Origin: Ceratodon purpureus
Lineage: Eukaryota; Streptophyta; Bryopsida; Pseudoditrichales; Ditrichaceae
Length of the DNA: 64,000 bases
Assembly: GCA_014871385.1 (NCBI GenBank)
Contig: CM026423.1
Coordinates: 12,658,858-12,722,857 of the forward strand
Direction: 5' to 3'
Part shown: piece after piece, positions 1 to 64,000 of the stretch
How positions within the stretch are numbered: the stretch's first letter is position 1
Layout: each line of letters begins with the position of its first letter
The notes under the pieces: generated by a model
Database searches by the model: none
What the model was told of the DNA's origin: nothing
Seen by the model: the letters and a program-made list of their open reading frames with translations, nothing else
Translations under genes and position numbers: made by a program

Positions 1-3000
1 GGAAGTTGAAAGCCCGCTGCTTCGAGGGCAAGAATCTCAGTAAGTTTTAGGTTAGTACCTAGTTTCACTGGCCACACCTCTGGAATGGAGGGGAATTCCT
101 GGTCCTTTGAGTAGTGTGCTACCCACTTGCGCTTAGAGCCTTTCACGCAACGCTCGATATCGTCGGAGCAGAAGAAGAACTCAGTCTTCTCCACTAGGTT
201 CCTGCGATAGTTAGTCCAGAGCCCAGTGTAGGTCGGTGCAGCTGTGCAATGGGGCCCCCTGACGATTCTCTCAGTGCACTTCTTCTTCGTTTCAGCTCTT
301 TGGGCCCAGCAGCACTTCGAAGAAAGTTTGTGAAGTCTAGAAATGTGCCACTCCTTCACGTCCACCTTGGTTTCTTCAACCGCGTTGACATGGCGAATGC
401 CGCCCTTGTTCACAGGTGAAGGTAAAGGGGAATCAACTTCCTGGGCAGGAGGTTGGGTACATTGTACCTGGGTGTTGTGTTCGGAGTCGTCTTCCACAAT
501 GACGGGCATCTGCATAGGGCGAGCCCTGACGGCACGTCTTGGGCCTCTTGGGCGTGAGAAGTTGGTCTTATCCGGGCGATGAGACTCTTCGTCAGCTCCG
601 ATAAGGACGTCGGCTTTTCGCTTCTGTGAACCGAAGACTTCCGCTCCTGGCATGATAGGCTGACGGGTGCAGAACTCATCCGCGCCTGGCATATCGAGCA
701 TGGGCTTGTCGAGTAGTGTAGGATTTCCCCATTTCTTCGCGTTGCGTTCCGCCATCCGAAGCCTGAGTTCCTTCTTGGATGGTCCTGTTCCGCCGACGTC
801 ACCTTTGAGGAACTGGTAGTAGTTGACAACCTGTAGAAATGCCCGAACGAAATCGTCCACGGTAGCAACGTAGAGGTCGTTCCCATTGTTTCCTGAAGCT
901 TGGAGCCACTTGTTGTGAACTGTTTCGGCGAGGTTACAGGTGGGCATCTGTGTGAGTTCTTCTTTCGTGAATTTCTGCAGATTTGACAGTAGGTGACGTT
1001 AGATTCAAGGATTAGAGTTCTGTAGGTTAGGGCTAGGAAAACAGTATCAAAAACATCAAAACAGAGTGCAGAGATCATACCTCGGTCATGAATCCCCCCC
1101 ACTGGCGGAAGCGGTGGTGCCAGAATGACAGCCACTGATCGAGTTTGATGAGCCCGCTCTCGCCAACGACCCCGGTGGATGCCCACCATGCTCGCAACGC
1201 GTGGTACAGAGTTTCCGCCTCTGCCATGCTGGTCGCATTCTTGTACTGAGTGCACATCTTCTTGTGCTGTTCCCAGAGTTCTTCGGGGAAGTGCTTCTGC
1301 GTATACGCCACCATATTCTGAGTCCAGTGGAACAAGCACGACCTCTCCCGGTCCTCCATTGGGTCTTCCTTGTTGCCATTGCCGTAAAGGATTCGCACTG
1401 CATTCCAATTCGCCTGTGCGTTATCCGCCATGAACCCCTTGAAGTTCGGCGCTGCAACGCCATTGATCTCCATGACCAGGTTCAGGTTTTTCCAGAAGAC
1501 GAGCTGGGCCTCCGTGTCTTCGGACTGCATGTCGCAAGTGGCGATTGTCATCACGCGGCAGTAGGTGGCGTCGTACACATGGCACGCCATGGTCGACCAA
1601 TCTTTGACGCGTTTTACATGGTCGAACATGATCCATGCGTTCTCCAAATCGCCACCAGCTTGCATACGGCTGACCAAGTCGACGCCACTGCCCGGCCCGA
1701 CCTCCGACATCTTGAAGACAAAGACTTTGTCACGCATGGATCCCTGACCAGGAAACCTATTCTCCTGGACATACGCCCAGAGACTGTTACCACGGAGCTT
1801 GGTGATACCGTCCATGATTCCGTACCTTACGAATTTTTTGAAGGTGGCGACTTTGTTGCGGATGTTGGGCGACGCCATGTCTTTGCATCGATCCAGAACA
1901 GGAACCAGCTCCTCCATCGTCAGTTTCCTCGGTGGTGCATCCTCGGGCTGTAGAAGGTAGCTCCCGATGAGGAGTTTGCTCGCCTCCAGGACAACGGCGC
2001 TCTTTGTTGCTTTGTTGTTCATCTCTACCTGCTCTTCTATTAAGCTACTAATCTCTGCTTTAGAGTCTCTGTAGTCTCCTACTTTCACTGGATGATCATG
2101 TGTTCCTATGTGAATACAAGCTCTAGTCTGATTCGGTTTGCCCACAACATAATAAATCTTAGCCTCGCATGTAGCTACACATGATGGAGGTTCTTTACAT
2201 ACCTTGCACACTAGCGTGGAGTCAGACGGAGGAGGCTGGTCCATGACAAAAGCTTGCAGGGTACAGCCTTCAAACTCAGTCTCGTTTACCTCGAAGATCT
2301 TGGGAACACGCTTCAGGAAGTCACACTCCTTGTTGCTGCAGCGGAGCCATCCGACGCAGGTGGAACTTCGAAAAGAGAGTCCGAAGTCGTTTTTGATGTT
2401 TGTTGTGATGGTCTTGGTCCACAAGTGTCCGTCGTATCGTTTGTCCATTCCCTGCATTGACTTGGCGGCGAGCTTAGAGGATCCTGCAGCAGCTGGGGGC
2501 AACTCAAAAAGAACCGGACCATCAAACTTCGCAGGCAAGTACTCTACTCTCTCGTGTCTAATAGTGGAATAGTCTATCTTCTTCAAAATGTTTTTGGACC
2601 CACGCGTCTTAGCAATCTCTTTAAGGAGCGGAACAATGCTAACTGTGACCTGGGACAATGGAGGAGACACATTGGAAGGAGGAGCATCTGCGTGGACCTT
2701 AGGCACCAACTTGACGGGACTGACTTCGTCATCAGAAGAGAGAGATATGACGGTTGGAGGAGGTTTCTCTACATCTGAAGTCTCCGTTCCAGGCTCGACT
2801 TTGACCTTGACATCACGAGGTAAGGGAGTCTGAATTGTGCAAGTAGAAGAGCGACGGGGGGTGAGGATCTCAGTGGATGCAGCCATAAGAGAATCAGTAA
2901 GACCATAGACTCTATAGGATCCAGGGAGGAGTCTCCACTGCAACATGTTGTTCTCATCTCTCACTGAAGGTTGCCCGAGGGTGTGGGTAACCTCGGCAGT

Positions 3001-3237
3001 AACGTCATCAAAGATCTCCTCCTCTATACTGATGGAGTCCTCACGGAAATGGAATCTGAGACTCAAGCGAAGAGAGGAAATTGTAGCTAGACCATCGTCA
3101 TCTACGCGAAATCTAAGAGGGATGCCCATGCCTTGGGCGTACAGACAGACCATCCCCATGATCGCAGGCAAATCACAAGTACTAGTGGAAGAAGGGAGAA
3201 GAGTGAATGTACTAGTGTAGCAGTATCGCGAGAGCAA
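1..3237 (-). CDS. MULE-like transposase-type protein (C-terminus beyond left edge)
   Basis: Two exons read on the minus strand: 3237-1081 (719 codons, donor GAG|GTATGA) and 974-1 (acceptor CTGCAG), joined in phase 0 and open to the window edge. The N-terminal third is low-complexity and acidic. It holds a sumoylation-type VKVE and a SIM-like VISLSSDDE. Then comes a WRKY/GCM1- or FLYWCH-like zinc cluster (cysteines near CVGWLRCSNKEC and CKVCKEPPSC, ending THDHP). A DDE core follows, with first Asp in YDATYC (about residue 556) and second in MADNAQAN (about 605). Exon 2 begins with CNLAETVHNKW, typical of MULE cores. The family catalyses DNA cut-and-paste in the nucleus. The start ATG at 3237 is the first in frame; an internal MGM is an alternative. 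It faces the plus-strand gene starting at 3800. No terminal inverted repeat was found, so autonomy is unknown. Confidence 0.72.
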
Positions 3238-3799
3238 AGTGAGAGGAATGATGCATCGCTGTTGATCATTTTATTCAGGTTGGAATGTCCATGCGGAGGT
3301 TTAGGTAATGATTCATTCTGTTAAGTAACGAATGTATGATTTCAGAGAGACGGCGCGAACTAATTAGAATGCCAGTTCCTGCTTGTCTAAGAATATCAGG
3401 GCAGATTTTTATAACTCTACTTTAATAGTTTGAATCGTGGAGCAGATTCTATTTGTTATTATGTATTAAAAGATTAGGGTGAGCCGTCTTTTGAATTCTA
3501 CATTTAAAGCAATAAATATAAACAGGAGCATGCATGAAAGTGCTTGATTCAAATCTTATTAATTTATAGTGTGCTTGGATTTATTATTTATTCTTAAACG
3601 CTGAACTTTTCTAATTTTACTTCACAATGGAATTGTTATTCATACTCTTAAAATAAAGTAGGTACAGTATATGACACTAGTGAAGATGCTATATTTACTG
3701 AGGGTTGTATCAAAATAGTTGCAGCTGAAACGTATTTAAGCTGGTAGGAAGTTGTGCAGAGAGTCTTTTTGTGAGAGAGTTATTTTTGAGGTTAGACAC
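3238..3799. promoter_or_regulatory. AT-rich divergent intergenic region
   Basis: About 560 bp lie between the start codons of two divergently read genes: the MULE-like gene on the minus strand and the ParB/methyltransferase gene on the plus strand. It is AT-rich and has no coding-like ORF. It is the only possible location for both promoters unless 5' UTR introns extend them. No specific TATA or operator element is claimed. Confidence 0.4.
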
Positions 3800-6700
3800 A
3801 TGAAGCAGAGTGGAGGGCCGTCTCCCTCCACTTATGTCACTCCTAGACCTAGAAGAAAACCAGGTCGTACTGATTTTACGGATAGAAGAGCGAGGAAGAG
3901 GAGAGAGTCACGTAAGAAGGTAGTATTTAAGACTGACCATTTGAGTGCACCTGTGAAAAGGAGAGGAGCTGGTCTGCCTGTAGCTTTGAAGTTCTGTAGC
4001 ATTCGTAAACTCATCCTAGACAGTATAGTTGAGGTGAAGGAAGAGATCTTGGAAGACAGTGGAGCTGCAACTCAGGAGCACGATATACCATATAGTGAGG
4101 TACAACTTGAGGAGCAGATGGAAGACCTTGAATTTAATTGTAGTCAAAGAGTAGAATCTCCGCAGTCGTCTTTTGGGAAGAAGGATTCACGCTCAAGGGA
4201 TATGCATTCAAAATCAGACGAAGATTGTCTCTCTGAACTGGTAAGTGTACGTCACTGTCTTAGCAAATTTTATTTTATGGTTGGGCAACAACTCCATGTT
4301 ATGTTAAGCCAGTTATTTTAGAAAAAATCTGAACTATATTAAACAGTGATATAAGTTCAACACTTGAACCAGCTAATGAACGTAGATGGATATTATAGTG
4401 TACAATAGTGTACGTTGACTGAAAGTAGTTAAGTGCTTCTAAATGTCTGTACGACACCCATGTCATATCCAGTGAAGAGCATGTACAGAAATATGGTGTA
4501 ATGTAATCGATAAGGGAGAGCGAAATAAAGGCACAAAATATTTATATGAAGCCTGTCCTGGGTGTGGGCCGTGACCACCTACTTGGCAGTCGAGAGATGC
4601 CCGTAATTATGATGGAATGTTTAACTAAATCTATAGCTTTGAGAGTAAAAGTCAAAGGAGCTCGCTAAATTAACTTCGGCCCGGCCTGGCCTGGATAGAT
4701 CTGATGCGACTTGCAATAGAATGCTTGGCCACTGTCGACCTGATTCTTTTTGTACTCAGAGGTTTCGAGTAGAGGGAGAGGAGGGTGAGGAATTGCGGGT
4801 TTGTGCAAGGAAGGTTCGGGCAGCGATTATGGAGGCAGCGAGCGACTCAGCTGGCGAAGCGAGGCGAGACAACGAGCGGGAGCAAGATCTTGGTGTTGCA
4901 GAAGGAGCAGGGGGATTCGATGGGTTTGAAGAACCCACCGACCGCGAGGAATCTGGAGGAGGTGGGCAGGATGTGGGAGAGGAGATTGAGGTCGGTCGTA
5001 GAGACCAGGATGGAGATACTGACGACGACGACGAGGTACTTGAAATGGTTGGTGGTTGGGAGATGCGGGGTGTTTGTGTGTGGGGTTTATTGCAGATTGC
5101 GTGTGGGTTTTTTGGGTTTGTCAAGTATGTAATGTTGTGGGTTCTTCTTGAGTATCGGATGCTTTGCTGGTTTCGGAATGTTGGAATCGTAGTCTTTGCG
5201 GACTTGCGTGTGGTTTGTGGATAGAGGGTCTTTGAGGATTGGCAGTGCCGAAGCTCAGTCAAGGGGACCTGCTTGCTATGAGGGTGTGATCTCCGAAGCT
5301 AGCACTTCCCCCCAGCAGCTGTCCTCGGTAGCTTGCGAGCAGAGGTGGCATTAAAGTAGTGTGGGTTGCGAGTGTTTATGGTTTGTATGATTTATGGTTG
5401 GTCATGGGTTTCATGTTGTTGGGTGCTTATGTTTTGTTTGCGGTTTGAGGTTGTTGGGTGCTTATGTCTTGGAACGAGTGGGTTATTCGGTTTCAGATGC
5501 GGAGGCTCACCCCGAGGGGTGGGCCGAGGATGCTCAAGAGTTTTGAATTTATTTTTGAAAATATGGACCTTGCACCCTACTGTCGTTGCCGACAGTAGGG
5601 GAGCGGGTCACTTATTGTTATTTGATTTCGTGATGCTTGCTCGCATGCTGCTGCCTTGGGCTGCTCGGCTTGGGGCTTAATGTTTTTTATTTCTTTTTTT
5701 TTTTAATTTTCTTATTTTTTATTGCATTTCAATCATAAAAGTCTTGAATTTATTTTTGAAAATATGGACCTTGCACCCTACTGTCGTTGCCGACAGTAGG
5801 GGAGCGGGTCAGTTATTGTTATTTGATTTCGTGATGTTTGCTCGCATGCTGCTGCCTGAGGCTGCTCGGCTTGGGGCTTAATGTTTTTTATTTCTTTTTT
5901 ATTTTTATTTTTTTATTTTTTATTGCATTTCAATCATAAAAGTCTTGAATTTATTTTTGAAAAGATGGACCTTGCACCCTACTGTCGTTGCCGACAGTAG
6001 GGGAGCGGGTCACTTATTGTTATTTGATTTCGTGATGTTTGCTCGCATGCTGCTGCCTTGGGCTGCTCGGCTTGGGGCTTAATGTTTTTTATTTTTATTT
6101 TATTTTAATTTTCTTATTTTTTATTGCATTTCAATCATAAAAGTCTTGAATTTATTTTTGAAAATATGGACCTTGCACCCTACTGTCGTTGCCGACAGTA
6201 GGGGAGCGGGTCAGTTATTGTTATTTGATTTCGTGATGCTTGCTCGCATGCTGCTGCCTTGGGCTGCTCGGCTTGGGGCTTAATGTTTTTTATTTCTTTT
6301 TTATTTTAATTTTCTTATTTTTTATTGCATTTCAATCATAAAAGTCTTGAATTTATTTTTGAAAATATGGACCTTGCACCCTACTGTCGTTGCCGACAGT
6401 AGGGGAGCGGGTCACTTATTGTTATTTGATATCGTGATGTTTGCTCGCATGCTGCTGCCTTGGGCTGCTCGGCTTGGGGCTTAATGTTTTTTATTTTTTT
6501 TTTATTTTAATTTTCTTATTTTTTATTGCATTTCAATCATAAAAGTCTTGAATTTATTTTTGAAAATATGGACCTTGCACCCTACTGTCGTTGCCGACAG
6601 TAGGGGAGCGGGTCAGTTATTGTTATTTGATTTCGTGATGTTTGCTCGCATGCTGCTGCCTTGGGCTGCTCGGCTTGGGGCTTAATGTTTTTTATTTTTT

Positions 6701-9700
6701 TTTTATTTTAATTTTCTTATTTTTTATTGCATTTCAATGATAAAAGTTTTGAATTTATTTTTGAAAATATGGACCTTGCACCCTACTGTCGTTGCCGACA
6801 GTAGGGGAGCGGGTCACTTATTGTTATTTGATTTCGTGATGTTTGCTCGCATGCTGCTGCCTTGGGCTGCTCGGCTTGGGGCTTAATGTTTTTTATTTGT
6901 TTTTATTTTAATTTTCTTATTTTTTATTGCATTTCAATGATAAAAGTTTTGAATTTATTTTTGAAAATATGGACCTTGCACCCTACTGTCGTTGCCGACA
7001 GTAGGGGAGCGGGTCAGTTATTGTTATTTGATTTCGTGATGTTTGCTCGCATGCTGCTGCCTTGGGCTGCTCGGCTTGGGGCTTAATGTTTTTTATTTTT
7101 ATTTTATTTTAATTTCCTTATTTTTTATTGCATTTCAATGATAAAAGTTTTGAATTTATTTTTGAAAATATGGACCTTGCACCCTACTGTCGTTGCCGAC
7201 AGTAGGGGAGCGGGTCAGTTATTGTTATTTGATTTCGTGATGTTTGCTCGCATGCTGCTGCCTTGGGCTGCTCGGCTTGGGGCTTAATGTTTTTTATTTT
7301 TATTTTATTTTAATTTCCTTATTTTTTATTGCATTTCAATGATAAAAGTTTTGAATTTATTTTTGAAAATATGGACCTTGCACCCTACTGTCGTTGCCGA
7401 CAGTAGGGGAGCGGGTCAGTTATTGTTATTTGATTTCGTGATGTTTGCTCGCATGCTGCTGCCTTGGGCTGCTCGGCTTGGGGCTTAATGTTTTTTATTT
7501 TTTTTTAATTTTAATTTTCTTATTTTTTATTGCATTTCAATGATAAAAGTTTTGAATTTATTTTTGTAAATATGGACCTTGCACCCTACTGTCGTTGCCG
7601 ACAGTAGGGGAGCGGGTCAGTTATTGTTATTTGATTTCGTGATGTTTGCTCGCATGCTGCTGCCTTGGGCTGCTCGGCTTGGGGCTTAATGTTTTTTATT
7701 TTTTTCTTATTTTAATTTTCTGAAACTTGAAGGGGTAAGATTTTTTCATAAAAAATTGAGGCCATCATTGCTAGAGCTTTCTAGCACTAGCTCCGGCCTG
7801 GGGGGATCGAACCCGATACTCTCTTCATACTGATTTGTTATTTGAATTGGTGATGTTTGCTCGCATGCTGCTGCCTTGGGCTGCTCGGCTTCGGGGCTTA
7901 ATGTTTATTATTTTTTTTTATTTAAATTTTCTGATTTTATATTGCTTTTAGATAATTAAAGTTTTGAATTTTCATTTGTTTATATGGACCTTGCACCCTA
8001 CTGTCTGTGACGACAGTAGGGGAGCGGGTCACTATTTGTTATTTGAACTGGTGATGTTTGCTCGCATGCTGCTGCCTTGGGCTGCTCGGCTTGGGGCTTA
8101 ATGTTTATTATTTGAAGAGAGTATCGGGTTCGATTCCCCCAGGCCGGAGCTAGTGCTAGAAAGCTCTAGCAATGATGGCCTCAATTTTTTATGGATATTT
8201 CTTATTTTGTGTTAAATTGATGGAGTTTCCTTGTTCTCTGGCTTGAGCTTCTGGTTATATGTTTTGTAGATTTGTCTTAAACCTTAATTTTGAATGGAGG
8301 TTTGATGGACGTTAATTCACATTTATTTGTCTTTACATTTGTCTTATTATTGATAGTAAATTTCTTTGTCTATGAACTAGGAGTCTTCTGAGGAAAATAT
8401 GGGGAGCGAACGTCAAGTTCCAACTCCAGCTGAGACCGAGGTACATTACAAATTCCTCTTACTTGTCTCTTATTTTTAATTTTTTGCTTGCACCTCTTTT
8501 AAAGGTGGAAAATAACCCTCTCTTCATTTCTTCTACTCTAGGTATATTCAGATGCTCCTGAGATGTCCGCGACCTCCCCCATTTCAGTTATCAATGTATC
8601 CGACCTCTCGGATTCATTTGATCAGCCTTATTGTACCTGTGATGTAGCCAACCCTGTAGTTGGAGATAGTGGACCTCTCGAGGTCCACTCTCCACAGTAC
8701 ATGCCTACTTCTCCCGTGTACATGCCTACCTCCCCAGTGTATGAGCCTACGTCTCCGGCCTACATGCCTACTTCCCCTCTACAGGGCTCACCGCCTATGT
8801 CTCCACCCTCTCCTTCATCGCCTATTAGAGTGAGAAGGCCAGCGCATGTGGTGTTCGCTCTACCGGCAATTCTGCCCTGCCCGGTTCAGCAAACCAGGCG
8901 GTTTTGGAGGAGGCGCCGTCACTGGAACTGTAGACAGTCTAAGGAGTACTATAGTCGAGCATCACGTAGATAGTTCCCCCAAGCGCAGATGAATTCTGAC
9001 TTGTTACAAACGAGATGACAGTATGAAGATATATTGTTACTTTCTTTTATTACTTGTCTTCTTTGCATGACCTCCTTTGATTCTGATTCCTCTTTCAATT
9101 CGCACACCTCTTGGCAGGTTACTCAAACACAAGATGTGTTGGCAAAACCATCTTGCCCGTCTGACTTGAAGACTGCTATGGAAGGGGAGTTGCAGCATCG
9201 AATACAATTCAAGCTCGACTCCAACGCCGTCATCAACAACTGCAGGATCAAACCCACGCATAAGTCGCGAATGCTGGTGCCCCTATGCAGGATGATCCCA
9301 ATGGCCAAGGTTAGACCAGTGGGTGAAATGGGGGTACAACACTTGGAGCGAGAGTTTGTTAAGGGATATAGAGATGGGGACCGCGTCATGTACATCTCCA
9401 TGTACAACACTGAAGAGCAAACGAAGAGTGTGACGGCGGAGATCATGGCCACTTGGAGCCCTTTATGGACGGCAGCGAGTGATCGTTTTGATGATGAGAT
9501 CTCTGGGGACGAGGAGTTGATGCAGTTCTCGCACAAGATGTTTTATGTCTGGGAGGGTAATCACCGCCTTTCCGCATGGCTAAGGCATATCAACGAGCAT
9601 CATGCAGACGACCCATCCTGGCACATCTCTGTGCATTGCATTGTACTTGACCCCCGTGGCCATGTGGGCAATCTCTTGCACGCCATGCACGACATCAATT

Positions 9701-12700
9701 GGTACGTTAAAAAATCTTGAGCATTTGTTATCCATTTGAAGTATTTTCCTACTATATCTTGGCAATTACTTACTGATTAGATACTCAGGTCGACTGAGAA
9801 TGACCACGTGAAGAATAATCTCCCAGCAAAACTGTTTCGAATCCGCTCATTCGGAATGATGAAGCTGGAGGACTTCAAGGACCTCCTGTACCCGGAAGAA
9901 TACGATGCTTGTTTGAAGAACAAGCCACCGAACCCATCATGGTTTCCCTTAACTACTCGAGTTTTCATCGCCTTTCTTTACCGAGTAAGTTTTACCTCCT
10001 CCCTCTCTTTGCTCGTTTTATGTCCTCTCATTCTTTGATTGCTTTATCTCATTCATTTATGATTTCCCTAAAAAATGATTATCCTTCTACAGCGGGAAAT
10101 TGCTGTAGCCTCCGATGAAGCAGCTAAGGCCTACAAGGAGAAGACACCGGCACATGAACAGACTGCATCAGCGGTTTGGGAAATCATGAGTGAAGCGTCT
10201 GAGAAAATGGTGGACTCCATCAAGAATAAGGACTTCACCAAGTACTTGGCAATTGCAAATCCCAAGAACGGTGACGACTTCTTGAACGAGGTGACACCTT
10301 CATCTAGTTTCAGATAGTATTTTGAATTGTTACAACGTTATGCAATTATAGTTTCTAATTCTTTACTCCTGGCAGATCAATCGGCATTACAGTCAGAACT
10401 CAAAACCTGAGATGTCCCTCGATAAGCTTCAGAAGATCTGTCCGGCGGCCGTTGAGCCCAAATACAAGGTTCGGTGGCTGAGGTGGTGGAACTCATCTCT
10501 GAGTTCCAGACTATCATACAGATTTCCAAAGCCCGGATTCAAGGATACTGATTTCGACCCCTGGTTGAACAGGGCTTCATTCTGGGCTGGGGTATGGTTT
10601 CGAAATATGCCTTACCAATTAGAAAGTGCATTCTTAATTCTTCTCTCATTGGTACTTATTTGAATTCTGTATCACAGTTGGAGGAAGCCGTCGTCAACGA
10701 GGTCGAGGACATATTCAAGTCGGAGAACCTCAATATCGATTGGAGGGCATTTCCTGATGTTCAACAGCCGGGCGACTTTGTCGAGAGTTCACGTATTATG
10801 TTATGGGACAAGGCCTTCCCTACATTCATTGGGAAGAACGCTGAGAAGCCCTTTGACAAGAAGTCCAACTTCGCTAAATTCCCTGGAACCGCTGAAGTTG
10901 TCAAGAGGGTTATATTCCGGTATGTCACGAAACTGTATTGCATTTGCATATTATAATTCGCTATTGCTTCTTATGCTACTAAGCTTCTAAATTTCTTCCC
11001 TTAGGTACTTCAAGCGAGAGCTTCTTCTGAAGGGGGCCATCATGGTCCACCAGCTCCCCAACTACTTCCTTTCTTGGACGCAGACAACCTCGGACCAGTG
11101 TATCTATTCTCCACAGCAGTTGAAAAGGTACAAAGCTCCTCACTTGCTCGAGGGATGCTGGTACCTTGATTGTTCTCGCGGTTTCACAATTGACTCTGAG
11201 GTGGACATCAAGACTTTACACGATGGGGGTAAGGTGGTGGTCGAAGAGACGGTGGACGGTCCTGAAGATGACAATGGCCCTGAAGACCAATCATCGGCTC
11301 CTCCACCGAAGAAAGGGAGAGGAAGGCGACTGAAATCTTTGCGATCACATTCACAAGCTTCACAGCAAACTGGTGCGGCGTCTTCCGCTCCAGAGCAGAC
11401 GGCTCCAGAACCCTCTCCGGGTAATGTGGTTACGAAGCCTTCTTCGACTTCTTCACCGGGTCCTTCCTCGATCAGTGCTTCGGAGATTACCAGAGGTCTC
11501 CTTGAGCAGAGGAAGGCCAAACTATATCCCCAAGCAACTTCTTCCGCTGGAGCTTCGATTTCCTCACAGGTTTCCGTCTTCAACTCATCTGTGGATTCCC
11601 TGTTGCGGCGAAATAGGAGACAGGAGAGAAAAGGTGGCGACCCGGATTGGATCAAGACTCAAGACTTCATTCGCAAGGTTTGTTCCTATATTTTGACATT
11701 TAATGGATTCTGCCACCTCTACTCGCTATGTAGTTACTAACTCTCCTTTCTTGTTTCCTCAAGTTTGGAGCAGGCCGTGAAAACGAAGTTCCAGACCGCT
11801 GCAAACAAGAGAACCATCTGGGAGTCGACTTGATCATTGCCGACATCCCTGAGAATCTTCCCGTCCCATCCGTTTCCGTTCCCCCCACGAGTATTCCGCC
11901 TTGGAACTCTCGCTACAAGGATTATTTGTACGACATCTTCCATTTTGCAGATGAATTCATGCAGAAAGATGGTGCCATCTGCCTCATCTACAACACTGAT
12001 CAGAAGCTGGCTAAGGATATCGAGGTAGAAGCTGCTGGTGGTGGATACGTGCTGTTCAAGGACTGGTGGGGTGTCAATGTACTCGGCCTGACTTCTCCAA
12101 CGAACCCCGAGAAATTGGTAATTGACCTAAACATACCCTTCCCTTTACTGATTGATAACCCTTTCGCTTAATTTTACTCACTAGTTTTGCTTGACTGCAG
12201 ACTATGCGGTTTTGGATTCGCGTCTACGTTCGTAGTGGCAGTACTTTCTCCTTCCAGACGAAGAAGGAAGACCTCATACATGGGCTCCTCAACATTACCG
12301 AGAGTGATGCCATTTTCAACTTCACCGATGTGGATTCGCAGCTCATGAATGGGGAGGTGCCGTGGAGAGGCGCAAGGGAGAAATCCATCGACATGATGCA
12401 GGGCGTACTTGAGGAGCTGTCAAAGCCCGGCGACATAGTTGTTGATTGGAATGCTGGGACAGGTAACTATTCATGCATATCTTTGCTGAATTATTCTTCT
12501 CGTTTTTACCACAGTTTCTCATTTCTTTGTATCTCTCCGAGTTTCAGGAGCCTCCATCAAGGCTGCCCAGGCTACTGGTCGCCACATTCTCGCTTTTGAG
12601 GAGGACGAAGCCATATTCAACGCCCTTCTGAAACCATCCGCCATGGGCCCTCCTAAACATCCAAGGCCGGCAGCAGCAGGCGAAGCGCCTCCAAAGAGAC

Positions 12701-13080
12701 CAAGACCTGATAAGTGGTGTAAGTCTTCTATTCTACGTTCAAATTATCCAAGCATTACTTCTCTTTGCAGCTCTACGTACTCGATGTAACCACAGTCGGT
12801 TCTCTATTGCAGAGTAGTTTCAGCATCACCGCCACGTGTGCCAAGTGCAGTGTCCACTCCATCGTGGCGTCTTCATTCCAGCCCGATTCAGCCTTTCATA
12901 CTTCCGGACTACGCAGAGGACTTAGCACAGGCGTTTCAATCTCGAGCCCTTACATATGTTCCTAGTCGGCCAACTACTTTTGATCCCAGAGCCCTTCTAT
13001 TCGTCGATGACGAGGCGGTAGAAGGAGATTCGGAGTCATCTAGTTCTGAGAGTGAAAGTAGCGATTGTAGCATGTTGTGA
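3800..13080 (+). CDS. CTD-like heptads + ParB-like + pseudo-methyltransferase fusion (13 exons, about 1313 aa)
   Basis: Exons 3800-4240, 8381-8440, 8542-8829, 9118-9701, 9789-9984, 10093-10290, 10376-10591, 10678-10919, 11005-11677, 11764-12117, 12201-12462, 12548-12718, 12824-13080. All have GT-AG borders, phases agree, and the total of 3942 nt is a whole number of codons. Residues 1-147 are basic then acidic. Residues 220-247 are four Y-x-PTSP-x heptads. A ParB/sulfiredoxin-like fold spans about 315-440 (VRPVGEMG, then WEGNHRLSAWL near 408). The C-terminus has amino-methyltransferase motifs in the beta-class order, IV before I: ADIPE at 992-996 replaces DPPY, and DWNAGTG near 1166-1172 matches the SAM loop, followed by TGRHILAFEED. 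Loss of DPPY argues against catalysis; a DNA-binding role is inferred. The link of exon 1 across the 4.1-kb intron rests on splice phase only. It faces a MULE-like gene. Confidence 0.8.
4721..5230 (+). other. GC-rich coding-like segment inside intron 1 (possible captured gene fragment)
   Basis: Within the AT-rich first intron lies a sharply GC-richer block that is open in two plus-strand frames. One frame begins MEAASDSAG and ends in an acidic run. The other (from about 4785) reads as an ordinary helical protein with strong G/C at third positions, including KILVLQKEQGDSMGLKNPP and NLEEVGRMWERRLRS. A donor-like site (GAG|GTACTT) follows near 5036. This fits an exon fragment of a host gene carried by a MULE (Pack-MULE behaviour), or an alternative first exon. 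I do not recognise the source gene. Confidence 0.35.
5540..7720. repeat. 201-bp tandem array, about 11 copies, each with a perfect hairpin
   Basis: Copies recur every 200-201 bp and are nearly identical. Each contains TTGAATTTATTTTTGAAAA, a hairpin with 11-bp arms (CCCTACTGTCG, loop TTGC, complementary arm) and a GC-rich CTGCTGCCTTGGGCTGCTCG stretch, separated by T-rich spacers. Hairpins start at 5575, 5776, 5977, 6178, 6379, 6580, 6781, 6981, 7182, 7383 and 7583. A twelfth, diverged copy lies at about 7996 inside the neighbouring foldback element. The array sits wholly within intron 1 of the ParB/methyltransferase gene. High identity suggests recent expansion. Short ORFs running through units are by-products. 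Confidence 0.95.
7748..8192. mobile_element. Foldback element with 79-bp inverted repeats containing a tRNA-type B box
   Basis: Sequence 7748-7826 is the reverse complement of 8114-8192 with a single mismatch visible over 79 bp. The right arm contains GGTTCGATTCCCC, a match to the pol III internal B box (GGTTCGANNCC), as in the 3' part of tRNA-derived SINEs. The loop (7827-8113) holds a diverged monomer of the adjacent 201-bp array, including a mutated hairpin at about 7996. Two SINE-like copies may have inserted head to head around an array monomer, or an inversion occurred. No flanking target duplication was established. Confidence 0.7.
8698..8781 (+). other. Four RNA polymerase II CTD-like heptads
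   Basis: This part of exon 3 encodes YMPTSPV, YMPTSPV, YEPTSPA and YMPTSPL in tandem, followed by more SP dipeptides (GSPPMSPPSPSSP). The Pol II consensus is YSPTSPS. Tyr1, Pro3, Thr4, Ser5 and Pro6 are kept in all four, while Ser2 is Met or Glu and Ser7 is hydrophobic. On known CTD biology, Ser5-Pro6 is a target of cyclin-dependent kinases. Whether this segment binds CTD readers is inference. Confidence 0.8.
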
Positions 13081-13285
13081 GGTTGAAGGAGGCTTCGGTC
13101 TACTGTTGTTTTCATTTGATTTGATTTGATTTAATTGGATTTCATTGGGTAATCCTTCGTCTACTCTACTTCCCTAAACCTAAACTTGTTATAATTCTCA
13201 TGTCCAATTTGTCTCCGTGTTTGTAAAGTATGAAAAGTCACAACTGTAATGCTCAAAATATAATATGAAGAATGAAATGTTACAA

Positions 13286-13291
13286 AATAAA
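13286..13291 (+). terminator. Candidate polyadenylation signal
   Basis: An AATAAA hexamer lies about 205 bp after the stop codon of the ParB/methyltransferase gene, in a T/A-rich 3' region. Plant near-upstream elements are degenerate, so this is only a plausible site. Confidence 0.3.
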
Positions 13292-13593
13292 GGCTTAAAT
13301 ATAATATTGTGCTGTTAATTATATTTTACTCATTCAGAATCCCACATTTGCATAGCCATGTTACCTATTCTCGAGTTGGTGTACATCTTGGTTTCTGCTA
13401 CTCCATTATTGTACACGAACTCTGAAATATTCCACGGACTTCTAAGACCATTTCTTGTAGTTGCTTTTTCTTTTCTTATTTCTAGAATCATCTATATTAT
13501 CTTAAACCATCTTGCTGGAATACTCGTATGTAGATCCAATGAATGACCAAATCTTAAGGATTGTATTCGATCACCTCACTAGACTTCACAGTA

Positions 13594-13965
13594 CTAATCC
13601 TTCGAAGGATATACAGTCCAACTCTTGTCCATATCAAACCAGCAAGTTTCGCCATCCGATATCATCACTTCGGGCAGCTGAACAACTGGATTCTCATCGA
13701 CGTTCGATAGCAAGGGATACGGGATTAGGGACAACTCCATAATACGGAGAAGCTCATTGGTACAAAGCACTGTCCAACGCCATTCACCTTCACCAACATG
13801 GAGGCTTCCGATGTGCCTAAACGGTGGCAGGTCCAAGCCTCGTTTCCTGGCGCGCTCCACCTCTAGCAGCCACGGCCGCAGCTCCTCATAACTCGCCGGT
13901 GCCTTTGGGGGCAAACCTACAGCCGCTCTCGTCCTCCTGGATCTCGCATTACACACCTTCGGCAT
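13594..13965 (-). CDS. Small hypothetical protein (123 aa)
   Basis: An open frame starting MPKVCNARSRRTR continues through PPKAPASYEELRPWLLEVERARKRG and a hydrophobic/acidic C-terminus to a stop. Composition and codon use look more coding-like than the surroundings, and the frame stays open upstream to about 14193 with a possible donor near 14150. I recognise no domain. It lies about 500 bp beyond the end of the ParB/methyltransferase gene on the opposite strand. It may be a gene fragment. Confidence 0.3.
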   Translation of the reverse strand: MPKVCNARSRRTRAAVGLPPKAPASYEELRPWLLEVERARKRGLDLPPFRHIGSLHVGEGEWRWTVLCTNELLRIMELSLIPYPLLSNVDENPVVQLPEVMISDGETCWFDMDKSWTVYPSKD

Positions 13966-14783
13966 CGCGCAACACACTGAATTCTTGTAGTCTTCAAACG
14001 TTACACTCAAGCTTGCAGATTGACATCCCCGAACTCCTACGCTACCTTCGCATACAGCACAGCATGCCAAGGACTGTGTCACTATCCAAATACGCCACCT
14101 AGAGACAAGCTCAAGAAACCAAGAGTGACCTCCTTCTCTGGAACCCAGCTTACCAAGTGTTCTTTCATGATGAAAATCTCCTACTTGTATCACTCAAATG
14201 AAGATGCTTCGCTGCCTAGGAAGAGAGAGTAATCTTCGATGAAGACAAAGACTCTTACAAGGTATATCTTGGTTTCAGCAGTCAAGATATTATACACGAA
14301 TTTTGAAATATTCTAGGAAGTTTTCAAACCTTGCCTCCTTTATGTTCTGTGATATTTGTTTTTTTCCTTGTGCATTTACATAATCCTATGAAAGAATTAT
14401 TTGTTTGATCTAAAACTGAACGCCTGATCATTGTATCTTGCCTAAACCCATGACAAATGTAAAGGAATGTATGCATGACGTCATCATGACATCAGCCCTA
14501 ATTTGTATCTTAGAGAACAAACGTAATAAATTCTTACCGGAGAAAACCCTGATCTCCACGGTAATATACTCTTTTTCTAAATAAAGTGTCAAAATTAAGC
14601 CTTAATTTAGTAATTTTCCACGGTTATAGGGTCTATTTTGCTTTTGAAAATTTTCCTAATTGTCAATTCTGTGCTCTCCATTCTGCGCTCACCGCTCTCC
14701 GCTCTACGCTCTCCGCTCACGTACGAACTTTCCCCAAATTGTTATAGGAATGTTTTAGCAATGTTACACTAGTGTTTGTTGAG

Positions 14784-15325
14784 ATGGCTCAAAATTCCCA
14801 GCTTCCTCTCTCCAATAGTAACGTTGTTCAGTTTGCTGGCAATGGCCTTGTAAATGTGGTGGATACTAATGCTGAGGATGTTGACATTCATGGTCCAAAT
14901 GAGATTTTAGATGCTCGTGGCATTGGACTTGCAAATTTGCTAAGAGGATTTGAATTTTTTTGGTTACAAGAGCTACACTTCCTATTCATGGGCGGATTGA
15001 AAGTTGGGCACAAGTTATATTTTGTAAATGACAGTTGAATTGCAACAACTGTGTGATGGAACTGGAACAATTTGATAGAGGTTTGCTTGGGGAAGAGGTT
15101 TTGCCGGAGTTCTTTTGGACCGTGCTCACTCCTTTTGGTGTTCCATACCCTAGTCGTGCATTCCTCATTATGTCTAATGCGTTTGACCATATTTTGAGAA
15201 CTGCTCAAGTTGATCGGCTTGCTGGTCAGGTTGATGTTGATGGAGTGCAGTTCAACATACGCACCAATGATCATTTTGCAAACACTAGGGATGCTATGCA
15301 GTCTACACTACAAACTGCTAGTTAG
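14784..15325 (+). pseudogene. Two overlapping ORFs resembling one broken gene
   Basis: A frame beginning MAQNSQLPLSNSN runs to a stop at 15038. A second frame continues at once through FDRGLLGEEVLPEFFW and DRLAGQVDVDGVQFNIRTND to 15325. Both have protein-like composition and are in adjacent frames, so a frameshifted single gene or an unspliced pair is likely. No family was recognised; a retro-element or transposon accessory ORF is possible. The upstream 100 bp contains a short direct repeat of GCTCTCCGCTC type near 14690. Confidence 0.3.
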
Positions 15326-17667
15326 GCCAATGGACGTTTGTCCTATCTAAGTATTTGGTTTGTGTTTGGTTTTTTATGATTCTACGGTTGATATCAACTA
15401 CTATTTTTGATTTCATAATTCTGTTGTTTGAGGTTGTTGAATTCGGCTGGGAAATGATACAAGGAACCTCAGTATGTTGGTTACCATATATGTAGTTTTT
15501 TTTGAAAAAAAGAAAAAAGAAAATAATAAATGAATAAAGCTTGGATTTGTAAGCTTATAAGCATGTGTTGTTGGTGAATCGCTTACTTCATATTTGTTTT
15601 TTACTTGACTTGTTCTAGTCAATGGGTGCTGTGAATGCATATTTGTAATGATTAAGAAGTCAAGTCTGGACCTGCTTGTGGCAACTCATCTTCGAAATAT
15701 AACATCTGCTAAATGTCAAAGGAAATGTGAACATGAACTGTCGTGTCCTTGTTGACCTTGGTGTTGATGCCATGTCACTATAACGTTGACCTATCTTTGA
15801 ATGTGACCAAATTACTCAGTCATCCAAAGTTACGCGTTCTGTAACGTGGTAAGCAACTGATGTACCATCAACTATTCATGCCAGTGCGTCACACCAAGTT
15901 GGAGTTGAAGGAGCGGCGTTTTCCAAGGTGCCGGAATTTGGAAGATGCCAACATGAACTGTCAATCAGGTCTTCAACTGGAGATCATCCCAAGTCAATGC
16001 CAAGAGTGGCTAAGTCTTGAGTTTCATTCACTAATAACATTGCATGCTCATAACACTACACATGATTGGGAACAATGTGCATGTGGTTGGGAACTTGGGA
16101 ATGAGGGAATGATGTACATATGCTGGGAACAATATCCATATATTGTTGATTGCAATGAAATACATCTATATAGGAGGTGGCTACGATTAGTGTTCATCCA
16201 TCTAGGAGACGGCTACGATTACTCTACATCCATGTTGCACGTGGATAGAGAAATGGAAGCTTGGAAACAAGCTAAAAGGCAGGAAAATACGGGATCTAGC
16301 TGTTGGCTACATCTCGAATCACAATGTGACACATCAACAAGACGGACCACTACGCTAGCTATGGTCATACTACCCATATACTCAGGAAACCCAACAAATG
16401 TCTCACCATACCCCCAGGATACCCCACCAATACCATCCTCTATCCTTAGAAAATCCAATTTATTTCTACCATTTCCGAAACCAATAGGGTTAGATTTCCT
16501 CCACTATTCCACACCAAAAAACTAATTTACTACACTCTTCACATTCACTTCACTTAAACCGGTAATCCTGCGGTAATTCACTCACTCCCGAGGTTACCTC
16601 TCTCTTTCTAACTTAGCAGTCAAAATATCTTGAACTATGGTGGAAGCACATATCCCCGGACCCCCCCCCCCCCCCCTAAAGGCAGACACCTCAGATTCTT
16701 GCTGCAGTGGAGATTTGATCACCTTATAATTACCTATAATGAATCCCATGCGTACATGTAAAAGGGTGTCCGACTATAGGTCAACCTATATTAGTCACTT
16801 CTAAAATTTGTAGTTATTATTGTAAGTGCTTGTAAATATCCTAAAAATGGGGAAACTTTGTTTTTTCTTATTGTTGATCACCGAAAAATAGGAAGCCACT
16901 CATTCCACCTCCACAAGTATAGTGAATTCCTTAAGTGTCCGAAAATATGTGCTGCTACCATACTGCTCTGAATCTTTGGGAGCTCGGAGAGAGGTGGAGA
17001 GGCCTTATAGGAATAGGATTCCAAGTGGTGAGAGTTTGTCCCCGCCTTATAAACCCGGACACTCGGTTTAAACAGCCAAAATTTCTCCAAAAAAACACTA
17101 ATTTGGCAATTTCACTGGGCTGATATCCAAGCAGCTGCCGAATCTCCCCTTTTCATCGTTGGGCTGCGTGGGCAGCATGTGTCGATGTCGGTGCTCCGCG
17201 AGCAGCATCAAACTCGCCTCTTGCAGCCATGACGGCGAGGTGGGCTCGCTGGGCTCGGTGGGCCGCATCTGCTCTCTCTTTTGTTTCGTTCTAGGCCCAA
17301 GAGTCCTTGGAGCAATCCGCCTTGCAGCCTAGGCACTGACCCTGTCGAAAACTAACTTACACAACGCCTGTTAATTCAATCGCCCTCACTGACTGTACAC
17401 TACATTGATGACTGTACTTCCGCAGCCGCCACCAAACATAATTATGTGCACACACATTGTTGTACACCTCTCAGTTTTTGGGACGTTGTTCTAGGAGCAG
17501 GCCAGGAGGGGAGTCACGACCGATCGAGTGCTCGTTGTGCCGTTGCAAGCCTCAGTTATCACACCACTGCTGTTTTGTTTGGGTAAAAGTGTCTTTCTTT
17601 TGGTCTAGAATTGCAGTTTTTTGGGCCCTTTTGATGGAGTCTGGTCACGGAGCTTAGACATTCCAGG
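15326..17667. other. Gene-poor stretch, no supported gene
   Basis: There is an open frame at 15860-16525 (221 codons), but it has no domain, no splice context and a composition rich in His, Cys and Trp unlike neighbouring genes. A poly-C run lies near 16661-16676. The segment from 17100 to 17650 is moderately GC-rich and may be 5' sequence of the following gene. Nothing else is supported. Confidence 0.5.
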
Positions 17668-19432
17668 ATGACGAATGGGCGCTCCGGCTGGAGACGCTCT
17701 GATGAAGGTATGTTTGTTTGTGTGTGTGTATGTATGCGTGTGTGTTGCTATCATGTTGATCGAGGTGGAGTTAGATGAGTTGCACTTGCGACACTTTGAT
17801 TCTAGTGAGTTTTGTTAACCTTAAGGACTTGAACCACACTCTCAGTGATGCTCTTTGTTTTTGATCAGAAAGAAGAGGTCGTGGGAGGGGATGGCAAGTA
17901 AGACGCTCGAGCCAGAGGGAGGAGCCGGCAGTTCGACGTAATTCGACTACTTGTCGAGGTAAAACGCAATTTTCAAGTTTGCAAACTTTGGGACTTATTT
18001 GCGTTGCTGAAACCCTAGAATGGCCGATCTGGTGTAAGATTTTTCAAGTATAGAGTAGCGATGTTCAAACTAGTAGTGTTTTCAAGGCTACCATGTAGCG
18101 GTAATTTCCAGCTGAGACCAAGCTGGGAAGTCTTTAAATCATCTTAAGGGTTTTGTGTAGAGGAAGGGCGACAAGAACGTGTCAATGGATGGGGTGGCAG
18201 TCAGAGATTCGATTATGGTGTATCTTCGACGGCTCCTTCAAACGGGCGTGCAGATGTGCAGGGTGTGTCTTTTCCTCTTCCATGCAACTGGACCAACCTT
18301 GATATCTGGTGCGTGATTGTAAATCTGTTTGTTGGATGTTAGTGCAGTCTTGAACCATGTCTTCATTTTGGTTTGATGTGTCGATTACTGATATTCAGCT
18401 GATCAAGGAGACTGGCGGTCAGAGTTTTCAGAGTTTTTGATTTTATGTCATGGATCTGATTCCTGACGAGTGACTCATTGAAGTGATGCCAGAAACTGAG
18501 CGAAGATGGGAGGATGGTTGGGGTGCTAGTCTGGTCGACGATACTGTTCCAGCAGGTACGCCAACTGATGTCTGTATTGAGCTTGAAGAGAGGTGTCGTT
18601 TGAGTTTTCTCGTTTGTTCTTCTTGTTGGCACTTAGGTCATTACAGCCATTTGAGAAGAGTTATCAGCAAAAATAGTGACAGGATATCTAGGCACCTGAA
18701 TGAAGCAGATGAAGCAACAGGGAGCTTAGACTTGTTGCCCTAATGAGTTGACCTTTTGTTTTCTGGTTTAGTTCTGGAGACGGAGCTATTCCTTGTAGCC
18801 CGAGGACTAATGTTGACAGCACGAAATCCATGGGAACATATAGCTCATGAGGACTCTCCTAGGGTTCGGGGCAATTTACTCACAGTGATCGTCACCTTGT
18901 CCTAATTGCTCGCTAACTATGATAGAGTGATGGAATTAAAGGCATGATCAGAAGCCTTACATCTGACTCTAGAGTTTCGACGTTTGTAGAACACAGTGCA
19001 GTTATTTAAATAGTAAGACGGAACGTCTGGTCACAGTCGTCCGTCACAAGGTTCATTTATTGTATGCCTGTTCATGTGTCGATGTTGTTTCATACAGGCC
19101 TTACAAGTCAGTGGGAAGATCTTGACACGACTAATCCTCCCGATTGGAGCAAGCCACCTCAAATCGAAAGTGTGGTGCATTGGGATGATACCGGTGCAAA
19201 AGAAACATGGGAATTTGTAACAGCTGGGCGCTCACCTGTGAACAATCCTGATCTCTATCTTGAGAAAAATATAGACTGGAATTCCAGAATTCCGTCAGAC
19301 CTCCTGGCATTTGAGGATGATACATGTCGATACGGAAACGCACCGCCTCCAAGGTCGGGAAGTCCTGTACTGTTGGGGCTGGAAACTTTGGTCCAGAGTT
19401 TTGGGGGATTACCAACCACAGAAAAATGGTAA
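17668..19432 (+). CDS. Unidentified protein with RG-rich N-terminus (5 exons, about 212 aa)
   Basis: Exons 17668-17707, 17869-17958, 18161-18262, 18484-18555 and 19098-19432 have GT-AG borders. All introns are phase 1, and the sum (639 nt) is divisible by three. The N-terminus is arginine/glycine-rich (RRGRGRGW), typical of RNA-binding or nuclear proteins. The middle is short. The last exon encodes a Trp/Asp/Pro-rich block including NPPDWSKPPQIESVVHWDD and WEFVTAGRSP, which looks conserved. The C-terminus is uncertain: within 19354-19432 all three frames are open and protein-like, so an alternative splice or a small indel may change the ending. I cannot name the family. Confidence 0.55.
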
Positions 19433-20830
19433 TTCAGAGAAACCTAAGGAAGAATTAACTCGAGCAAGCTGGAAGCAGTGGCAGTTGGGGTAGAGAAGTC
19501 AGTGCAGAGAAGGACCAACAACAAATTGAAGGAGCGAGTATTGGGTGAAAAACAAGGTCCTTGATCAGGGACGATAAGAATGATAGAGGCCGCGAAAGCA
19601 GAGGAGATAAATATGTCTCTAGTATCTCTTAGTTTTTAGGAGCTGGACCTAAGACAACCCCAACAACGTTTTCTGCTAAGCCTTCCATTTTCATATGGCT
19701 CATTTTATCAGAACAATGTGCAAAATCCATGTACAACACGACCTTGGCAGGCGCATGAATATGGGTGTTGTGGCTCACGATTGTCTCCCCTAGACAAGGA
19801 TGAATCCTACTGAAATGCAAGATTTTGAAAAAGTCGCAGGTATGTCCGGCTGTGCTTCAATTTGGAGTTCAACAGGTTGCTTTTCGGATCTCTCCACTTA
19901 GTAACCTCTTCTACTAAATGCATATTTGAAGCCCGGTTCTAGATTGAGATTGCTCATCTTGATATTTGCATAAGCGACGTTGTTTACATTACCTGCACAA
20001 GATTCACCTTCCTAAAGTCAGGGAACGAGTCTAGTGTCGTGTTAACAAAAGGTTAGACCATACTTGAATCTTTATAATTTGAAAATGATTCAACTATTTA
20101 TATCTGATGAAAAACTCAAGTTGTTCTTGGAGTTTTGTCTCCAATAAGCTTTCTACACACTCTGCAAGCCTATCGTAAGGTATTAGAATCATCTGCAGTA
20201 CATGTTGAAGCTAATCCGTCAGAGCGGACTCTGAATTCACACATCCAGCCGACCCGGGATCGCACGACTCAGATTTGAAAGCCACATAGTCTGCAACAGT
20301 GGAACTGATTGATAAATTTAGACTAAGTGAAGTTGAGCGGGTTCCAAGGACGACTGTGGGTTCCAAGGCTTCAAAAACTTGCAGAGAAAAGCATCAAAGT
20401 GAAGTTCCCGCATGGAGCTTCGATGCAATATAGTTTATCACCCTGTGATGTGAGCTTAATCGACCCGATGCATTTTCTAATTCAGGTGAGTGAGCACACA
20501 AGGATTTCCACATCTGCAATCAGATGGAGTCGGGAGCTTGGCATAGCAAGGGCTTTCTTTCATGAGGGCATTGCAAAGTGCATGGATATGTCTAAATGAA
20601 CATTGTCAGCTTCCAAGTGTCTAAATACTTCAGTCTTTGTTAAGAAAAACTAAGGAGTGTTGAATAAACGTCACAGGAGCTGGAAGTGAGCCAGTATTTC
20701 TGAATGTATTTACAACTATCGTTTTCTGAGAACTTGCGTTCTGCTATGAATCGTCAGTATGTGTGACACTTTATGGTACTATGCAACTAAGTCACAAGAA
20801 GACTACCATAACGTGCACAACCAACCAAAT
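19433..20830. other. Intergenic, no supported gene
   Basis: Only short ORFs are present, the longest 90 codons at 20327-20599, without splice support or recognisable domains. The segment holds the 3' region of the RG-rich gene and the 3' region of the PIG-F gene on the other strand. Confidence 0.5.
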
Positions 20831-23404
20831 TCAGTCCACCTTTGATCGAACATCTTTGGGAAGTAAAAATTGCAGCAGAATGGAGATGGTGAGGCCAACG
20901 AGGTAACCTCCTGCTGCACCATATGTGCAACTGATGGGCCATTCCTGTCCCTCAAAACAATTGCAATGTCAGTGACATCATTTGAGCTTGCCGAGAACTA
21001 GCTAGCATGATGTAGGACAGCAAAAGAGGCACATCTTCAGCTGCTGTAGGCAAGAATACGTTGAAATTCTACACATCTTCTGTGCATCCCAAAAGCCATA
21101 TAATTGAGATACCAGTACCAAAGTCCGTTATCTCAAAATTTTAAAACCTGAAAAAATGAAAAAAAACACTAAAAGCGAAAACAGCAGATAAATCAGAAAT
21201 GCCCTGCCGATTAGTGACAGCTACCTGCCAAGGGCGTTCCCAATCGAGAGGCATTGGAAATGCTCCAACCCATGCACCTATTAGAGCTCCATGTGCTGGA
21301 ATACAGATTGCTCTCTCCAATCCTCCCCTCGGTCTGCATGAACCACCCCCTCGTTACTATAATATCAATGTCAAAATATGCCATCTCGCTCACATCAACT
21401 AGTCTAATGCAACAATACAAGAAGGTTTCTTGTTTGAGAAAACAAAAGGTTCTAACTTGAGCACAAAGTACAAATTTTTGACAATATCACATCATATAGT
21501 TCTATTGATAACAGTAATTAGCTGCTACAAAAACCTCGTAATACGCAAAGTAGTTCTACCAATGTCGCAGGACATAGGTTGAATTACACTCCTAAAAGAT
21601 TTTACCAGAGGCAAAGTCGTTGATACACAAAGAATCAGTACAGATGAGATTCAGAACACGATACCTTGTGAACGCAAATATTCGCTGCCAATCTGGCCAT
21701 GAACTTCCAAGTACTATTGCCGCAGGAAGTACCTATTCATAACAACCATGTGAGGGACATTAGTAAGCACTACACTTCTCCATTTGTAACAGAAATACAG
21801 GACATGCCGAGTGGTGAACTAGGTTGTATGCATTCCTCCCATTTTCTCCTAAAGATATGGTAGACGCGTAACAACCTAAGTTGTGTTATAAAAAACACAC
21901 AACATACCACAAGCACTGACATGAGAAAGGCCCAATGAAGCGTTCGAGATGCATATCTGCAATTCAGAAGCTGTGAATTAGTTGCATCCCATGTCAACAG
22001 CACATACAAGCATTGTGGATGAACAAAAGGAAAACAAAATCCCTTAAACAGAATGACTTGATCAGGGAAACAAACTCATGAAGTGATTTGCTCACTATAT
22101 TTCACTGACATGTCCCCAGGCATCACTTATTATCAACAACCATAATTGTTATCCTCTGTTAGGGAAGAATTTCGTGATAAAATGAATGAAGTGTACAACT
22201 CACTGTAGAGAGGTCGGTGCACCAAATGCAAGAGCCAGAAGCGCAATCACTACCGTTCCTGCATTGTATCACCCATTCAATCAACATGAGAAATGCATAC
22301 TTCACCTTCAGGTTCAGGGTTTAGGGTTTAACTTCAGCATCACAAGTACGTTTCTCTAACTGGCATCACATTCCAGAATCCACACGCAATTTGCCAGAAG
22401 AGAGAGCAACCCTTCAAGGACTCTACGAGGAAGGTTGTAGAAACAACCTAAAGGGAGGCTAAGAAGCCCACTCCCAATACACCGCCAGACCTGTTCCAAT
22501 CATCAATAACTCCATCAGCAAAATCCTAACTAGGAGGTAATGCATAACTTCTCAATCACAACTAACTACTAGTGTATGCTACTTCAAGATATTCTGCTAT
22601 GTATGAACATAGCGAGTGGCAACGCAGCATCTAGAAGGTAAAGCAAGTCAGGAATAAAATATTGATAAGAAGGAACCCTTCAAAGCAAGAAAACAAACCA
22701 CCAGCAGAAACAAAAGCTTCATGGATACCTAGATGGATCACTTCCCCAAGTTACCAAATCACCTACCGGTCTGGGCCTCGAAGAGAAAATATACAACAAG
22801 GTATACGCCACAACCACTGTCGGCAAAGTGAGAGCCTGCCAAAATCCCACAGATCAGTCCGAAACCTCTCCAATATAACTACGCACACACATTAATCTTA
22901 AACCCTAAAAACTCTGAAAAAAATACATCATAACCAAAAAATACACTTGGATGCAACGTTCAAAGACAGAGCGTTAAGCCCGCTGAGTAAACCACATTGT
23001 TCAAATACAAACCTACACAAAAACAAAACTACAGAACCTCCAACAACAAAAATCCCCGACTGCTTCCACGCTCCAACAACACATTTCTTCCAATCCCTCC
23101 CTCATGATGTATATCGATTCATTTTCCAGAAAGAAAAACACAGAATCACCAACCCATGAATCAATACATAAGCACATAAACACATAAGCAGAACTGACAG
23201 GAATCCGGAGCACTGTACCAGAGCACATCGAATTGCAGCAACGGGATGGGCGATGAGGTTCAACCCATAATAAGCCGGCACAGTCTTGACCCCCACCACG
23301 AGCGCCACCCCGCACAACCCCTGCAAAGAGAGCAAAGCGATCGCACCAGGGTCTCTACTCAGAAACCCATCGTCCTGAACCTCGGCCTTCTGCTGATCCG
23401 CCAT
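20831..23404 (-). CDS. PIGF: PIG-F / GPI11 homologue, GPI-anchor ethanolamine-phosphate transfer cofactor
   Basis: Eight minus-strand exons: 23404-23219, 22835-22767, 22490-22448, 22258-22204, 21956-21908, 21732-21665, 21333-21225 and 20944-20831. Phases agree and total 693 nt (230 aa), close to the family length of about 220. Several hydrophobic segments (GLCGVALVVGVKTV, TVVVAYTLLYIF, TVVIALLALAFGAP, AAGGYLVGLTISILLQFLL) indicate a polytopic ER membrane protein. The diagnostic part is FGAP, then ASRTLHWAFLMSVLVVLPAA, LGSSWPDWQRIF, and HGALIGAWVGAFPMPLDWER followed by PWQEWP. In the known pathway PIG-F stabilises the PIG-O and PIG-G transferases, which add ethanolamine phosphate to GPI mannoses. 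The start ATG opens a coherent N-terminus MADQQKAEV. It is head-to-head with the transaldolase-like gene, about 230 bp apart, so the two may share a promoter. Confidence 0.9.
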
Positions 23405-23632
23405 GGCTGCGAAACCTTGAACCCAAAACAACTTCGGAACTCACACCACTCTCAGACTCAGACAAACAAGTTGCCTATCTCTGGATGGACGGTGTTCATC
23501 CTCAAGAGGAATAAGCGCCGAATCTCACTCGAGGTCATGATGCTGCCATCATTTTTATGGGAGTGGATTGCTTTTAGAGCAACATTCTCTCTCTCGAGAA
23601 TTGCAGTTGCAAGGTAGTCTGACATCTGGGCC
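23405..23632. promoter_or_regulatory. Short bidirectional promoter region
   Basis: Only 228 bp separate the start codons of the divergent PIG-F and transaldolase-like genes. Both 5' UTRs and core promoters must fit here. It contains CTCTCTCTCGAG-type pyrimidine tracts, common in plant core promoters. No specific factor site is claimed. Confidence 0.4.
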
Positions 23633-26105
23633 ATGGCAACATCTGTGGCATGTCATGGACATGTGGGGCGGATTCAAGGAGCGTTGGACGGCAATGTGGC
23701 CAGCTCGAAGCTCCTGTGCCAGCCAGGGCGCGTTTCGGTGAAGCCATCGAGGTGTACAAGGTGGGTTTCGAGTGCCCAGTTGCTTCTGGGTTGTTGAAAC
23801 AAGAGCTTGGGTGTTTGTGTTGCTGTGTGTTTGAGTTCACGGTTTGGGTGTGTTGTCGCTGTAGCATCTAGCAGAGGGTTTTTTCTCATTGTGGGTTGGG
23901 ATGTGAGTTGCGTTTTGTGGAATTTTTGTTGTCGATGTGGTCGAGCACTGGACGATCGAGCGAATGGTAGCTTAACAATGACTGTTGTTGGTTGTAGTAG
24001 CGGAATTTTTTATGCAATCTCCAGCAGAGTGGATTTGAAGTAATTGTTTGATGCAGTAGGCTTTTGCTTGCTGAGAATTCTAGTTTTGCAGATGTTTATG
24101 CTTTGGATAATACTTTAGTAGCTTTTGAATAAATTTTGGAAAGAATATCTAGTGCTAGCGATGGTAGGAGTTTTTGATAGAGAGCAACCCTAGGGTATGG
24201 TATTGAGTTCTTTTGTTCGTTTGTCATGATATGATGATCTACGAGTGGTATGCTTGTGACATCGTACAATCAGGCAGTGAATTCTGCATACTTCGGCAGA
24301 AGTGGATGATTTATCTGTATTGATGGGTAGTGTGGAATCAGGGTTTAGTGGGGCACTCGTTGTGCAATGATCTAGCAAACTCAAGGATTTTTGTTGTCCT
24401 GGGATCTGCAGAATAGTGGGCATCCGAGCTGCATCGCAGAATGCCAATGGTTCATCTAAACAGAGTGTAGGTGAGAACTTCGGTGGGAAACTGAGGCTCT
24501 TTATTGACACAGCTGATGCAGAGTCATGGCAGCGCTGGCTTCCTTCTGGTGCATTTTATGGTAAGCCTGTGGTTTACATGGCTCTGTATTTCTCTTGGCA
24601 TTTTCCTCTTGTTTATGTGCGTGTTTGGTTGCATTGTCCAATTCTTATTCAGTCGGTTACATTGATGCTTTGTCCTTGGTAAGCATAAGAGATGACGATT
24701 ACTGTATCTCTTGCGTTTGAACATATGCATGACACCAGATTTAAATTTGGTGCCATTACTTCTCCAATGTGTACATAGACAATTCTTTGCTTGCAACTGA
24801 TGGTCTTGTGTTGAAACAAATCTTGAGGTGTCAGACGTGGGATAATCGGATACTTTTCAAGGGTTTGCAATCGTGATGTTATTTTTTACAGGTGTGACTA
24901 CGAATCCCATCCTGTTGGAGAAGGCAAATGTTTCATGCCAGGTGGAGACACTGTCGGACCTTGCAGATCGCGCTTTCAATCTGGTATGTATGCATGATAA
25001 CACATTATTTTATTTCTGCTTTGGTGCGTATATACCAATATTTGCTGCTGTTGTAATTAGTCATTCCTTATGTAGGGCCATACTTTGTTCAAAGAGAATG
25101 CGCTGCTATTTTCTCAATTAAAAGTGCCTTCATAAGGGTTTTGCCACCTGGGTTTTGATAGGGAGCCGAGGAGGTACAAATACAGACATGGGGTCAGACA
25201 GTGGAAGAGATGGTCAGCACAGGGTCGAAATTAGCCGAGATCAGATCGGGTTCCATTGTGGTAAGCTCTAGGTGCAGTGCATTTACCAACTCCTTGAGTT
25301 CCAGTCTCAAACTGACAGAAAATCAAAATATCCCTTAAAATGCTTGTGTAATTCTATTCCCTGTAAAAGAGTACTGATACAGCATTTTCATGCTATCTGT
25401 TCAGGTTAAGATTCCCGTAACAAAAACTGGTCTCCAAGCAGCTAGTCAGTTGACCAAGAGTGGTATTCGCGTCACCATGACAGGCGTGTACTCTGTGCAT
25501 CAGGTAGACATATTGAATAAGTCAAGTGTTTGCTCAAGTTATATGTTCTACATGAGCAGCATTAGACTTTTTTCGCCATCTCCACTTAAATCCACAACGT
25601 TATTTTAGGTGCTGATCTATGTTAATTATTTTGGATTCTTTTTTGAATCCTATGGCGAAATGTAGGCATTACTGGCTGTTGGAGTTGGTGCGGCTTATGC
25701 GGCCCCTTATCTTGGACGCATGGTAGCCCTTGGCAAGCCAGGCTTGAAGGACATTCAAAAAATGCAGGTATGGTGACATTGTTAATGTAATTGTTACTGT
25801 AATATAATATTTGAGTCTTTTCGGTTTCTCAAAAATGTTGGAGTGGTGTTTCTGTTTTTGAAAGGTTTTTTGGGTGGGTTCAGGAAATAGTAACGGGTGT
25901 TCAAAGTGACATGAGGCTACTGGTGGCGAGCATCAAGGACGTGAAGCAGATCACGAAACTTGCTGCAAGTGGTGTGAATTCTTTTGCCATTCCAGTGCCA
26001 ATTATTGAAAAGCTTTTCCAAGATGACGATACAGAGAAAGCTGCTGCTGATTTTGAAGATGCCGTCTCTCGCACTCTGAAAATTAGCGCTGCAACGTACA
26101 GGTGA
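23633..26105 (+). CDS. Transaldolase/fructose-6-phosphate aldolase-fold protein with probable plastid transit peptide
   Basis: Seven exons: 23633-23760, 24412-24560, 24892-24983, 25162-25260, 25405-25503, 25666-25767 and 25884-26105. Phases agree; 891 nt, 296 aa. The first about 50 residues (MATSVACHG, SSKLLCQPGRVSVKPS) are Ser/Arg-rich and low in acidic residues, like a chloroplast transit peptide. The mature part has the small transaldolase (TalC/FSA-like) TIM barrel: LFIDTADAESW, GVTTNPILLEK, the Schiff-base lysine in VKIPVTKTG, VTMTGVYSVHQALLA and YLGRMVALGK. The fold cleaves or forms sugar-phosphate C-C bonds by a lysine Schiff base, as in the pentose-phosphate pathway. The exact substrate is not visible. 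The length is below classic plant transaldolase (about 440 aa), so this is the shorter subfamily. It is divergent from PIG-F. Confidence 0.88.
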
Positions 26106-28007
26106 CATTACTACTGTAATATCAATATGTAATATTGTAATATGATATTTAATATGATAGAGGAACCGAACATTATAGGATCTGGAACCTCAGCACCGGA
26201 AGTCCAATTTCTTGTAGATCTTTTTATTGAAGATCATTCTTCTCTGCACTAACGTTCCAAGACGTTTATAATTGATTATCAGTCTCTATTTCTGAATATT
26301 AGTATAGAATTGGTTGAATGCTCCTTGAAAGGGTTTTCCCTTTGGGCACTTTCAACATATGTTTTGTTTACAAATGTTGTACTCTGGTCTTAAAGTTAAA
26401 ACGACAATGGGTATTATGAGTGGCAATAATACTGATTAGGAAACCAAAACCGGTGAAAAATCAGTGCACTGGAACCGAAGAAATTGAATCCCGGCCCTAA
26501 GTACAGCATAGTGACAGGTCACAGATTTCGCCTCAAGAACTCATGATCGCTAACTGTTTCACGCTTAACTGAAATCAATATTCACACTTGAGAAACTCCT
26601 TCGGAAGTCTCCGTCGTGAGGGCTGTGCGAGAAGAAAGTGGATATCATATATAATGTTTTAAGTTGTCAACTGGATATGTTTGGCCGGCTCTGTCATCTG
26701 TGACTAAGCAGAGATACCAATTTTTTAATTTTTTTTTGGATACCAATAGAATACTCCACACAGAGACACCAGTTTTCGGGTGGCTTTTGTACCCTTTTGT
26801 TTGCGGCTTGGAACTCAAAGTCACAAGGTCACATTTCAAACCTCAATTCTAGTCTTGCCACTGGCTGCATCCTCTTCTTGCAGCCGCAACTCAAGAAAAG
26901 CAGGATACAGATCGAATCCAAGTTCCACATCTTATGAGTGGCCCTCCGGAACCTCCGAATTTTCTCTCGTGAAGTGTTTGCGCTAATGCCTTCGGTCACT
27001 GTGCTGATGAGTGCCTTGCGAAGTGTCTCCTGCACTTTCGTCGTCGACGTATTCATGGCATCATGACGTACGTCGCGAGCCTGCCGCCATTAGTCCTTCA
27101 CAACTTAGTCTAGCAGATTAATTGTGGAACTTAACTGTATGCATGACTCATGTTCAATATGCCGCAGGGAGTTCGCCATGCTATCCGACTTGCTTGCAGT
27201 CAAAGTGCATGACGACAGCATCCTCTAAGCAACCGGCATCACCGGAGAGTAAGCCCACACTTTGTGGAACTTACTGGAGCTCCCACGCTTGGGACAAGGC
27301 TTCCCGCCCTGGAGTCCCCAATCCCAAAATTTGATTACATATCAATCAATTTTTGACCCGGTCGGAATTCGTTCGCTCAAGAAATTCACATGGAAACTCA
27401 GTGAAATTCGTCGGACATGCTCGCTGCGGCGTGCAGTAGAAATTCCCAGGAGCTAGCGCAGTGACTGCGGTGGCGACACTACTTAAGCAGAGCATGGATT
27501 GCTGCAACCAGAGCTATCTGAGTGTACGTGCTATCCGACTGCAGTTCAACATTCCGTACTGGTCCTTCGCATCACCCGGTGAGCTTCGCCTATTGCTTTG
27601 TTGCAAGGTTTTGGAGTCCATTTGATCTTGTTGCTCTGATAACTGTCAAAATTGGGTGGGGGCATCTTTGCTGTAACTTGAGTCTTTTTATAGTCAGTAC
27701 TGTCAATCTCGTTTATAGCTTGTGGTTGCGAGGGATCACTAGGATATGATCCGTATTCCTCCTCTGTTCAGTCCGTTGGGTTGTTCTGCATCGAATGAGC
27801 AGCAATATTCCTATTTACATTCGTGAGCAATTGGCCATGGCGCCAAAGTGCTTCTAGTTGTTATCCTATTTCAGAATTCTAATGTAATGTGAAATTCGAC
27901 GAGCATTGTGATGTATTGTGAAATCTTAAGAGTTTATCCGAAGTTGTCAATGTCACTCAGCCTGTAATTTTGCCGTCGTTTTCAGCTTGAAGCACCGAGG
28001 TGAAGAA
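26106..28007. other. Intergenic, no supported gene
   Basis: No ORF longer than about 75 codons with coding-like composition or splice support. It contains the 3' region of the transaldolase-like gene and the upstream region of the glutathione transferase. A TAATATG-type short repeat lies near 26118-26155. Nothing else was seen. Confidence 0.5.
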
Positions 28008-29007
28008 ATGGTCATCAAGGCGTATGGGACATACTACTCTCCGAATGCCAACAGGGCATTCCTTGTTCTGCATGAGAAGGACGTTGAGTTTGAGCTTGTA
28101 AAGATCAGCATTTTGGAAGGAGAACATAAGACGCCGGAGTACCTGGCTTTGCAGGTGAGAAGCTGGTCATTGCTTAGAGGGATGTCTAGACTTTTCGATA
28201 GCTTTTTAGATTGCACTTGCTCAAGGCTAACAACATGCAACTGGTTACTGCTTGGATCATTTTTGCTCAGTTAGGGTAATCTGATAACCTTCTTATACTG
28301 AATCGAAGTTGGCTCTTGATGCAGCCATTCGGATTAGTTCCCCTTCTGCAAGATGGTGACCTTAAAATATTTGGTAAGTTCTTTGTCTGCTAGCTTGCAC
28401 TCACAATCTGTCATGATCTTCAATTAGCTATTGTGCATCATAAGTAAAGACAAAGATGGCTGATCAACAAGTGCTCGTCACCTGCCCAAATTTTTGCTGA
28501 TACACAGAGTCCAGGGCCATAATACGATACATTGCTGACAAATTCAAGGACCAAGGAACTCCCAATCTATATGGCTCTACCCTCGCCGAGCGGTCGCAGG
28601 TGGACCAGTGGTTGGAGCTTGAGAATGGAACATTCTCCCCGATTGCTCTGACCCTTATCAAAGAGCATCTTTACAAACCTCTCTTGTACAAGCAGGCGGC
28701 AGACCCGAAGGTTGTGGAGGAATTCACAGAGAAATTCGCGAAAATACTGGACATCTACGAGGCGCATCTCTCCAAACACAAGTACTTGGCTGGAGACTTC
28801 GTGAGCATCGCCGACCTTGCACATTTGCCTTTCGGTTACATCTACTTCAACGTCGCTGAGAAGCCAGAACTCCTGAGCTCAAGAAAGAGGGTGGCAGCTT
28901 GGTGGAAGGAAATCTCCTCCCGGCCAGCTTGGAAGAAGGTTGTTTCTATTGCTGCTCCAGATTGGGAGTCGTGGACCAAAGGGGCCAAAAGCTTTTATTC
29001 CAGCTAA
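28008..29007 (+). CDS. GSTF: Phi-class glutathione S-transferase (231 aa)
   Basis: Three exons: 28008-28154, 28325-28373 and 28508-29007, 696 nt with consistent phases. The two introns in the thioredoxin-like N-terminal domain match the usual plant phi-class gene structure. The N-terminal glutathione site shows YYSPNANR, with a Ser at the catalytic position, then LALQPFGLVPLLQDGDLKIFESRAI with the cis-Pro VP and the ESRAI glutathione contact. The all-helical C-terminal domain includes YEAHLSKHKYLAGDFVSIAD and LAHLPF. The enzyme conjugates glutathione to electrophiles or reduces peroxides in the cytosol. The ATG at 28008 starts MVIKAYG, the normal phi-class N-terminus. Confidence 0.92.
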
Positions 29008-29743
29008 TAATGAATCAAGGACTTGAAGCTAGTACTGGTACTGGTCCAGCGTACTACTATACTGATGCTTCGACACAATCCTAGGAATGTTTGAGAACAA
29101 TAAATATAAGTCAGTGGTCACTTGTGTGCATGGAAAAATTAGTTGCTTGTGAATAGACAGGGTGAAGGTTGCCGGATGTCTTGGCCTTAGAGCACATTCA
29201 ATCCGCAAGTTTAGTCGGGGATTGATTCTTGAGGCCTAGAAGTGTCTTACTACTATGGAGTGAGGTTTCAGAAAGGTGTAACTCCTATGCGTGAAAAGAT
29301 GAAACAATTGTCTGGAATAGTTTTGGACATTTTCATGTATTTGATCTTCAGTGGTCGTTACATCGCGTGAAATAAAGCCTGAAATTATTGGTTTCTTCAT
29401 TTTCTGAGGGGATGAGCCCAGGATCCCCCTGGCAACCTTCAATCTCCATTTTGATTCGGAAATCCACTGTCTATTGGTGTAGGCAGCTTCTGAGTTGAAA
29501 TTTTGATATGGATGTTGCGGAGTAGGTTTATTGCCAGCGGAGAAACTGCACCGAATTGCTGTAAGTTACACCATTGGCACCGGGACATTGATCCCTGCTG
29601 TCCTCGTAGCTTGCTGGTTTCAGGATTGATATGAAAATGCTCCATCGAAGCTTCATTGAATCAATGCTCCTGTCAAGATGGAGACATTCATGTAGCAGGT
29701 TGCAATTTACATGTTTGCATGTTACGCATGTAGGGTACGTTAA

Positions 29744-30599
29744 TCCTTTAGTGCCCAAGCGACCAATTTCTGGTCGCTGGGGCACCAAATTTTGAAATGG
29801 GAGGAGATCTGTCATTCGCACGCTGATGGCCAAACCGGGACGGATTGGGGCTGTCTCCGGGGCCACACTTTGAGCAAAAAAAATTTAATTTGGAACAGCA
29901 GAAGGTCCTCAAATACCAACAAATATGGAAACGTGTACAAAAGAAATCTGGTTTTTGGGGGAAAAGATGGGAAAGTTACGTATACAGCTATGCTTCCACT
30001 ATGAGCGCAGTGAGAGATCAGGAAAGAAATGCCAAGTGTCTTACGATGAGTGGAGGGGTGTTTTCCAGAAGGAAATCCACGCAGGGAAGCACCTGTATTG
30101 CTACTGAAATGTATTTTGGTTGTTTTTGAGGAAATTAGGGTATATCTTTGGAATTTTTGTCTGCCGTGTGACTTTGTGCTTGCATGGGTAGAGGATCACC
30201 GTTCAGATTTCCAAAAATGAAGTGAAGGACATCCATTTGAGTGTTCGAAGTTGTGCCATGGACCGTATACCTCGCTCTCTTTCCAGCTTGAACAATTCAA
30301 TATCAATTATGAAAAAAACATTAGGATTTTTTCCAACACCTACTTGCTAACACTTTAGCAGCCCCTAAAACGTATGCAGCTTTTTGCTTGCCTGATCGTG
30401 CCCAAATACACAACAATATCTCTCAATTTTGCAGCAAACTCTCCCGACTTTCTCAAGCACATAACAAAGCACCGAGTTGGTCTCGGTTTACAACGATCAC
30501 ATTTGGAAAAATACTTTTGTGGCCAACGCCACCGGATGATTCATCGGACTGATTCACCAAAAACCACTTTCTCCTGAAAACAGGCCGGGCACTAAAGGG
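29744..30599. mobile_element. Non-autonomous piggyBac-like element, 856 bp
   Basis: The ends are inverted repeats. The left end reads TCCTTTAGTGCCC directly after TTAA (29740-29743). The right end is GGGCACTAAAGGG directly before TTAA (30600-30603). They match at 12 of 13 positions. A TTAA target duplication with ends of the CCCTTT type is characteristic of piggyBac elements. There is no transposase: internal ORFs (for example 29845-30129) are under 95 codons and unrecognised. A small hairpin, GCGACCAATTTCTGGTCGC, lies next to the left end. It sits between the GST and permease genes. Confidence 0.65.
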
Positions 30600-30603
30600 T
30601 TAA

Positions 30604-32166
30604 GGTAGGTAGAGAAACCAAAACCCGTGAATGCCCTCTAGGCATGCAGTAGAGTTTCCCAAAAACAGAGAAGTGGTAGACTAAAAACCGAGAAATTCTA
30701 CATGGTTTTGGGGGACCACTCAGGTTTTGCCACATAATGTCAAGTTCTGGTTTTTTAGTAGTCCCATGTCCAGTTTTCTGTGATATTAGTTAACCGCTTT
30801 AGAACAACATCACGTTTGGTTCTGCAAGAGTCATGTATACAAGAAGGGGGTTTGACAAACTTCCACACAATTATTTACAATGAATAAAAATACGAAACAT
30901 GCTACATTCTTCATCATTTCTTCTCCTTCATCTCAAAAAAATTTCACATAATTTCTAACTCCATTCCTTCTGGTCGAATCACCTTATTTTGGTATCTCTA
31001 CCTTGTAGTCCAGCAAGAAGGCGAAGTCAGTTATCAGATCTGTCCATTGATGATCCTTCGGTCAATGGAGAATCTTGAGGGCCCAATCCGGAAGCAAGTA
31101 AGGAAGTTGCAAACTACTAGTGACAACACATGATTCATCAGAGATCATGGAGCAGGTCAAAGCATCCGAAATTTATTGTGAAATTGCCATGATTCCTAAC
31201 AGCTTCAGCTTCGGCTGACAAAGGTTTCATCTGCTATGCGATACTCACAGTGAGCAAAACACCAGTTCGTCCAATACAACTTTTTCTGTAACTTAGAAGT
31301 GTAGATTGAATCAATGCTCCTGGTCTTTCTGAGAAGTCTTGCCGTTTCATCTCCTAACCACCCCACAGCTGCATTGGCATTTTCATTGACAGAAGCCTTC
31401 AACTGAACTGCCTCCATGCCTTCTCTCCCTCTCTTAACAAGCGAATCCCAAAAACATCATTGCTTAAGGCCGAAAATAAGATCTTCATCCACTGTTTTTA
31501 AAAACTCAAACCGCAGCTCAAGACCCAAGTGGTTCCGGTGTGATAGACTTTCCCTGAGTATGCGCCAGTCATGTGGACTATTGAGAAGCACAGTCAAAAG
31601 TGACATGACGCAGACCTGATGTAAGCTGTGTTTGAGAAGGTATCAATCACTTGAAGCCACTTGAAGGTGGCATTGGCACTGTACCTTCAGTTTCGATCGT
31701 CATCTACTGTGGATGGTGATCCCTTCACCTGTAATTTCCAATTTAATCATTTCTGTCCTCTGTTTCTAATCCTTGTTATGAACCATAAAACCATTCGTTC
31801 TAAAGCCTGCCTCATAATCTAGACAAGATTTGCATGATCTCTCTCCTTGAGCTAGTCAGACACTGTAAGGTACAAGCCCATTTTTAATTCTCGCACGGTA
31901 TCCAGTGATCGATGCATTATACTGTTCACTCAATTGGCTTTTATCGTGGTCACGCTGAACGTATAACTTGTTGTCAATTACCCTCAAATGCTGCTCTTAC
32001 AAATCTCTTCTTGCAAAGAATAGGTAAATGGTGCCAGAAACTGATGATCCAAGCAGCAGAGAGGAGTTTGGAAACTTGTAAGTGTATTCGTTACTGATGA
32101 GCTCCGAGTTAATCTGCTTACTGAAATTCGGAGCGTGCAGGCAGCTCCTGGATCGAATTCTAAGCT
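30604..32166. other. Intergenic, possible small gene remnant
   Basis: No gene is supported. A minus-strand frame at 31205-31417 encodes a coding-like piece (LKASVNENANAAVGWLGDE, RLLRKTRSIDSIYTSK), which could be a decayed exon, but it lacks partners. The last few hundred bases are presumably the promoter and 5' UTR of the permease gene. Confidence 0.4.
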
Positions 32167-34937
32167 ATGGGGCCGGAGTCGGTAGCAATGGATTCAGGGG
32201 AGAAGAGATTGCTTGACCTGGGCTACAAGCAGGAGCTCCGACGCACCTTGTCGTACGAGCCCAACTTCATTCACTCAATCAATTCTGAATTCAATTCGGT
32301 AGACATGGTTGTCTCTCAGTTGCAGGAACTACGACTTGAAAACGTCATGACTTACTCCTGTCCGTGTATCTTGAACGCAGACTAATCTCCAACTTCGCAT
32401 TCACGTCCGCCATCATCTGCCCCTTCTCAGGCATCACAGTGCTCTTCACCATCAGCTTAACTTATGGCGGCACCATCTCCTTCACCTGGGGCTGGCTCAT
32501 CGTCGGCTTCTTCACGTTGTGCATCGGCGCCTCAATGGCCGAGGTCATACACATCCACTTCTCTCCCGAGCTCTTATCAAACTCTCTAGCACATTGCATC
32601 CAGAAAACTGAACTCTACTAACTGATGGCCCCTGCTTCACGAAACTGCCATCGTAATTTTGCTCCTCTGTACTGCAAGTTTCCTTGAAACGATCACTTGA
32701 ATTTAACGTCCGTATTTGAAATCGATGAGTGCAGATATGCTCCGCTTATCCTACCTCCGGTGGACTCTACTTCTGGAGCGCGCAACTAGCAGGCTTGAAG
32801 TGGAAGCCTTTCGCCGCATGGATTACAGGCTGGTAAGCGTTCAACCTGAACGTCAACCCTCTGTTTGTGGACGATTTCGATTATTGACAGACAGATGATT
32901 ATCAAAGCCAGTTTGGAGATGAATCTGTATTGAGTTCCTAAGGTTAAATTTGGTTTTGGCCAGGTTTAATGTCGTGGGCCAGTGGGCCGGAACTTGCAGC
33001 GCCATGTTCGCTCTAGCACAGGTGTTGCAGATAATTGTGTTGCTGTCAACGGGCGGGGCGAATGGTGGGGGTTACATTTTGTCAAGGAACCAGATAGTGG
33101 GAGTTCATGGTGGGCTCTTGGTGTCGCTGGGGCTGCTCAACAGTTTTCCAATTCAGTGGCTCGACTACATCGGTCTCTTCTCTGTTGTTTGGCAACTCAT
33201 CGGTTAGTCATGCCCGCCATGATCTGTTGAAGTATGTTGTTTATGAGTTTTCCTACCTGGGCATGTTTCGCAAATTTGCTGCTAGGATTTCATTTTTCAT
33301 ATTAGGTTGAATCTTTGTGTGCTAGTTTTGAAACTTCGATTGAAAAAAACTGTGTCGCAGGGACGGCTTTCTTGATCGTCATCATCCCCGCAGTGGCGAA
33401 GGAACGACAATCTGCCTCATTTGTGTGGACTTCGTTTAATGTGGTGCCTGAGCTGGGGCTTCCAAGTAGACCCTATGTGTTCCTCCTTGGCCTCCTTGCA
33501 AGCCATTTTGCACTCGTCGGCTTCGACATGTCTGCGCACATGGTGAGTTCACCATCGCATCAAACCCTCACAGTTCAGTGGCATTTCCATCAGTTAAGAG
33601 ATATAACTTTTCGTATCATATCCGAAAACTTTTCCTGTTACACCACAGAGGGATGTGTCTGCTACTCATGCTTGTGATGCGAGGTTGTGTACATGAATGT
33701 TTTAACAGATTAAAATTCTCATTGGCTTGGATTAGACGGAAGAAACGAAAAGGTCAGACAAGAACGGAGCATACGGGATCTTGAGCTCCCTTGCCATTGC
33801 CATCGTTGTGGGGTATGCATACATCCTTGCACTTTCCTTCGTCATGATGGACCCTGCGGCGTTATTGGATCCCGGCAACGATGCTGGTGGCTATGCTGTT
33901 GCACAGCTCTTCTATGAGCTGTTCAAAAGTCGATACGGCAGCGGTACCGGAGGAATTTTGTGCATTGGCATAGTAGCTGTTTCAATATACGTCGGTGGCG
34001 TGGCGGGTGTCCTTAGCAACTCTAGGTAATTGGTTTCACCTCTTTTTTCAATAAAAGCATGGCCCACTCCGGTCTTTGGAACTTCTGCACCGTTTTTTGG
34101 ATTGTGAATTGCTTCAGAGTTAACTTGGTTAAAACATGTCACAGAAGGAACTCAAATATTGCAACCTGGTGTTCAAATGGTTTCAGAATGGTGTTTGCTT
34201 TCTCAAGAGATGGAGCGCTTCCATTTTCCAAATTATGGCACAAGGTGAATCGGCATGACGTGCCAATCAACGCAGTGTGGCTTTCAGTTGTCATTGCTTT
34301 TATCATGGTGCTACCGGTAAGTGATCGGTCCTCTCTCAATTGCTGATTCGCTTTGTGAAATATTCGAACACTAAGATTCCTTCTTCTCAGAATATGAATG
34401 TTATGCACAGTGATGTAGAACTCTCAATCTTCCGAGAATGAAGAAACATGAAACAGAAGTAGGTGTTGAAAATCTGTAGCTGCAATATGCCATTGCCTTG
34501 ATACAATAAACTCAGGCGTTAGTCGTGGATTGCAACAGTCGTTGGGCAGCCTTGTGGCATTCCAAGCCATCGTCTCCATAGCCACAGTGGCGTTGTACAT
34601 CTCCTACGCCCTGCCCACACTCTTCCGAATCACTGCTGCGCGTCGCACATTTGAGCCGGGACCAGTGACGCTGGGACCACGCTGGGTGAGTCTGACCATC
34701 GGCTGGGTGGCGGTGGTTTGGGTAGGCATCATCACCGTGCTCTTCAGCTTACCAGTGGCATACCCCGTCACGAAGCAGACGCTCAACTACACGCCTGTGG
34801 CTGTAGGAGGTCTCTTTGTGCTGGTCGTCGTATCCTGGGTCGTGTATGCACACAAGTGGTTCCAAGGTCCGCATAGCAACCTCGACTCATCAAGTCGTCC
34901 GCACGATGGTGGAAATTCCAAGTTGGTATATGCCTAG
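32167..34937 (+). CDS. BAT1: Amino-acid/GABA permease of the APC superfamily (BAT1-like, about 527 aa)
   Basis: Eight exons: 32167-32249, 32381-32543, 32735-32832, 32964-33202, 33361-33542, 33736-34025, 34187-34316 and 34539-34937. The total of 1584 nt keeps one frame. The N-terminus has SGEKRLLDLGYKQELRRTL, the cytosolic signature of plant BAT1/GABP permeases. The first membrane helix follows at ICPFSGITVLF, with WGWLIVGFFTLCIG, then CSAYPTSGGLYFWSAQLAG and the loop HMTEETKRSDKNGAYGILSS. About 12 membrane helices can be counted. The C-terminal tail (WFQGPHSNLDSS) is cytosolic. In Arabidopsis the relative exports and imports amino acids and GABA and has been placed in mitochondrial and other membranes; substrate and location here are not visible. 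The exon 1 donor (ACCTT|GTCG) is inferred from frame. Confidence 0.88.
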
Positions 34938-35192
34938 AATTAAAGAAAACAAACTGGCTGTTTTCCACATAATTACATGATCAAGGTTCATGTACTGCAC
35001 AGTAGAGTTCATTGAAAAACAAAATTGTAATTTCTAATCAAAGGGGGTTGTTCTGTTCAAGGTGAGAAAATTTCCAGCATCATTGTCAGACCACGCCGCT
35101 GCTGCACTGGCGATATCTTTATCGCTTGTATGCTCTTGAAATGGATAACACTACACCGTGAAAAAATGTCAATGACTTGACTAGGTTAGTTT

Positions 35193-35411
35193 TTGTTCTT
35201 CATTCTATACAGAAAATCGAAGCCTGAGAGACTTCCCGTCGTAAGGCTTCAGGACATACCCGGTGAAGTTGGCAAGAAGCTGGTTTTCAGTCATGGTCAA
35301 GTTCCAATATATGTAACTTGCAACTTCTCTGGGTCAGGATTTTATTCGGCAGAATCAGCAAATTCGAATAGGGATCCGGGTTTCATCGATTGGATGACCC
35401 CACACCTCAGG
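35193..35411 (+). other. Coding-like fragment, unassigned
   Basis: After a good acceptor (TTCTATACAG at about 35212) comes a frame with protein-like composition: KPERLPVVRLQDIPGEVGKK, LVFSHGQVPIYVTCNFSG, DPGFIDWMTPHLR. No start, partner exon or family was identified. It lies 250 bp downstream of the permease and may be a decayed exon or a small gene of its own. Confidence 0.25.
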
Positions 35412-35859
35412 CAAGAGTACTTATCCATGTTATTCCAAAGTCTATCTACACATTGCATACATGTTTCAATGTGCCCACATGTTCTGTACAGGGCCCGTTG
35501 TCGATTCCTCTCCATCCCGAATTCCTTGAGGCAGAAAATGCACTGATACACATACAAACCGTGTTGGCAACAAGCTTGTGAGGGTCCAAATTACTTCAAA
35601 ATGGTGAAATTATTCACGAGATCAGTCACCTAAACTACACATTCATCTACGTTGGCCTCGCCTGACCCCTCGAATAGTTCTTGGCTCCAATACAGTAATC
35701 ATAACTCATATTTTAGACAAGAATGGGTTGTGGCACTAAACTCTGTCATCGTGTATTCCAGGATTACGTGATTTTAGAGTTACTGAAGATTCCATCTTTG
35801 GCGATTGAACAGGAGATCGAACTTAGCAATGATCTCTAGACGACACCTGATGTACTCAT

Positions 35860-38800
35860 TCATGCAGTAAATGCACCTAATAGGAAGCTTTGACTTACAG
35901 AAGCAGTTGTCTGATAATTCTCGCAGAAGTTCATGTTGGGGGCTGTTGTCACAGGTGGTTTCACGGTGATTTCAACACAATCATCCTCATCGTCATCACT
36001 CAGATTTATGATAACCGGCTCTAGAGGCTTCACCACATTGCTTTTTTCATTCGTCTCATCAAGGTCAAGCACCACAGCAAGGACCTGAAAAAAGGAAACC
36101 AAGAAGCAAGTTGAATGTTCTGGCACTTAAGAGAATTTAAATTTGTTTCAACATTTCAAATGGAATTCGTAAAACATCCATGAAATTTGAAATATAAACA
36201 AATGCTGTGGGGAGAACATATAAGTTTACCGTTTTCAGTCGTATTCAAATTGCAACAATACCTCGGAGTTGCCTTTGTTTCGAAAGCGGAATTAAGAGAT
36301 CAAGACTCAGGGTAAGGAGCAAAAATTCAGACAAACCTCACAATCCGGACCGTCAGTGAGTTCGCAATCACCTTCTGGCGTATAAGTCTTTCTCTCAGGA
36401 GCCCAAGGTTTGAATGCACCTTCCATGCACGAATGCTGCTCAATACAAAAAATGTGATCAGCACATAAATACCGTAACGCAGGAATAGTAAGTATTCATT
36501 GTTCCCCACCAAGTGACAGAAAATGATCAACATTTTCATTATGAACGTGTAAGAATCTCGTTGAAAAAATCTCACAAAATCTTCAAAGCTGCAAGGGTGT
36601 ATTTTGATGTGCGTGAAAAAAATCTTGTGCATTCAAAGCCTGGACTTGAGAGCTTAAACTTCCTACTCAAAAGAAATGCTGAGGCAACAGATTGAGAAAT
36701 ATATAACTCAAACGATTAGCTTACCTGCAGCCAAAAATAAAAAGCCCGAAGAAGAGCCAACTTTGTTGCCGGATGACAGGAATCTTCAATCTTTTGGGCT
36801 AATTCTGTTCCAGTCACCAAAATATGCATGTCATCAACATGATATAAAGGATAAAATTCAGGTGTAGAGGTGGGAATACATCAGTCACCTTCAGAGCTGT
36901 GTTTTTCTTGCGGATGTTGGAAAGGCATTACCAGATCAGACCTCAAGGAAATAACAACAAACTTAAATTATAATTAGGTTCAAACAGACTTGCCAGGGTG
37001 ATGATCAAGATAAGAAAGCCCTTCGTCCTTTGAGGGAACATGCATGGTACGGCCACGCGTTTGGCGCAACTTCAAGACAGGCTTCCGTTCATTGACAAAG
37101 TCCCACATCTCAGACAATTCTTTGGAGTCGAAAGGTTTACGCAGAATCTCTTTCATTTTTGAAACGAAGAGAGTACCCTTTAAATCCACAGGTAGACCCC
37201 AATTTTCTCCCAAAAACACATCCTGCGGTTGAAAACAAACAAACATCAGTTCAAGTTGCAAAATAGAGTTATTTGTAAAGGCACCTGGTATTCGACTTGA
37301 ATTACATGAGTTTTGATTAAATATAATCTTATTTGCTCACTCTATGTAGTAAATAGACATGAAGGAGTTTGGTGGCCTCTTCGTATTCAGTGTCCCAGAG
37401 CAGAGTGGTCTTCAAACTCAAGGAAAACTAGTTTTGAAGGATGGAAACTCAAGGAAAACTAGTTTTGAAGGATGGAAACTCAAGGAAAACTAGTTTTGAA
37501 GGATGGAAAGTCTTTAAACTCAAGAAAAACTAGTTTTGAAAGATGGAATGACACGCAAAACTAATTTTCCATGAGTTTAGAGACCACCAAGCTCTTACAT
37601 GCCTCTCAAACACTGCTCTCATACACCAACATGCCTCTCATACACTGCTCTCATACACCAAATATATAGAGACCAACAAACTCTTATATGTCTTCACCTA
37701 TTTGGAGTAAAAAATGATAATACAATAAAGCAAAACTCATGGTATCTTTTACAAACTCATGCAAGTTCTCCCTACTTCTCTCTCATCACATGCAAGTTCT
37801 CTCTGCTTCTCTCTCATCACATGCAAGTTCTCTCTGCTTCTCTCTCATCACATGCAAGTTCTCTCTGCTTCTCTCTCATCACATGCAAGTTCTCTCTGCT
37901 TCTCTCTCATCACATGCAAGTTCTCTCTGCTTCTCTCTCATCACATGCAAGTTCTCTCTGCTTCTCTCTCATCACATGCAATCACATGCAAGTCAAACTA
38001 CTCCGACCTACTACATGGAGTAACTTCATGTCTCCACAACATGGAAAAGAACTACCCATATAAGGATGACTCCAATGTCTCTCAACAATCAAACTCACAA
38101 AATGTCTCAACACTCCAATATTACCCTCATAAGATACATAATACACATTAAGAAAGGCCGAGACAACGTACCTTTCTGAGACGCCTGCCGGTGGTGGAAC
38201 ACTTCTGAATAGCAGCTTCATCACTGGAGTTAGAAACCTTTGTGGAGGGATCATTGTAGGGACCCTCCTTACTAGCCTTGCCCGAATGCATGTCTTCCCT
38301 CCTTTCTTCCATCTGACATAGGGGACCATCCGGGGAGCTTCTATCACTAGGAAGGATACTCGTTCCAGAAGGTGGAGCCTGCACACGATTGCGATTCTGT
38401 TGGACGATGACATCGTTGGAAGATTTTACTCTGCTGCTTTCTTTGAGAGGAGGAACTGGGACATCTGGTGTTGTAGGTGAGTCATATGTACAATCACTAT
38501 CCTGTTTCCAGACGGCTTTCTTCACCAAGACCCTGCCTTTGGCGACCTTCTCGTTGCTGCGGGACTTAGGCTCTATACTTGTAGCAGACTTCGTGTTTGG
38601 AATTATGGGAGAGGGTACTTCACGAATACGCACGTCTCTCTTCTTGTTCATTACATCCTGGAGTATGTAGAGGAAACAGAGTTACTGGAAGAATGACCGG
38701 CTTAAACAAAGCCTTCGTTAAAATGTGTTTAAAGACGTAATCTGCATATCTCAATAGCCAATGGAGGTCACATAGAAAACGAATCCAGGAAGCTATGCGG

Positions 38801-39427
38801 GAAAGGAACACATGAGTTATGAATCTATAGTTAGGTCAATCACGAGTACACAACGTAATTGATAAAGACTGATGAGGAATCAATTGATTGTATTTTCATA
38901 GAAATCAAGGCCAAGAACAATGGAACAGTGATTGTTAAAAACATATGTTTGAAGTATGAAAGGGTTAACCCAGCTCTATGAGTACATACCTCCGACTTAG
39001 TTGCTTTTCTCTTCGTACCAGCTCCTGCATTTGGTTTCTTGGCATTCGAATAATCCGCAAAGGTATCTGAGGACGGATTCGAAAGAACGGAATCTCGCTC
39101 TGGTCCTGTCGCAAGTCCTTTCGTTGAGTCGACTACATTCTCATTGCACCGAACTGACGCTGGGAGCTGAGGTGTGGGTAAACCGTCAAGGGGTTCACTC
39201 CGGTCCCCACACCAGGCCTCAGGTTGGGCAACACTATCAGAAAAATCTCCAATGACAAGAAGCGGTTTCTTCCGCACAACCTGAGAGGCGATAACAACGT
39301 CTTCAACTTTCGCTCCCTTCTTTGCATGCGGCGAAAACTTCGAATGCACATTCCTAAAGTATCCAGATAACCTCGTCTGCTGACACCCAGCTGAATCGAA
39401 TTCCACATGCTCTTCGTGGGAATCCAT
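35860..39427 (-). CDS. Nuclear protein with N-terminal PIP box and C-terminal SUMO-interacting motif
   Basis: Exons on the minus strand: 39427-38990, 38657-38172, 37222-36990, an 8-nt microexon 36896-36889, 36804-36725, 36435-36337 and 36084-35860. The last may instead end at a donor at 35899. Near the N-terminus QTRLSGYF is an exact PCNA-interacting (PIP) box. A long Ser/Lys-rich disordered part follows. The conserved-looking core spans exons 3-6: FLGENWGLPVDLKGTLF, SELSEMWDFVNERKPVLKLR-type text (seen as KELSEMWDFVNERKPVLKL), SYLDHHPG, KLALLRAFYFWLQ and CMEGAFKPWAPE. The last exon carries VIINLSDDDEDD, a strong SUMO-interacting motif. This suggests a replication- or repair-linked protein recruited by PCNA and SUMO. 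I do not recognise a named family. The third intron holds two minisatellites. Confidence 0.7.
37413..37560. repeat. 31-bp minisatellite, about 4 to 5 copies
   Basis: The unit contains ACTCAAGGAAAACTAGTTTT followed by GAAGGATGGAA and repeats in tandem with few changes. It lies in an intron of the PIP-box/SIM gene. Confidence 0.9.
37758..37990. repeat. 31-bp minisatellite, about 7 copies
   Basis: The unit starts CATGCAAGTTCTCTCTGC and ends TTCTCTCTCATCA. It repeats almost perfectly and is pyrimidine-rich on the plus strand. It is in the same intron as the preceding minisatellite. The repeat ORFs that run through it in several frames are artefacts of a unit length not divisible by three. Confidence 0.95.
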
Positions 39428-40789
39428 CTCTAACACAACACTCAACCCGCTTCCAAAATCCCACGAACCACCTAAACGGCACCAGGAGACATCACCTCTC
39501 AGCCCTGTAAACCACAATCCCCTTCACAACTACTCCACTGAACACCACACACTCATCTCCAGAGCTCCAACTTCGAGACTCCCACATACCCAGCCTTGAC
39601 AACAACCTCACAGAAGCACCACAGCAGATCACTCAAAGCCAACCCGAGAACCGAAGGACCAACATCCTTCATGCATCAACATGCTCTCAAAACAAACCCA
39701 TTAACACAAAGACTGCGCTTTGTACATTCCCTTGCAAGCCCACTCCACCATCATGATTCCACCACCACTACAACACATCATTACACCATGATGTACTCCA
39801 GTGTCCCATCTCAAGCTCAACATATGCATGATATCAAAACAACCTTTCACATCTGAATGCATCCAGAAACGGCGTGAAAGTGATGCATTGCAACTGCAGC
39901 AGCACAAGTTGTAATTGTGGGAATTATATTGAAAGAATGAGATGTGACATTCCACAGCCTGTCTATGAGCCTTGAACCCTAAACTAATACCTGCAAATAG
40001 TATTCTTCTCTCCACATCGTGCCAAACTGCGAGTTTGGGTACAATTTGAATTCGATGGGCTAAAGTATTAGTATTTCGTAACGGATTCCTTCATTCATTT
40101 TCTCGTTTTGCGTGACGGCGCAGGATGATGAGATGATGAGATGATGAGTTGTGGAGATGGAAAGGATTGTATGTTTCTGGAGCTCAACAGAGGAGATGTA
40201 CAGCTCTGTTGGAATGGGATGTTGCAAATTGCAATCCTCCTTGTAACAGGTTACTGTTTGTGGTTCACTTATAGCAATTAATTAATGCATCTTCTACAAG
40301 CTGTGTAATGACATTAACTTGAGAATGGGAGTATTTGTAAGGGTAGGTAGTAATAGCTTGGAGTGAGAGAATAAGGGAATTGGTAAGCCGGGAGTGCGAA
40401 GAGGATGAAGTGGAACCATGAATGTGTTAGCAAATTGGAGATGAAGTTGGTGGGTCTTGGGATTAGAATTTTTGGACACGAGCAATTTTACAAGAATTTT
40501 TGAAGTGGAGGTGTAACTTGTAGATACCTGATCAAAATTGTAGATTTACCCAAAAGGAAGAGAAGAAATATCTGGACTAAACTTGTCAATGCTTCCATCT
40601 CATTAGTTTCTTCTCAATTGGTTCTAGTGAAATTTTAATGAAGTTGTGGTCAAGTTTAGGTTCACTTCCATTCACTTTGAGGTGAAATTATAGGAGAAAG
40701 GAATGGATCGTTGGCAGATTAAGGTGTTTCTAACTTACATTGGTAAAAAATGATGGGCTTGTGTACCACCTTTAAGGCTTGTTGAGAGG
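39428..40789. other. Intergenic, no supported gene
   Basis: This is the upstream region of the PIP-box/SIM gene. ORFs are under 105 codons and lack domains or splice context. A short GATGATGAGAT repeat is present near 40126-40148. Nothing else was seen. Confidence 0.5.
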
Positions 40790-41810
40790 CACATGGCTTT
40801 CACTGCAACTTGACGGCCTAGTTGTAAGTCTAGTAGTTTAACGTAGTAACTACCAGTAGAGAAGGAGAAATTCAAATCAACTAGAGTTGTTATAGGGTTT
40901 TTGTACACTGCCACATGGCTGTCACTACAACTTGACGGCCTAATTGTGCTAGCAGTTATGAGGGCCTAGTTGTACTAGTAGTTCAGAATAGTAACTACCA
41001 GTAGAATAGGAGAAATTCAAATTAACTAGACTTGTTATAGGGTTTTTGTACACTGCCGCATGGCTGTCACTACAACTTGACGGCCTAATTGTGCTAGCTG
41101 TTATGAGGGGCTAGTTGTACTAGTAGTTTAAAGTAGTAACTACCAATAGAGAAGGAGAAATTCAAATCACCTAGACTTGTTATAGGGTTTTTGTACACTG
41201 CCGCATGGCTGTCACTACAACTTGACGGCCTAATTGTGCTAGCTGTTATGAGGGGCTAGTTGTACTAGTAGTTTAAAGTAGTAACTACCAATAGAGAAGG
41301 AGAAATTCAAATTAACTAGACTTGTTATAGGGTTTTTGTACACTGCCGCATGGCTGTTACTACAACTCGACGGCCTAATTGTGCTAGCTGTTATGAGGGG
41401 CTACTTGTACTTGTTGTTTAAAGTAGTAACTACCAATAGAGAAGGAGAAATTCAAATCAACTAGACTTGTTATAGGGTTTTTGTACACTGCAGCATGGCT
41501 GTCACTAGAACTTGACAGCCTAAATGTGCTAGCACTTTAGAGTAATAACTACCAACAGAATAGAAGAAATTCAAATCAACTAGACTCCTTTTAGGTTTTT
41601 GTAACTGGCACATTGCTATTATTGCAACTAGAAGTGTAATTGTACTAGCACTTTAGAATAGTAAGTAGTAGAATAGAAGAAATTCAAATCAACTAGACTT
41701 GTTATACTGGGGTTTTTTAACACTCTCACATTGCTTTTACAGCAACTTGAGGGCCTAGTTGTACTAGCACTTTTGATGGTTTAGTTGTAGTAGCAGGTTA
41801 GAGTGGTAAG
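40790..41810. repeat. Tandem array of about 145-bp units, 6 to 7 copies, decaying to the right
   Basis: Each unit contains TATAGGGTTTTTGTACACTG, CATGGCTGTCACTACAACTT, GACGGCCTAATTGTGCTAGC and AGTAACTACCAATAGAGAAG. Units near 40.9-41.5 kb are nearly identical; those after 41.5 kb are shortened and diverged. It has no ORF and no long palindrome. The array ends about 800 bp before the gene block on the minus strand at 42.6 kb. Confidence 0.9.
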
Positions 41811-42613
41811 AGCAACCTTAGTCTTGGAAGTTTGGCTCCCTACATTGGCAATTGGCGGCCGCAGGATCATGTGGAGCAGGCCAACGCCCTCTCTATGCCT
41901 CCCGTTATTGTGCGGGTCTCGCCAAAAACCTTCCGCTCTCTGCAAATTTTCCTCCTTTGCCGTGAGCGAAAGCCCTTCCGCTAGCAGTCTTGACATGCTA
42001 AATATAGCCATATTCGAGGTGTTAGAGCCTACAAGTAATCATGTGGACCGACGCGAACCACTACGTGGGAGCTACATCATGTGCTGAGGAAATCGAACCT
42101 GGGACTCTTTCCCGGGAGCCCACGGATCCAAAAGATTGTTATCCTTGAGATTGTAATTGGTAATTTTTCAAACCTTATGCTTAAAAATCATTTATATTTG
42201 TACTTTAGATGGAACACTATATTCATTAATTTGGGAAAAGTGTGCAATTTTGGGACATTGCAAAGAATTTGCAAATTCAGTTTTAATAAAGAGAATGCAA
42301 TAATCCATTCTGCCAATTATAGCAATGAATAGTATTGATAATAGACATTGTGTTCTTACTGGAGACAAAATGCACTCTAGAATTTTGAAATGATGAACAT
42401 ATAAATCCAAATTCATGAAACTATTTTCAAAGAATGGACAATTTATATTCCAAACAAATGTCTATTAATAGAATTATAGGAGTTTACAATTAGGATCCCA
42501 AAAATATACTAGCTCAACTGCAAGTTTTTTTATAGAAATCGGATAACTACAAAGTACGGTGCCCTACTTCGGATTAGTATCCACTAATGTAACACCTATT
42601 TCCTCTTCTACTT
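41811..42613. other. Non-coding, with one tRNA-type B-box-like site
   Basis: No gene is seen. Read on the minus strand, the segment around 42080-42100 contains GGTTCGATTTCC, close to a pol III B box, next to a GC-rich 250-bp stretch (41830-42110). A degenerate tRNA-derived SINE is possible. No A box or tail was established. Confidence 0.3.
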
Positions 42614-43501
42614 CTAGCATTTGTCAGACCAGTGGGCAATTCCTGCAGCCGCAGCAAGTCTTCTCTCTTCAATAATTTTCATCAAAGCATCCCTGTTTGA
42701 TCTAGAACTTCCTGGAGGCATAGGACCTACCACCCTAACTCGTGACGGTACTCCGTTTGTAGGTTGTCTCCCTGGAAACTTGGTGTACATATGACCAAAG
42801 AAAGTTGAATTAACTTCGGCATACGCATGAACTATCTTCCGTAGATTTTGTGCATGCTTGGAACGATAGGGCTTACTATTCACAACACCTACTTCCAAGT
42901 CTGATGGATGTGAGTAGTCCATGGCTGGTAGAATATACTGTTTACGCATGCCATGTCGTACTCCTGGATTGCCAGAATGCATATGTGGAGGAACGTGAGA
43001 AACCTTGAGTCCCATTCCCTGAGAAATGCGAAACAGGTGTCAATACAGGCACGACAAATTTACATAATTGACAAGTTCAAAAATTCTTTATTCCAGTCAG
43101 CACTTTGCAGGAAATCATTACAACGAGCGGCACCAAACGGTTATCACTACCCGCCATGGCCTGTATCACAAAATTAAGGTGACCCTCTTAATCCTAAAAT
43201 TATGATACAACACAAATTGCAACGTCAATGGAACTCAAAGGCGGCGACGAACACTCCTGTTCACTTCAAGATTAGACTTTAACGTTATCGACACCAGCTG
43301 ACGGCGATTGTTGCTTGTTGGAGAGGGAGAGTGTTCGTTGTATCTCATATTTGTCGGTGGACTATCAACGGCATCATCACTTCCAAGAACAGTGGAGTAG
43401 TCCACAGCAGAAGCACAATCTTCAACATGCACATATGTCGTGGACTTCCGCTTACGCAAACTTTGTACATGGGAGACTGAATATACATTTAATTCCCCAT
43501 C
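42614..43501 (-). CDS. Unidentified small basic protein (two exons seen)
   Basis: Exons 43501-43295 (acceptor CATCCAG, donor CAGCTG|GTGTCG) and 43018-42614 join in phase 0 and end at a stop. The product is basic: LRKRKSTTYVHVEDC, then SKPYRSKHAQNLRKIVHAY, AEVNSTFFGHMYTKFPGRQP and a C-terminal helix DALMKIIEERRLAAAAG. The intron contains one copy of the dispersed palindrome (43173-43192). The 5' end is not located and could lie beyond the HAD gene upstream. No domain is recognised. It is co-oriented with the FCP1-like and ParB/methyltransferase genes and probably belongs to the same mobile or accessory unit. Confidence 0.45.
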
Positions 43502-43710
43502 CTGGATGGAGGAGCTCAAAAAATCAAAACTCTTGTAAACAAGTGTCAAACAACAACCTAATGCTCAAGAATTTACCAAAAGCAGCGACCTTTACTTAAA
43601 GAGTATTCACAAAATGTTGGACTGTACAGACTGCGTTCCCGATTGTCAAAACCAGTAAATGCATCAAAAATCCGCTAGCATTAAGGTTAGATCCTAATGC
43701 AAGCTCCCAA

Positions 43711-44856
43711 CTACAACCTCTTCCGATCAATTCGCTCTAGGAAAGCCTTGTTTGGTCGTATACGTCTAGTGTACGGTTCAAGGGACTTCGCTATTCGACT
43801 ATCCTTGGAGATTGGATTCTGAGCTGAAACTCTGAATCCGTCCCCATCCTCTAATAAATCCTCTATGAATCTGTAAACAGGAAAATCCGACAGACACAAG
43901 GACTGGAAGATCTTAATGTCCTTCATCAGATCGCTATTCTCATCCAATATGCTGCGCCAAGGATAGGGGAAAATACAATTCCCCCGAGGATTGAAGAAGC
44001 ATTTAAGCGGACTGTCGTCTATGATAACAGTGTTCTCTTCAGAAGGAACGAAGCCCCCTAGATCTATACCCCATTCTAACCTCCAGAATAGCGGCAATTC
44101 CTTAAAGAATTCTTCATGGGAACCCTGCTCTGACCGATACATCTTATTCTCGACTTCATGTTTCAGGGTAGTGCAATGTCTCTGGGACAACAAAAACGAT
44201 GGCTTACACTCCCCGAACAACCAAGAGACGATTGGAGTAGCCATATCTTGCCCCATGCACGTCCACACACCCACATGTGCTACAGCCAAGAGCGATCGTA
44301 GAAACTGTCGCACGTTTGGCCTAGCGGTAACGAGTCTAAACGATTCCTTCCCCAAAGCCTTTATAAGGGCCGGCAGCTCGTACTGCATTTCCGCCTCGGT
44401 GCTTACATACGTATCTGCGGGAATGTCCTTTTTCTTTAAACTCACGAATTCAATATTGCAGAGGACATGGTTCAAGTCAAAAATGAGAAGTCTCGTCCTA
44501 TGTTTCAGCGCGGGTGCCTCTCTTATTTTTCTGCCTTCTCCTAGGCGCACCTGCTGAGATCAGGACGAGGAACAAACCATCACTATCATGACACCAAACA
44601 TCGAAGTATATGACCAAAAAATTTCCATTAATAAATTCAGCTCAAAATAATCCAGATTTGTAATGAACCACAGAATAAATTCAGGACTAGGTCGCCCTGA
44701 CTGCTACCTACGTTGATTTCCACCTCTATCAGTAGAGCGAGTCCGGTGCATCGGAGTGGGGGGGGTTGATTCATCCCCCACACCCGATAAACCGCCTTCA
44801 CACGCTATCGCGATATCGCCAATACACTTGTAAACCGAAGTTGGCCTTGAACTTCT
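43711..44856 (-). CDS. FCP1/SCP-like HAD phosphatase-type protein (5' end not found)
   Basis: Exons 44856-44708 and 44530-43711 join in phase 2 (CGTAG|GTAGC to GAAGGCAG|A). The second exon is a recognisable NIF/FCP1-type HAD domain. Motif I is LLIFDLNHVL, where the family has DLDETL, so the nucleophile Asp is kept but the second Asp is Asn. Motif II is RPNVRQFLRSLL followed by VGVWTCMGQDMA. Motif III/IV is VIIDDSPLKCFF with both Asp retained, then NCIFPYPW. FCP1/SCP enzymes dephosphorylate Ser-Pro sites of the Pol II CTD. Loss of the general-acid Asp suggests impaired catalysis and possibly substrate binding only. It lies downstream of the ParB/methyltransferase/HAD gene and is paralogous to that gene's C-terminal domain. 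The first exons are not found. Confidence 0.6.
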
Positions 44857-45521
44857 CTGAAGACAAGTAACGAAAAATATTACACAATGACTCAATGAGC
44901 TACTTAAAAGTAAAGCCAAATACTTATATTTGTTGACAATATAAGATACCACAAATGCACAATCAGAGGATACAGAAAACTACTCCACGCTGACAAATGA
45001 GACTAACCGGATAAAGTTCAGGATTAAGGTGGCCGCCTTAATCTCTAACTAAATTAGACTAGATCTGGCAGTATGTACACATGGTTTACCAAAAACGAGA
45101 ATGCATGTTCAATTTAATATCAACATACTGAAATTAACGCGATATCTCAATGCTCCGACGGACCTATAAACCACGACAGAAGCGCATTGCACATACAAAT
45201 AGTACAAACAAAAAGAACTCCCTTACCCTTATAGTGCATTATCATTGTCCAGGAAATCATCGAATGGTGGAACCAAGAAGGAGAGGAAACAGAAGCGATG
45301 ATGGAGAAATGTCACAGATTCAGTCAACAAACAAATTCAGGTGGTCACCTTAAATCGCGAACGAGGTAATTCGAAACAGCCAAATAAACGCACATCCACA
45401 TGAACAGAATGAGAATTAACGTCATCAAAATAAATTTCAATTCATCTAGGCACCTTTCATTGAAAAAGAAAATCACAAGCTTAATTGTCACAGCCAAAAG
45501 AATTCCCGCTACGACATTAAA

Positions 45522-48500
45522 CTACCGTGACTTCATCCACTTCGAGTATTCAACACAAACGTGGCATTTTGCATCCAAAGGAGCTAGACCGGGCACTTTG
45601 CCACGATTTTTACTCATGAACTCCGGAACGTCCTCTCCAGACTTGGCTAGATCGTGAATGAAAGGAAAAACGTGTCTCATTAGGCAAGAATGACGGTCCA
45701 GAGGGCCATGCCAAGGTAACGTTAACAAAACGTTTCCAGGCGAGCTGATATTAATCTCCTGATTACAATCAATTAGGAGAGTGTTCGAACGATTAGGGAG
45801 CTCCCCGCTCAGAGGAGCAGGGTCGAACTTCCACTGATGATCTCTTGTCCACAGAATGTCTTTGACCTCCTTCAGGAAGTAAACGTCCCCTCGACTTTTA
45901 AGTGACCCAACAAGTAAAGGCCTCCTGTGATTATGTCCACTTCTATCACGCATAGGTCTCATCTCCCACCTAGAGAAAATTTTGCCCGGTCGCTTTCTAC
46001 ATTCCTGAAAAAGAAAATTACTGATCTCCACGGCACGATCATAAGGTAAATCTGCCCATACTATCGGAAACACGTTTTCGAGATCGCATAGACGTGACCA
46101 AAACTTCGTGAAGTTAGATCGTACTCGAACCAAATCACTTTTCCCTACCAACGTGACTGACACATCATCTAAGCAACAATCTTCCGGCCTGTGAACAAGT
46201 CCAGAGATTTCAGACTCCCCAATATTTTGGATGTAGGCCAACACTCTCTGAATTTCAAACACTACAAAATATGTCTTCATCGCAGGGATTTTGAGGGCCG
46301 GTGCGATGGTGGGGGTAGATGCCGCGGCGTCGATCCTACTCGACAATGCGGAATCCTGTGCACAGAAGATATCTACGTCATCTCAATCTATTCAGGAATA
46401 AGGAGGATGCCTTAAACCTGCATAATGGTGATGATCCTGGAAGGTGGAATTTAAGGGATTCTTTAACACAGAAGCAAACACTGAAGAAAGTTTACATACA
46501 GTCTTGTACGTGACGTACCTTCCCTTGCGACGTCCAAACGGGAGGCGGGTCCGGCTTTCCCTTTCCTTTCCTTGCAACAGTCTCGGTGGCCTCCTCCGCA
46601 ACCTTCTTTGTAGGCTGAAGCCTTGACCTTCGCTCTTGAGCTTCGGGAGTCGTATGTATTGCAACTACCGGCTTGCCGGCCGCTACCTCCTTCGTTGCAC
46701 GCCCGAGGAGACGTTCCGACGTCCGTCTTTCCAAACTCCCTAGCTCCAGAACTTCTTTCAGTTTCTTAGGGCCTTCTGGGATCTCCTTAGAAGTATCCAT
46801 TCCACTAGTCTGACCTTCAACCACATTTTCATCTACCAGTCCTTGTCCTTTGCCTGATTCCCGAGGAGCTTCATCATCATCACCTAAAACGGTGTGTTCC
46901 ACGTCCGTTACATAAGGATTATGAAGGACATGCCCACTGCCCTTCTCAAGTGCTGAGGCCGAAGGTGGATGAATACGTGGACTTGGAGCTTTGTCGTCGG
47001 CTCCAGCACTGGACTGGTTTAAGGTGGGATCCTTAATCCCTGTGACAAGGTTGTCAAGACGTTGACTCGGGACCTCTCCTCCTTGCCCTATCGGCGTCAA
47101 AATTAAGGTGGACTCCTTAATTCCAACGACACGGTTGTCGACATGTGGACTCGGGACCTCTTCTCCTTGCGCTATCGGCGTCAAAATTAAGGTGGACTCC
47201 TTAATTCCAATGACACGGTTGTCGACATGTGGACTCGGGACCTCTTCTCCTTGCGCTATTGGGTTTAGAATTAAGGTGGACTCCTGAATCCCAGTGTCGT
47301 GTATGTCAACATGTCCACTCACGTCCTCTTCTCCATGCGCTATACTAGGCGTTAGAATTAAGGTGGACTCCTTAATCCCAGTGACAAGGTTGTCTACCTG
47401 AGGTGGAATTCCAAGAGTAGGAGGACAGGGAAGGGTATCCGTTTTACCTCCGCATGTTACGCTATCCGTTAAACCAGGGCTCTTTCCCCCATTTGGCTTG
47501 ATAATCAAATCCGTAGAGGGGACTGTAACTTCATGTCTAGTAACAATGCGGGAATCGCTATCGAGAGTCACCATAGGGTCAAACTGACTTAGATTTAGGG
47601 TATCCTGAATTTCAGTGTCCTCCACTGAATTAGCCATTGAGTAGCCCGGATCTGGCTGTTCTTCAACGTCACACGCATTTTCAAGTTCCTCTGATACATC
47701 TGAAACCCTGACCATCGGAACATCTCCCCCACGCTCGAACTCCATGGGCTCAACGACAATCGGCAATCTTGAACTTGGCACCGGAGCTTCATTGGTGATG
47801 GCGAGTTGACTTCGGAACCTTGACGGTCCACCTCTAGAGGTGGAATAAGGTCCGCGGGAGTATTGAGAGTGGCCATGGATTAAACCAGGATCGTCAAACT
47901 GGGGGTCACAATCCATATGTCCCTCACCGTACTGATCCTCAATGTACTGACCCCCACGGTACTGTTGATATCCACCGTACCCAGCATGAAAAGGAGGTCT
48001 ATATCCTCCTTGAGAAACGCCTGAGCTGCCAGAGTTTAGACTTTCTCTTAGCATCTTCAACTTCACCTCAAGCTCAGCTCTCTTAATCTCCTTCTGAAGA
48101 AATATAATATCGGGGTCTTCTTCGGAATCACACTCCTTCAACTTTTTCGAGGAGAGAAGTCGTGGATTGTAATGCTCGGGGGGGGCAGAAGTTGGGTCGA
48201 AAGTTGGTGAACTCCCGTAGCTCATTGGAGATACATAATCCTCGGAATCCATCCATGGCATTTCGTCTTCTGCATCGTGACGACGTTTTCGTAAATCTCC
48301 ACTTACGTGAGTTGTATCCGCATCACCTTGCTGTTGGGTTCCCTGTGACAATGTTCCTGCGGACATACTCTGATCACCTCCGCCTGTCTCCATTGGTTCC
48401 GTCCTGCCACTCCCGCTGTCACCTCTTTCAGGTGCACTACTGCCTCCGGTCGGGACAGTCCGTGAAGGTTGAAGAAAATCCTCGTGGTTCATTGTTAATG

Positions 48501-51500
48501 CCTTCGACTTCATAGCCTCTAACTCGGCAACAGAACTCTGGTCGCAGAAACTATAAACCTGGATCTTTAACATCTGCGTACATAGAAGACACTGTTAGAT
48601 TGAGGCGGCCACCTTAATTTATGAGGCATGTGAGAAACGAATGTGGTGATCGGTTAACTATAGTCTAACATACTCAAAATCAAAACAAAAACTTCGGAGG
48701 TTTTATATGTTCGTTTTCGCAGCTTAGTCCACTTTAATTGATTACGTGGCCCACCTTACAATCTGGGATTAAGGTGGCCACCTTATTCTTGGCCTTGACA
48801 TTGACGATGAAATTGACTGGTATTGCACAGAATCCATCTCTAGATGCAAACTACCTAACATTTTGAATCGAATTCATGTAGGAGCCCACGTTGTGCCATG
48901 TTCAGCATCATGAGATCAACAATTACAATGGTCAATTACCTGGCATGCGAGCATCAGTTTGCCACCTCCGAATATGTTCAAGACCGTCTTGAAAGGTCCA
49001 GATACATCTTGAAGCAGTCGAATATATGTCTCCATCCTAAACTCTCCAGGATACAATCGGAGCTTTCCTTCGGTGTATGTCTTCAATTTCAGGGACCTGT
49101 AAACATTCGTCAACGGTGGTACCTTCCAATCCTGTTTGACGATGTAGTATATAGTTACCACATTCCCCTTGACCTTTTTATCTGTCTTGAAACCTTCAAG
49201 AGGGTCCGGGTGGTAAAATGCTTCTACAGGCTTCTGATGTGTTGTACGCAACTTACGCTCGTATAAAGCTCGGACCTGTTCCTTACGAGCATCATCCGCA
49301 ATCCATACCCAGATGGGTGTCTCGGTCCATCGCGGCATCTTAAAATTCTCCAGCTTCTTCACAAACGAGTCCCAAAACGGGTTGTCACCATCGGACCCGC
49401 TGAGAATGCCCTCTACATTGCGGAAGTCAATTACAGCAGCCCAGTCTACTCCTGTCCTCTCACGAATTTGGGTCTTACTCAAGCCATGTAGAGGAACGTA
49501 GTTCCCAGGTTTCACCAATGTTCCGTCATCTGATCTGTAATCTTTCTGGACGAGCATGCAAAAACCACATTCTGTAGAGAGGGCATCCTCAGATTTTGTG
49601 TCTACAATGGCTCTCATTGACTCAACAAATGGTGCTGGCAGGTACTCCTTGTCCGTCCTGTTTCTACCATCAAAATTGTTGAAGAATTTCTCACCGGCCG
49701 AGTCAATTACATTGGCCATCGTCTTTGACGTGATCATGTGTGTTTTCTTGAAGTCTCTCCATTTATCCAAGTTCACGTCATTCGCCTCATCTAGTCCTAT
49801 TGAAGCTGAACTCTCCATGAGTTTAAACTTCATCTCTGTAAACCTGTCAAACTCTCGAATAACATGTCGTTTCGTTCTCTTACGGTTGCCCCACTCTAAA
49901 GCAGAATGAACGTTGCGATTCTTGATGCTGGTTTTCACGCTGAAAGGCACTACCTTTGGGTAAATCGGCACGGGCTTCCCTACCTCTGTTTCTTCGTTCA
50001 ACAGGTACGACGCCATCTTCATAATTTCCTTTTCGGTCAATGATTCCAGACATCTGAACCAATTCTTCGACAGGGGAGCAACTGCTTTCAAGTTGTTCTT
50101 GAAGTTTGGCGTATCCTTGATCAGGTGCCCTAACTCCGGGCAAGTAAGCTCACCCTTAACATGAGCTGCAAAGAATCTCTCCCACTTCTCCCAGCATTTA
50201 TCACTTGAACGAACCAGCGCCCACTCGTTTCGGACATCGTTGTAGCTCCATTTGATCAGCTTATCATCCTTCTCCATCATATCCTTCTTCGACCGAACAC
50301 TGGATAATGTCTGGATCATGGAGTTCAGGAATCGCTGGACAGGAACGAAACGAGCGTATGAGATACCACTGAACATCGTAAGCAAAAGAAGACAAGAGGT
50401 TTTCCATATATTAAGGTGTATACCTCATTTCTGCCGAATCAGACCTAGTTCCCTAGCAATGTTGGATTCTAGGAAGGAACAGTTTATTGGAAAGAGAATG
50501 ACCATTGAACAAAATTAAGGTGATCACCTTAATCTGATGGACTTTCTGAAAACGAGAATCGAATAATAAACTAAAAGCCCGCGAAATTAAAATCGGAGTT
50601 TGAGTTATGGATGGTGTAAATATGAAGCCTAAGCTGAGAATATAATGGATTGAGGTGACCCCCTTAATTCGAATTAACGAGATGAACATAACTTCAACTA
50701 GAGACACGTTCAAAACATCGAATTGAGTAAAGTTTACACTAATTTCCAAGTCTGTTAGAATCGGCAACTATGTGTTACATTGACTATCTGGTATTCAAGT
50801 AAGAAATAGAAACTTACATTCCAATCGGCCCTTTTCTTGTTCATTTCGGGGCTTGATTTGTCGGATGCATTGACTCGCGTCCTTTCTGGCCTCCCCATCT
50901 GCTCCCAAATACGCCTAACATGTACGATATTTGAAGCCCACGTAGGCTTGAAAGGGTTGATTTGATTTGACTGATTATAGTACTCCAAAATTGCCTGGAT
51001 TTTCCAAGCTTCGAGGTCCCAAACAATTTGTGCTTTCCAAGTCTTCATCAGATCCTTCCTTGTCGAATCGACGTCAGGGTTCACGATAATTCGATTTGCA
51101 GCCATTACGGTATGCTGCCCACTAATTGCCCAGAATCTGAGTTCTTTTATTTGATTCCAATCTTTAGGATTTTCGGTTAATCCCTGAGGGTATAGGCACA
51201 GTACTTGCTTGTTCGGGATGACCTGAGTCATCAAGGTGTTGTACACTGTTGTCACACCTTCGTTTTCCAAAACGCGTACTATGAAGTTGCATGGTGCTAT
51301 ATCAACCATTGTGATATCTACGTCCACAATGGTATTATATCCAAGAGGATAGTATTTTCCAAAGTCAGCTTCGAAGTTCGCAAACCTACGAATGCACTCC
51401 TCTGCGACTACGGTTCCATCGGCGTTTCTATTTGTCGGGAGGTTGTGTCTAATCGGTGGATCTGCCTCGGATTCCTGCTCAGTCTCTTTTGGCGTTTGGG

Positions 51501-52143
51501 CTTCCTTTGTACCTGGTGTCTCAGAATTCTTGGCCTTCGACTTTCCACAAGGAACTTTTTTCGGTGCTCCGCGGACAGCTTCCGTGACTCCAACTGTACC
51601 AGAATTTGTGACTGCCGAGGTGTTTCCGCTATCCTTTTTAGAAACCCTCAGTTTCTTCTTTGTTCCAGATTCAACGACCTTCAGTACCAGCTTCGAAACC
51701 TGTCTCTCTATTACCCCTGCCTTATTGGATACTTTGTGAAAAGTCTCCGAAACAAAGGAGAATAAGCTAGACTCCTTCCAAAACTCCCGCATTCTAGAAT
51801 GATTCATTCCGAATACCTCGGTGTTGATAAGGAGAGCCTCACGCACAGACTCGGAGCGCTGTAGTGTGAGGGACAAATAAGGGTGTGTCGCATTACAAGA
51901 AACGACATGGTATCCGTTCACCAAGACATACTCGTTGGATCCCAGGAACTTGACAAGCAAGCATGTTTTCTTTGATTCCTCGCTCTCCCTTTTCAGAATC
52001 CAGCCTGCTGCTATATCAAGTACATCCGCCTTCAAAGTGAATTTCACCTCATCAATCTCCTCAAAGAAGTCGTCGTCGCATCCGTCGGGACATTGATCTT
52101 GCCGGACTGCAAATTTGAAAAGAAAGGGATCGGATGTAGCCAT
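45522..52143 (-). CDS. ParB-like + methyltransferase-like + disordered repeats + degenerate FCP1-like HAD (about 1869 aa)
   Basis: Exons 52143-50818, 50334-48940, 48573-46519 and 46355-45522; every intron is phase 0 and the total is 5610 nt. Residues 1-442 end with a ParB-like domain (LRFWAISGQHTVMAANRI near 342). Exon 2 is the methyltransferase-like domain in beta-class order: WAAVIDFRN (about 744) at the DPPY position and VLNIFGGGK (about 896) as the SAM loop, continuing into exon 3 with KIQVYSFCDQ. This is the layout of the 3.8-13.1 kb gene, with motif IV even more eroded. Exon 3 is acidic and disordered (about 685 aa) with five repeats of 25-29 aa containing GIKESTLIL. Exon 4 is an FCP1-like fold without catalytic Asp (YFVVFEIQRVL, LLIDCNQEI). 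An acceptor just before the ATG implies a 5' UTR intron. Confidence 0.78.
47028..47376 (-). repeat. Five copies of the palindrome inside coding tandem repeats
   Basis: Copies at 47028, 47102, 47186, 47270 and 47357 read ATTAAGGTGGACTCCTTAAT or close variants, at spacings of 74-87 bp, in exon 3 of the ParB/methyltransferase/HAD gene. On the coding strand they encode GIKESTLIL within repeats that also contain PIAQGEEVPSPHVDN. One arm position differs from the non-coding consensus (CTC for CAC). The protein repeat thus carries the same DNA motif as the introns around it. Confidence 0.85.
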
Positions 52144-54300
52144 CCTGCAAATGGAAACAGTTGCAACATGCCGTGAGAATGGCTAGGTGAAAAATATATG
52201 AATAACGAAAAAGATTAAGGCGATCACCTTAAAATGAATGGACTGAGACCTTCAGTTATCACAGTTCAATTGATTATAACGTTCCTCAACTGTATAACTT
52301 CACCAATATATTACACATACGTAAACTTCTCTCACCATAACTCGCATTCAGATTTTCTTTCCTAGTCAGAACAGACTCAGATTTAAGAAGAGCGAAATGG
52401 CTATATTAGCATGTTGTAATAGAGTAGACTACATTGATAAGGATTTAGGTGGTCACCTTAATCCACGTCATTGAGATTACAGATTATAGTTGACATCGAC
52501 TTCATTCAGTAGATGAGGGATTCGGAACAAACATGGCGACACGGATGGTTGTAGATTTCTGGAGAAGACCGGGACTTTCTGCACTACCTTAATCAAGCAT
52601 TGGGAATGTGACAAAAGATTAAGGTGACCATCTTAATTCTAGAGGAAGGGTGCTAGACAATACTCCTGTGGTTTACCTTCTCCTAAGAGCAAAACAGTGC
52701 GATAACGTTCAGGACCGAGGCAATATTTTATTGAAGATTAAGGTAGTCACCTAAATTTGAATGAAGTACAGAATTAAGGCGACCACCTTAAACTCAGAAG
52801 ACATAGTTAAAGCGACTATCCTAATCTGGTAAAAGTATTTAAGAGGCCACACTAATATCGCAAAGAAATTCTATGAATAACTTTATAACAGTGAAGTAGT
52901 TGCACCGGAGATTGTATGACGAAGACTGTATAGTACTATGTAATTCAAACAAAACCTTCAGTGAAGACCATTTCTTGAGGAAGACGCTAATCACATTGTT
53001 ATTGTAGGTCGGTATATTTTGAATTACATCTGGATTGTGCAGACAGGAAGGTAATATACGTACTATGACCCAATGACATGCTCATCTCAATGCTACATCG
53101 AACAATATCAATCAGGACAACTTTAAAATCCACAGAATTGAGCCCCCAGCAATGTGATCTGCAATTGTGGACCTCGAGTACTGTATTCCGAATATAATGA
53201 GCATTAAAAAAGAATAGATTAGACTACCCTGACCTCTATTCTCACTGCTATACTGTTGATGTCTACACAAGGAACAGAATAAATCGGAAGATACCATTAC
53301 AAATGAAGCAAATTCAATACCGAAACCAGACACTTTCAATGGAATAGCAAGCTCTGCAAATTCGGGTTTTTTGATGTTTTTGTAACTGTGGTCTACAACG
53401 TGAAAAACGCACAACTTCGTAGAACAGGAAGGAAAATAGGTCCATTCCGGAAAATCGACGGAAACTACAGAACAGCAACAGCGGACCAGTACATGAGACC
53501 CTCAACTATCCGTAAATCGGGGACCACTGAGCAAGATTGAAAGATTTGGGTACAGTTTTCCTAATGAAATGGGATGAGGGGGGGGGGGGGGGGAAGCGGG
53601 GGAGGAAGGAGGGGTACTACTCGACAACATCAGAACAAGCCCTAAACAGAAGCAAAATACCCGAAGCAAAATGGTATGTCAAAGAGCTTTGAAAATGAAG
53701 GTTACATTTCAAGAACAAACCTCGCATAAGTCCTGATGAAGTGCTCCTGGCCGTAGTTGCGGCGGCGCTTCAGATGCTCCCGTCACCGCGCAGCACAAGA
53801 AACAATTCTTCAAAGCGAGAACCGGATTTCGCAAGCAAACCCGAAGTCAAGAAGTCTGAACGAAGAAAACAGGAAATGCTACGTCATGAATTCAGGTGCT
53901 ACTGTGAGTACTGTCGACGTAAGAGGGCGAAAACGGAAGCCTCGCAGAGGGTAATAGACATTCCAGTAAACCACAACGAAGCCAAGCAATGTATGAACAA
54001 GTTAGGTCTGAAGACAATCTGGAAACAAGGAAAACTTACTCGTAAGCACGCAGGAGCTCCGCATCGGTGAGAGAGAAGATGCACACTGACCCTGCGAGTG
54101 CGTAGACACAAGGTGGTCGATGCCAGGAGAGGAGGTGCGAGTCTCAAACGGAGGATTCCAGAGAACGGAGTGCAAATACATTGGGAACAGCAGGGATCGT
54201 ATCATGAGCCCTAGAAGTGGATCTATCGAGGCTACGGTCTAGATCTATGAGTCATTTGATTGTGGAGTTTGTGGGTCCACAAAGTGCACCTAGTGGCGGC
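52144..54300. promoter_or_regulatory. 5' region of the ParB/methyltransferase/HAD gene
   Basis: No convincing coding exon. It holds six palindrome copies between 52214 and 52824, a poly-G run at about 53579-53593, and a possible minus-strand leader exon near 53725-53790 with donor GAG|GTTTGTTC. A plus-strand ORF at 53741-54070 overlaps this leader. It includes an Arg/Cys-rich piece (FRCYCEYCRRKRAK) but has no clear start, so it is not called as a gene. Confidence 0.4.
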
Positions 54301-55684
54301 TTACCCAGATCAGATTATTTTTGGGACGTGAAGTCACCTCGCTAATAATACTGAAGGCTTATAATACTCATGATGCATGAAGTAATTATGTGTCTAAAAA
54401 TACTAATTACGATTCATGGAAATCAGTAGTGGCGGCCACTCAAACCAGACTCAATGGATCCAATCAATTGTTTTACAAATGCTGGGATCATCATCTTCAG
54501 AATTGATTGCATTTCCGTTCATATGCATGATAACATAAGTCTCTCTGATTATTATTAAAAATAATGGACATGAATCCAGTTGGTGTAATTTAATTTTTTT
54601 AAGGATTGTATGGACATCAAGGCGTTTAATCATATTGTTCATTACTTTAATTTATGGAATATAATTACTTTTGCATAATAAATTTAGGCATGCATTTCTG
54701 ATTTGATCAAAAATAGTTCACGAAGAGGAATAATTATAGAAGGCTCCAAATTTCAGCGCATAACTATAGTATAATATATGGTGATTTTGGAACGTCATTG
54801 CTTAGTTGATAATAAAAATTATTTTAAAAAATATAAAAAAATTAATTAAAAAAAAAAAAACGAGAAAGATTGCCAAAGGAAGAGTGACAAACACCATGTC
54901 TAATGAGTGTGGAGTAATATTCATATCCAAATCTTGGCTTTTCCTTTCAACTAACCATTGACATTCAAAGTGAAATTCAAAACACTCATTGAATGCATAA
55001 ATTATTGCGTTCCCTTATGTACTATTGGATACGGTGACATCACTTCTTACAACAGTAAATCATCAATTGCCGTAGTGGATGACCGAAGAGATAGGCTTAA
55101 ACTTCATATGCTACATTTGGCTACTTTATCGACAATATATAATAATTTCAAATTGTAAGTCGTTAGATTCTCAATTCATCTACAAACTCCATATTTTCTT
55201 ATAATCGATTTTCTACATGCAGTTGTGAAAATGACTTTATAAATGAAAATCATTAAAAAAAAGATCTTATCAAGTGGTAGATATCTTTAAAAACCACAAA
55301 ATATTTACTATCGTTGTATATGACATCAAGATCCTTATATCGGTTACCTCACTTGGAAATTGATTTTTTATTCTTAAGCATGATGAAGGTATAATATCTT
55401 GTGGAAATCAAGTACGAGCCACGATTATATACCATCATCATACACCACCTTCGAATGTTTGAAATTTCGGATATTCAAAGATTTACAATACCCCAAGTGG
55501 AAAATTCATTTGTCAACTTGCACTTTATTATTTAGCACAGTACAAGAAAAACATTGTCGCTAAAGTCAAAAGTGTTCTAGATGTCTTTTCTTTGAAAATT
55601 GGAATCTATGACACGCTATTAATGTTTTAATAAACTCAAAAGGCTTAATATAATTGACAATTTTATTGTTGAGGTAATTCATTA

Positions 55685-55894
55685 ATGATTACTTTTCAAA
55701 TAATTCCTTATAGAAATCAACAATTGGGATTAATAGAGAAGCCTAAACTATTATATTATGACAATCGTGGTATTTCAATCTTATTATCTCATGCACACTT
55801 TAAACTAGATACAAAAAAGAAGGTCGAAAACAGTTTTTACGAATGTCATGCATACAAACCGAGAATAGGAGAAAATGTCACTTTATACCACTAA
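55685..55894 (+). pseudogene. Decayed Ty1/copia RNase H-region relic
   Basis: The frame reads IEKPKLLYYDNRGISILLSH then FKLDTKKK and ENSFYE. This parallels the copia integrase/RT-RNase H region motif in which a YCDN block is followed by a lysine-rich TKH segment and a His/Phe-Ile-Arg-Glu block. Several expected residues are changed (YYDN for YCDN, DTKKK for RTKH) and the surrounding frames are closed. It is a short relic without LTRs recognised by eye. Confidence 0.45.
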
Positions 55895-56112
55895 ATTTGA
55901 ACACATGGGACAAACAAAAGAGTAAATTATATGGACAATATTATGTTCGTCCTTCAAGGCACTAGAAACACATATTTAATTCTAAAAATCCAAATTCTGT
56001 TTAATATTAATACATTAATATACTAAATTTTTGTTAATTATTAAATATATTAATTTAAATTTCCTATAAATATTAGTATTTTTATAAAATGAATATAAAG
56101 GTTGATTTATTT

Positions 56113-56116
<4 letters not shown>

Positions 56117-56185
<69 letters not shown>

Positions 56186-56253
56186 CTTATTTTTTCTCTC
56201 TCTTTCTCTCTCTCTCTCTTTCTAGTATATATATATATATATGCTTATATACT

Positions 56254-56286
<33 letters not shown>

Positions 56287-56310
56287 GTATATATATATGA
56301 TAATATTGTT
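56117..56310. repeat. (TA)n microsatellite with CT-rich interruption
   Basis: Long TATATA runs are interrupted by a TCTCTCTTTCTCTCTCTC stretch at about 56200-56225 and then resume. ORFs of Ile/Tyr repeats here are artefacts. Confidence 0.95.
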
Positions 56311-58016
56311 AAAAATAGATTTTGACATATAATTTATGCATAGTCTTTAATCTTTAGAAATGAACACACCTTTTTTAAATTGATATTTAAAAGTTGTATC
56401 AGATGCAGTTAATTAAAATACAAATGTAATAAGGACTGTCAAAGAATTAGTATAGATTGACAAATATGAAGACAATAAACTAATAATACAGATAGTGCAA
56501 CATATAATAATTGTTATATATATTTTTAAATGAAATACTCACAAATAAAATCTGTGATGAAATCCATGGAAATTTTAAAAAATAAAATTACATCACGTAA
56601 AGCACAAAGCAAAAAATGGATAATTATGATGTCATTGTAGTGCAAAGTGGCAGCTTAATAAGTAATAAGCATTTATCTTGGATTTAATTTCATTTAGAAA
56701 ATCTTCCACAAATTGATTTTTCATTCTTCCAAGGTTGAATAATGCTTGTTCTTGGGTTTATATATTTATTAATAATTGTTGTTGTTTGTATTATATTGAG
56801 ATTTAATGCAATTACCATTGTAAGCACTTATCAAGAAACATAAATAGAATTAATTATTCCTAAAAATTGATTCCATTAAGAATATTAAAAAGCTTGAGTT
56901 TTAATGTTTAAATAAAAGCTTACAATAAAAGAGATGATTGAATACAGTATCCCCAAGTTGAGAATAAAAATGAGGCTATAAAAAGATATAAAAAAATACA
57001 AATATGGAACTTACTATATTTTATGATAAAGAGACCTAATACATTTCCTTAACATACATGTTAAACAGCAACCATTGCAAGTTTAAAGTAATTTTAGTTA
57101 TAAATAGAGTTATAATTTTCTGATTATCAACATTGATTGTGTATAATGAATCAAAATTAAGGAAAACTCTTTTACACTCTCTTAATTTAATCAAGATCTT
57201 GTTAAACTTTTAAAAGTATTTCCTTTATAAGATTTTTATTTTTATTTTTAATTTCAAACATTGTAACACTCTTATATAGAACTCAAGAAGGTAGTAGTAG
57301 AAGTTGTATGGTAGGATTACACGCGCCTTATACGAGCAAATTAAAAGATAATATCATATTTAAAGATTTGACTTTAAATACAAATATGAAGCATTGAAGG
57401 CGGTACATTAAAATTATTTACTCCTCTACGATATTTACATTTTAACGCAAGGCTTCATTCCTTTAGCGTATGTGATCAGATTAGAAACTTTTAATATTTA
57501 TATCTTTAATTATTATTAATATTTTTCTTTTCTAATGAACTACTAAATGATAGTTAGGGCCACCTTCAATTATTTTTAGCCTAGAATCGTGTTTAGAGAA
57601 TTATATCCATATGGAATAAGTGATTCTGTATTTTTCCCGGAATTACAACAATGGATTCATTCCTGCAAGTGTACTCCGAGGATGCCGCCATGGTCATTGG
57701 ATGAAAACTTTGTCGATTCTGCTGGATGATTCTCCTCCACTTTTCGTTACAGGACACATTTAGACTCGACGTCTTAGTAATTTCTACTTCATTCATAGCA
57801 TATTGTCTAAGACACGAATGAGACAACTTTGGAGAATCGATATGACATCCGCCGCAGTAAGAAGTAGACTCTCATCATCTGAGCGTATTCTCTCTTCTAC
57901 TCCAACACCAAAACTGCTTAGGTTTATGATCAACATTGGTTTCAAGAGCAGTGCCTTCTTTTTCTCCATTCCGCTGAAGCTGTTGTTCATGTAGAATCTC
58001 CCGCTTTGTAGACAGA

Positions 58017-58874
58017 ATGCCAATATCAGTGGACCCTCACTCACATCCGGGGACCATTGTTGAACTGCTGCAATGGATGGTCACAGTGCGTACAATCCAT
58101 GAACGCACAGGCTTTTGCTATCTACCAGAGCACGACGACATCGTTCTGGCTTTGCTCGATCGAAGCACAGCACTGCAATGGAGCCGGCAATGTCAGTTGC
58201 AATTCAACACGGTAAACAACGTTCTGAACATATCCTTCGCTCCGGGCACTGAAGGGGGTGATGCACCCGTTCCCATGCCACGAGTTCTTGCTGCCGCGTC
58301 AACTGTCGATATACTGGACCTTCACCAACCAGGCCGTGAAAATCATGGGGATGCTCCCCGCCGTCCTCGCCATGGGCCGATGCGTCGCCGCCGGAGCGAT
58401 GGGGTCTTGGGTCCCGGGCCTAGACAGCTCCCACTTGTACACCCCAGCCCGCCTTATCGTCTTCAGCGTCCAAGGGTCATTAACAACTCTATTTTGCGAC
58501 GTTCAGCTAGCCCAGATCTCCCGGTCGCTCGTAGTAATTCGCCACCGAGTGCGCGGAGCGCTCTGCCTCGATGGGCCCAGGCGGATTCATCAAGATCCCA
58601 GGAAATTGCGATGGGTGGTATTAGTGCTTTAACGCCTATCTCCAACGGCTCATCAGGTCAACGGGACGAGATTCCATCAGACGATGGTTCAGATAGTAAC
58701 CGCAGAGGTGTGATCAGGTTTTATGAGTACCGGAGTGCCAGAGAATCCGATGGACATCGTGGAGAGGATGTGAACATTACAGGAGTGGGCCAGGCATCCG
58801 AGCAGATAGGGTACGCAAGCAACGAGGACCACGTTGAGTCTGACCAAGTGTGTACATGTGGGCGACCTCTTTAG
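58017..58874 (+). CDS. Hypothetical basic protein (285 aa, single exon)
   Basis: The ATG starts MPISVDPHSHPGTIVELLQW, followed by a compact N-terminal part (TIHERTGFCYLPEHDDIVL, ALLDRSTALQWSRQ). A Pro/Arg-rich low-complexity middle contains many SP dipeptides (RRSASPDLP, ARSNSPPSARS). The protein ends in an acidic tail with DQVCTCGRPL. GC content is higher than around it. No domain is recognised; the tail Cys pair could bind metal. It lies upstream of and parallel to the transposase-like gene and may be its accessory ORF. A partly overlapping plus-strand frame (58258-58632) is considered a shadow. Confidence 0.45.
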   Translation: MPISVDPHSHPGTIVELLQWMVTVRTIHERTGFCYLPEHDDIVLALLDRSTALQWSRQCQLQFNTVNNVLNISFAPGTEGGDAPVPMPRVLAAASTVDILDLHQPGRENHGDAPRRPRHGPMRRRRSDGVLGPGPRQLPLVHPSPPYRLQRPRVINNSILRRSASPDLPVARSNSPPSARSALPRWAQADSSRSQEIAMGGISALTPISNGSSGQRDEIPSDDGSDSNRRGVIRFYEYRSARESDGHRGEDVNITGVGQASEQIGYASNEDHVESDQVCTCGRPL

Positions 58875-60938
58875 TAGTTCCCGCCTAATCCTGTTCCATA
58901 CTTCCATACTCTAGAGTTTTGAATCAGTTAGTTCACTGAAGAATCTTGGGACATGGAATTCTGTTTATTTTTTTCCAGCATGCAAAAGTTTTGACTCTGT
59001 TAGAAGAGCTGCGTTACTGCTCTCAATACAGTGTTAGTGGACACTTAACGCAATAACAGCTTTTGGACATTTTTCCGTCGGCCACAGGTTGTAGAATTTC
59101 ATGCGATGCATGTGATCAATATATGGGTAACTTTGCCTTCCTTCTCATGTTCCTGCATGTATTGGTCACTGGGCTATTGTTAACCTATCTTTATTTAACC
59201 TTGTCGTTTTCTCTTCCACGAATAGCTAGATTATGGTAGCTTTCTGGAAAGCAGTAGCTAGAATCATACTTTGCTATTCTTTGAGCACTCTGGTGGCGAC
59301 TGTTTTAATTGTGTGGGTACGTAGGATAAGTATGGAATGAAGTGCTCCATTTTTGGTACAGAACGTTCACATTCTAGAATGCACAGATTTCAATGCATTT
59401 GTTGCAGTGTAGTAGCTGTCATTCTCGGGAGGTGGATCGTTGTGTCGTTTTCAGGGCTGTAAATTACTAAGAATCCGAGATCAAACAGCTTGACCTTTTC
59501 TTAGAGGGGAGTTTAATTTTCAAAGAAAGTTTCCCTCCAATTTCATGGTTTTACATCACATCGGCTCCATGTCATTACATGTCTATATAAACTAGTGGTC
59601 CCAAAATGTGAACCGCATCTTTCCTTTGCATGGAGTGCTAACCTTGTAGCTTCGAGGTCCATTGCATTCTTCTCTACGGTCGCCCACAACGTCAGGACGC
59701 ATACCCGTTCAGAGCTCCAACTTTGTAAGTTTCTCTCTCTTTCCTTTCCTCGTGCTGCTTTGAGTCATACGTTACGATTTGAGCATTCTTAAGTTGTTGA
59801 GGACTGTGTTTTGCAAAAGATGATTCGTAGGTAGGAAGTCCATGAGTTTGTTTCGTCGTGCAAAGTCAGAGAGCCACGAACCATTTCTCTTATGTTAAGT
59901 GTGCATCTATGGGCATTACTAGTCTGCCTAGAACTTCAACGTCATGAAAAGGTAGTCCTGTAATAAGACTTGAAATCTGATAGTATCAGCCCACTTTCGT
60001 GCAATTCCATGTTTCATCTACAGTGCTTGGTTTGTAGGAGCTGTGTATCGTCTCTTCTCACAAATCGGCTGTGGCAACTGCACAAACAAATTTCTCTTTT
60101 GTTAAGTTCAGTTGTAATACCAGAAATCTAAAAAAAGCTATGAGTTATTTCGTGGAAAATTATCTCATGTCTGTATTCAGGTCTCCGTTTCAATTCCTTG
60201 GAAGTTGGAGTGTCATCAGAAACATATTCTTTGATAACATATTAGATGGTTTCCGAATTAACACCTTTCTGTGAGAGAAGTTGTTTTCATAAATGAGATT
60301 GTTTTTGGTAGGAGAAGTGCTTGCAATATTGTAGTCACAAGTATTCATTTCTACAGAGTACGTTTATATTAAGGGGGGTCGCCTTAATATACAAGCCAAT
60401 ACACTATGAACTTTGATGATGCATGTGGTTAACGGAGGTGAATTTCTCGTTTTTGTTATCACGGACTGCATGTGTGGATCCTGTAGGTTCATGGCGTGCA
60501 TGGTGCATGCATTACGGTTTATAAATTCAGGGGACCATCTTAATTGTGCTCCGTAGTAAGAACGCAGCTAATACATGGCAATTTTGGATTCACTTAGTAA
60601 TAACAGTCTTGGGAAAAAAATGATTAGTTTCATTATCTTTCATGAAGAGTTTTGTTATTGTCGTCGACGTCAACAGTGACAGTGGCTACGGCCCTACGCG
60701 ACCCTCGGTTTAAGACGGTCCTCTTAATTTTTGGGTAAACGTGACGTCGTCGAGCGTCTGGTCACGGTATCAATGTCGGCGACGGAATTGTTGCTCCTAC
60801 TTTTACTATTATCTTGGACAATACCTTTTTAAACGTCCCCCAAAAGCGTAACAATTCCTCTCTGGGTGGGAATATTTCTGGTTACCGAATTGTTCCTAAA
60901 ATAACTGTTCGTTCCATGTCTGTAGGGGGAAATAATCA
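58875..60938. other. Intergenic region with palindrome copies near its right end
   Basis: No gene is supported; ORFs are under 70 codons. Three palindrome copies lie at about 60368, 60525 and 60708, close upstream of the transposase-like gene. They probably belong to its 5' region. Confidence 0.45.
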
Positions 60939-63742
60939 ATGGCGGGCACTCATGACTTAGCGTCGGAGGAGGTACGAGATAATTTATGTAGATCCGCCCA
61001 TTTTTAGATCATTCTGTATGTGATTGCTTGCATGGTGAGATTGACGCAAATAGATAGCTAACCGTGTGGGAATTGTTGATTTTTGTGCAGATTCTTTTCG
61101 AAGGGGAAATTGAAGAAGCTGCCATTCGTGTGCCTCCAATTCTAAATGGTCCGATCGAATGATTGAATTTTCTGTTTATAGTTCGAATTTCCTTTGTATA
61201 GAAAGTTAGTAACCCACGGCCATGGCGACTTGTAACGTACGACTTATGCTTTCAGTATTAAGTGGTCCCCCTTAATTCTGGGTACTGCAAGGCTTTTAGA
61301 CTGGTTTTTTTTTATCGCCCTTAGTTTTATTTGGACGTTCAATTTTCGGACCATATTGAATGCTTGTGATAACGGTTGATTGAATTGCACTCATTTTATC
61401 TAACAGACCCCGCACTCACTGGCGATAATACGGGTGAGCCTGTTGCAATAGCTGCGTCCACTTTGGTACGAGGAACTCTCTTTTCATCATGCCTCTAATT
61501 TTATTTATCCATGATTCGGAAGAACGGGTGGGTGGAATACAACACTATTGTGTTTTGATTTTTATCCATCTTGCAGGATAATGATTCCGAAGGAGAGTCT
61601 AGTGCGCCTGATCTGGACAACGACCCGGAGTCGCACAATGAAATTCCAGAGCCCTTGCAGTCAGGACTTCCTCGATCGGAGTGGCTGAACCTGGAGGTTT
61701 CAGTTTTCAACGCCGAGGGTGACCTTGTGGGTGCTGGAGTCATTCGAAACTGTGAACCCGCTGACTGCGTCGACAACAGTCAACTCGGTTTGCAAGACGT
61801 AGGTGTCTTGATCCTTGAATCGATCTTGCCAGAGCACGTTCCCGCGGACTGGAGTACTCCGTTCGCCGCTGGCCTTGCACACTTGTCAAGTATCGGGGAA
61901 CATCACTGTTTGATCTGGGGAGAGTATTTGAGGAGGATAGACTGGCTCGCACGAATGGAGAGCTTCAAGGACCTCGGCGACAATACAATTCTACCCGGGA
62001 GAAGGCAACGTACTGAGAAACTTCAGCGCATGATAAGCGATCAAGCCATATGGGAGGTTGCCTCGAAGACGTGTTGTATGAGAAGGTGTACCCGGAAGAT
62101 TGAACCAGAAGTTGTTAGAAGTTTAAGATATGAGATGTGGTCATCTGATCACAAACTAAGATCTCACATCAAGCTTGAAGTTCAAGGCATGTCCGCCCGG
62201 TGGTGACCGTAAGTATGTGACACTAGAGAATGAAGAAGTCTGCCTCAAAGGCTGGATGATAATTATGTCTGTGTCCAAAACAGAGTTCTACAGGCAACGA
62301 TTAAACGCCGGTCTTGGTGTCCGCTCTTCACACCATGGTAACCGAGGAATGAAGAAGCGGAGGGCAGGAACGAGGCAAGCACTTGCGTCATTGGCATGTA
62401 TAATTGACGCAACAGCTGACTCAATGCCGCACAGATTTCGTACTCTAACAAGCGGTGAAAGAGTTGTGGAGCGTGTTCTGCCTGCTGGAACGAAGTGGAA
62501 GGATATCCGCAACAGGCTGATGATGAGGTGCGTCTGATTTTCCATTGCAGAATTTTGACACATGATTGCAAGTGCTCTATTTATCCCCCCGTTATAGGAG
62601 TAGTCGTAAGATGTAATCATGTAGAATGGTTTGAGCATATGTTGAGGATAATACGTGCATATTGAAATTAGGATAGGATACCGTGCTGAATGATTGTTTG
62701 TAGTACTTTGATTTTACATCGGAGTTGTTTTAATATGAAGACGTCGTCTCCACAATGAAGTCAGCTCTTTCCCATGTGCAAACTTGACATTTTCAGATTG
62801 TTACTGCTATCATTTAAGAAAGCATCCCTATAAACAACACAGTCGGAACCTCAGGTGCAGTTGTTGTCTGTTCGGATACTATTCTGTCTATCATGTACCA
62901 TTCATTGACGATGAACTTTTCAGCATTAATTTACCTGGGACTAAGGTTATCAAAGCAGTTGTTTGGCTATACAAATTCAGTTCGCCTCAACAGTCTATGT
63001 TAACAAGCTGAGTTTTCTTGAATTGAATGGTATGTCACCTTAAAGTTTTGTTTTGAACAATAAGGTGTCTTACGAATTAAGTCGTGACTATAGTTTATTC
63101 GTATGTAGTGAATAATCAGTGAATTGCCGAGCCTCTTCTCTATGACATTGGTATTACTGCAGTACTATCAGGCATTTCTGTACGACGTAGTACCTACATC
63201 CCTTCGGATGTATACAAGTTTTGGGAATGGGTTCGCCATACGAATTAAGGTGGACACCTTAATATGGGGATTTCGATCCAGAACCGCTGTTACTAATTTA
63301 AATTGCTTTGCCTCCAACCGAGCGTCCTTTCTAAGAATGAATGGGTTAATTGTTGATCTCCTTTTCGTGTGTAGTTAATAATCCCGCCACTGAGCTCAAA
63401 CTTCGTAGAAGGGTATTATTTACTTGATAATTTAATTCTGTTTTTTTCACTGCAAATGCGACAGATGTCACCTTCGTTTTAAGGTGGCCACCTTAATCCT
63501 GTCCAAGTGGAAGTCGATTACTGACTCATATTACCAAATTCTGATTTTCTCTTTTGATTAAGTTTAGCTCGGATTCTTTTCTATAATCTTGCGGGTTCTG
63601 TAGTTTCCGGTAGGAATTTCTGTAGGTATTGAATTGTTGTCTTTGGGCCATGGCCTTTCGATTGTTATGGATAACAGTTGATATACAATTTCTTTATCTC
63701 TGTAAATTGTGTTCTGCTTCAAATTGAGGTGATCACCTTAAA
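60368..63742. repeat. Dispersed 20-bp palindrome, right cluster
   Basis: Copies start at 60368, 60525, 60708, 61257, 63244, 63478 and 63723, with the same ATTAAGG arms as the left cluster. The best are 63244, 63478 and 63723. A half site (CACCTTAAAG) is near 63036. They lie upstream of, or in introns of, the transposase-like gene and not in its exons. Confidence 0.8.
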
Positions 63743-64000
63743 TCTTATACTGACTATTTTGCTACTTCGTGTGCAGGTGAACGCTGCTTTGGGGTTACCT
63801 GAAATTCGGCCTCAACGGTGAGCTTTCTCCGGCGCCTTGAGTTCAGCGACTGTATAATCAAACGCCGAGGTGATATGTTGCTCGATGTGGTACCTGTGAT
63901 AGGAGGAAGCAAATGAGGGATGCCCATCCTTTGGGTTCTTCCGCTTACGCATTTTATGCGAAGTTATTAGACCGCCATCTTGCAGAGCAGGAGGCGCACC
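60939..64000 (+). pseudogene. Transposase-like gene with a frameshift, running off the right edge
   Basis: Exons 60939-60971 (MAGTHDLASEE), 61091-61148, 61407-61465, 61577 to about 62532, 63777-63817 and 63903 to the edge. The large exon has WLNLEVSVFNAEGDLVGAG, VIRNCEPADCVDNSQLG, then KYVTLENEEVCLKGWMII, SSHHGNRGMKKRRAG, DSMPHRFRTLTSGERV and VLPAGTKWKDI. I associate this style with repeated transposon-type ORFs of bryophyte genomes but cannot name the superfamily. At about 62190-62205 the frame ends at TGGTGA, while the next frame continues the protein, so one base appears gained in a C run. The exit from this exon fits only a weak donor (TGC|GTCTGA). Palindrome copies sit in two of its introns. 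Probably a decayed copy. Confidence 0.5.

Follow-up and report, generated by a model that had tools for sequence, protein, structure and literature searches.

The window analysed here, the whole stretch of 64,000 nucleotides from the moss Ceratodon purpureus, ends within a large DNA transposon that carries two genes, the start of a transposase-like exon and a 20-bp palindrome in many copies (Table 1). The first-pass annotation had described two transposon-like gene blocks; their transposon nature stands while their separateness does not, as both blocks and the AT-rich stretch between them are parts of one DNA transposon. This follows from the 99.4-99.7% identity between the window from position 42213 onward and a TIR-bounded copy 110 kb away (copy B, C3:12811794-12837989), which is 26.2 kb long, has 25-bp terminal inverted repeats (TIRs) and includes a DUF7869 gene. 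Elements of the family measure about 24-30 kb. A direct scan of the transposase-like exon of copy B returned DUF7869 as the only domain match and no MULE transposase, no tnp2 transposase was present in the ORFs scanned, and no target site duplication could be recognised at either of two TIR pairs, one of which spans 50 kb and may be nested. Five TIR intervals bearing gene 1 gave no DUF7869 match among the 150 of 1393 candidates scored. Open-access literature searches listed no report of such an element or site.

Table 1. Features of the transposon in the window (window positions; palindromes with up to 3 mismatches unless stated)
Feature	Position	Strand	Remarks
Large DNA transposon	42213..64000	.	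left end to window edge, continues beyond; copy B read whole
Left 25-bp TIR, AACACTATATTCATTAATTTGGGAA	42213..42237	+	inverted partner in copy B
One palindrome, downstream of gene 2	43173..43192	.	
Gene 2	43711..44550	-	NIF-type HAD phosphatase domain, above Pfam cut-off
Two palindromes between genes 1 and 2	45023..45354	.	starts 45023, 45335
Gene 1 exon 4	45522..46355	-	related to HAD/NIF domain of gene 2
Gene 1 exon 3	46519..48573	-	28-aa tandem repeats, their DNA with five palindromes
Five palindromes, gene 1 exon 3 coding repeat	47018..47376	.	starts 47018, 47102, 47186, 47270, 47357
Two palindromes, gene 1 intron 2	48599..48787	.	starts 48599, 48768; degenerate 48741 (5 mismatches)
Gene 1 exon 2	48940..50334	-	465 aa; earlier labelled 'methyltransferase'
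Three palindromes, gene 1 intron 1	50410..50668	.	starts 50410, 50514, 50649
Gene 1 exon 1	50818..52143	-	442 aa; earlier labelled 'ParB'
Five palindromes, 5' region of gene 1	52214..52792	.	starts 52214, 52443, 52618, 52737, 52773
Two palindromes, 3 mismatches each	60525..61276	.	starts 60525, 61257; degenerate (5 mismatches) 60369, 60709
Three palindromes upstream of DUF7869 exon	63244..63742	.	starts 63244, 63478, 63723
Start of DUF7869 (transposase-like) exon	63778..64000	+	approximate; copy B L011:8412-9998, on into L012

The products of genes 1 and 2

Gene 1 was modelled as four exons joined in frame (1869 aa), and gene 2 also matches a dullard-like model, below that model's cut-off. The ParB and methyltransferase identities proposed at first for gene 1 found no significant backing in Pfam, PHROGs, NCBIfam, the PDB or profiles of phage methyltransferases. 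The ParB_N model gave no match to gene 1, which is not proof that such a domain is absent, and the ParB-like piece had no plasmid match by tblastn. Exon 2 lacks a match to PF01555, and hhalign comparison with phage methyltransferases and ParB-methyltransferase fusions was not significant (P 0.52 and 0.29), nor was a further profile comparison (P 0.14), in which 25 of 150 shuffled profiles scored as high. The best local hhalign match falls on a stretch resembling methyltransferase motif I and is likewise not significant. Read by eye, what we take to be the methyltransferase DPPY position is DFRN in gene 1, and the presumed ParB box reads GQHTV.

Searches for any DNA-binding domain in gene 1 were equally negative: Pfam gave no match for exons 1 and 2 at E 10 or for exons 3 and 4 at E 1, PHROGs and NCBIfam searched at E 1 gave nothing below E 0.08, and the PDB, searched by sequence and by profile, gave one match at chance level (E 2.6). 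AlphaFold gave only poor models for exon 2 and for exon 1 (mean pLDDT 35 and 32). Neither exon 2 nor the exact 20-mer was found in the viral contigs scanned.

A scenario in which gene 1 goes back to a ParB-methyltransferase fusion of bacteria or phages, has lost catalysis, loads at the palindromes as at parS and spreads, so that the 26-kb element would become one silencing-resistant chromatin domain, is very unlikely. Palindromes scattered over kilobases around the supposed binder gene, together with the ParB-like stretch of gene 1 seen by eye, do recall ParB-parS, whereas the moss element is a eukaryotic, intron-bearing transposon without a ParB_N match, and parS differs from its palindrome in sequence and length. 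If true, this scenario would amount to sequence-specific self-recognition of a long element with an origin independent of VANC and with a spreading mechanism.

The palindrome and its conservation

Scanned with up to 3 mismatches, the palindrome ATTAAGGTGNNCACCTTAAT occurs at 23 sites in the window against a mean of 0.03 in shuffled sequence (largest 1), 18 of them at 43173-52792 and five at 60525-63742, so the array first noted by eye is real. Its reported absence elsewhere was confirmed as well: no copy with up to 4 mismatches lies in 1-42000 or in 53001-60300, a 7.6-kb gap around the AT-rich block is free of palindromes, and 28 of the 29 matches with up to 5 mismatches fall within 43173-52856 and 60369-63742, the sole exception being position 13724 with 5 mismatches.

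That the copies share no flanks, as the first-pass annotation had it, holds apart from a purine preference at -2/-1, seen at the 31 sites of copy B and at the window sites too. Exceptions are the five copies in the 84-bp coding tandem repeat and three copy B sites spaced 122 and 121 bp apart; tandem repetition, by which VANDAL motifs accumulate, was seen in these, but most sites are dispersed. The palindromes could in principle be a tiny functionless sequence that spreads, such as a MITE end or an insertion, as many copies without common flanks and a coding tandem repeat that includes the palindrome might suggest. Against this, the information content of the 31 copy B sites ends about 2 bp beyond the 20-mer, and no longer repeat unit, MITE-like or other, that surrounds these copies or ends at them was found. 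Moreover, matching intron positions are kept in related elements while the flanks have diverged in most pairs, and with up to 4 mismatches the 31 palindromes in the 26.2 kb of copy B compare with one in 73.7 kb of other DNA examined and none in window positions 1-42211 outside the element. A spreading sequence is thus highly improbable.

Between related introns, identity was higher in the site than in its flanks in 20 of 23 pairs, lower in two and equal in one, in a comparison whose masking by consensus similarity favours the site. For the exon 3 coding repeat, the conservation of 0.92 in the site columns against 0.62 in the flanks comes from a biased comparison, because the last repeat copy runs into non-repeat sequence, and carries no weight here. 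The two arms deviate independently, with both affected at 13 of 612 positions where 9.7 are expected, and DNA sites for a dimer therefore fit better than RNA hairpins. Selection for an intronic hairpin that serves splicing or RNA stability, which self-complementarity and the many intronic copies would allow, is further disfavoured by A-C mismatches that, in transcript sense, are at least as common (27) as G-U pairs (19), by sites 5' of gene 1 and by the lack of any match in 42-64 kb that reaches an Rfam gathering score; it is hardly credible.

Two sister clades of the element carry slightly different palindromes: among the arms of clade I-III, 67 of 70 have G at position 7, and among those of clade IV-V, 28 of 68. 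In subfamily VI, whose exon 2 is 47% identical, the copy that was read contains a single partial site and lacks an array. The palindrome is apparently under selection, two-fold symmetric and tied to its own element family.

Distribution of the sites across the genome

When up to 2 mismatches are allowed, the 362-Mb genome contains 620 matches to the 20-mer on one strand and 660 on the other, where the reversed control has none on either. Each of the 27 sites listed for contigs C1-C5 at up to 1 mismatch is inside or next to an element of this kind: 21 in TIR-paired intervals, four in the window's own copy and two no more than 5 kb from an isolated TIR match. Equal motif density elsewhere, checked in part since the sex-chromosome-sized contig C6 is listed in part only, was not seen, the density being far lower outside elements.

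Exon 2 of gene 1 has 91 matches in the genome, 72 of them on one 110-Mb contig that is probably a sex chromosome. Sites stand beside exon 2 at all of the best 30 of the 91 matches, the window's copy included, and of 41 exact sites, 28 have an exon 2 match no more than 30 kb away (1.1 expected), the other 13 being more than 30 kb from any listed match. At seven loci tested, the gene 1 introns hold 6-9 sites each compared with 0.01-0.05 in shuffled sequence, and exon 2 itself holds none. In a comparison based on lists of TIRs, DUF7869, gene 1 and sites, all five TIR-bounded intervals with gene 1 on C2-C5 contain sites, in two cases just one of the A type, while the three intervals with related TIRs and no gene 1 match have none at up to 1 mismatch; this co-occurrence counts for gene 1, in a small sample.

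These data also bear on a role of the sites as enhancers by which the element would exploit a host transcription factor. Site groups do flank or fall in predicted genes, leaving the AT-rich gap empty, and AAGGTGNNCACCTT occurs at 233 sites against 68 for its control, so some AAGGTGNNCACCTT sites lie outside elements. As all 27 sites are element-associated, however, no host regulon is visible at up to 1 mismatch on C1-C5. Two element clades with different sites in one nucleus and the three site-free relatives also speak against a host factor, which is rather unlikely.

Candidate roles of the palindrome

An unlikely alternative is that the sites are cis-determinants of transposition at which an accessory protein like TNPA builds a transposition complex or represses transcription. 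According to PMC2613891, TNPA binds subterminal repeats of En/Spm, the motifs of CACTA elements have diverged in step with the proteins that bind them, and the repeats of soybean Tgmt* lie in the terminal 159 and 732 bp. Like En/Spm and Tgmt* as described there, the moss element has a reiterated motif with inverted copies, and motif and protein diverge between subfamilies; the element-encoded DNA-binding protein of those systems has a putative counterpart only. Element-specific, repeated and clade-specific sites alongside a separate non-transposase gene would fit such a role. Half-sites (at most 1 mismatch) occur within 80 bp of all three right-type ends read (two at one end and one at each of the others, against a background of 0.17 per 700 bp) and suit a role in transposition, also recalling CACTA elements by their position near one end. 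By contrast, none of the five left-type ends has a half-site within 700 bp, and the full sites are mostly internal: the nearest lies 682-1421 bp inward at the eight ends read, so that a subterminal array is absent, and the 31 sites of copy B, nearest to its ends at 961 and 714 bp, are distributed through 25 kb, some of them in introns and coding repeats. Measured against the Tgmt* range, only one copy B site would be inside, and barely so. The moss TIR (AACACTATATTC...) and the lack of a tnp2 transposase in the ORFs scanned further set the element apart from CACTA; the 3-bp target duplication typical of En/Spm was not recognised in the two TIR pairs read.

The reading we prefer, tentatively and with slightly less than even confidence, is that the palindromes are sites for an element-encoded dimeric protein, most likely the product of gene 1, and serve self-recognition and anti-silencing as in the VANC system. 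Its parts differ in strength. It is very probable that a protein binds the palindrome, and this protein is probably encoded by the element; gene 1 is somewhat favoured over the other element products as the putative binder, and anti-silencing as the effect of binding is possible. A two-fold symmetric dimer would occupy a site of about RRATTAAGGTGRYCACCTTAATYY, recognise its own family through some thirty sites in promoter, intron and intergenic DNA and cover the noncoding DNA of the element, most likely to keep the element's genes from being silenced, as VANC does for VANDAL.

In Arabidopsis, VANC proteins act on VANDAL elements through a 9-base motif present in many copies in the noncoding DNA of their own family (PMC5735166, PMC10398659). 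The two systems have in common a short motif repeated many times within noncoding parts of a single element family, related subfamilies whose motifs have shifted, tandem repeats that contain some of the copies and a non-transposase gene as candidate binder (gene 1 here), whereas the moss site is a 20-bp two-fold palindrome in place of 9 bases. The moss element also differs by DUF7869, with no MULE transposase found, by its size and by sites inside a coding repeat, and hypomethylation is known for the VANC system only. The VANC domains DUF1985 and DUF287 were not found in gene 1 (Pfam, E 10 for exons 1 and 2, E 1 for exons 3 and 4). The palindrome system would thus resemble a known self-protection of Arabidopsis with different proteins. 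The initial suggestion of a site under selection, tied to its element and arranged as for VANC in mostly noncoding DNA, agrees with the distribution, the intron arrays and the independence of the arms.

Several observations count against self-recognition through gene 1, namely that no DNA-binding domain is recognised in its product, that the 13 exact sites lie far from exon 2, that subfamily VI lacks an array and that many gene 1 copies contain stop codons. If self-recognition is nevertheless right, recognition by arrays of short sites arose outside VANDAL, in a moss whose elements use unrelated proteins, and may therefore be a general means by which transposons of plants evade silencing. About thirty natural sites, two clades with shifted sites and relatives free of sites make the pairing of protein and site directly testable.

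The element and its ends

In the window, the 20-bp palindrome occurs 23 times at ≤3 mismatches to ATTAAGGTGNNCACCTTAAT (shuffle mean 0.03), with 18 sites at 43173-52792 and five at 60525-63742, which bears out the claim of the first-pass annotation that the repetition is real, as does its absence, even at ≤4 mismatches, from 1-42000 and from 53001-60300, around the AT-rich block. Purines are preferred just outside the palindrome (position -2 in 45 of 46 arms, or halves, and -1 in 41 of 46), so that the extended site is about RRATTAAGGTGRYCACCTTAATYY.

The two transposon-like blocks described by that annotation are in fact one element with the AT-rich block inside, since a second copy (copy B), 110 kb from the window's copy, aligns over the whole of window 42210-64000, the AT-rich block among it, at 99.4-99.7%. 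At the start of the match stands a 25-bp terminal repeat, and copy B carries the inverted partner at its other end. The sequences to the left of the two copies are unlike each other, which favours an origin by transposition rather than segmental duplication, both ends having been read in copy B and the left end in the window's copy. Genome-wide (362.5 Mb in 151 contigs), the terminal repeat matches 126 times on one strand and 122 on the other at ≤3 mismatches, its reversed control 0 and 0, and it is present in several variants; 13 pairs of terminal inverted repeats (TIRs), picked by eye from the match list, enclose about 24-30 kb, other intervals being longer, up to 94 kb.

The AT-rich block sits between divergent gene blocks, without a listed ORF of 100 aa and without a site, and copy B has such a block too. 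A tandem satellite stops about 430 bp before the left end of the element, and diverged arrays of it recur about 3.4 kb beyond the right end of copy B; another tandem repeat is found elsewhere in the window.

Features located in the window and in the host assembly
Feature	Location	Details
Window	C3:12658858-12722857	
Tandem repeat	window 5539-8113	201-bp unit, 12.8 copies, 92% matches
Tandem satellite	window 40768-41776	119-145 bp
HAD/NIF-type domain, gene 2	window 43711-44550	
HAD/NIF-type domain, gene 1 exon 4	window 45522-46355	
AT-rich block	window 54300-57800	about 25-33% GC
Copy B	C3:12811794-12837989	26.2 kb, TIR-bounded
Distant gene 1 relative	C3:25023043, C17:20695, C50:1851	47% identical; three equally scoring copies

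Genes of the element

Gene 1, on the minus strand, comprises four ORFs that join in frame to 1869 aa at splice sites judged by eye. The ParB and methyltransferase labels first given to its exons 1 and 2 did not obtain statistical support; at E 0.001 the relatives are only four proteins for exon 1 (60-80%) and three for exon 2 (46-70%). Gene 2 has a NIF match (E 3e-14), and exon 4 of gene 1 is related to its HAD/NIF domain (25%, E 1e-10), giving two related domains of this type in one element. The phosphatase signature of HAD/NIF-type domains is DxD; by eye both depart from it and may therefore be inactive. The plus strand encodes a DUF7869 protein (E 9.5e-44 in copy B); the domain has at least 150 matches in the host genome (150 scored of 1393 candidates). 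We infer that DUF7869 is a transposase superfamily and that its matches and the TIR variants together represent a large transposon superfamily, of which no description was found in the open-access literature searched.

Exon 2 matches lie mostly on contig C6 (72 of 91; 110.5 Mb, other large contigs 16-29 Mb), where many carry stop codons. C6 is probably a sex chromosome; the Ceratodon purpureus genome is given as 360 Mb, with U and V each >100 Mb (PMC8000587).

Distribution and conservation of the site

At ≤2 mismatches, ATTAAGGTGGTCACCTTAAT is found genome-wide 620 times on one strand and 660 on the other, sites with a symmetric centre being counted on both strands, against 0 and 0 for the reversed control. 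Exact sites number 41, of which 38 are on C6; 28 lie within 30 kb of an exon 2 match where 1.1 are expected, and the remaining 13 lie farther away, some near terminal repeats or relics of gene 1 exon 1. The proposed genome scan upheld confinement of the sites to the elements or their vicinity on C1-C5, the contigs covered by the test against TIR intervals, where the complete list at ≤1 mismatch holds 27 sites, 21 inside TIR-paired intervals, four in the window's copy and two no more than 5 kb from an unpaired TIR match. For the shorter core AAGGTGNNCACCTT the genome-wide count is 233 vs 68 for its control, and some listed core sites on C1, C2 and C4 are isolated.

Sites are present in all 30 best-scoring exon 2 loci of 91 (1.5-kb flanks; window's copy included). 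In seven loci tested, introns 1 and 2 together carry 6-9 sites per locus, where shuffles give 0.01-0.05, and none lies in coding exon 2. Compared with intron flanks, the site is more conserved in 20 of 23 pairs, equal in one and lower in two (for example 0.92 vs 0.79 within subfamily II and 0.82 vs 0.67 between I and II), a comparison biased towards higher site conservation because sites were chosen by likeness to the consensus. In subfamily VI (47% identity), the one copy read has a single core site, and the palindrome array was not found there. Of the three copies of the distant gene 1 relative, the one on C3 lies 137 kb from the contig end; the copy read has no palindrome array.

Possible roles of the site and its variation with gene 1

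A set of 68 distinct 20-mers from introns has both arms changed at 13 of 612 positions vs 9.7 under independence, and in the transcript sense G-U pairs (19) are no commoner than A-C mismatches (27). Both counts speak against an RNA hairpin; the arms deviate independently, and the palindrome would act as DNA, each half being conserved separately, a pattern that fits a DNA-binding dimer.

Our tentative reading, quite possible if short of probable, is that the dispersed palindromes serve an element-encoded dimer, with the gene 1 product as first candidate, which would occupy the noncoding sites, mark the element as self and so oppose silencing, in the manner of VANC proteins, which occupy their element's own sites and counter silencing (PMC5735166). 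The analogy drawn by the first-pass annotation stands for the anatomy but not for membership in VANC/VANDAL, since neither a VANC domain nor a MULE transposase was detected in the moss element. A part for the palindromes in transposition seems unlikely, but is kept as a reading because half-sites lie ≤80 bp from the terminal repeat at all three right-type ends (L055, L056 and L058); near the five left-type ends read there are none, and the nearest full site lies 682-1421 bp inside the eight ends read, whereas the repeats to which TNPA binds are subterminal (PMC2613891). That gene 1 encodes a dead ParB-methyltransferase loading at parS-like sites and then spreading, as a resemblance by eye might suggest, is very improbable.

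With regard to gene 1 as candidate binder, the exon 2 tree has two sister clades, I+II+III with support 0.95 and IV+V with 1.0; labels I-V are identity bins, of which IV and V interleave. At position 7, G is found in 67 of 70 arms for the former clade vs 28 of 68 for the latter (Fisher 6e-13, overstated, as related sites are not independent). Eight TIR-paired intervals on C2-C5, a small sample chosen by eye and including two (40 and 94 kb) that may be nested, were compared for gene 1, the best 87 of 445 and best 95 of 680 candidates being scored in the searches. The three with a related TIR and a DUF7869 match but without a gene 1 match have no site at ≤1 mismatch to either pattern, and sites occur in all five that carry gene 1, just one A-type site in each of two.
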